Under the pieces are notes generated by a model. It did no database searches. It had not been told where the DNA came from and saw nothing but the letters and a program-made list of their open reading frames with translations. A DNA stretch of 31,164 nt. It comes from a virus. Numbering within the stretch: position 1 is the first letter of the stretch; every line of letters starts with the position of its first letter. The stretch spans positions 1-31,164 of IMG/VR virus record IMGVR_UViG_3300030098_003142. One strand, 5' to 3'. Position numbers and translations under genes: made by a program. Shown here in pieces: positions 1 to 31,164 of this stretch.

Positions 1-153
1 CAATTAATAAGAAGGTATTTAGAATTACCAATATGGAGAGGTGGTCCGGTTATGGGACAAACTTTATTTAACACTATGAAAGCAAGAAGCATACTTGGTG
101 AAGTTCCAACATCAGATGAACTTGATGAATTAAGAACGGCTAAACAATCTTAA
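1..153 (+). CDS. Partial CDS, C-terminal 50 residues of an unknown protein
   Basis: The first frame is open from the window edge to a TAA at 151-153. The visible tail begins QLIRRYLELPIWRGG and ends LRTAKQS. I do not recognise the family. It lies directly upstream of tail genes, so it may be a head, neck or connector protein, but that is context only. The next gene follows after 9 bases, with its Shine-Dalgarno sequence (GTGAT) starting right after this stop codon. Confidence 0.6.
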   Translation, partial: QLIRRYLELPIWRGGPVMGQTLFNTMKARSILGEVPTSDELDELRTAKQS

Positions 154-162
154 GTGATTACT

Positions 163-390
163 ATGAGTGAAGTAGCAAAAATTCAACACTTAATTCTTAG
201 GAAAGAAGAATTGATTGAGGATGCTATCAATAACCAATTGGCTATTGAAGCAGCATTGGCTCAATATTTCCCTCAATTTGCTAGAACTAATAAAGAATAT
301 GAAGAAGAGTTAGATGCTGAACTTAGGCTAAAACTTGATAGGCAAATTGCTGAAGCCATACAAAAAGATTTAGAAATAGCCATGAGTTGA
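163..390 (+). CDS. Small helical protein of unknown function
   Basis: The product is 75 residues, rich in Glu, Lys, Leu and Ala, and looks almost entirely alpha-helical, with a possible coiled coil over its second half (EYEEELDAELRLKLDRQIAE). A longer reading from GTG at 154 is possible, but that GTG is part of the sequence GTGATTACT-ATG, the same Shine-Dalgarno block (GTGATT plus short spacer) seen before other genes here, so ATG 163 is preferred. It sits between a partial gene and a probable tail terminator, so a neck or connector role is possible. No family was recognised. Confidence 0.6.
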   Translation: MSEVAKIQHLILRKEELIEDAINNQLAIEAALAQYFPQFARTNKEYEEELDAELRLKLDRQIAEAIQKDLEIAMS

Positions 391-394
391 TAAT

Positions 395-970
395 ATGGAT
401 GAAACCACTTTTTTAGTTGCTTTACTTGACCCTGCTTCAGTAGCAGGTGCTTCAATTACACCAACTGAAATTGAATCGGGAATTGATAATGATTGGGTTG
501 GTTCTGCTGAAAAGGTCTTTGGTACAGAAAGTGATGGAATAACTAATGCCCCAACTCCAACAATCGTTGATATTAGAAATATGACTCGCAATAAAGCCGC
601 AAGATATGATTTATCGAGTGGTGATTTAATTGTTGTATATCAAGAAAGTAATAATATAGACTATCCTACTATATCTTGGGATGTTAGAAATGAAGTACAT
701 TCTTTCACAATTAACATAAGAACACTTCAAGATGAAAGAGGGGCTTCCGATACAAACTTTGCCCGCGATAGATTGGAAAACCTTTATAGGGTAGTTAGAC
801 ACAGGATAGAACAGAACCGTAAGGGCGCGACTATTACAATCGGAAGCGATTCTTTAAAAATTAATCAAATACATTTTGGTGCAAGGACAGAATCTAACGA
901 TAGAAATAAGCGTCTATTTGGATATAAAATTACTGTGGAATTAAAACGATTCGCAGTAGCAATACCTTAG
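395..970 (+). CDS. Probable tail terminator / head-tail joining protein
   Basis: The product is 191 residues. The central and C-terminal part (about 85-185) has an alternating beta-alpha-beta pattern: a strand around HSFTINIRTLQDERG, a helix around FARDRLENLYRVVRHRIEQN, then strands ending in YKITVELKRFAVAIP. This resembles the tail terminator/tail completion proteins of siphoviruses (gpU/HK97 gp10 type), which cap the tail tube and join it to the head. Position supports this: it is immediately upstream of the tail tube gene, where tail terminators usually sit. The N-terminal 70 residues, Thr/Asp rich, are not recognised. The start ATG follows the previous stop codon by 4 bases with a weak GTTGAT ribosome site. 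The call rests on pattern and position, with no catalytic motif to confirm it. Confidence 0.5.
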   Translation: MDETTFLVALLDPASVAGASITPTEIESGIDNDWVGSAEKVFGTESDGITNAPTPTIVDIRNMTRNKAARYDLSSGDLIVVYQESNNIDYPTISWDVRNEVHSFTINIRTLQDERGASDTNFARDRLENLYRVVRHRIEQNRKGATITIGSDSLKINQIHFGARTESNDRNKRLFGYKITVELKRFAVAIP

Positions 971-992
971 TAAGTAAAAAAGAGGTGAAATT

Positions 993-2573
993 ATGGCAGT
1001 AGAAAACAGTGAAGTATTTTTAGGAAGTGGGGCAAGTTTAACATTTGTTCCGGAAGTTGATTTTTATTTTCAACCAGCAACAACAAGTCAAACATCAATT
1101 CAATTGCATCAAACATATGCAATTCAATTTCAGTTAGTAACCAATATGTATGTTGGTTGTACACTGGATTGGTATGATAATGGTGTTTACACCTCTTCAC
1201 ATACTATTACTGCTAATGATAATGACACCTTTACAATTTCACCTGCTACGGCTAATCCAGTAGTTACTGCTGATGATTCATTTATTCTAAGAGGATATGG
1301 TGCGCCTTGTCCAGCACCAACAAGTTCTAATGATGCATCAGGTAGAATTAGGCTTCATGCTGATAATTGGCTTGGACTTGTAGAATCTGCATCATTCCCT
1401 AATGTTGAGGTAGAAATGAAACAAATGAATTTACAACTTGGTGGTTCAAGAAATTTCACACACCAATACAAAGGTATTGAAACTGCTAGTGGTGGAAATA
1501 TCAATTTAGTGGCTAATCATGTAACTTGGTTGTATTATTTCTTAGGAAAATGTTATTCGATTTCATTTGCTAGTGGAGTAAATAGTGCTCAACACCCTGA
1601 TAATTACCATACTGGAACTGCTGCTCATAGTCTATATATTCACGGAACTAGTTCAACTTCCCATATTGATACAGGGCCATTTGCCCATAGAGTTATTGAC
1701 CCTAATAATAGTGATGACCATTTAGTTCCACCAATTAATAATATTCTTTATTCATCACCTAATGTTGATTTTGATAGTGTAACTTATCCAGCAACGGATT
1801 CTACATTAGTCACTTATGAATTTAGAGAAGCAAATAATAGTGAATTGCCTTCATTTGCACTTGAACAATCTATAAGCAAATTAGGAACTAATCCTTTACG
1901 CACAGATACAGATAATGATGGAAGAGAAGATTTAAATTTTGTTAGAGTCGCTAGAGGAAATAGAGTTAATAGTATGACTTTAACTGCAAATGAAAATGAA
2001 GAAGTTAAAATGACCATGGATTTAAACACTAGAGCAGTTAATACTCTTGATAAAGCACAAACGGTTGGTTATGACTCAAGAGGGGGTCAAACTGATGAAA
2101 GAAGTTTATTTAACTTTACAAGTGATGAGGGTCATCTTGAACCTTTCTTTTTCTCAGGTGGAACTATTGAAGCATTTGGGGAAACATTAATGAAAATTAC
2201 TAACTTTACATTAACAATGAATAATAATCTTATGGATAAAAGATTCATCGGTGTTAGTGATAAAGGCATCAAATCAGCATTACCCGGCCAAAGAAGTTAT
2301 GAAATTTCATTGACAGCATTGGTTACTGATGATAAATTATTTACTGAATTGTTAAATAATGATGAAAATAATGAAACTACCGAATCTTTAAAATTAGTTT
2401 TCAAGAAGAATAGTGATTTAGAATCATTTACTTTAGAGTTTGATGATTATTTCCTATCTTCAAATAGTTGGACTATCCCTGATGATAAAGGGCCGGTTAC
2501 TGTTGAAGCAACATTAATGCCTAGAACATTAACTAGTTGTACTACTACTACTCATTGGATTTTACAGGGGTGA
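993..2573 (+). CDS. Major tail tube protein, with an inserted calcium-loop motif
   Basis: The product is 526 residues, longer than typical siphovirus tube proteins (about 150-300). The C-terminal half (about 275-520) is beta-rich and tube-like, with segments such as NSMTLTANENEEVKMTMDLN, GTIEAFGETLMKITNFTLTM and a final SNSWTIPDDKGPVTVEATLM, typical of the strands that build the hexameric tail tube. The N-terminal about 150 residues look like an added beta domain (surface decoration). Around residues 300-312 the sequence TNPLRTDTDNDGREDLN matches a thrombospondin type-3 calcium loop (DxDxDG..D). The gene lies between the probable tail terminator and the frameshifted tail chaperone, the expected place for the tube gene. 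The start has a strong ribosome site, AGAGGTGAAATT-ATG. A major capsid identity is unlikely given this context. Confidence 0.7.
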   Translation: MAVENSEVFLGSGASLTFVPEVDFYFQPATTSQTSIQLHQTYAIQFQLVTNMYVGCTLDWYDNGVYTSSHTITANDNDTFTISPATANPVVTADDSFILRGYGAPCPAPTSSNDASGRIRLHADNWLGLVESASFPNVEVEMKQMNLQLGGSRNFTHQYKGIETASGGNINLVANHVTWLYYFLGKCYSISFASGVNSAQHPDNYHTGTAAHSLYIHGTSSTSHIDTGPFAHRVIDPNNSDDHLVPPINNILYSSPNVDFDSVTYPATDSTLVTYEFREANNSELPSFALEQSISKLGTNPLRTDTDNDGREDLNFVRVARGNRVNSMTLTANENEEVKMTMDLNTRAVNTLDKAQTVGYDSRGGQTDERSLFNFTSDEGHLEPFFFSGGTIEAFGETLMKITNFTLTMNNNLMDKRFIGVSDKGIKSALPGQRSYEISLTALVTDDKLFTELLNNDENNETTESLKLVFKKNSDLESFTLEFDDYFLSSNSWTIPDDKGPVTVEATLMPRTLTSCTTTTHWILQG

Positions 2574-2577
2574 TTAA

Positions 2578-2691
2578 ATGGCAAGTTATACTGATTTATA
2601 TAAAAAGGCATTAAAGAAAAGAAAGGAAGCCCAATCCAAAAAGAAAACAACTGCCCCTAAAGCAGAAAAGAAAGAAGCAAAGGGAGAGTAA
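2578..2691 (+). CDS. 37-residue Lys-rich peptide
   Basis: A short reading frame starts at ATG 2578 with the ribosome site GGGGTGATTAA-ATG overlapping the end of the tail tube gene, and ends at TAA 2689-2691. The product, starting MASYTDLYKKALKKRKE, is strongly basic (about one third Lys) with a short amphipathic helix and a low-complexity Lys/Ala tail. It could be a small virion or nucleic-acid-binding peptide; the function is unknown. The good ribosome site and tight spacing make it a real gene candidate despite its size. Confidence 0.6.
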   Translation: MASYTDLYKKALKKRKEAQSKKKTTAPKAEKKEAKGE

Positions 2692-2740
2692 TTCAGATTC
2701 CACCATGTATGTATGTTAATGGTTGAGTGGAAGTGATTAA

Positions 2741-3121
2741 ATGTTTGAAGAAAAGAAAATAGTAAATAATAAGAATGACTTGTTTGTGGAAAGTGAAAGT
2801 GAATTGCATTATATTAAATGCAGCCCTGATTCAGATGAATATCTAAAAGTTTGGATTAAACAACCCACATGGTTACAAGTAGAAAAAGCCATGAATACGG
2901 TCTTAAAATTGGATGCTAAAACGCAATCAATGGATTTAGACTTAAATGCTATGTATCGCTACATGGTTGATAACTTTATTGACAAAACAGAGCCTTCGCT
3001 CTCTACTGTCGATTTATTACGACTCAAGCCCTTTGTGGGCAATCAATTGAAAGATATTCTCCCGAATCCTTTCCAACAGGAGGCTGATTCGGGAAAAGAA
3101 GAAAAATTAGAAGAGCATTAA
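2741..3121 (+). CDS. Tail assembly chaperone, short (zero-frame) form
   Basis: The product is 126 residues and acidic, with a beta-rich N-terminus (LHYIKCSPDSDEYLKVWIKQ) followed by helices. It ends in a Glu/Lys-rich tail at TAA 3119-3121. Position between the tail tube and tape measure genes, size, and the frameshift signal near its end fit the gpG-type tail assembly chaperone of siphoviruses, which binds the tape measure protein during tail assembly and is absent from the finished virion. The start ATG at 2741 follows GGAAGTGATTAA. The slippery heptamer sits in frame at codons 118-119, so part of the ribosomes should shift to the longer product described separately. Confidence 0.75.
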   Translation: MFEEKKIVNNKNDLFVESESELHYIKCSPDSDEYLKVWIKQPTWLQVEKAMNTVLKLDAKTQSMDLDLNAMYRYMVDNFIDKTEPSLSTVDLLRLKPFVGNQLKDILPNPFQQEADSGKEEKLEEH

Positions 3122-3309
3122 CTTCGGGAACAAAAGACCCGAAGTTAGGTTCTCGTCTAATTGTCTATGGTTTAGCACAGGCTTTCCAAATTAGCCCATT
3201 AGAAGTATATAAAATGCCAGCAAATTTAGTTAATGATATGATGTTAATACATATGGTTGCTAAAGAAATTGAAAAAGAAGAAATGGATAAATTAAGTAAA
3301 AAGAGGTGA
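2741..3309 (+). CDS. Tail assembly chaperone, long form made by -1 frameshift
   Basis: A second frame lacking its own good start is open from 3088 to TGA 3307-3309, overlapping the end of the short form. A -1 slip at GGGAAAA (3091-3097) would join residues 1-119 of the short form to 70 more residues (RRKIRRALTSGTKDPKLGSR and onward, ending KLSKKR), giving about 189 residues. The extension contains a helical segment, LEVYKMPANLVNDMMLIHMV, like the T part of gpGT fusions, which recruits tail tube subunits to the tape measure in phage lambda. Without a frameshift, this well-formed coding stretch would be unexplained. The tape measure gene follows 4 bases later, and its ribosome site AGAGGTGAA contains this stop codon. 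Confidence 0.8.
3078..3147 (+). promoter_or_regulatory. Programmed -1 ribosomal frameshift signal
   Basis: Three elements lie in a row. AGGAGG at 3078-3083 is a perfect internal Shine-Dalgarno sequence. G_GGA_AAA at 3091-3097 is a canonical X_XXY_YYZ slippery heptamer in the right phase for the short form. A perfect 10-bp stem (3119-3128 with 3138-3147, core AACTTCGGG/CCCGAAGTT) has a 9-base loop. The layout is like that of E. coli dnaX, and the heptamer is one base from lambda's GGGAAAG. The stem begins 21 bases after the heptamer, longer than the usual 5-9, and contains the zero-frame stop codon. Its role as a stimulator is therefore less certain than the slip site itself. Confidence 0.8.
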
Positions 3310-3313
3310 AGTT

Positions 3314-5044
3314 ATGACGTTTCTTAATGATTTGAATAGGGATATTGTAGATACCTATAAAAATCTAAATGATATGAATGAAACATTAGCCATGACTTTA
3401 CAAAGTTCTACTAAATGGAATATTGCTAGTCGTCTTTTATCAGGTACAGGTCTTTGGTCTGTTCAAAATAGGGTTCGTGCTTTAATTAGTATTGTTGGTG
3501 AATATCAAAGTGGACAAAGGAAACAATTAGAGGAACAACAGAAACAAGCAGAACTTATGAATAATTTGGCAGAACGCACTCAAAATTTACGAAATGCTCA
3601 AGAAGCGTTCGTTAATTCCATTGGTCATAATAGTCAAGCGATGGAACAATATAATGAAAATCTTAGAATAGCCATTCGTCAACAAGAACTTTTAGCCGCT
3701 ACTCATGCAGTTGGTTCTAGGCAATATATTACTGCACAAAATAATTTATCTGTACTCAATCAGACACTTAATGATAACGTGGCATTATTAGAACAAAGCG
3801 GTTCTGCTATGGAAGAACGTCAAAGAATAATGGACCATTATAACATGACAGAAAACGAAGCAAATCTATTAATAGGTTATAGATTACAGGCTATGGAACA
3901 AGCGGCTGATGCACAAGATTTATTATTGAGAGGAACTGAAGAATATAGAGAATTACAAGGCCAATTAATATTACAACAATATGAATATAATGACCAAGTA
4001 GACCATTTAGATGACCAAATAGATATGTATAGGGCTATGGCAAGAAATGAAGGAACATTTTTTGGTCGAGGAGGTTCTGTTGAAGGGCAACAATATGCAG
4101 CATTAGCAGAACAAGCAAGAATGCAAAAATTAGCATTAAAACAGCAAATGGTAAGAACTAAACTTGCTATGGCTTGGCAAAAATTAGGACAAAAGGCTAG
4201 ACAAATTTGGAATATTGTTAGAATGGCTGGTAGTATATTTAAAAAGGCTCTATTCTGGATTCCTGTACTTACCCTTTTCTTAGCAGTTACCTTTAAATTC
4301 CTTAGAGATTTTTGGCCATTTATTTCAGGGGCGTGGGATAAATTTTATGCACAATATCAAAATACTAATGAAACTATTGGAACATGGCTTGAAATACTTG
4401 GTGATATGTGGGAAGGAGTTAAGGCTCTATTTATTCATATTTTTGAAGGGAATTTATTAAAAGCGTTTACAGAAGGTTTATGGCCTATTCTTTTAGGAGT
4501 AATGAGGATTGGACTCAAAGGGTTTATTTTAACAGCAGGTATTTTAGGGACTTTATTGGTTGCAACAATATGGTATGTTGTAGATATAATTATTGGCTGG
4601 TACTCAATACTTTGGGGCGATTTTGATAGATTTGGAGAAACTCTAACAAAAATAGGAACTATTGTTACAATGATTGCTATGTTGGTCGCTTTTATTCAGT
4701 ATTATACAGGCGCACTTGCATTACAATGGGGAACCATAGGATTAGCACTTATGGGAGGTGTTGCGGCGATGGCAATTGGCGGAATGTTTGCTAAAGGTGG
4801 TGTAACATCAAAATCAGGAACATTTTTAGTAGGTGAAGAAGGCCCAGAATTAGTTAATTTACCCGGAAATTCAAGAATTCATAATAATCGCCAAACACGA
4901 GGAATGACAGGTAATACAATTAATGTTCATGTTAATGGGCGTGTTGGTGCTTCTGACCAAGAAATAAGAGATATTGCGAGAAAGGTTGGCGCACAGATTA
5001 ATAGGGAAATTAATAGAACAACAAGTTCAGGAACAAGGATGTGA
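3314..5044 (+). CDS. Tape measure protein
   Basis: The product is 576 residues. Residues about 1-300 are long helices rich in Gln, Glu and Ala (coiled coil). Hydrophobic segments lie around 311-335 (ALFWIPVLTLFLAVTFKFL), 388-430 and 445-495. The C-terminal part has the motif FAKGGVTSKSGTFLVGEEGP followed by ELVNLP, a hallmark of tape measure proteins. This protein sets tail length and is ejected ahead of the DNA. Using the usual 1.5 angstrom per residue, the tail would be about 85-90 nm, short for a siphovirus. It follows the frameshifted chaperone, as in almost all long-tailed phages. The start has AGAGGTGAAGTT-ATG. No lytic or peptidase domain is visible, which fits a host without murein. 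Confidence 0.9.
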   Translation: MTFLNDLNRDIVDTYKNLNDMNETLAMTLQSSTKWNIASRLLSGTGLWSVQNRVRALISIVGEYQSGQRKQLEEQQKQAELMNNLAERTQNLRNAQEAFVNSIGHNSQAMEQYNENLRIAIRQQELLAATHAVGSRQYITAQNNLSVLNQTLNDNVALLEQSGSAMEERQRIMDHYNMTENEANLLIGYRLQAMEQAADAQDLLLRGTEEYRELQGQLILQQYEYNDQVDHLDDQIDMYRAMARNEGTFFGRGGSVEGQQYAALAEQARMQKLALKQQMVRTKLAMAWQKLGQKARQIWNIVRMAGSIFKKALFWIPVLTLFLAVTFKFLRDFWPFISGAWDKFYAQYQNTNETIGTWLEILGDMWEGVKALFIHIFEGNLLKAFTEGLWPILLGVMRIGLKGFILTAGILGTLLVATIWYVVDIIIGWYSILWGDFDRFGETLTKIGTIVTMIAMLVAFIQYYTGALALQWGTIGLALMGGVAAMAIGGMFAKGGVTSKSGTFLVGEEGPELVNLPGNSRIHNNRQTRGMTGNTINVHVNGRVGASDQEIRDIARKVGAQINREINRTTSSGTRM

Positions 5045-5048
5045 TTAA

Positions 5049-5789
5049 ATGGCAACACCAGATACAGAAGGTTTACATCATGTATTCTTAAATTTACAAA
5101 GTATGAATAATGACGGTGATGATGATGGGTTTATTATTAATCGTGTAGCATTAAAGGCTGAATCAATTTCTATTTCTACTACAAAGAATGTAATGGCTAT
5201 GCCTTTACCTTTTAGTGGTGTTGTAACAGGTGAATCTTCAACATTGGCTTTGGACTTTGGTGTTGCTACGAAAAATATCTCATTGAGTGGTATTCTTACT
5301 GAACAAACAATAATTAAAAGATTTGAGGAAAAACCTGAAAATTCTAAAAATGATGCAAGAGAGGCAGATAGTTGGGGTCTTGGTAGTTTAGGTGAAAAAA
5401 CTGTTTCTGTAACTTTAACTGCAAATGAAGTGGCGCAATTAATTCACTCTTACGTAGATTCTTCGTTCTTACAAGAACAACAAAATTTTACATCTATTAT
5501 TATTCTTATTGATTCATATGTTAACAAAAACTTTGCTTACCATAATGCTTTAGTGGGAGGTAAACCTGTTTCTGAATTAATACCATTTACTTATAAAACA
5601 AGAGGTGCTGATGATAGTGCTTTAGATGCTGGCCCATTTCAAAGAGGTAGTTTTCCAGATAAAGTAAGTAGCACTTCTTCAGATAGTTTAACAGGTTTCG
5701 TAAGGAGTTTCAATACAACTCATACTCCGGGCCAACCATATATTGAATTTAGTTTAGAATTTGAAGTAGCAATTAATCCATTTGGTTGA
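5049..5789 (+). CDS. Distal tail protein (unassigned family)
   Basis: The product is 246 residues. It is mainly beta with an N-terminal region KAESISISTTKNVMAMPLP, then a strand pair DFGVATKNISLSGILTEQ, a helical stretch around residues 118-150 and a C-terminal strand YIEFSLEFEVAINPFG. Position after the tape measure and before the hub matches the distal tail (Dit) slot, and the strand pattern around FGVATKNISLSGILTEQ fits a protein that builds a ring at the tube end. No decisive motif is present. The start overlaps the previous gene's end region with the ribosome site GTGATTAA-ATG. Confidence 0.45.
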   Translation: MATPDTEGLHHVFLNLQSMNNDGDDDGFIINRVALKAESISISTTKNVMAMPLPFSGVVTGESSTLALDFGVATKNISLSGILTEQTIIKRFEEKPENSKNDAREADSWGLGSLGEKTVSVTLTANEVAQLIHSYVDSSFLQEQQNFTSIIILIDSYVNKNFAYHNALVGGKPVSELIPFTYKTRGADDSALDAGPFQRGSFPDKVSSTSSDSLTGFVRSFNTTHTPGQPYIEFSLEFEVAINPFG

Positions 5790-5793
5790 TATT

Positions 5794-6960
5794 ATGTCTT
5801 ATCAAGTTTTAGTAGGTGAAAGGAAAGCATTGGTCTTTCCTGTAATGTGCTATGGATATTTACGTGTAGATTATACCGATGAAATCGCTTCTAATAATTA
5901 TGGCCTATTTGACCATTCAGGCCCGATAACGATTCAAGCAATTGTAACACCTTATGATGTAAATGGGTTTGGCTATACTTTGGATTTAGATAATCCAATT
6001 GGGCCGATGGGTGTTACTAATTCTAAGAAAACCATGCCAGCCCAACAATCTAAAGCATTTACTTATCCTGATTACAGTGGTTCTGCTCAAACAATTGGTG
6101 AAACTAGTTATAGTCAATCATATCAATATTTAACCCCAACTGCGGCATTGACTCACGAAATGATGTTATTTTACAATACAAATATTCAATTGTCTTTATT
6201 AAATGCTAGTGCTGATAATGTAAATCAACCAGCAGAATATAAAATTAAATTTACAATTAATGCTAATGGGACTTCTGATACTTTGACTACTACTGACACT
6301 GTAATTAACGCAAATGATGTAGTTACTAATTTTAATGCTCAATACGGATATGATTCAACAAATGCTGGTGCTAAATATATAGCAATTGGGGCAATTGCTA
6401 CTGTTCCATCTTCGACAACATTTACAACATCATTAACTGAAGATGAAGTTTTTAATATTGGGGATAAATTGTATACTCAAAGTGGGGGAACATTTACACA
6501 TATTGCTACTGTAACGGGTGTAACAATGGACCCTAATTCTGATGGTGATTTAACAGATTCCTTTGTAACAGTTAGCCTTGAAGCCGGACAATCTCTTACT
6601 GCTTCTGCTTTGATTTTTGGAGAAGTAAATAAAGAAGCAAACTATTTAGTCACTCCTTTTCATATTTCTGCTTCTTATGACAATACAACAGGATTAATGA
6701 ATATTTATCTTAATGGAACTAGAGTCGCTTCTAAATACCATTCAGCAGAAGCCTCTCCTTTTACTGTTGAAGCAGAAGATTGTTATATTGGAGTTTCTAC
6801 TGATAATGCTAGTGCTTCAACGAGAAAGCAATTCATGGGAGAATTACATGAGTTAGCAGTAATTAAAGGTTCTGTCAATTCCTTTGTATCGACTAATACT
6901 TTATTACCTAACTATAGAAATATTTTACTATATTATAGATTTGAAGAGGTGGATGAGTAA
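5794..6960 (+). CDS. LamG/concanavalin-like tail protein
   Basis: The product is 388 residues. The C-terminal region (about 280-380) contains FHISASYDNTTGLMNIYLNG then TRVASKY and a late strand GELHELAVIKGS, the signature of LamG/ConA-like sugar-binding domains. The N-terminal strands (YLRVDYTDEI, PITIQAIVTPYDV, residues about 22-60) look like the front of the same fold, so the domain appears interrupted by about 200 residues. That interruption includes the module GDKLYTQSGGTFTHIATVTG, also repeated in the next gene. A longer start from TTG 5782 exists, but GGTTGAT-ATT-ATG makes ATG 5794 the likely start. Its role is probably glycan or surface-layer binding at the tail tip. Confidence 0.6.
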   Translation: MSYQVLVGERKALVFPVMCYGYLRVDYTDEIASNNYGLFDHSGPITIQAIVTPYDVNGFGYTLDLDNPIGPMGVTNSKKTMPAQQSKAFTYPDYSGSAQTIGETSYSQSYQYLTPTAALTHEMMLFYNTNIQLSLLNASADNVNQPAEYKIKFTINANGTSDTLTTTDTVINANDVVTNFNAQYGYDSTNAGAKYIAIGAIATVPSSTTFTTSLTEDEVFNIGDKLYTQSGGTFTHIATVTGVTMDPNSDGDLTDSFVTVSLEAGQSLTASALIFGEVNKEANYLVTPFHISASYDNTTGLMNIYLNGTRVASKYHSAEASPFTVEAEDCYIGVSTDNASASTRKQFMGELHELAVIKGSVNSFVSTNTLLPNYRNILLYYRFEEVDE

Positions 6961-9900
6961 TGGCTAACACTAATCTTTTTATTATGTCTAAGGGTTCTAA
7001 ACCCGGAGATACTCCTAGTGTTACTTCTAATCCAAATGCTTACTATGATACACCAACAAACCCATTAGTTATTTGTGATGATACTTTAACTGCTGATACT
7101 ACTGTTGCTTGTTATGAGATTAGAAATGATAATAGCCTTCCCAAAAATGGAAAACCCGTTGCTACGGGTGTTTTAGTAAATAATGGAAGTGGATATTCAA
7201 CAAGTGTATCTACTATTGTTGTTGATACCATTGACCCAAGAATTAAATTTAAAATAGGTCATCATGTGTATAAAAGTAATGGGACTTTATTGGGAACAGT
7301 TTCTAGTATGACTAATGTTGGGATTACATTTACTGCTAATATTTTAGCATCATTAGCAAATAATGATGAGTTATACACGGCTCAAGGTGTTAGTAATTCA
7401 GACGAATATAATATCCTCAATAGAATATATCCAAATACTGCTGCTACTTCTGAATTATATTTAGAAAATTTAGAAAATACTCCCGGATATAGAATTTTAT
7501 GTGCTACTTATCAAGCAGATGGAACAACAATTAATTTAGGTCAAAATATATCTTCAATTAATATTACAACTGATGATTATTTTGTTATGATAAATGCTGA
7601 TGACCCACTTAAGCATCATTTTGCTAAAATTACACATATAGATACCTCAGATGTTGCTGGGGATTCATTTGAATTTAGCCCTAAATATGGTTCAGAAATA
7701 TCTAAAGGAACTAAATTTACTATTTACAAAGGACCACCTGTAACTGATACTGCTGTTGTAGCCGTTAGTTATGGTTTATATGGTAATGCAGTTAATTATG
7801 GCACAGATAGCGACGAAACAGACGGAACCGGAACCGCAACAGATAGTAGACATTCGGGTATGACCTATATTTCTAAGCCTATTTTCTACTTCTATAATGA
7901 CAGATTGAATAAAAAGAATGAATTAGACCATAATACAAAGTATATGTTACATTATTCAAGAAGTGACGATGGCACAGAAACACATTATAAACGATGTTTC
8001 TTAACTTGTCAAGATTATGGGTTAAAGGCAGTTGATTACGGACCTTATACAATGAACGCAACTATGGTTGATAAATCAAGAGATTATGATAATTTCCATA
8101 GCAGCCTTGCTCTTTCTATTGCAATTGCTGATACAAGTGTAACAAATAGTTATAATTTTGATGCGGAAGATTGGGACAAGTGTTTTATTAATAATAAAAG
8201 ACATAATGGTAATTTATTATTTGGCCAAACATGGGAAGGTTCAGGTTCAGGTAATGTTCCTGAAGGTTCATTTGTAGGTCCGACAAGATACTTACATTAT
8301 GATACTTCACCTGAATTAAATAATATAGTTCCAGAAGTAATTGAGTTAGACGTATTTGATTCTATTAATGAATCTGGCGGATATGTTGATGCTAGGATTG
8401 TAGATTCTAAAAGGATATACGGTTCAAAAATTAATGAATATGATACTATTAAAGTTAAAAAATTAATTGATACAGGTTCTCTTTCTAATGATTATGTCGG
8501 TTTATTGCCGGGGAAATTTACTACTGTGGCAGGTGGTTCGCATATAGAGGTAGAATTAACTAATTCCGCTCAAGATATAAGAGTTTTATTAGGTACTTCT
8601 ACTACTTTTGAAGATATTAAAGTGGGGGATTATGTTTATTCTATTGCTAGTATTAGTACAGTAGTAAATGGTAGTCAACAAATTGAAGTTCTCGAAGGTA
8701 GATTATTTTCATCCCCATATTTTGATGGTACTATAACTACAACCCAAGAAACTTTAAGTGAGGTTAATGGATATAGAAAACCTTGGTCTAACCATATGAA
8801 TAATTTAATTGTAGATTTTACAATTGATACTACCGTCAATTATAGTGACCCACATACAATGTCTAGTATTGTTTATGGTAACAATACATCTACAACAGGT
8901 AGTGCGAGTGGAAGTAGATTATACAATGCGGAAATAGTTTTAACTAGCGGGCAACAAACCGGATTATCATTTAAAATTGATTACGGTGACAGTAATCATA
9001 ACATTATCACATTACAATCTCCTAGATTACAACTATATCGTTTAGAAACGGCTAATGACCCTAACTTTTTAAGTTATTACAATGGTAGATATAGTGTGTA
9101 TAAAACTATATTTGTGGGTGAAGTAGAGTCTTTAGAAAATTATGTTGAAGATGGTATGTTAAAATATCACCTTTCCGGTCGCAATAAAATTAATAAATTA
9201 CTTGGACCTATTGTAAATAAAAATTATAGACACACTGATGACATAATTTATTCTACTATTGGTCCTTTTGAACACATTACTAATTTAAGTTTTAGTTCTT
9301 ATATGGCAACTAATACTGTCAATATGGTTGGTAATACTGGGATAACAACATTAAGTACAATTACAGGTGTATCTATTGGTGATTTATTATTTACTCAAGA
9401 AGGATATTTTATTGGTAGAATTAAAGACTTAACGGGAGGAATTACATTAGAAGAAGGTAGTCTTGTTAATTTATATGATAGGGTTAATACTGATGCTCTT
9501 CAAACTTTATATGTTATACGACCAAATAGAAACTCTATTTCCTTAGCCAAAGCGATGTCAAAAAATACAGTAACTTCTAATTCAGTATCTTCATTAACAG
9601 GGACCGCTAATAAAGGTTTAATTTTTACAAACGGCAATAAATTAACTGATGATGCTTATGGTCGCCCAAATGTTGAAGGGAATACTTTAGCAGGTACATC
9701 TTCAAGCACTAATCCTAATGCTCTCGGTTATTATTTAAATCACCCTAAGTCAGTATCTAAAGATTCTGCCTTCTTTGTAGAATTAAAGGATGAATTAACA
9801 CCTGCAAATATTGAAAGACATACAGTTAATTCTTTAACTGAATATGAAGTTGTTAGTGTTACATCAGGTGAAGGTGAAACTATTATTGAAATTGCCCCTA

Positions 9901-12900
9901 ATTGTCCAATTATAATGGGAAGAATGGATGAAAACGCTGCTGATGTGAATATAGAAGATTTGACAATATCTAATTTTTCAGTTAGAGGTATTACTGATTC
10001 TTCAACAAGTAGTATTCCTGAAGGTCATTATTCAGGAATATGTATGCAAGGAGGAACGCCTAGTGCTGGTGCTTCTGAAGCATATACAGCATTTAATGGT
10101 AAACATTTATATTTATCAGATGGTACTTATTTAGGTAAAATTACCGGAACTGAACAAATAGCCAGTAGTACCTTTTGGATGGCATTTGATAGAAAATTGC
10201 CAAAAACAATAGCAACAGGAACATATATTTATACTTCAACAAATAAAAATCATGGATTATATTTAATCAATAGTCAAGGATTAAGAAGCGGCGGAGTATT
10301 GCAACTAGTAAATTCTGAATTATCTACTGAAGGCAGACCAATTATTTATAACGCATCTTTGGATACTAATTCTAATGGGAACCTAAATTTTAATGATTTA
10401 AGTTATAGACATGGTGGTTTTACATATAGATATCTAAATTTACAAAAAACTAATAAAGGAGGATTACATTATAGTAAAAATCTACTAGATACCGGAACCC
10501 CATCTAAAGTATATTCTAGAGAAAAAGGTGAATTTAATTCTTATGCTACTGCCTATAAAATTATTCCCGGAATTAAGACAGTACCTATTACTAATAATTA
10601 TGGAACAAATAATGATTATACTAATTCTTATGAAAAACAAGATTCGATAGATTCTAGAGGAATATTTTCTGCGGCAGGTGGTAACTTTGCAGACCACACT
10701 ATTTACCCAACAGGAAATTTGAACACCAAATATGATTTATTACCTAAAGTAAGAAGTCGCCTTTTTGGAGGTAATTGGAATACTGCAAAGGATGATGGTT
10801 CTAATGCAGGTGCTTTTTTCGGTTCTACCTTTGATGAAATCAAGGGAGTTCACGCAAATTCAGTAAGTAGAGTAAAAGATGGTTGGGAAATTATTGACCC
10901 TAAAACTATTACTACATTTTTATATTCACCTTCAGATTTTTGGCCTGATAGTATGTCAAGAGAACATCATATTGGGAATATTTCTAGAAATTTTTCTGAT
11001 TATAATATTATGTTAAGGGCTAAACCATCCTTAATTGCTTCTAATATGGAACATCAAAAATATAAAGGTTCCGCAAATTATATTGAAGAAAAGGATGCAT
11101 CATATCAAACCTTAAATATTTCAGCCGCAACAATTAATACTAATGAAATGAAAAGATTAGGTTTAATGAGATTAATTGAATGTACATACGATTGGCATTT
11201 TAATTTAGTTGACCCTGAAAACCCTCCTACTACTAAAGACGTTGTGGGGCAATTTACTTATGATAGATACCAAAAAGTAATTGCTTCAGGGATGTATGTT
11301 CAAACAGGCGGATATGCTACTAGTGATACTGTAATTACAACAAAAACTGCTTCAAGCGGAGGTGGTGCGGCAGACCCTAGTGTAAAATTTGCAAATGGTT
11401 ATGTGTACGATAATAAAGGTAATGCGATAGGATTTGTTAGTTCAGTAAATAGTACAACAATTACTTTAACAGCATCTGCCTATAAACCGAATGGTACATT
11501 ATATATTGGAGAACTTTATTATTTAAATCAAGCCGCTATCGGTACAAATAGTAAACCGCATTATCATTATATGGTTTCAGGAAGAGGTGGAAAATCTACC
11601 TTCTGTAAAGTAAATGTTAATTCTATTGGGAGAAAAACTTCAGGTGAAGACTATTATGATACTGATGCGGCTACTGATTCTTTACCATTACATATGTTAC
11701 AAAGCGGTGTTTTCAACACTAAAGGTGATGATGCCGATGATGGGTATGGTCAAGGTACAGGTAATGAATTTGATAATTATTTTGTAGGAAAAATGGATAT
11801 GGCTTTTAGTGATAACCATGACGTAGGAAAAGGAAATGTATTAGTTTTGCCCCCTGTATTCAAAGGTTTTGAGTTAATTAGTTTAGGATATAGATATGCT
11901 AGTGGTGGTGGGGCATATACCGCCGTTACTGCTGGTGAATGTAAAACTAATGCTGTTGCTGGTCAAAATAATATACATTATAGTAATAATACACCGTTAG
12001 ATGTAATAGACCAAGGACTTGGCGGCCCTTCAGGTGGTTCTGGAACTGCTTTAACTACTGGAAGTCATTTATTTACTGAAAATGGTGAATTTATTGGGGA
12101 AATAAGTACATTGGAAGTTGCTTGGCCTAATAGCGATGATACTTCATTTGTAATTTCTGGAGGACTTAAATGTGATGTAGAGGCAGGAACTGCATTATAT
12201 ATTGGTTTAATTCCTAATTCTGGTGGGGGATTTATTGGTGCAACAGGTGTTGAGTCAAGTTATAATAATGGCGGTTTCCATCCACTAGCAACTAAAGAAC
12301 TGGTTTCACATAATAATTCTCCCACTAATGAATTTGAGCACCCATCCAGAGTTTTAAGCGCATTAAAACATGATGTCCCCATTAGAGGAAAAGCAACAAA
12401 TGTTCAAGAATACTTTGTTCCAACTACTGTAACCGGAACAACTTATGCCGCAGTAAGTGGTAGTCCCGACACCATTACAAGTTCAGCAAATAATTTCATA
12501 TCTGCTGGATTTAAAAATGGTATGATTATTAAAGTTACAGGGTCATCTGAATCAGCAAATAATACTAGTCATATTGTTTCTAAAGTAGAAGCAGGTACAT
12601 TAACATTAAGCACCAATACATCATTAACTGATGATAGTGCAGGTGATAGTTGGACAATAACTGCTGTAACAGGACCATCACTTAAGAATAGTATCTACAA
12701 TAATATGAGAGCGGTAATTTTAAGAAGATTTTCGATTGAGATGACTGGTTCTGAAAAGGTAGATATTGGGGCATCTACATTATGTGCGACTAATTATACT
12801 GAACCTACTATTTTTAGAAAAATGGGTAATGTATATGAATCATCAGATACAGTATATAAACCCTCATTTTATGCAATTCATACTCCTCACGAAGTTTTTG

Positions 12901-14849
12901 CTAGATATAAAATTAGTGAAACTAGTTCCGCTTTAGAAATGAATGCAGGTAATGATAGTGGAACAGGCACAAATGTTGCTGATGGTGCTGATTTCGTATT
13001 AAAGCCTTTATTGGAAACAGATAACGCAAGTGTTACAAAAAATTATGGCTATATTAGTCCTAATGGGGAAACTGATTTAACTCAGTTAATTATTGACACC
13101 TCTTCAGCAGAAACAGGGACAGGGACAATTAGAACATCATCAAACAAGTGGTTAGAGTTTGTTCCCAATTTAACAGGTTGTTATTTGGTAAGTAATGATG
13201 GCATTAGAATTGAAGATTTAAATGTAAAAACAGGTAGTAATGATTGGGTAACAAGTATTGATGATAGAATGCCTAATAAAATACATTATATTGTTTCTCA
13301 TACTATAAGAACTGACAGTTACCCAACAGAACAAGGAGGCATATTTAACAAACATGTATTACTAATTGATAATTGTACCAATAGTGGAGAATTAGGCACT
13401 AATTATAGAATAATGAGGCCCGCCCATGTTTGTCTTTGGCCTGAATCACCAACTGAAATTGATTTATACAAATCAACAAGTAAATATACTAAAATGCCAA
13501 ATTCACCAGATATGTATGATGATATTGGCGATTTTTCTTTCTATGAAGATGGTTGGCTAAAAGGGGAAAAAAGTTCAGCAAATTATAATGAGGGTGTGCA
13601 ATCAATGTATGTTGTAGTAAATCCCGACCATACTTCAACTAGCAATAGATTTTTAGTTCCAAGAACCGTTTCTGGAAACCATGCTTCTAATTTATTTGGG
13701 GATGGAAATACCTTTAATAATGGTTCATATGATATGTTATTAAATGACGGTGTAAATAAATATAGAAGAACTGTTAAAATAAATACTGAATCTAAAAGTA
13801 CATATAATTACACTAGTATTGATTATAGTGAAAAACTTGATTCTAAAATGTCAGGAGTAGTTTCTTTAGGAGAAATATTTACATTAACTAGTAATCAAGA
13901 AGTTACATTAAATAATGTAGAAACCGCATCAATAGGCACAACTGTTTCTGTTGGTATGGAAGCGGAAGAAATTATTAATGATATTTTAGAAAATAATGAT
14001 ATAGAATATACTAATTCAACAATTAGTTATCCATATTTCACTACCCCAAATATCCAAGGTGCAGATATTTACAATTCAACAAAATTCTTAGCAGGTTTTA
14101 AAAATAAAGAACTATTAATAGATAAAGATGAAATTAAATTAATTGTTAATAATGATACAACTAGATATACTGATATAGAAATAAATGAAAATAATGATAA
14201 TATTAAAGTTGTTGAAATAGAACAAAATAAATCTGGGTTTGATATTTATAACGAAATCACTATTTACGGTAATGGTGTTAAATCCACAAAACAAAATGTG
14301 CGTAGTATTAAGAATATTGGAAAGAAAACCCTTGAAGAATTTGATGATAACTTATCTACGCAAACAGAAGTTGATTCAAAGGCTAGAAATTTATTAGATT
14401 TCTATAATAGAAATGAAAAAAGAGTAACAGTTAAATTATCAAATAAAAATTTAGAATGGATTAAATCTGGTGATATTATAGTAATTGATTATCCAAGTGA
14501 ACACATCCCTAGAGGAGATTATATTATTTTAGAAGTAAAACATGAAACATCTGGATTATTAACAATACAAGCAGGTGGTTATTCTAAAGCATTAGATTCT
14601 AGATTAGCAGAAATTATTGTAAATAACAAAAAGATGGCTTCTTTCCTAAGAAGTGATAGGTTTAAATCAAGTCCTATAAATTACAGTGACTTTGATTCAA
14701 TTAAACTTAAACCAATACGAATTATCGGCACAAAAACAAGTGTGTCAGGGCATACTCCATTAGGTTTAACTACTCTACTCGGCTTCGATACTTTGCTTAG
14801 AATAGGCACACGAACTACAAGTGAAGTATTAAGGGAGGATTTAATATGA
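6960..14849 (+). CDS. Giant tail hub / tail tip adhesion protein (2,629 aa)
   Basis: This is the largest gene in the window. Two distant parts look like a tail hub (gp27/Tal type). Around residues 455-755 is a domain ending in IFVGEVESLENYVEDG and LSGRNKINKLLGPIVNKNY. Around 2330-2560 is a domain with EAEEIINDILENNDIEY, DIYNEITIYGNGVKSTKQNV, SKARNLLDFYNRNEKRVTVK and GDIIVIDYPSEHIPRGDYII, matching the C-terminal hub domains of siphovirus tail-tip proteins. About 1,500 residues, rich in Asn, Thr, Ser and Gly, are inserted between them. They include repeated units of the type GxxLYxxxGxxIGxI at about 807, 1047, 1480 and 1701, with a related unit near residue 100. These are probably beta modules that reach or bind the host surface. 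No clear signal peptide or peptidase motif is seen. The start overlaps the previous stop (TAATG) after GAGGTGGATGA. Confidence 0.75.
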   Translation: MANTNLFIMSKGSKPGDTPSVTSNPNAYYDTPTNPLVICDDTLTADTTVACYEIRNDNSLPKNGKPVATGVLVNNGSGYSTSVSTIVVDTIDPRIKFKIGHHVYKSNGTLLGTVSSMTNVGITFTANILASLANNDELYTAQGVSNSDEYNILNRIYPNTAATSELYLENLENTPGYRILCATYQADGTTINLGQNISSINITTDDYFVMINADDPLKHHFAKITHIDTSDVAGDSFEFSPKYGSEISKGTKFTIYKGPPVTDTAVVAVSYGLYGNAVNYGTDSDETDGTGTATDSRHSGMTYISKPIFYFYNDRLNKKNELDHNTKYMLHYSRSDDGTETHYKRCFLTCQDYGLKAVDYGPYTMNATMVDKSRDYDNFHSSLALSIAIADTSVTNSYNFDAEDWDKCFINNKRHNGNLLFGQTWEGSGSGNVPEGSFVGPTRYLHYDTSPELNNIVPEVIELDVFDSINESGGYVDARIVDSKRIYGSKINEYDTIKVKKLIDTGSLSNDYVGLLPGKFTTVAGGSHIEVELTNSAQDIRVLLGTSTTFEDIKVGDYVYSIASISTVVNGSQQIEVLEGRLFSSPYFDGTITTTQETLSEVNGYRKPWSNHMNNLIVDFTIDTTVNYSDPHTMSSIVYGNNTSTTGSASGSRLYNAEIVLTSGQQTGLSFKIDYGDSNHNIITLQSPRLQLYRLETANDPNFLSYYNGRYSVYKTIFVGEVESLENYVEDGMLKYHLSGRNKINKLLGPIVNKNYRHTDDIIYSTIGPFEHITNLSFSSYMATNTVNMVGNTGITTLSTITGVSIGDLLFTQEGYFIGRIKDLTGGITLEEGSLVNLYDRVNTDALQTLYVIRPNRNSISLAKAMSKNTVTSNSVSSLTGTANKGLIFTNGNKLTDDAYGRPNVEGNTLAGTSSSTNPNALGYYLNHPKSVSKDSAFFVELKDELTPANIERHTVNSLTEYEVVSVTSGEGETIIEIAPNCPIIMGRMDENAADVNIEDLTISNFSVRGITDSSTSSIPEGHYSGICMQGGTPSAGASEAYTAFNGKHLYLSDGTYLGKITGTEQIASSTFWMAFDRKLPKTIATGTYIYTSTNKNHGLYLINSQGLRSGGVLQLVNSELSTEGRPIIYNASLDTNSNGNLNFNDLSYRHGGFTYRYLNLQKTNKGGLHYSKNLLDTGTPSKVYSREKGEFNSYATAYKIIPGIKTVPITNNYGTNNDYTNSYEKQDSIDSRGIFSAAGGNFADHTIYPTGNLNTKYDLLPKVRSRLFGGNWNTAKDDGSNAGAFFGSTFDEIKGVHANSVSRVKDGWEIIDPKTITTFLYSPSDFWPDSMSREHHIGNISRNFSDYNIMLRAKPSLIASNMEHQKYKGSANYIEEKDASYQTLNISAATINTNEMKRLGLMRLIECTYDWHFNLVDPENPPTTKDVVGQFTYDRYQKVIASGMYVQTGGYATSDTVITTKTASSGGGAADPSVKFANGYVYDNKGNAIGFVSSVNSTTITLTASAYKPNGTLYIGELYYLNQAAIGTNSKPHYHYMVSGRGGKSTFCKVNVNSIGRKTSGEDYYDTDAATDSLPLHMLQSGVFNTKGDDADDGYGQGTGNEFDNYFVGKMDMAFSDNHDVGKGNVLVLPPVFKGFELISLGYRYASGGGAYTAVTAGECKTNAVAGQNNIHYSNNTPLDVIDQGLGGPSGGSGTALTTGSHLFTENGEFIGEISTLEVAWPNSDDTSFVISGGLKCDVEAGTALYIGLIPNSGGGFIGATGVESSYNNGGFHPLATKELVSHNNSPTNEFEHPSRVLSALKHDVPIRGKATNVQEYFVPTTVTGTTYAAVSGSPDTITSSANNFISAGFKNGMIIKVTGSSESANNTSHIVSKVEAGTLTLSTNTSLTDDSAGDSWTITAVTGPSLKNSIYNNMRAVILRRFSIEMTGSEKVDIGASTLCATNYTEPTIFRKMGNVYESSDTVYKPSFYAIHTPHEVFARYKISETSSALEMNAGNDSGTGTNVADGADFVLKPLLETDNASVTKNYGYISPNGETDLTQLIIDTSSAETGTGTIRTSSNKWLEFVPNLTGCYLVSNDGIRIEDLNVKTGSNDWVTSIDDRMPNKIHYIVSHTIRTDSYPTEQGGIFNKHVLLIDNCTNSGELGTNYRIMRPAHVCLWPESPTEIDLYKSTSKYTKMPNSPDMYDDIGDFSFYEDGWLKGEKSSANYNEGVQSMYVVVNPDHTSTSNRFLVPRTVSGNHASNLFGDGNTFNNGSYDMLLNDGVNKYRRTVKINTESKSTYNYTSIDYSEKLDSKMSGVVSLGEIFTLTSNQEVTLNNVETASIGTTVSVGMEAEEIINDILENNDIEYTNSTISYPYFTTPNIQGADIYNSTKFLAGFKNKELLIDKDEIKLIVNNDTTRYTDIEINENNDNIKVVEIEQNKSGFDIYNEITIYGNGVKSTKQNVRSIKNIGKKTLEEFDDNLSTQTEVDSKARNLLDFYNRNEKRVTVKLSNKNLEWIKSGDIIVIDYPSEHIPRGDYIILEVKHETSGLLTIQAGGYSKALDSRLAEIIVNNKKMASFLRSDRFKSSPINYSDFDSIKLKPIRIIGTKTSVSGHTPLGLTTLLGFDTLLRIGTRTTSEVLREDLI

Positions 14850-15250
14850 TAACAGATACAACAAGAAGAAAAGTGGCATTATTCATAAAAGATATGTACA
14901 CTAAAGCAAATGTAGGAAATGGTGGAAACGCAACTGCGCCGAATGCAACAGATTTAGATGTTCCAATTTTAACAACTAAGCAAACTACTACTAATACTGA
15001 ATCAAATGATACAACAATTGATTTTTCTGTTTCTTTTAGTGGTAGTAGTTTGGAAGGCAATTCGATTAGAGAGGTAGGATTTTTCAGTAGCACTATGCCA
15101 CAAGATAGTCAATTTGATGAATTAAGAACAACTACATCTTATACTGCTGAAACTAGTGACGTAATGCTCGCTAGAATTAATTTTGACGCTATTGGCCCAA
15201 TTACAGCCGCAGATACATTAGACTTTACATTCATAATGGAGGTAGAATAA
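14846..15250 (+). CDS. Small baseplate / fibre-attachment protein
   Basis: The product is 134 residues. The C-terminal half has the pattern SIREVGFFSSTMPQDSQFDE, then VMLARINFDAIGPITAADTL and DFTFIMEVE. This resembles the domain at the front of many phage tail fibres and baseplate wedge proteins (the ikEiGLyd...l.ARa.f..i pattern), which anchors fibres to the tail. Here it is a stand-alone gene placed between the hub and the fibre, so it may be the adaptor joining the two. It starts at ATGA overlapping the hub gene's stop, with the ribosome site AAGGGAGGATTTAAT. Confidence 0.5.
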   Translation: MITDTTRRKVALFIKDMYTKANVGNGGNATAPNATDLDVPILTTKQTTTNTESNDTTIDFSVSFSGSSLEGNSIREVGFFSSTMPQDSQFDELRTTTSYTAETSDVMLARINFDAIGPITAADTLDFTFIMEVE

Positions 15251-15251
15251 A

Positions 15252-16889
15252 ATGGTAGGAAATAATAAAACAATATCCACATTAGCAGCAAGCCCAAGTG
15301 AAGGGCTACAAGACGGAACGGATGCAATTCATTCAGGCGTAATTAAAGGACTTGAATCTTTTGCTTATGATAGAATGATTATTGAACACGGTGGATTCGC
15401 CATAAGTGCGCCGGGCGGTGCTACATTAAATACAGTTACATTAACTCAGCCAATTAAATATATGTTTGATGGTAAAATGCATTCTTATGGAACTAATTTA
15501 ACAGTTAATACTGTTGCTGCTCATGGAACTCATACAAGATATGATTGGGTGGTTTTAGATTACAATGATGGAGGAACACCACATATTGAAATTATTCAGG
15601 GAACTGAGGCTTCAACACCAAAAGTTGCTGATTTTAACAGCGATGCTTCTGGTTTTGATAAATTTATTCCTGTTGCTTTAATCGCTATGGTTGGAGGTTC
15701 TGCTAATGGGGTCGCAAGAAGTTTTCAAATGTATACTCTTGATAAAAATAATTTATCTTTAACTGTTGCTGATAATGGTGTTGATGCTAATTTAATTGTT
15801 GAAGCCATGTCAATTACAAGTGCAAGTGGCGTAACTACTTTTGAGAATAAAGTAAGTAACGCGGATATTGTTTTTCAGGTAAAAGATGGAAGTTCGACTG
15901 GTCAAGAAGTATTAAGAATAGATGCTGCTAACCAAAGAATTGGAATTAATGCATCTTCACCTTTATCCCATTTACACCTTGACAGTTCAGGTGTTACTGA
16001 ATTAAGAGTAAGTTCAACAGGAAATACTCAATATAGTCAAGCAAATATTATTTGCCACACAGTTAATGATTATAGAGGTAGCGGTTTATACATATCTGCT
16101 GATGATGATAGCGGTGATGCTAATGACCAAACTTGGGCTATTGGAACAGCATATTCTAAAGATGATTTACAAATTGGTTTTTATCAAGATAAATATGATG
16201 ATGTAGTAAATAGTGCTAATGACCCCTTAGACCCAACTCAAGGTGTAGTTAGAATTACTACTGCCGGTAATGTTGGAATTGGTTTATTTGATGGTGGAGA
16301 TACCCCAAGCGCACCTGAATATATGTTACATTTAGCCTCAAATACAGACCAAAGACCTCAATTAATGTTAGAAAATAGAAATACAGATGAAAACGCAGCA
16401 AATGAACCTGAAATTATTTTTAAAAGACATGCTACACCTTCCGCAGAAGGCGACCACGATTCTTTTGATATAGGAAACATTAAATGGAATGCAAGGGACC
16501 ATGCAGGTAATTATCTTACTTTTTGTCAAGTAATGGGTGATATTGTCGATGATTCTGATGGTTCTGAAGATGGTAGATTAGTTTTCTATATGCAAGCAGG
16601 TGGCACTAACTCAGAACATTTTAGAGTAGGCGGTGGTGCTGTTCAAGTTAATAGTCAAGGACTTAGTAATATTGATTTTGTTGTTGAGTCTGATACTTAT
16701 AATGTTATTAATGTTGATGCGAGTAATGATTCAATTTCTATCGGTGGAAACGATTCTGCTAAAATCGGATTTTATGGCGCAACACCAATTGTCTGTGCAA
16801 CAGTAAACGCTGCTGATATTGCTAGTAGTTCTGAAGCGATGGCTTTGGCTACCGCTTTAGTTAATTTAGGATTAATTAATGTAGCATAA
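15252..16889 (+). CDS. Tail fibre / receptor-binding protein
   Basis: The product is 545 residues. Residues about 1-150 resemble a tail attachment region (YDRMIIEHGGFAISAPGGAT, then TRYDWVVLDYNDGGTPHIEI). After that come repeats typical of trimeric beta-structured phage fibres: QRIGINASSPLSHLHLDSSG at about 233-252, GNVGIGLFDGGD at about 339-350, and QLMLENRNTDEN. The C-terminus (VNAADIASSSEAMALATALV then NLGLINVA) is like the end of many marine phage fibres. It is the last gene of the + strand module, as host-range fibres often are. There is no visible Ser/Asn self-cleavage chaperone domain. The start has GGAGGTAGAATAAA-ATG. Confidence 0.7.
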   Translation: MVGNNKTISTLAASPSEGLQDGTDAIHSGVIKGLESFAYDRMIIEHGGFAISAPGGATLNTVTLTQPIKYMFDGKMHSYGTNLTVNTVAAHGTHTRYDWVVLDYNDGGTPHIEIIQGTEASTPKVADFNSDASGFDKFIPVALIAMVGGSANGVARSFQMYTLDKNNLSLTVADNGVDANLIVEAMSITSASGVTTFENKVSNADIVFQVKDGSSTGQEVLRIDAANQRIGINASSPLSHLHLDSSGVTELRVSSTGNTQYSQANIICHTVNDYRGSGLYISADDDSGDANDQTWAIGTAYSKDDLQIGFYQDKYDDVVNSANDPLDPTQGVVRITTAGNVGIGLFDGGDTPSAPEYMLHLASNTDQRPQLMLENRNTDENAANEPEIIFKRHATPSAEGDHDSFDIGNIKWNARDHAGNYLTFCQVMGDIVDDSDGSEDGRLVFYMQAGGTNSEHFRVGGGAVQVNSQGLSNIDFVVESDTYNVINVDASNDSISIGGNDSAKIGFYGATPIVCATVNAADIASSSEAMALATALVNLGLINVA

Positions 16890-16929
16890 TTAATAAATTT
16901 AATCTTTAAATGGATTTAATTTCTAAGCC

Positions 16930-16971
16930 CCCTCACGGCCACTCTTTCCCCCTTCAGGGTGGCGGTGGGGG
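16930..16971 (+). terminator. Long GC-rich hairpin after the tail module
   Basis: Bases 16930-16945 can pair with 16956-16971 in a 16-position stem with only one mismatch (G16937 with G16964) and two G-T pairs, closing a 10-base loop (TTCCCCCTTC). The stem is very stable for an AT-rich genome. It lies 40 bases after the fibre gene's stop. There is no U-tract directly after it, so it may protect or end the transcript in another way; T-rich stretches lie before it (16890-16925). Confidence 0.55.
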
Positions 16972-16981
16972 TGGGTATGCG

Positions 16982-17034
16982 CTGACCCCTTCGATGCGCT
17001 TACAGGGCATCCCTGACCCCTTGCAGAGCATCCC
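16982..17034. repeat. Short direct repeats with nested inverted repeats
   Basis: CTGACCCCTT occurs at 16982-16991 and 17013-17022, and GCATCCC at 17007-17013 and 17028-17034. Between them, GATGC (16993-16997) can pair with GCATC (17007-17011), and CAGGG (17003-17007) with CCCTG (17011-17015), as mutually exclusive folds. The repeats are imperfect in spacing (31 and 21 bases), so this is a small duplication and not a CRISPR array. Confidence 0.5.
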
Positions 17035-17043
17035 AATTGGGAT
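17030..17043. repeat. Perfect 14-bp palindrome
   Basis: ATCCCAATTGGGAT is its own reverse complement. It lies at the AT-rich edge of the GC-rich island. Such a site could bind a dimeric protein or fold as part of the terminator; nothing in the sequence decides between these. Confidence 0.5.
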
Positions 17044-17112
17044 TTCGCCCCGATACAAAATGTTAAAAAATCGCTTGAAAATATAACATCGCTAAATCAA
17101 AAATAAAAAATT

Positions 17113-17292
17113 TTAGGCCGAGGATAAATAAATATCCCCGGCCATATTCTTTTGTGTTTGTTTTGACCATAAGTAAAAACATTCACGACATTCCCAGATT
17201 TTAATTGAATCTGCGGAACCAGCATATACGCCGATTATCCTTCGGGGTATTGTTTTTAACCCACATTCAGGACAAACGACTTTCAATGCCAT
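17113..17292 (-). CDS. 59-residue zinc-ribbon protein
   Basis: ATG 17292 to TAA 17113-17115. The sequence has two CxxC knuckles: VCPECGLK near residues 6-13 and WECRECFYLW near 33-42, about 24 residues apart, the spacing of a small zinc ribbon. A GGTGAAAGGTAG ribosome site precedes it, lying in the end of the upstream 50-residue gene, with an overlap of stop and start regions. Small zinc ribbons of archaeal viruses often bind nucleic acids or transcription proteins; the exact role is unknown. It is the last gene of the replication module, and its final codons form half of a terminator-like hairpin. Confidence 0.7.
   Translation of the reverse strand: MALKVVCPECGLKTIPRRIIGVYAGSADSIKIWECRECFYLWSKQTQKNMAGDIYLSSA
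17116..17143 (-). terminator. Probable terminator of the replication module
   Basis: On the - strand, 17143-17133 pairs with 17126-17116 in an 11-bp stem (GGCCGGGGATA with TATCCTCGGCC, one G-U pair) with a 6-base loop, followed on the - strand by a T-rich run (bases 17115 down to about 17096, TAAAATTTTTTATTTTTGAT). A hairpin plus T-run fits an end of transcription for the right-hand module. The stem lies within the last codons of the zinc-ribbon gene. Confidence 0.65.
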
Positions 17293-17294
17293 TT

Positions 17295-17447
17295 CTACCT
17301 TTCACCTGTTTTAATTTTGTTCATTATGTTTTCCATGTATTCTTCAATTGTTTCTTCTGTAATTTGCGAGGTTCCAAACGCCGCAAAAAACAATAGTGTA
17401 ATTACAATTGAAAACACTAACCATGCAAATACTTCACCTGTGTCCAT
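17295..17447 (-). CDS. 50-residue single-span membrane protein
   Basis: ATG 17447 to TAG 17295-17297. The N-terminal part (about residues 6-24, VFAWLVFSIVITLLFFAAFG) is one transmembrane helix; the rest (EETIEEYMENIMNKIKTGER) is a charged, amphipathic tail probably facing the cytoplasm. A canonical GGTGATTAA-ATG ribosome site supports the start. It lies between the DEDDy exonuclease gene and the zinc-ribbon gene, overlapping neither by more than a few bases. The function is unknown; a small membrane anchor or a lysis-type factor would both be guesses. Confidence 0.65.
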   Translation of the reverse strand: MDTGEVFAWLVFSIVITLLFFAAFGTSQITEETIEEYMENIMNKIKTGER

Positions 17448-17451
17448 TTAA

Positions 17452-18045
17452 TCACCACTCCATTTTTAATTCAACAAATTCTTCTTTCTCTATACTAAAC
17501 GCCTTTAACATATTCTCTTGTCCATGTTTATATAAATCATATACTAATTTACAATCCTTAAGACAATAATCTACTACTTCCTGATATTCACCTTGTTTCC
17601 ATAACGCAGGGGCCATTACACTTTCTAATGATTTAGTTTCACCTAATGTATTATCTACTAAATTTTGAAGTCTAAATCTTTCCCCGTATTGTTTAGTTAA
17701 TTCTCTACTTGTATCAATATACTGCTTATCGTTTAAGAATTTTCTCACACAATAAATATCTAAAGAATCTCTTAAAACAGGTAAGTCAAACGCCGCTATA
17801 TTATGCCCTAATAACTTTTGCCCACTCTTATAAATATCATCTAAATCATATTTAAGTTGGCGCATGGGTAAGACTTGGGTATTTGACTTAGCAACAATTT
17901 TATCGGTTATATCTTTTTCGACATATATTTTCCCAATTTGTCCATCCCACGTTGCCACCGTCGAGATAACAAACATATGGGTATTTCCCCATCCTCCGAT
18001 TTCCGTAGATAAGTTCTTAGTTTCGATATCAAGGGCAATCACCAT
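17452..18045 (-). CDS. DEDDy 3'-5' exonuclease (PolB exonuclease-like domain)
   Basis: The product is 197 residues with all three exonuclease motifs: I, VIALDIETKN (DxE) at the N-terminus; II, LLGHNIAAFDLPVLRD (N...D) near residue 82-97; III, VDYCLKDCKLVYDLY (YxxxD) near 157-171. These bind two metal ions for 3'-5' removal of nucleotides. It has no polymerase domain, so it is a free-standing nuclease related to the DnaQ/PolB proofreading fold, perhaps for repair, recombination or primer trimming. The polymerase in this window keeps its own exonuclease domain, so this is an additional one. GTG 18054 gives three more residues but is part of the Shine-Dalgarno AAAGGTGAATAAA-ATG, so ATG 18045 is preferred. 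Confidence 0.8.
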   Translation of the reverse strand: MVIALDIETKNLSTEIGGWGNTHMFVISTVATWDGQIGKIYVEKDITDKIVAKSNTQVLPMRQLKYDLDDIYKSGQKLLGHNIAAFDLPVLRDSLDIYCVRKFLNDKQYIDTSRELTKQYGERFRLQNLVDNTLGETKSLESVMAPALWKQGEYQEVVDYCLKDCKLVYDLYKHGQENMLKAFSIEKEEFVELKMEW

Positions 18046-18046
18046 T

Positions 18047-18280
18047 TTATTCACCTTTTGTTCCCCAAAGTTTATTTAACTCTTTAGCCTCATCACTTCG
18101 GGTATCAGGTAATTCATAAGTTGGTCTAACCAAGAAAAATACTAAATTAGTACCGGCCACATTTACAACTGATGAAGCCATCCAACCTTCTTGGCCTTTA
18201 GCATTCAAAACTTCTGTTATGGCCTTTGGCCCCTTGTTAATATCGAAAACAATATAATCATTTTCATAAGTTACTTTCAT
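18047..18280 (-). CDS. DUF4177-like small protein
   Basis: The product is 77 residues. It has a beta-alpha-beta pattern with the segment VLNAKGQEGWMASSVVNVAG followed by TNLVFFLVRP, close to the LNxLGxEGWELVSV...FKR pattern of DUF4177 proteins, whose function is unknown. The start has a strong AAGGAGGAAGATGTAA-ATG ribosome site. The stop at 18047 falls 2 bases short of the next gene's preferred start, indicating coupling. It overlaps the end of the upstream ATPase gene by 17 bases. Confidence 0.55.
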   Translation of the reverse strand: MKVTYENDYIVFDINKGPKAITEVLNAKGQEGWMASSVVNVAGTNLVFFLVRPTYELPDTRSDEAKELNKLWGTKGE

Positions 18281-19715
18281 TTACATCTTCCTCCTTTATT
18301 TTAATCAAAATAGTTTTACCTGCCTTTTTAGATTCAAATTTATGTGAAATTTTTGGCCATACTCTGTAAAACCTTGCCTGTGGTACATGATAGCGTTGTT
18401 CCATATACACTCTTAGTTCTGCTTTATTAACATATCCGTCAATCTTATCCATTGAATTGAATGCTTCAATATAATCATTAACATTGATTTGTTCAGCAAC
18501 CGATGTTCTTTGAACCTTCAGGCTTGTAATCATCCAACCTACGAGGCTCATATAACCTTGACGCACAATCCATGAGGCTTGTCGTATATTTCGTGGAAAA
18601 ACCACCCATCTTTCTTCTTCTCTCCTATTCGGAGTTTCTGCAATTGTACACAATACTGCAAGTTTAGCAATATAAATTAAAGAATTGGTTTCAAACAAAC
18701 TAACAACTTTTCTTACTTCATCAGGAACCTTAGCCAAATATCTAACCATATTACTATATTCCAATTCAATCAAATCAAGGCAACCATCACTAAACGATAC
18801 AATCTTTTCTTTGTCACCTTCAAGTTCATTATATCTCTCAACAGTTAATGTCCACAGTTCAAACATATGTTTAGCAAAATCATTTGTAGGTTTCAATCTT
18901 TGCTTTGTTGTTCCTAATGACCTAATTAGTTCTCGGCGCATATCATCTAATACATGTTGAGGCACATCTCGAACATAAAGGAACATACGCTGTAATACAC
19001 CCTTTGTAGCAATAACATCAGTTAAGTGTTCAGGTACATAAGTTGTTGCCCAAACTGAACGCTGACAATCACAAATTAATTCTGGCCCGTGAGCCAATTT
19101 CTTTTTAATCTTATAACCATCAGTAGTTAGCGTATTCATAAACTTCTGAAAATAAGTAACTACATTTTCTTTGTGTGCAGATTTCTTAAAAATTCCACTT
19201 GATTCAAATTCATCAAATAAAGCCAAACCTGTTCCTTCTAATGCCCCATATACTTGCTTTTCTACTTCTTTCTCATCTGATTGAGGATGACCTTCTTCAC
19301 CGTAATGTTCATTCTTAACTGTTTTAACAGAACCAATTAAAGCGGCGTCTGTATAATCTACAACATCAAACATTGTAAAATAAGGGTCAGTTTCAGGTCG
19401 CCCTATTGCCGAATTAATATATTGAAATGTTTTCAAAGATACTTGAGTCATAAAATCGTTTAATACAGATTTACCACTTCGTGCAGTTTGAATCCAACCT
19501 ACATGAAATCTAGTATCTTCCTTAGTAAAGCCATAAGGGATAACACAATTATCCTTTATAATTTGTCCTAGTAAACAAAAGTATGCTAAAATTGCAGGGT
19601 ATTCATTATACCTAGAAACTTCAGCAAAAGTATTTGTCCACTTAACTACGCCCATTGGTAGTCTTTCATCTGCGGCCATATCGTTAATGTCTTGAATTTC
19701 ATAATTTTCCATCAT
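18264..19715 (-). CDS. AAA+ ATPase, probable replicative helicase (MCM-like)
   Basis: The product is 483 residues. A P-loop variant QTARSGKS (76-83) keeps the GKS but lacks the leading Gly. Walker B is GLALFDEFES (163-172). A sensor-1-like strand, RSVWATTY, is at 219-226, and an arginine-finger-like LQRMFLYVRD at 241-250. The order and spacing follow MCM helicases (GxxxxAKS, CIDEFDKM, RxSVLAAANP, LSRFDLIFVxxD), including a preceding helix-2-like region VVDYTDAALIGSV. The C-terminus (about 420-475) could be a winged helix. It lacks the MCM N-terminal OB/zinc domain. It would unwind DNA at the viral fork together with the neighbouring primase and polymerase. An alternative is a DUF3987-type ATPase. 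The start ATG 19715 follows AGAAGGTGAAACA and overlaps the upstream stop (ATGA). Confidence 0.6.
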   Translation of the reverse strand: MMENYEIQDINDMAADERLPMGVVKWTNTFAEVSRYNEYPAILAYFCLLGQIIKDNCVIPYGFTKEDTRFHVGWIQTARSGKSVLNDFMTQVSLKTFQYINSAIGRPETDPYFTMFDVVDYTDAALIGSVKTVKNEHYGEEGHPQSDEKEVEKQVYGALEGTGLALFDEFESSGIFKKSAHKENVVTYFQKFMNTLTTDGYKIKKKLAHGPELICDCQRSVWATTYVPEHLTDVIATKGVLQRMFLYVRDVPQHVLDDMRRELIRSLGTTKQRLKPTNDFAKHMFELWTLTVERYNELEGDKEKIVSFSDGCLDLIELEYSNMVRYLAKVPDEVRKVVSLFETNSLIYIAKLAVLCTIAETPNRREEERWVVFPRNIRQASWIVRQGYMSLVGWMITSLKVQRTSVAEQINVNDYIEAFNSMDKIDGYVNKAELRVYMEQRYHVPQARFYRVWPKISHKFESKKAGKTILIKIKEEDVNESNL

Positions 19716-20410
19716 TGTTTCACCTTCTCTTCCGAATTGAGAATATTGAGAATCCTGTCAGCGACAGTCTTTCCAATACCTTTAATTACTGTAATTTCGG
19801 ATGGCTTACAGTAACCAATTTCCATGATACACCCATGTTTATCTAGTAATTCTTGCGCTTTAGTTTGGCTAATGCCTTTAATTGAAGTGAGCATATCTAT
19901 TCTTACATCATCTGATGATACTCTCTTTAATGCACTAGGTTTAACAATATTCCTTTTGACTGGAATCATCTTTGCTAAAGTCACTAATTCTTCTGCGGCA
20001 TCTTCTACCGTATCTCGCCAAATTACATTTATTCCATAATCTAATCTAAGTCTACCAATTGCACCTTTAAATTGTAATGCTAATCTATTTTTAACTTGTT
20101 GTCTTGTCTGATTCGTGTCCATTTTCATATATTTAATTACTTTTGTTATTGCTTCATCAACTGTTCCATAAATTACTACAAAATTACTATTGAAATTTTT
20201 ATCCATATTGTCAACTTGTAACCACATTCTATTATTCATAATTGATTGTAAAAAATCTTGTGCGCTCTTTGCTTCAAAACAAGCATCTCCGATAACATAA
20301 TCTCCAACTTCTAACCATTCTTTTTTATTTAAAACATTTATTTTATTTGCCTTTCTAATAACTTCTGTACAAAAATCTGATTTTTCTCTACTATCTATAA
20401 TTAATTCCAT
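19712..20410 (-). CDS. ERCC4/XPF-family structure-specific endonuclease with C-terminal HhH
   Basis: The product is 232 residues. The N-terminal nuclease domain has IIDSREKSD (residues 4-12), VGDYVIGDACFEAKSAQDFL (35-54) and a helix region typical of ERCC4 nucleases. The usual ERK..D active-site block reads EAK..., so the middle Arg is Ala. The C-terminal about 60 residues contain two helix-hairpin-helix elements (SIKGISQTKAQELL and VIKGIGKTVADRIL) for binding branched DNA, as in archaeal XPF/Hef. It probably trims forks or recombination intermediates. An earlier start exists, but GGAGGTTTAATT-ATG clearly marks ATG 20410; the ribosome site lies in the last codons of the primase gene. Confidence 0.85.
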   Translation of the reverse strand: MELIIDSREKSDFCTEVIRKANKINVLNKKEWLEVGDYVIGDACFEAKSAQDFLQSIMNNRMWLQVDNMDKNFNSNFVVIYGTVDEAITKVIKYMKMDTNQTRQQVKNRLALQFKGAIGRLRLDYGINVIWRDTVEDAAEELVTLAKMIPVKRNIVKPSALKRVSSDDVRIDMLTSIKGISQTKAQELLDKHGCIMEIGYCKPSEITVIKGIGKTVADRILNILNSEEKVKQ

Positions 20411-20412
20411 AA

Positions 20413-21420
20413 TTAAACCTCCGGAAATCTCCAACATTTACCCACACAATAACCTTCACTAATTAATTTAGAACAGGTTGGTGCAATATATCCACCATCA
20501 TTATTGATTGTATACCAAGCATGATACCTTGTTACTTCTTCATCCCAATCTAACCAAACCCCATCATGTGATGCAATCTTTCTTAATTCATCCATCACCA
20601 TTTCTAATATTTTCAGATTATTTTCCATATCATATGATTTCTTATTATCTGCCAATAATGTTCTAAACCAAGAAACAAGATAATATCTGGCTTCATGGGT
20701 TGGATTTTCCACCATGATGCTATTATTCAAACAAGGTAAAATTGGAAGTTTCCCCACCTTCTCAACCGCACTAATTTCAACAGGTGCGACGGCAATAGAG
20801 GGGGCTTTAGGCCAAGCGACCTTACGATTTCCATACCTAACGAGCGGTGTATTACTCGGATTTAAAGATTTGGCTAAAACAGAACTCATCATACCCAAAT
20901 CCTCCTTTACTAATGGTATACAATATAAAAAATCTTCAGTGTTCATATTAACAGTTTTTGGTATTCTTCTTAATCTACGAGTTTGTACTCCTGATTTATC
21001 TAATGTCCCGTTAGTTGCCAATGGATATAATTTATAGAAAAACTGTTGAATATCTCTAATTGACTCCGCCACTTCACCCAATACAAACACATGAAACCCA
21101 TTTCCGCTAAAGTATATTTCATAACAGTAATCGTGTTCATCTAAATATCCCAAAACAGAATTAACATCTTGTAATGATAGTTCTAAATCTTTACCATGTG
21201 AATCAAAATCTAAAAATAACCTATCTAAAATCACAGATGAAACTACTGCTTGATTATCTCCAAATCTGCGGTAATCATATACACTTGTATAACAATTCAT
21301 TTTGTTATTAAACCTTTGTACAAATGTTGTAAACTCATCAAGGTTATTAACAATTTGCCTTTTCATCTGTCTTTTTCTAGTTAAATGGCTACCTGCCCAT
21401 ACTTCTCTTGGAAATTTCAT
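20413..21420 (-). CDS. DNA primase, PriS-like catalytic domain fused to PriL-like Fe-S domain
   Basis: The product is 335 residues. The N-terminal half is an archaeo-eukaryotic primase catalytic core: LDRLFLDFDSHG with D71 and D73, FSGNGFHVFV (104-113) and RRLRRIPKTVNMNT (148-161), covering the metal and nucleotide-binding motifs. The C-terminal half (about 225-335) looks like the large-subunit Fe-S domain: LPCLNNSI (C230), HEARYYLVSWFRTLL, and APTCSKLISEGYCVGKCW (C316, C325, C329), giving the four cysteines expected for a 4Fe-4S cluster. It would make primers for the viral polymerase. Cellular archaea encode PriS and PriL separately; fusions are known from some archaeal plasmids. The start has only a weak ribosome site. 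Confidence 0.8.
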   Translation of the reverse strand: MKFPREVWAGSHLTRKRQMKRQIVNNLDEFTTFVQRFNNKMNCYTSVYDYRRFGDNQAVVSSVILDRLFLDFDSHGKDLELSLQDVNSVLGYLDEHDYCYEIYFSGNGFHVFVLGEVAESIRDIQQFFYKLYPLATNGTLDKSGVQTRRLRRIPKTVNMNTEDFLYCIPLVKEDLGMMSSVLAKSLNPSNTPLVRYGNRKVAWPKAPSIAVAPVEISAVEKVGKLPILPCLNNSIMVENPTHEARYYLVSWFRTLLADNKKSYDMENNLKILEMVMDELRKIASHDGVWLDWDEEVTRYHAWYTINNDGGYIAPTCSKLISEGYCVGKCWRFPEV

Positions 21421-21833
21421 AGTCTTTTCACGCCCTTTGGCAAGTTAGTTCCATCATCACTCTTTATTGTTTCTTTTTCTTTATCGGCCTTAACTGCCTT
21501 CGGCTTAGGTAGAGGTGGTTGTTCCTCACTTATAGATTCGACCCTGTGCTTTTCCGGTTCGGGTGACTTAAATGAAACAGTAGCACTTTCAAAGTATTTT
21601 TGGAATGAATTAATAAATTCTTCTTGTAATACCCTTCTACATTCAGTTCGTATTACTTGACCAAAAGTATTATCAGCATCAACCTTTGAATGCCATACCA
21701 ATTCTAGAATTTCTCCTGTTGATAACTCACTATACATCTCATCAGCCAATTCTTGAGAAATTTCCTTTAGTTTTAACAATTTACTAAATTCCCAATTTCC
21801 TTCTCGGATAATCTTATCAATTTTCTCTTTCAA
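21417..21833 (-). CDS. Unknown protein with disordered C-terminus
   Basis: The product is about 138 residues. The first about 90 are helical (KEKIDKIIREGNWEFSKLLK and on), the last about 50 are a charged, Pro/Lys/Glu-rich, probably disordered tail (EEQPPLPKPKAVKADKEKE). No family was recognised. There is no nearby ATG. TTG 21833 lies 6 bases after GGAGGG and overlaps the upstream stop codon (TTGA), so it is the likely start; TTG 21839 sits directly on the ribosome site and is less likely. Its position between the primase and Cas4-like genes suggests a replication or recombination accessory role. Confidence 0.55.
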   Translation of the reverse strand: MKEKIDKIIREGNWEFSKLLKLKEISQELADEMYSELSTGEILELVWHSKVDADNTFGQVIRTECRRVLQEEFINSFQKYFESATVSFKSPEPEKHRVESISEEQPPLPKPKAVKADKEKETIKSDDGTNLPKGVKRL

Positions 21834-22774
21834 AACCAACCCTCCACTTTATTAGAATCAGCACTATAATTTAATGCTGACTCAACTGCCGCAGGACAAA
21901 TATCCTGATAACTACACCATACACATTTCTTATGGAAATATGAAGTGGGGAACTCATCTAATTCATAAGCATAAATCAAATCTGCAATAGACTTGAGCAT
22001 GGCTTTTTCTGAACGAGTATTTACATCTTCCAAATAAATATGATTACTTGCTGGATAATACCAACCCCACTTAGTAACTTCTCCTTCCCAATCCTTTGAG
22101 GTGTCCATCAGTAATTTGTAGAAGGACATTTCTCTTCGCATAGTAGTTTTCTTACTATCTTTCCATGCACCTGTCTTTAATTCAAAGGGGATATAAATAT
22201 CCCCACTCTTATAAATCCTGTCAATAATTCCCTGAAGGTGGACAATATAATCTCGATTGAGAGGTTTCTTAGGGTTAGTATTTCTAGGAATTAGAATTGT
22301 AGCATCCAACATTAATTCATTACCTGCTGGCAACCACGAATCTAATATCCCACTATCCTTAAAATCAATAAATCGCTGAGCCTCATAAGCCGCAATATCT
22401 GCGGTCATATCTGTATAGTCATCAATAGGAAACAATGAAGAGAAATAATCAACCAAATCTGAATAATTCATTGGTTCTGCCTTCTTAATATCAACATCAT
22501 TATAAAATGCTTCATATGAATCATGTATAACTGTTCCTTTTGTCATGGCTTCAGTTTGCTCTTGTGGCCTTCTATCCATATATGAATATTCATATTGTTT
22601 ATTACACCACTTAAATGAACCAAGTGAAGATTTCGTAATCTTCAAAATTGGCTTTGATGGGTCATCTGCCCATTCTGCATTCCATTGATATGTATATTCA
22701 TCATCATCTTTAGGTTCAGGTCGAACCCAATTTCCTTCATCATCTTCGTAACCGTATGTTCTAATATATGTCAT
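21830..22774 (-). CDS. Cas4/RecB-like PD-(D/E)XK nuclease with Fe-S cysteines
   Basis: The product is 314 residues. Motifs in order: SSLGSFKWCNKQYEYSYM with Cys57; GTVIHDSYEAFY with His84; LQGIIDRIYKSGDIYIPFEL (D185) running into ELKTG (E198, K200); MRREMSFYKLL, the helix that usually carries QxxxY; and CVWCSYQDIC with C284, C287 and C293. The four cysteines should hold a 4Fe-4S cluster as in Cas4 and AddB. No CRISPR array or cas1/2 is present in the window, so it is a stand-alone nuclease, as in many archaeal viruses, likely processing DNA ends or recombination intermediates. The first about 45 residues are an acidic, Trp/Tyr-rich extension. It starts at ATGA overlapping the PolB C-part. Confidence 0.85.
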   Translation of the reverse strand: MTYIRTYGYEDDEGNWVRPEPKDDDEYTYQWNAEWADDPSKPILKITKSSLGSFKWCNKQYEYSYMDRRPQEQTEAMTKGTVIHDSYEAFYNDVDIKKAEPMNYSDLVDYFSSLFPIDDYTDMTADIAAYEAQRFIDFKDSGILDSWLPAGNELMLDATILIPRNTNPKKPLNRDYIVHLQGIIDRIYKSGDIYIPFELKTGAWKDSKKTTMRREMSFYKLLMDTSKDWEGEVTKWGWYYPASNHIYLEDVNTRSEKAMLKSIADLIYAYELDEFPTSYFHKKCVWCSYQDICPAAVESALNYSADSNKVEGWF

Positions 22775-23580
22775 TCTTCTTCACTTCCTAACCAATCGCT
22801 TAGATTTCTTTGATTTTCATCTATCATGAAATCTTTTATATTCCAACCCATCGCGTTGAAAATGGGTATTGCTTTCTTGACTACTGATTTGTAGGCATAA
22901 GCATCCCAATTAGGGAGGCATAAACCTTCAAATTCTTTTATTTCTTTAACAGAAACAAATTTCGCCAATCTATCTTTTGAGCCATCAGGCAACATAAACC
23001 ATTGTGGCCCTTCAATATGTCTACATTCCATATACAAAAATGCATCAGTTATTGGGTCATCAACATTAATATGTTGGTTATAATAACAGACCCCTGCTAT
23101 TCCACTCGACACAGATTTGTAACTACTTAAGGCTTGTCGTACTCTTCCTCTTTTGATAACATCAGTTAATGGTATTCTTCCCTTTTTAACATCATTATAT
23201 GTCTTTTTACAATAGGACATAACTTCATCATAAGGAGTAACTGAAGCCCACATTTGTAGCAAATTCTTTTGAAACTCTTTTCCAATTTTATTTTCACTAA
23301 TTCTCTTCATTGAAAAACCTGTTACAATGAACTCAGGTTCATCTAAATATTTACCATCTTTCCAAGAAATAAAACCTGCGTTTCTATTCTTTGTACAACC
23401 CACACCTAATGATTGATAAAACTTCTCAAATTCAAGTTGCACCGGATGGTGTTCTAAACCGAGTAAATTTGGAAATAATTCTTGAACATGACTATTCACT
23501 TCTTTACAAATTTTCTCAGCCTTTTCTACATTCTCAATAGGGACATAGATTGAATCTGTATGTGCATAAACTACTTTCAT
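22771..23580 (-). CDS. polB: Family B DNA polymerase, C-terminal part (motif C, thumb)
   Basis: The product is 269 residues. It begins almost directly with motif C (MKVVYAHTDSIYV): the usual YGDTDS reads YAHTDS, so the first Asp is His while the second, metal-binding Asp is kept. Next come CTKNRNAGFI (KKRYA-like), EPEFIVTGFSMKR and the thumb-region RIPLTDVIKRGRVRQALSSY with YKSVSSGIAG. The C-terminus QRNLSDWLGSEEE contains a PCNA-binding (PIP) box of archaeal type (QxxLxxWL, residues 257-264). It has its own strong ribosome site (AAAGGAGGAATTAG-ATG), so it is made separately and must associate with the N-part to form an active enzyme. The residues missing from this part are all present in the 24130-25749 gene. 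Confidence 0.9.
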   Translation of the reverse strand: MKVVYAHTDSIYVPIENVEKAEKICKEVNSHVQELFPNLLGLEHHPVQLEFEKFYQSLGVGCTKNRNAGFISWKDGKYLDEPEFIVTGFSMKRISENKIGKEFQKNLLQMWASVTPYDEVMSYCKKTYNDVKKGRIPLTDVIKRGRVRQALSSYKSVSSGIAGVCYYNQHINVDDPITDAFLYMECRHIEGPQWFMLPDGSKDRLAKFVSVKEIKEFEGLCLPNWDAYAYKSVVKKAIPIFNAMGWNIKDFMIDENQRNLSDWLGSEEE

Positions 23581-23876
23581 TCTAATTCCTCCTTTACTTG
23601 TAATAACTCTTCAATTAGTATATCAGTCGCCTTGATATATTGTGTGTAATCTATATGTGAAAACTGCAAATTTGGCCACTCATTAATTATGTAAAATAAA
23701 GCCCGTGTTCTTTTTTTTGCTATGCGAAATTGTTTCAATTTTTCACAATGGACTGAACAAAATTCACAGCGATTGTTGTTAGGTCTATCAGTTACGTCCG
23801 TTTCCTGAAGGACATGAGTATGCCCCGCGCAAGGTTTTCCGTTTGCCGATTTACCACTACAAATAAAAGAACTCAT
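23577..23876 (-). CDS. Zinc-finger protein inserted between the polymerase halves
   Basis: The product is 99 residues. The N-terminal half has a cysteine/histidine array: C6, C16, H19/H21 and CEFCSVHCEKL (C37, C40, H43, C44), probably a treble-clef-type zinc site. The C-terminal half is helical (TQYIKATDILIEELLQVKEE). It ends at 23577, overlapping PolB C-part by 4 bases (ATGA). No known family was identified; an HNH nuclease is not clearly supported, since no His-Asn-His order is visible. It is one of two small genes that separate the polymerase halves and may bind nucleic acid. Confidence 0.6.
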   Translation of the reverse strand: MSSFICSGKSANGKPCAGHTHVLQETDVTDRPNNNRCEFCSVHCEKLKQFRIAKKRTRALFYIINEWPNLQFSHIDYTQYIKATDILIEELLQVKEELE

Positions 23877-24130
23877 TTTTCTTCATCTCCTATATATTCC
23901 CATATTGTTCTAGTATCACTATGAGTATATCTCTCTTTAACGACAATTTCCTTGTCTGACCGTATAAGATTATGGCATCTATTCATACAAACTTTAGGGC
24001 TTTTAGTAACTCTTTTACCTTCGCTATTTGGATAAGAGTTTAATCTATCAGCCATTTGTTTGGTAGTAAATACCTTTAATTCTTTGGCTACTTTATTAAG
24101 TCTTTTTCTCATTATTTTATGTCTAGGCAT
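23873..24130 (-). CDS. Small winged-helix-like basic protein between the polymerase halves
   Basis: The product is 85 residues, basic at the N-terminus (MPRHKIMRKRLNKVAKELKV). It has a helix-turn-helix-like stretch, FTTKQMADRLNSYPNSEGKR, followed by a helix and a beta wing (KEIVVKERYTHSDTRTIWEY). This suggests a winged-helix DNA-binding protein. Start and stop are fused to neighbours: TAATG with PolB N-part and an ATGA overlap with the zinc-finger gene. Its ribosome site (CAGGAGATGG) lies in the last codons of PolB N-part. The family is unidentified; it might be a viral regulator or a remnant of a mobile element. Confidence 0.55.
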   Translation of the reverse strand: MPRHKIMRKRLNKVAKELKVFTTKQMADRLNSYPNSEGKRVTKSPKVCMNRCHNLIRSDKEIVVKERYTHSDTRTIWEYIGDEEK

Positions 24131-25749
24131 TATTCCATCTCCTGTACCTTGAACGCCGCCGCTCTAATTGCTTCTCTTGCACTTGCAGTAATTGAAGCCG
24201 CTAATGTAACATCAGCCCAACCAAAGCCTTGTTTAGCAATAACACCATAGAAAGATGCCATTAATCTTTTTACAGCCATTTGGTTATTATCCCACTTAAT
24301 ATATTCTTTCTTATCTTTGGCTTCCTTTCTTCTACGCTTATATTCATCACGCAAAGTTTTTAATTCCATTACAGCCTTTGGTAGAATGCCTAATTCGTCA
24401 GTTTTAAAATAAACCATGTGTTCTGATTTAGTTTCAGAGAAATCTCTTGGAATAGATAAGTTACACGCAAATTCAGTTGGTGTTGGACTTCTGGTTTCCC
24501 ATGAGATATTCCTTGCTAAAATCATACTTGGGTATAGACCTGCAAAATCAAATGCCGCAACATTCAAGTGTAATCCTTGAGTATTATGTTGCTCAGGCTC
24601 GAATATCATAGCACCTGTATATTTTTCTCTATCCCATACCTTCACGCCTGTTGGGGCTTTCCACCACGCATTACGCATAAAATAGATACTACCCATATTT
24701 GACACATAAAAACATGCATCGAATGGTGCAATAATCAATCGTTGTAAAGCCAATATACCTTCAGATAGTGCCATCTCTTCATCTATACGATAAAGTAATT
24801 CAACATCCACCCTCGCATATTCAAGATAATTCTCAGTATCTTCTAACCACGCTCTCTTGAAAAACTCATTCTTATCGGGGAATTTTTCTGATACTAGTTT
24901 CTTAGCACCCAATACTGTTTCTGATACATAGTCAAGAGCCAACGATGGTAATGTCCCACGTTGCGAATCATTCCATTGTCGCTCAAAAGCAAGGTCTAAA
25001 TCTAGTGTTATACGCCCCCGTATAGGTTGTTCGACTGGACTATAATTATCCACCTTCTCTGTAATCTTACCAAATTCAAGACCCTTCAATTCATTATAGG
25101 GTGAAAGTCCTCTTGGGTCAATATCATTATAGTCCATCCTATGAATCAACTTAGGCAAATCGAACTTCGACCCGAACCATGATATGAGCATATCAGGGTC
25201 TTGTTCTTGAATATCAGATATGAATTGCTCAAGCATTTCTTTCTCCGAAGATTCATCAGGGAACCATTTGTATATCTTATAATTATCAGTATAGTTATCA
25301 TACACGACAATACAAGTAATAGCATCCCCATGATTCGGGTCATCAGTAATCCATTCCATATCCCAATACCACTTACGCATATTATACTCAGGAATATTGT
25401 CTAACTTGTCAATACAATACCTGTAATGAAAAGGCACATCAGCCTCATAAGTCCTTGACCACAACTTCTTTGCGTACTTAATGTCACTTGGCTTTAGGAC
25501 TTCAACCTTTTTTAGTTGCTTTCCTTGTAGATTAACCCAATCACCTTGTTCGTAAGCAAAAGGATAAGTCAATTTATACCTCTTGCCTTCGATGGTTAGG
25601 CTCACGGTATAGACTTCTTCTTCATAATCAAGTTCGTTAATATAGAAGTATGGTTTGAAATCTTCAATAGTAGATTCCTGTCTATTACCTTCCGAGTCAC
25701 GCCATCTTAGATTGATTGCGTTATTTAATTCTGTATAACAAATAATCAT
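24130..25749 (-). CDS. polB: Family B DNA polymerase, N-terminal part (exonuclease, motifs A and B)
   Basis: The product is 539 residues from ATG 25749. Motifs in order: Exo I, KWYWDMEWI (D130, E132); Exo II, WFGSKFDLP (D197; the usual Asn is replaced); Exo III, YARVDVELL (Y311, D315); a palm lead-in MIFEPEQHNTQGLHLNV; motif A, DFAGLYPS (401-408); motif B, KRLMASFYG (494-502; NS replaced by AS). The chain ends at residue 539 in AAFKVQEME, the helix just before motif C. A GTG at 25758 adds three residues but belongs to the ribosome site GGAGTGATTAAT-ATG. It is the viral replicative polymerase with proofreading; it needs the separate C-part for the second catalytic Asp. No intein sequence is seen at its end. 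Confidence 0.92.
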   Translation of the reverse strand: MIICYTELNNAINLRWRDSEGNRQESTIEDFKPYFYINELDYEEEVYTVSLTIEGKRYKLTYPFAYEQGDWVNLQGKQLKKVEVLKPSDIKYAKKLWSRTYEADVPFHYRYCIDKLDNIPEYNMRKWYWDMEWITDDPNHGDAITCIVVYDNYTDNYKIYKWFPDESSEKEMLEQFISDIQEQDPDMLISWFGSKFDLPKLIHRMDYNDIDPRGLSPYNELKGLEFGKITEKVDNYSPVEQPIRGRITLDLDLAFERQWNDSQRGTLPSLALDYVSETVLGAKKLVSEKFPDKNEFFKRAWLEDTENYLEYARVDVELLYRIDEEMALSEGILALQRLIIAPFDACFYVSNMGSIYFMRNAWWKAPTGVKVWDREKYTGAMIFEPEQHNTQGLHLNVAAFDFAGLYPSMILARNISWETRSPTPTEFACNLSIPRDFSETKSEHMVYFKTDELGILPKAVMELKTLRDEYKRRRKEAKDKKEYIKWDNNQMAVKRLMASFYGVIAKQGFGWADVTLAASITASAREAIRAAAFKVQEME

Positions 25750-25754
25750 ATTAA

Positions 25755-25997
25755 TCACTCCAATGGGTCTTTAATCTTAATATCACCAAGAACCCAACGA
25801 AGTGCTTGGACAACACCTTGAAGGGCTTTGTAATTTCTTACGTGATATACTTTATCTTCTTTTCTTAAGGAGGCATGAGCCTGAGTTTCGTGGTGATTCA
25901 TTTTAAGTTCTGCTTTATTTAACATATCCTCAATTTCACCCCATGACCTATCATAAGTAAAAAGGTCACTATCTTGATGGTCACTTAATTCTCCCAT
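25755..25997 (-). CDS. Unknown 80-residue protein
   Basis: The product is small, acidic at the N-terminus, with His-rich stretches (KMNHHETQAHASLRKEDKVY) and a C-terminal helix around YKALQGVVQALRWVLGDIK. No family was recognised. It overlaps both neighbours, with TAATG at its start after GGAAGTGGAA and the PolB ribosome site in its last codons, so it is a genuine operon member between clamp and polymerase. A clamp- or polymerase-associated role is only a guess. Confidence 0.55.
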   Translation of the reverse strand: MGELSDHQDSDLFTYDRSWGEIEDMLNKAELKMNHHETQAHASLRKEDKVYHVRNYKALQGVVQALRWVLGDIKIKDPLE

Positions 25998-26797
25998 TAT
26001 TCCACTTCCAATTGTATATAAGGTGCTCTAATTAGACATATATTAGCATTAAAAATAACCAATGGTTGCCCTTCAGTTTCTCCCCAATCATTATTAAAAT
26101 AAACATTTAAACTCTGATTAGTAGTAAATGGTTTATGAATAGGTGAAGTAACCGATATTAGAGCATTACCCTGAGTATCACATTCATAAAAAGAATTAAT
26201 ACATGCACCGGTTTCATCACTAGATGAAAAATCCATACCTGCTTCATTGATACTTAATGTATAAACACCAATACCAATTGCTTCACAAGTAGTTATTCCA
26301 TCTCTTAATTCTTGGCTTGTGATGTTAGCACCATTAGTTAGAGTAATATTCTTCCTTAATTCTAAATCACCTAAATCATAGGAATAAATGCACTTTTCTC
26401 TAGTTAGCCTCAACCAAGTATTGAGAGCCTGTTCATAAGGATGGAGTAAAGAAATAGGTAAACTCAATGATTTAGTTTCACTTACAACTGAACATACATC
26501 TAGTACTGATAATTTAATATCGCCTTTCATATTCTTCATGTGCTTTGAAAGTAAAGCCCCATTTAAAACAAAGTCGTCATTTTCCTCAACAATAGCAGGA
26601 ACATAATAACTTACAAAGGTTTGGTTATTACCGTTACAGAAATAATATCCGGTACGCCAACCTTCAGCGACAGCAAATACTTTAACATACTCGCCTAATG
26701 ATGAATTGATTAGACCATTATCTCCTAGATATTTTCCTTTCATTTCAACAGTAGATAATGCTTGGGCTAAAAGTCTACTATCTAATTCTAGTTCCAT
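25997..26797 (-). CDS. PCNA-like sliding clamp
   Basis: The product is 266 residues. The N-terminus MELELDSRLLAQALSTVEMK matches the start of PCNA (strand then helix). A central strand-rich region LNGALLSKHMKNMKGDIKLS precedes the second half of the duplicated fold (YSYDLGDLELRKNITLTNGA to RDGITTCEAIGIGVYTLS). The C-terminal strand QPLVIFNANICLIRAPYIQL aligns with the last PCNA strands (..LLAPRIEE). Together with RFC-like and PolB with a PIP box nearby, a clamp is expected here. Sequence identity to cellular PCNA is low, so this is fold-level recognition. A 282-residue reading from 26845 overlaps the whole end of a small membrane-protein gene; ATG 26797 fits the PCNA start better. Confidence 0.65.
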   Translation of the reverse strand: MELELDSRLLAQALSTVEMKGKYLGDNGLINSSLGEYVKVFAVAEGWRTGYYFCNGNNQTFVSYYVPAIVEENDDFVLNGALLSKHMKNMKGDIKLSVLDVCSVVSETKSLSLPISLLHPYEQALNTWLRLTREKCIYSYDLGDLELRKNITLTNGANITSQELRDGITTCEAIGIGVYTLSINEAGMDFSSSDETGACINSFYECDTQGNALISVTSPIHKPFTTNQSLNVYFNNDWGETEGQPLVIFNANICLIRAPYIQLEVE

Positions 26798-26943
26798 CCT
26801 GCCCACAACATTATACAAGCAATTATTCCAGTAATCATTCCCCACCCAAAATAGATGATAGGAACGATTGTATTCGCTATCTTCTCCATAGCAACATACT
26901 TAAATATATCTGCATCACTATCGGTTTTCTTTTCTTCACTCAT
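26788..26943 (-). CDS. 51-residue single-span membrane protein
   Basis: ATG 26943 (ATGA overlap with the RecA-like gene's stop) to TAG 26788-26790. The first about 24 residues are polar and charged (MSEEKKTDSDADIFKYVAM), followed by one transmembrane helix, IVPIIYFGWGMITGIIACIM, and a short end LWAGWN. The clamp gene starts inside its last codons. A membrane peptide within a replication operon suggests anchoring of the replication machinery, or simply a convenient site for a small viral gene. Confidence 0.65.
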   Translation of the reverse strand: MSEEKKTDSDADIFKYVAMEKIANTIVPIIYFGWGMITGIIACIMLWAGWN

Positions 26944-27785
26944 AGAGTTCCCTCTTGTAATTCTTTAATTGAAGTCCATTCTACATCACCATCTTCAATG
27001 GTTAGGAATGTCCAAGTATGATTAACTAATTCAGTATTAGTTTTACTGCCGCGTAGAGTAGCAGTATGTGTAGCCTTATTTCCAACATCAAATCTTGATA
27101 CCTCAATTACTTGATTCATCTTATCCATTGTTTGTGTTCGGCAATTAGGTACTTTACCTGTTGGTGTTGGATTTGCAACATTAGCAAACACTTCCTTCAT
27201 ATGAGTAATAAAGAACCTATCACATTCTAGACCATCAGTAATCTTTTCAATCAAATCTTCGTAATGTTTATTTCTCTTACCCCATGCAATTCCGGGTTGT
27301 TTAACTTCATTTGCTCTTTTATCTACACCCATAGCGGCCCAACAAATACGCAACCATCGGTCTACACCGTCAAATACAAACTTAACTTGTTTGCCTTCAT
27401 TAATATTTTCCTTAGCAATTGCGATAAATGCCTCTGCTAATCTAGTAGTATCTTCCAATACAGGATAACCTTCCTTATCTCGAACAACAGGATTTAGAAT
27501 CATAATATTTGAATCTGAGTTCCAATTCTGCCTCCATGTTGGTTCACTACCATTATCAAAATCTAAAACCATAACTAAACAGTCACTATCTAATTGTTCA
27601 ATTGTTCTACTATCTAAAGCCAAACCACTTTTACCACTCTTTGCTTCTCCATAAATCATGGTACATAGATTTGCTCTATGCCTCTTTTGAGTTTCCTCGA
27701 TTCGCTTTCTAACTTCTTCTTTTGCTAGTTCCAACAAATTCTCTTCTGAAACAGCATTTCCATTCATATTTTTCCATGTCATCAT
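26940..27785 (-). CDS. RecA/RadA-like (Sak4-type) recombination ATPase
   Basis: The product is 281 residues, a single RecA-fold domain. Walker A is YGEAKSGKSGLALD (G46 to S53), and Walker B VKFVFDGVDRW (D139). A RecA-type strand VMVLDFDNGSEPTW is at about 71-84 and a sensor-like strand DRFFITHMKEVFA at about 189-201. It lacks the N-terminal HhH domain of cellular RadA. Short stand-alone RecA-like proteins of this kind (Sak4) help single-strand annealing and recombination in phages. It is preceded by a 67-base gap holding a hairpin and is followed by a tiny membrane protein. The start is ATG 27785 (or 27782) after AAAGGATGTGTTAA. Confidence 0.75.
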   Translation of the reverse strand: MMTWKNMNGNAVSEENLLELAKEEVRKRIEETQKRHRANLCTMIYGEAKSGKSGLALDSRTIEQLDSDCLVMVLDFDNGSEPTWRQNWNSDSNIMILNPVVRDKEGYPVLEDTTRLAEAFIAIAKENINEGKQVKFVFDGVDRWLRICWAAMGVDKRANEVKQPGIAWGKRNKHYEDLIEKITDGLECDRFFITHMKEVFANVANPTPTGKVPNCRTQTMDKMNQVIEVSRFDVGNKATHTATLRGSKTNTELVNHTWTFLTIEDGDVEWTSIKELQEGTL

Positions 27786-27806
27786 TTAACACATCCTTTA
27801 CGGTTT

Positions 27807-27837
27807 AGAACAACGGGGGATTTACCCCCGAAGTTCT
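27807..27837 (-). terminator. GC-rich intercistronic hairpin
   Basis: AGAAC/GTTCT and CGGGGG/CCCCCG arms close a 5-base loop with a 2x2 internal loop, in the only sizable gap (27786-27852) of the replication module. The gap lies between the ssDNA-binding candidate and the RecA-like gene. No clear T-run follows on the - strand, so it may be a processing or mRNA-protection site, or a leaky terminator, allowing higher levels of the upstream gene product. Confidence 0.45.
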
Positions 27838-27852
27838 GTTTTGTTATCTTAT

Positions 27853-29070
27853 TCAGAGCCAATCAGAATACTGTTCGCCTGAATCCTGTACATTTACAGG
27901 GTTGCCTCGCTTATCAAGAACAATTACACCAAATACATTAATACTGCATTGACGCAATTCACCTGTTTCTTGATTACGAGATTGACTTGTTCGACCAAGA
28001 ATCATTACATGACTACCAATGCCGAAATCAATGTCAATGTGTGGTGGAACCCAACATGGTGTTGAAGAATATCCACCTGCCTCATAATCAAAATCAGCAT
28101 TAAGGTCTGAAATGAACAATGTTCGATTACCCGTCTTATTTGGGTTCATGTTCATATTGGTAACATTACCATCAGTCACAACAATTCTTTCCTTTGCAGG
28201 TAGTGATTGTACTGTGTTGTGGTAATTTTCCAAATTAACCAATCCTGTCACCTTTGGTCGTAGCATATCTGCAACCAAATTACGCATTGGTGGCATTGTA
28301 CTTGTATCTCGCGGTGTTTCAACCTGTGAGTTATATACAACATTTGCCAATGTGTCCTTAACAGGATAAGCGGCGTTCTTCTCAGAATCCCAAATCAAAT
28401 CAATGAAAAGATATTCATTCGCCTTTACATTCCAATCTCTAGCAGTATCATTCTTTGCAGAAATCATCCAATACTGCGGAGTACCACCTTCTACTTCACC
28501 GACAAAATGGATATTTCTTCGCCAATTAGAAGCAGGTCGGGGATAACCAAATTGAGGGTTTTCTCCACCCCAAGGTAATACCTTTCGTTCATCAATAGGA
28601 ATAATGGTTCGACCATCAACTTCCATCTTTGAATCAGGCAATTCCTTAGTCCACTTTCTTTCCTTTAATTCACCATTCAGAATTTGACTGATAGTATAAT
28701 CACCAGCATTTCCATCTGCATAAGCGAATTTACCAGCATTAAACGCGGCATTTCTATCACGCATATATTCTGCAACCAATTGGTCACGAGAATAGGCTTC
28801 ATAATCACGAGCATCTTCAATACCCAAGATAATTCCAAAACCAGTCTTTACAAGACCACCACCAGTATTTTCCTTTCCACTTTCCTTTACAGCCTTCATA
28901 CCTGTAAACCATTGGCGAAATAGTGTCAACCCTAGTTTCAGTTCGTTTTCGACATTCAAATCCAAACTGTTGTCAGATACAATACTACTCCACTTAGTTT
29001 GAACATCTTCCAAAGACATTCCTAGCAACTTTGCGGCCATATTCATTTCATTATTTACTTTTTCGTTCAT
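27853..29070 (-). CDS. Probable ssDNA-binding protein (OB-fold, RPA-like)
   Basis: The product is 405 residues. The C-terminal third (about 300-395) has the strand pattern RIVVTDGNVTNMNMNPNKTG, NRTLFISDLNADFD, IDFGIGSHVMILGRTSQSRN, then CSINVFGVIVLDKRGNPV, which looks like one OB fold. The central part (around 185-260) may be another (WRRNIHFVGEVEGGTPQYWM then ANEYLFIDLIWD). There is no CxxC zinc motif. Sitting between RFC-like and RecA-like genes and separated from the latter by a hairpin, it is a good candidate for the abundant viral ssDNA-binding protein. It ends in EQYSDWL, similar to the polymerase's PIP-box ending. A 419-residue reading from 29112 exists, but GGAAGTGTAAAA-ATG marks ATG 29070. 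The identification is tentative. Confidence 0.5.
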   Translation of the reverse strand: MNEKVNNEMNMAAKLLGMSLEDVQTKWSSIVSDNSLDLNVENELKLGLTLFRQWFTGMKAVKESGKENTGGGLVKTGFGIILGIEDARDYEAYSRDQLVAEYMRDRNAAFNAGKFAYADGNAGDYTISQILNGELKERKWTKELPDSKMEVDGRTIIPIDERKVLPWGGENPQFGYPRPASNWRRNIHFVGEVEGGTPQYWMISAKNDTARDWNVKANEYLFIDLIWDSEKNAAYPVKDTLANVVYNSQVETPRDTSTMPPMRNLVADMLRPKVTGLVNLENYHNTVQSLPAKERIVVTDGNVTNMNMNPNKTGNRTLFISDLNADFDYEAGGYSSTPCWVPPHIDIDFGIGSHVMILGRTSQSRNQETGELRQCSINVFGVIVLDKRGNPVNVQDSGEQYSDWL

Positions 29071-29087
29071 TTTTACACTTCCTTTTT

Positions 29088-29942
29088 TCAATTTAGTTGT
29101 GACACCAACCACGATATTCCTATTCGCGGGGTCATTATGGGGCTTCTATATTCCAATTCACCTATCACTCTCAAATACCTAAACTTATCTTCAATATCAC
29201 TTTCAATTACTGCGTCGTGTAAGCCCCTACATACCTCCGCAATACTCGAATTTTTCACTTCTTCCTGTAAAGTATTCATCATTTGATACCTATTCATAGA
29301 TAATACTTTTCGGTAATCAAATCTATTTTCACTTTTCATACCATTCTCTAACATAGAGATTGCCTTTCTAACATCACCATTACAATTATCGGTTTCCACA
29401 TCATAATCATAATCAATATTTTCACTTTGGCAAATCTTAAAAATCAACCCTCTAATTGCATACTTATCAACCGGCTTCAATTTTTGAACCACACATCTTG
29501 ATTGTATAGGTGCAATAATTTGGTGAAGATGGTTTGTAGTAATAATAAATCTTACATTACTAGCATACTTTTCCATGATACGCTTCAATGCCTTTTGAGC
29601 ATCTTTAGTCATATTTTCCATTTCATCAAGCAAGCAAATTTTACAACTTACGCCTAATTTTCTAGTTGTAGCAAAATCTTTAATTTTAGTTCTTACTACT
29701 TCTAATTTCCTATCATCACTAGCATTTAGTTCTAAGAAATTTAAATCAAAACCATCGCCTAATATATCTCTAGCCAAAGCAATAGCAATTGTTGTCTTAC
29801 CAATACCTTGTTGTCCTGCAAGAATAACATGGGGTATATCTTTTTCATTAACCCATTTTTCCCATATAGGGCGTAATTCCATATGCCCTACTACATCTTT
29901 CATAGTTTTTGGTCTATACTTCTCTATCCACATTCCAATCAT
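29088..29942 (-). CDS. rfcS: Clamp loader, RFC small subunit-like
   Basis: The product is 284 residues. Motifs: WIEKYRPKTMKDVVGH (RFC box II), Walker A AGQQGIGKTTIAIALA (G43 to T50), the RFC-specific ELNASDDR (71-78), Walker B CLLDEMENM (103-111, DEME instead of DEAD), sensor 1 FIITTN, and SRC (148-150), the arginine-finger motif. It loads the ring clamp at primer ends. It is shorter than cellular RfcS (about 320), with a short collar region. No large subunit is visible in the window; it may be elsewhere in the genome, be replaced by the host's, or be unnecessary. The start may be ATG 29942 or 29933; both overlap the upstream gene. Confidence 0.92.
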   Translation of the reverse strand: MIGMWIEKYRPKTMKDVVGHMELRPIWEKWVNEKDIPHVILAGQQGIGKTTIAIALARDILGDGFDLNFLELNASDDRKLEVVRTKIKDFATTRKLGVSCKICLLDEMENMTKDAQKALKRIMEKYASNVRFIITTNHLHQIIAPIQSRCVVQKLKPVDKYAIRGLIFKICQSENIDYDYDVETDNCNGDVRKAISMLENGMKSENRFDYRKVLSMNRYQMMNTLQEEVKNSSIAEVCRGLHDAVIESDIEDKFRYLRVIGELEYRSPIMTPRIGISWLVSQLN

Positions 29943-30231
29943 CTCTCAATTTAAATATTTTTACTTTCCATCCACTACTTGCACCTATAAGCCCACTAAC
30001 TCTTTCCATACCTAATTCTTCAAATAATGTTTTATATTTACCTAATAAAGAACCAACTGTTCTAGTAGCAGGGTAATACTTGAACCCCTTCGCTTTTAAT
30101 TTATTTGAAATTTGTTCAGCACTTAGTCCTTCAGGAAACTCTTCAAGGGTCGCAATTATCATCCCTAGTATTCTGGGTTTTTGTATTCTAGTAATATGGT
30201 CAGGTATTTTTTTAGTATACATACAAGTCAT
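29914..30231 (-). CDS. Winged-helix DNA-binding protein
   Basis: The product is 105 residues. A helix-turn-helix region, GMIIATLEEFPEGLSAEQIS followed by NKLKAKGFKYYPATRTVGSLL, and a basic wing-like end SSGWKVKIFKLRDD suggest a winged-helix protein. It may regulate viral transcription. It overlaps the stop of the preceding gene (ATGA) and its end overlaps the clamp loader start by up to 29 bases. No specific family was identified. Confidence 0.6.
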   Translation of the reverse strand: MTCMYTKKIPDHITRIQKPRILGMIIATLEEFPEGLSAEQISNKLKAKGFKYYPATRTVGSLLGKYKTLFEELGMERVSGLIGASSGWKVKIFKLRDDWNVDREV

Positions 30232-30443
30232 TTATTTTCCCCCTTAATAGAATAAGCACACATTTCATAAAAATAGTCAACAGGATAATTGTATTTAACA
30301 TGACTATCAATGAATGCTAATTTATTGATATTAACATTACCACCCATCCAATATAGTAACTGCTGAATGGGAGTTTTATCAATCTTCAATTGTCTTGCTA
30401 TCTCATCTCTATCAGGATTATTTAAAAATTCTTTTACATTCAT
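30228..30443 (-). CDS. Unknown 71-residue protein
   Basis: The product is small and mixed-charge, starting MNVKEFLNNPDRDEIARQLK; the segment DEIARQLKIDKTPIQQLLYW may be a helix-turn-helix-like fold. It overlaps the toxin-like gene's stop by TAATG after GGTTGAGGC. Position directly after a MazF-like gene would suit an antitoxin, but the sequence shows no MazE-like swapped-hairpin pattern, so this is only a possibility. Confidence 0.5.
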   Translation of the reverse strand: MNVKEFLNNPDRDEIARQLKIDKTPIQQLLYWMGGNVNINKLAFIDSHVKYNYPVDYFYEMCAYSIKGENK

Positions 30444-30847
30444 TAAGCCTCAACCCATGTTAATTCACTTAAAATTTTTTTCATCTTCCTTAATTCTGAT
30501 TTACTTACTTTATCTAACTTTCTAATCATTCTTCTTGAATCTAAAGTATAGACCTGAGATGCATTTGCCCAAGAATTTTTCTTATTTGTCCTATTCAACT
30601 TAACAGTATATTTATTAGCACCCTTCTTTTCACTAGTTGAGCAAATTAAGCAAATAGGTGTTTTAGAATTATTATTCCAATTAGTTTTACTGATAATTAC
30701 AACAGGTCGTTTTCCGCCTTGTTCATGGCCCATAGCCTTCTTTTCTAAATCAGCCAACCAAATATCACCTTGAACGAATTGTTTTTCTTCATCTGGTAAT
30801 GACCTTCCTAATTCCTTTTCTAACATATCACCAATAGTCATACTCAT
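30443..30847 (-). CDS. MazF/PemK-like endoribonuclease toxin
   Basis: The product is 134 residues. It has the MazF pattern: VQGDIWLADLEKKAMGHEQG then GKRPVVIISKTNWN and ICLICSTSEKKG, with the catalytic Arg (R47 in KRP) and the Ser/Thr pair (S70/T71) present, then WANASQVYTLDSRRMIRKLD and a closing helix. MazF cleaves single-stranded mRNA. Compared with cellular MazF (about 110-115), it has about 25 extra N-terminal residues. No obvious MazE lies upstream; the next downstream gene is the only candidate. It could cut host mRNA during infection or act as an addiction/exclusion module. The start is ATG 30847 after GGGGAGATATT, overlapping the upstream stop (ATGA); ATG 30841 is an alternative. Confidence 0.85.
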   Translation of the reverse strand: MSMTIGDMLEKELGRSLPDEEKQFVQGDIWLADLEKKAMGHEQGGKRPVVIISKTNWNNNSKTPICLICSTSEKKGANKYTVKLNRTNKKNSWANASQVYTLDSRRMIRKLDKVSKSELRKMKKILSELTWVEA

Positions 30848-31164
30848 AATATCTCCCCTTTAATTTTTAGAAGGTTATCAAGCCCTTCTTGTGTATTGTG
30901 TTCTCCTTGATAAATAATATTTGCTGCTTCAGTAAATTCAGACCAATCGCCCTTTGCTGAGGGATAACCTTCTAATATTTCACAAGCATTTACAATGTGC
31001 CTAATTCCAGAAATCCATAATATAGGTTTAGGCCTATGTTTCCCTTCATTGTATTTAACCTTAGACCTGATACCGTTTTCTAATAAGGCATGATTAATTT
31101 CTTCAAGGAAACTTCTTGAGTCAGCCCTTACATTAATTCTAATTCTAATTTCATAACCAATATG
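30844..31164 (-). CDS. Partial CDS, C-terminal 106 residues, LAGLIDADG endonuclease-like
   Basis: An open frame enters from the right edge and stops at TGA 30844-30846. The visible part reads YEIRIRINVRADSRSFLEEI, then HALLENGIRSKVKY, PILWISGIRHIVNACEILEG, YPSAKGDWSEFTEAANII. The strand-strand-helix-strand-strand-helix order, with Leu-Glu-Gly-Tyr-Pro-x-x-Lys before a final helix, resembles one half of a LAGLIDADG homing endonuclease domain. The LAGLIDADG helix itself would be outside the window, so the call is not proven. It overlaps the MazF-like gene by 4 bases. Confidence 0.5.
   Translation of the reverse strand, partial: HIGYEIRIRINVRADSRSFLEEINHALLENGIRSKVKYNEGKHRPKPILWISGIRHIVNACEILEGYPSAKGDWSEFTEAANIIYQGEHNTQEGLDNLLKIKGEIL

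Follow-up and report, generated by a model that had tools for sequence, protein, structure and literature searches.

A predicted programmed -1 ribosomal frameshift in the tail assembly chaperone gene of a putative archaeal tailed virus

Behind a short tail gene, G, in the virus record IMGVR_UViG_3300030098_003142 of IMG/VR lies a second frame, T, which overlaps the end of G in the -1 register, and the question raised by this locus is how T comes to be translated. The window referred to below is the whole 31,164-nucleotide stretch that was analyzed (positions 1 to 31,164 of the record). A first-pass annotation, made from the letters alone, had read the site as a complete -1 frameshift cassette, and the heptamer, the overlap, the Shine-Dalgarno-like element and the stem that it listed were each found to be under selection in relatives. 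We conclude that ribosomes very probably undergo a programmed -1 frameshift at this locus, a tail assembly chaperone gene of the lambda G/GT type in an archaeal tailed virus. This rests on comparison, which shows the frame relation, a conserved heptamer, selection on the Shine-Dalgarno-like element, selection and covariation in the stem, a chaperone-type fold and the order of the genes.

In the proposed mechanism, most ribosomes would read G to its normal stop. In a minority, elongation would be slowed by the stem-loop (3105-3162) and by base-pairing between AGGAGG and the 3' terminus of the rRNA in the small subunit. On these slowed ribosomes both tRNAs would slip back one base on G_GGA_AAA and carry on in the T frame, giving a G-T fusion with a computed length of 189 residues (119 + 70). 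By analogy with lambda, G would form a coat around the tape measure protein and GT would recruit tube subunits through its T part. We infer that ribosomes slip in the host, how often they do so, what exactly each element contributes and that the function resembles that in lambda.

The gene pair and its neighbors

Members of the G family match tail assembly chaperones in PHROGs (best E 5.7e-8, among relatives). The AlphaFold model of G (pLDDT 82) has as its two best PDB matches YqbN (3klu, Z 6.8) and the HK97 chaperone (2ob9, Z 4.4), both with moderate Z scores, and in a Foldseek search of BFVD it resembles the chaperone of Haloarcula hispanica tailed virus 2 (E 8e-7) and, more weakly, the chaperones of several phages, including Mu (FS-gp41). 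By sequence, the G profile had no match in the PDB, and comparison of the G, tube and tape measure proteins with annotated phage records gave no useful match. As judged from the predicted model, the fold of G is that of a tail assembly chaperone.

The extension is less readily placed. The first-pass annotation had described a -1 frame open from 3088 to 3309 with a 70-residue extension and no start, and this was borne out: ATG, GTG and TTG are all absent from the T frame of the window ahead of the ATG in the conserved core (at about 3211). T is modeled by AlphaFold as all-helical (pLDDT 95.9). Its match to a tail assembly chaperone in PHROGs is weak (E 0.0013 to 0.005) and falls to a different PHROG from that of G, and Foldseek against BFVD returned weak matches only, mostly to unnamed viral proteins. 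By sequence, known families match T only weakly.

The G/T pair stands between the tube and tape measure genes (Table 1), with one small ORF separating the tube gene from G and with the tape measure gene starting 4 nt past the T stop. Elsewhere in the tail region, 6960-14849 (+) is a single ORF of 2629 residues, the first 1000 of which have no Pfam match.

Table 1. Coordinates of the chaperone locus and adjacent tail genes in the window
Feature	Position	Strand	Remarks
Tail tube protein, upstream neighbor	993..2573	+	Phage_tube_2, E 3.6e-14
G, gpG-like tail assembly chaperone	2741..3121	+	126 aa, normal-frame product; stop 3119-3121
AGGAGG, internal Shine-Dalgarno-like element, putative stimulator	3079..3084	+	from sequence; 6 nt to heptamer
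-1 frame open stretch	3088..3309	+	stop 3307-3309
Slippery heptamer G_GGA_AAA (GGGAAAA)	3091-3097	+	in phase with G
T extension after shift	3097-3306	+	70 aa
Lower stem, 5' arm	3105..3116	+	pairs with 3149-3162; from fold
Upper stem, 5' arm	3118..3128	+	from fold; hairpin seen in the first-pass annotation
Upper stem, 3' arm	3138..3148	+	from fold
Lower stem, 3' arm	3149..3162	+	2-nt bulge; from fold
Tape measure protein	3314..5044	+	PHROG tape measure, E 1.5e-6; own Shine-Dalgarno AGAGGTGA

The slippery site and its flanking signals

Junctions from relatives were gathered by IMG/VR protein scans and a pattern scan, together with a scan of a genome collection, and 202 unique G/T junctions resulted. 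An alignment of the T domain proved too variable to serve as the seed of a collection scan. Related junctions are not independent; representatives were used in the Shine-Dalgarno test (105) and for covariation (47). The genome collection held one real relative, L074 (NZMJ01000011.1), on a contig assigned by binning to a Maricaulis bacterium; this is probably a misbinned virus contig and hence names no host. Amongst the loci, the one at 3351-3580 of L309 keeps GGGAAAC with T mostly gone through an internal deletion, as in a defective virus or an assembly collapse. L161 and L315 are distinct chaperone loci on a single contig, IMGVR_UViG_3300021958_000021 (184733 bp), separated by about 91 kb; the assembly could be chimeric, or the genomes of two viruses could be joined in it.

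The G_GGA_AAA heptamer reported near the end of G in the window was confirmed, in phase, in the sequence. An in-phase X_XXY_YYZ heptamer lies within the G/T overlap of all 202 unique IMG/VR junctions, compared with a chance rate of 0.9% per codon (~6% per overlap) for in-phase heptamers in the rest of G of the relatives, and G and T share one continuous frame in none of the 202. T lies in the -1 frame in 190 junctions and in the -2/+1 frame in 12. The heptamers of the 190 are AAAAAAC (95), TTTAAAA (22), GGGAAAA (20), GGGAAAC (17), AAAAAAA (17), AAAAAAG (13), GGGAAAG (4) and GGGAAAT (2). The T frame stays closed until 0-3 nt before the heptamer in 150 of 197 junctions, which leaves entry into T possible only there or later. 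On a tree of 110 junctions, the full heptamer has changed 20 times and its XXXY class at least 5 times; thus, the motif has been swapped for other slippery motifs and never lost. Relative to the conserved T domain, the window has its site farther upstream than most A_AAA_AAC relatives do, and its Shine-Dalgarno-like element is placed accordingly. Over all 202 sites the A-site codon is AAC in 112, AAA in 59, AAG in 29 and AAT in 2, a set that leans eukaryote-like and would suggest that archaeal tRNA-Asn behaves here like its eukaryotic counterpart.

The AGGAGG that had been noted upstream of the heptamer is present, with 6 nt between the two. Amongst the 105 representatives, the best pairing of the 24 nt before the heptamer with UCACCUCCU, the assumed anti-Shine-Dalgarno sequence of the host, averaged -9.58 kcal/mol, whereas resampling of synonymous codons from the G genes gave a null of -5.67 +/- 0.19 kcal/mol. 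At the third-last of the listed codon positions, Glu is encoded by GAG in 47 of 50 cases (19% elsewhere) and Gly by GGG in 42 of 47 (18% elsewhere). In 70 of these loci the match begins 12 nt ahead of the heptamer. Published distances are 9-14 nt for -1 sites and 3 nt for +1 sites (PMC5009743), and, allowing for the convention by which distance is counted, the spacing seen here is close to the -1 values and far from the +1 value. On these comparisons, the Shine-Dalgarno-like element is selected at synonymous sites and at a fixed distance.

Downstream of the heptamer, a perfect hairpin beginning after 21 bases and an unusually long spacer had been described. The hairpin exists (3118-3128/3138-3148), but it is merely the upper part of a longer stem. 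Once the lower stem (3105-3116/3149-3162) is counted, the spacer in the window is about 7 nt and is therefore normal, the usual range being 5-9 nt (PMC8211752); the covarying stem of the relatives begins ~6 nt past the heptamer. The full stem at 3105-3162 folds with -26.6 kcal/mol (z -6.3) and a shorter fragment with -22.7 kcal/mol (z -5.7). Across relatives, the 75 nt after the heptamer have a mean z of -3.09, against -0.75, 0.07 and -0.54 in three control stretches. By site, mean z is -3.4 to -3.6 for A-type sites with AAC or AAG, -1.9 for TTTAAAA and an average -2.3 for GGGAAAA, the weaker signal being that of the TTTAAAA lineage and of one GGGAAAA subclade.

Explicit pair counting on 47 divergent A-type sequences (relatives with A_AAA_AAN sites) brought out a single antidiagonal. 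Its 14 pairs have a covariation of 0.452, against 0.266 +/- 0.014 when shuffled and at most 0.201 when slid, and 128 doubly changed cells were counted where 60 were expected. The most variable pairs (columns 15-66, 18-63, 21-60 and 24-57) have third codon positions of T on both sides; third positions thus pair with third positions, and the RNA is free to change without a change in the protein. The homologous stem of the window lies outside this alignment, and when mapped through the conserved tyrosine codon of T its pairs 3108-3159 and 3111-3156 correspond to columns 15-66 and 18-63. RNAalifold gave no consensus pairs on the 47-sequence alignment, and Rfam had no relevant match. Judged across the relatives, the downstream structure is under selection.

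Alternative routes into the T frame

The 12 junctions with T in the -2/+1 frame (L016, L029, L082, L088, L117, L119, L126, L129, L144, L163, L333 and L421) have it behind the same GAAAAAAAG site and read GAG GAT GAM GAA AAA AAG, then T. The A-run is seven long in all 12. Compared with the -1 relatives, one base is missing downstream of the A-run and not within it, so a homopolymer error does not explain the group. Seven A's give both Lys tRNAs a complete match again once they have moved by -2, and the length of the fusion is unchanged. The tree requires three changes of state between -1 and -2, at least two of which are forced by well-supported branches. These observations suggest a switch from -1 to -2 slippage inside one virus group.

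A +1 movement would, however, reach the identical frame as a -2 shift, and HSTV-2 is thought to use +1 (PMC5009743). Additionally, T could start at a nearby ATG in these relatives, since an ATG lies just past the A-run in nearly all of the 12 and an in-frame ATG abuts AGGAGG in all of them. For these 12 relatives, as distinct from the window, we regard either route as unlikely, though well short of negligible. A7 permits the full re-pairing of both Lys tRNAs at -2 in every one of the 12, and a +1 movement would cost the fusion one residue that -2 retains. At +1 sites such an element stands 3 nt away (PMC5009743), and the Shine-Dalgarno-like element here is much more distant. As for initiation, L082 has no ATG past the A-run, and an AGGAGG directly abutting its ATG has a spacing unusable for initiation.

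For the locus as a whole, T might instead be a separate gene with its own start after G, short overlapping tail genes being common. A T-frame ATG was indeed found upstream of the heptamer or within ~40 nt after it at 28 of the 110 loci examined, but only 5 of the 110 have one with a Shine-Dalgarno-like motif at a plausible distance. In the window, no ATG, GTG or TTG occurs in the T frame ahead of the conserved core, the conserved T sequence starts at the heptamer, and independent starts leave the in-phase heptamer unexplained. No relative with a single continuous frame, none without the heptamer and no consistent own start for T was found, which are the observations that the first-pass annotation had named as counter-evidence. 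A separate T gene is thus very improbable.

Slippage of RNA polymerase on A-runs, which would join the frames in the transcript and not on the ribosome, is just as improbable. Runs of 6-8 A occur in many relatives, yet such runs are absent from GGGAAAA of the window and from the GGGAAAC and TTTAAAA lineages, whereas one rule, tandem re-pairing of two tRNAs, covers all heptamer types; the upstream Shine-Dalgarno-like element and the downstream stem, moreover, would act on ribosomes. That a sequencing error or a decayed gene split the frames, as might be feared of a metagenomic virus contig, has a vanishingly small probability, given the identical split in 202 distinct junctions from many samples and the one-base difference outside the A-run that separates the -2 group from its -1 relatives.

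Host, known systems and meaning

The designation as an archaeal virus, also made in the first pass, agrees with the archaeal-type replication proteins that the window encodes. The RFC small subunit is closest to archaeal RFC (1.2e-51), PolB is closest to those of haloarchaeal viruses, and an ERCC4 nuclease and a Cas4/PD-(D/E)XK-like nuclease are also encoded. The structural and replication halves lie on opposite strands with a switch near 17 kb, a layout described for magroviruses of Poseidoniales (PMC12999244). Archaeal replication genes with modules in opposite directions, a feature of magroviruses (order Magrovirales), are thus present; no capsid gene was recognized within the window. From gene content, an archaeal host is well supported; it is probably a marine archaeon, and Poseidoniales are a likely putative host.

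The replication half has several further peculiarities. The archaeal match of the RFC small subunit (29088-29942 (-), 284 aa) spans residues 4-201 only, with the C-terminal collar divergent or replaced. PolB (22771-25758 (-)) is split into 24130-25758, with the exonuclease and N-terminal palm, and 22771-23580, which starts just before the YxxTDS motif; between them lie small ORFs at 23577-23876 (cysteine-rich) and 23873-24130. A PemK/MazF-like toxin gene (30443-30847 (-), Pfam E 5e-23) adjoins small ORFs at 30228-30443 and 30844-31164.

The closest parallel is lambda G/GT (G_GGA_AAG), which, with its counterparts in most tailed phages, has a like gene order and a G-like fold, with T following a short overlap in the -1 frame. 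The lambda heptamer is of the same class as that of the window, differing in the last base alone. Unlike in lambda, the host here is probably archaeal, the internal Shine-Dalgarno-like element is clear and conserved, as is a long stem with covariation, and the A-site codon of the relatives is mostly AAC. Versions of the phage G/GT frameshift with -1, -2 and +1 shifts exist (PMC5009743). The -2 shift in the tail chaperone of phage Mu (PMC5009743) resembles the -2 access to T proposed for the 12 relatives, which differ in using A7 then G where close kin use -1; the window itself would be a -1 case.

Very few cases of programmed frameshifting are known in archaea, and only that of the Sulfolobus fucosidase has been demonstrated experimentally (PMC8211752). 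The locus would not be the earliest archaeal example, since a -1 shift in the same gene pair has been predicted in the haloarchaeal viruses HVTV-1 and HCTV-1/2/5 (PMC8211752, PMC5009743) and Hardycor1 (PMC7911831). HCTV-5 is annotated with the same joined gene and has GGGAAAG, with GGAGG about 10 nt upstream, and the Shine-Dalgarno-like element may on this evidence be common to other archaeal viruses. In contrast to the haloarchaeal viruses, the present group is AT-rich and mostly from marine contigs, and its G resembles theirs in fold but has only a distant similarity in sequence. The haloarchaeal cases are single genomes, whereas 202 junctions, putative 5' and 3' stimulators and a probable -2 sub-lineage are described here. 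In the part of the literature that was covered, we found no report of a G/GT frameshift in marine archaeal viruses. Three things would go beyond the known kind: the strength of the comparative evidence, selection on a Shine-Dalgarno-like element in what is probably an archaeal context, and the proposed switch between -1 and -2.

The E. coli dnaX site shares with the window a three-part layout, with an internal Shine-Dalgarno on the 5' side, a heptamer and a stem-loop on the 3' side, but it belongs to another gene and serves another purpose. Its heptamer is A_AAA_AAG and its efficiency is very high. Of the dnaX-type features, the window has the 5' internal Shine-Dalgarno-like element and a stem-loop 7 nt past the heptamer. 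We give about even chances to a broader proposal, namely that elongating archaeal ribosomes frameshift with the help of an internal Shine-Dalgarno and a 3' stem and favor AAC in the A site in a eukaryote-like manner, and that in one group the A7 site switched between -1 and -2 at least twice, the shift size depending on where the downstream frame lies.

In these viruses T escapes standard gene callers. One signal is now available in about 200 natural variants, whose 5' element, heptamer and stem are separable and can be tested in archaeal models. If the Shine-Dalgarno-like element works as proposed, archaeal ribosomes sense such sequences while elongating, and a switch between -1 and -2 at one site would amount to a natural experiment on the determinants of shift size.
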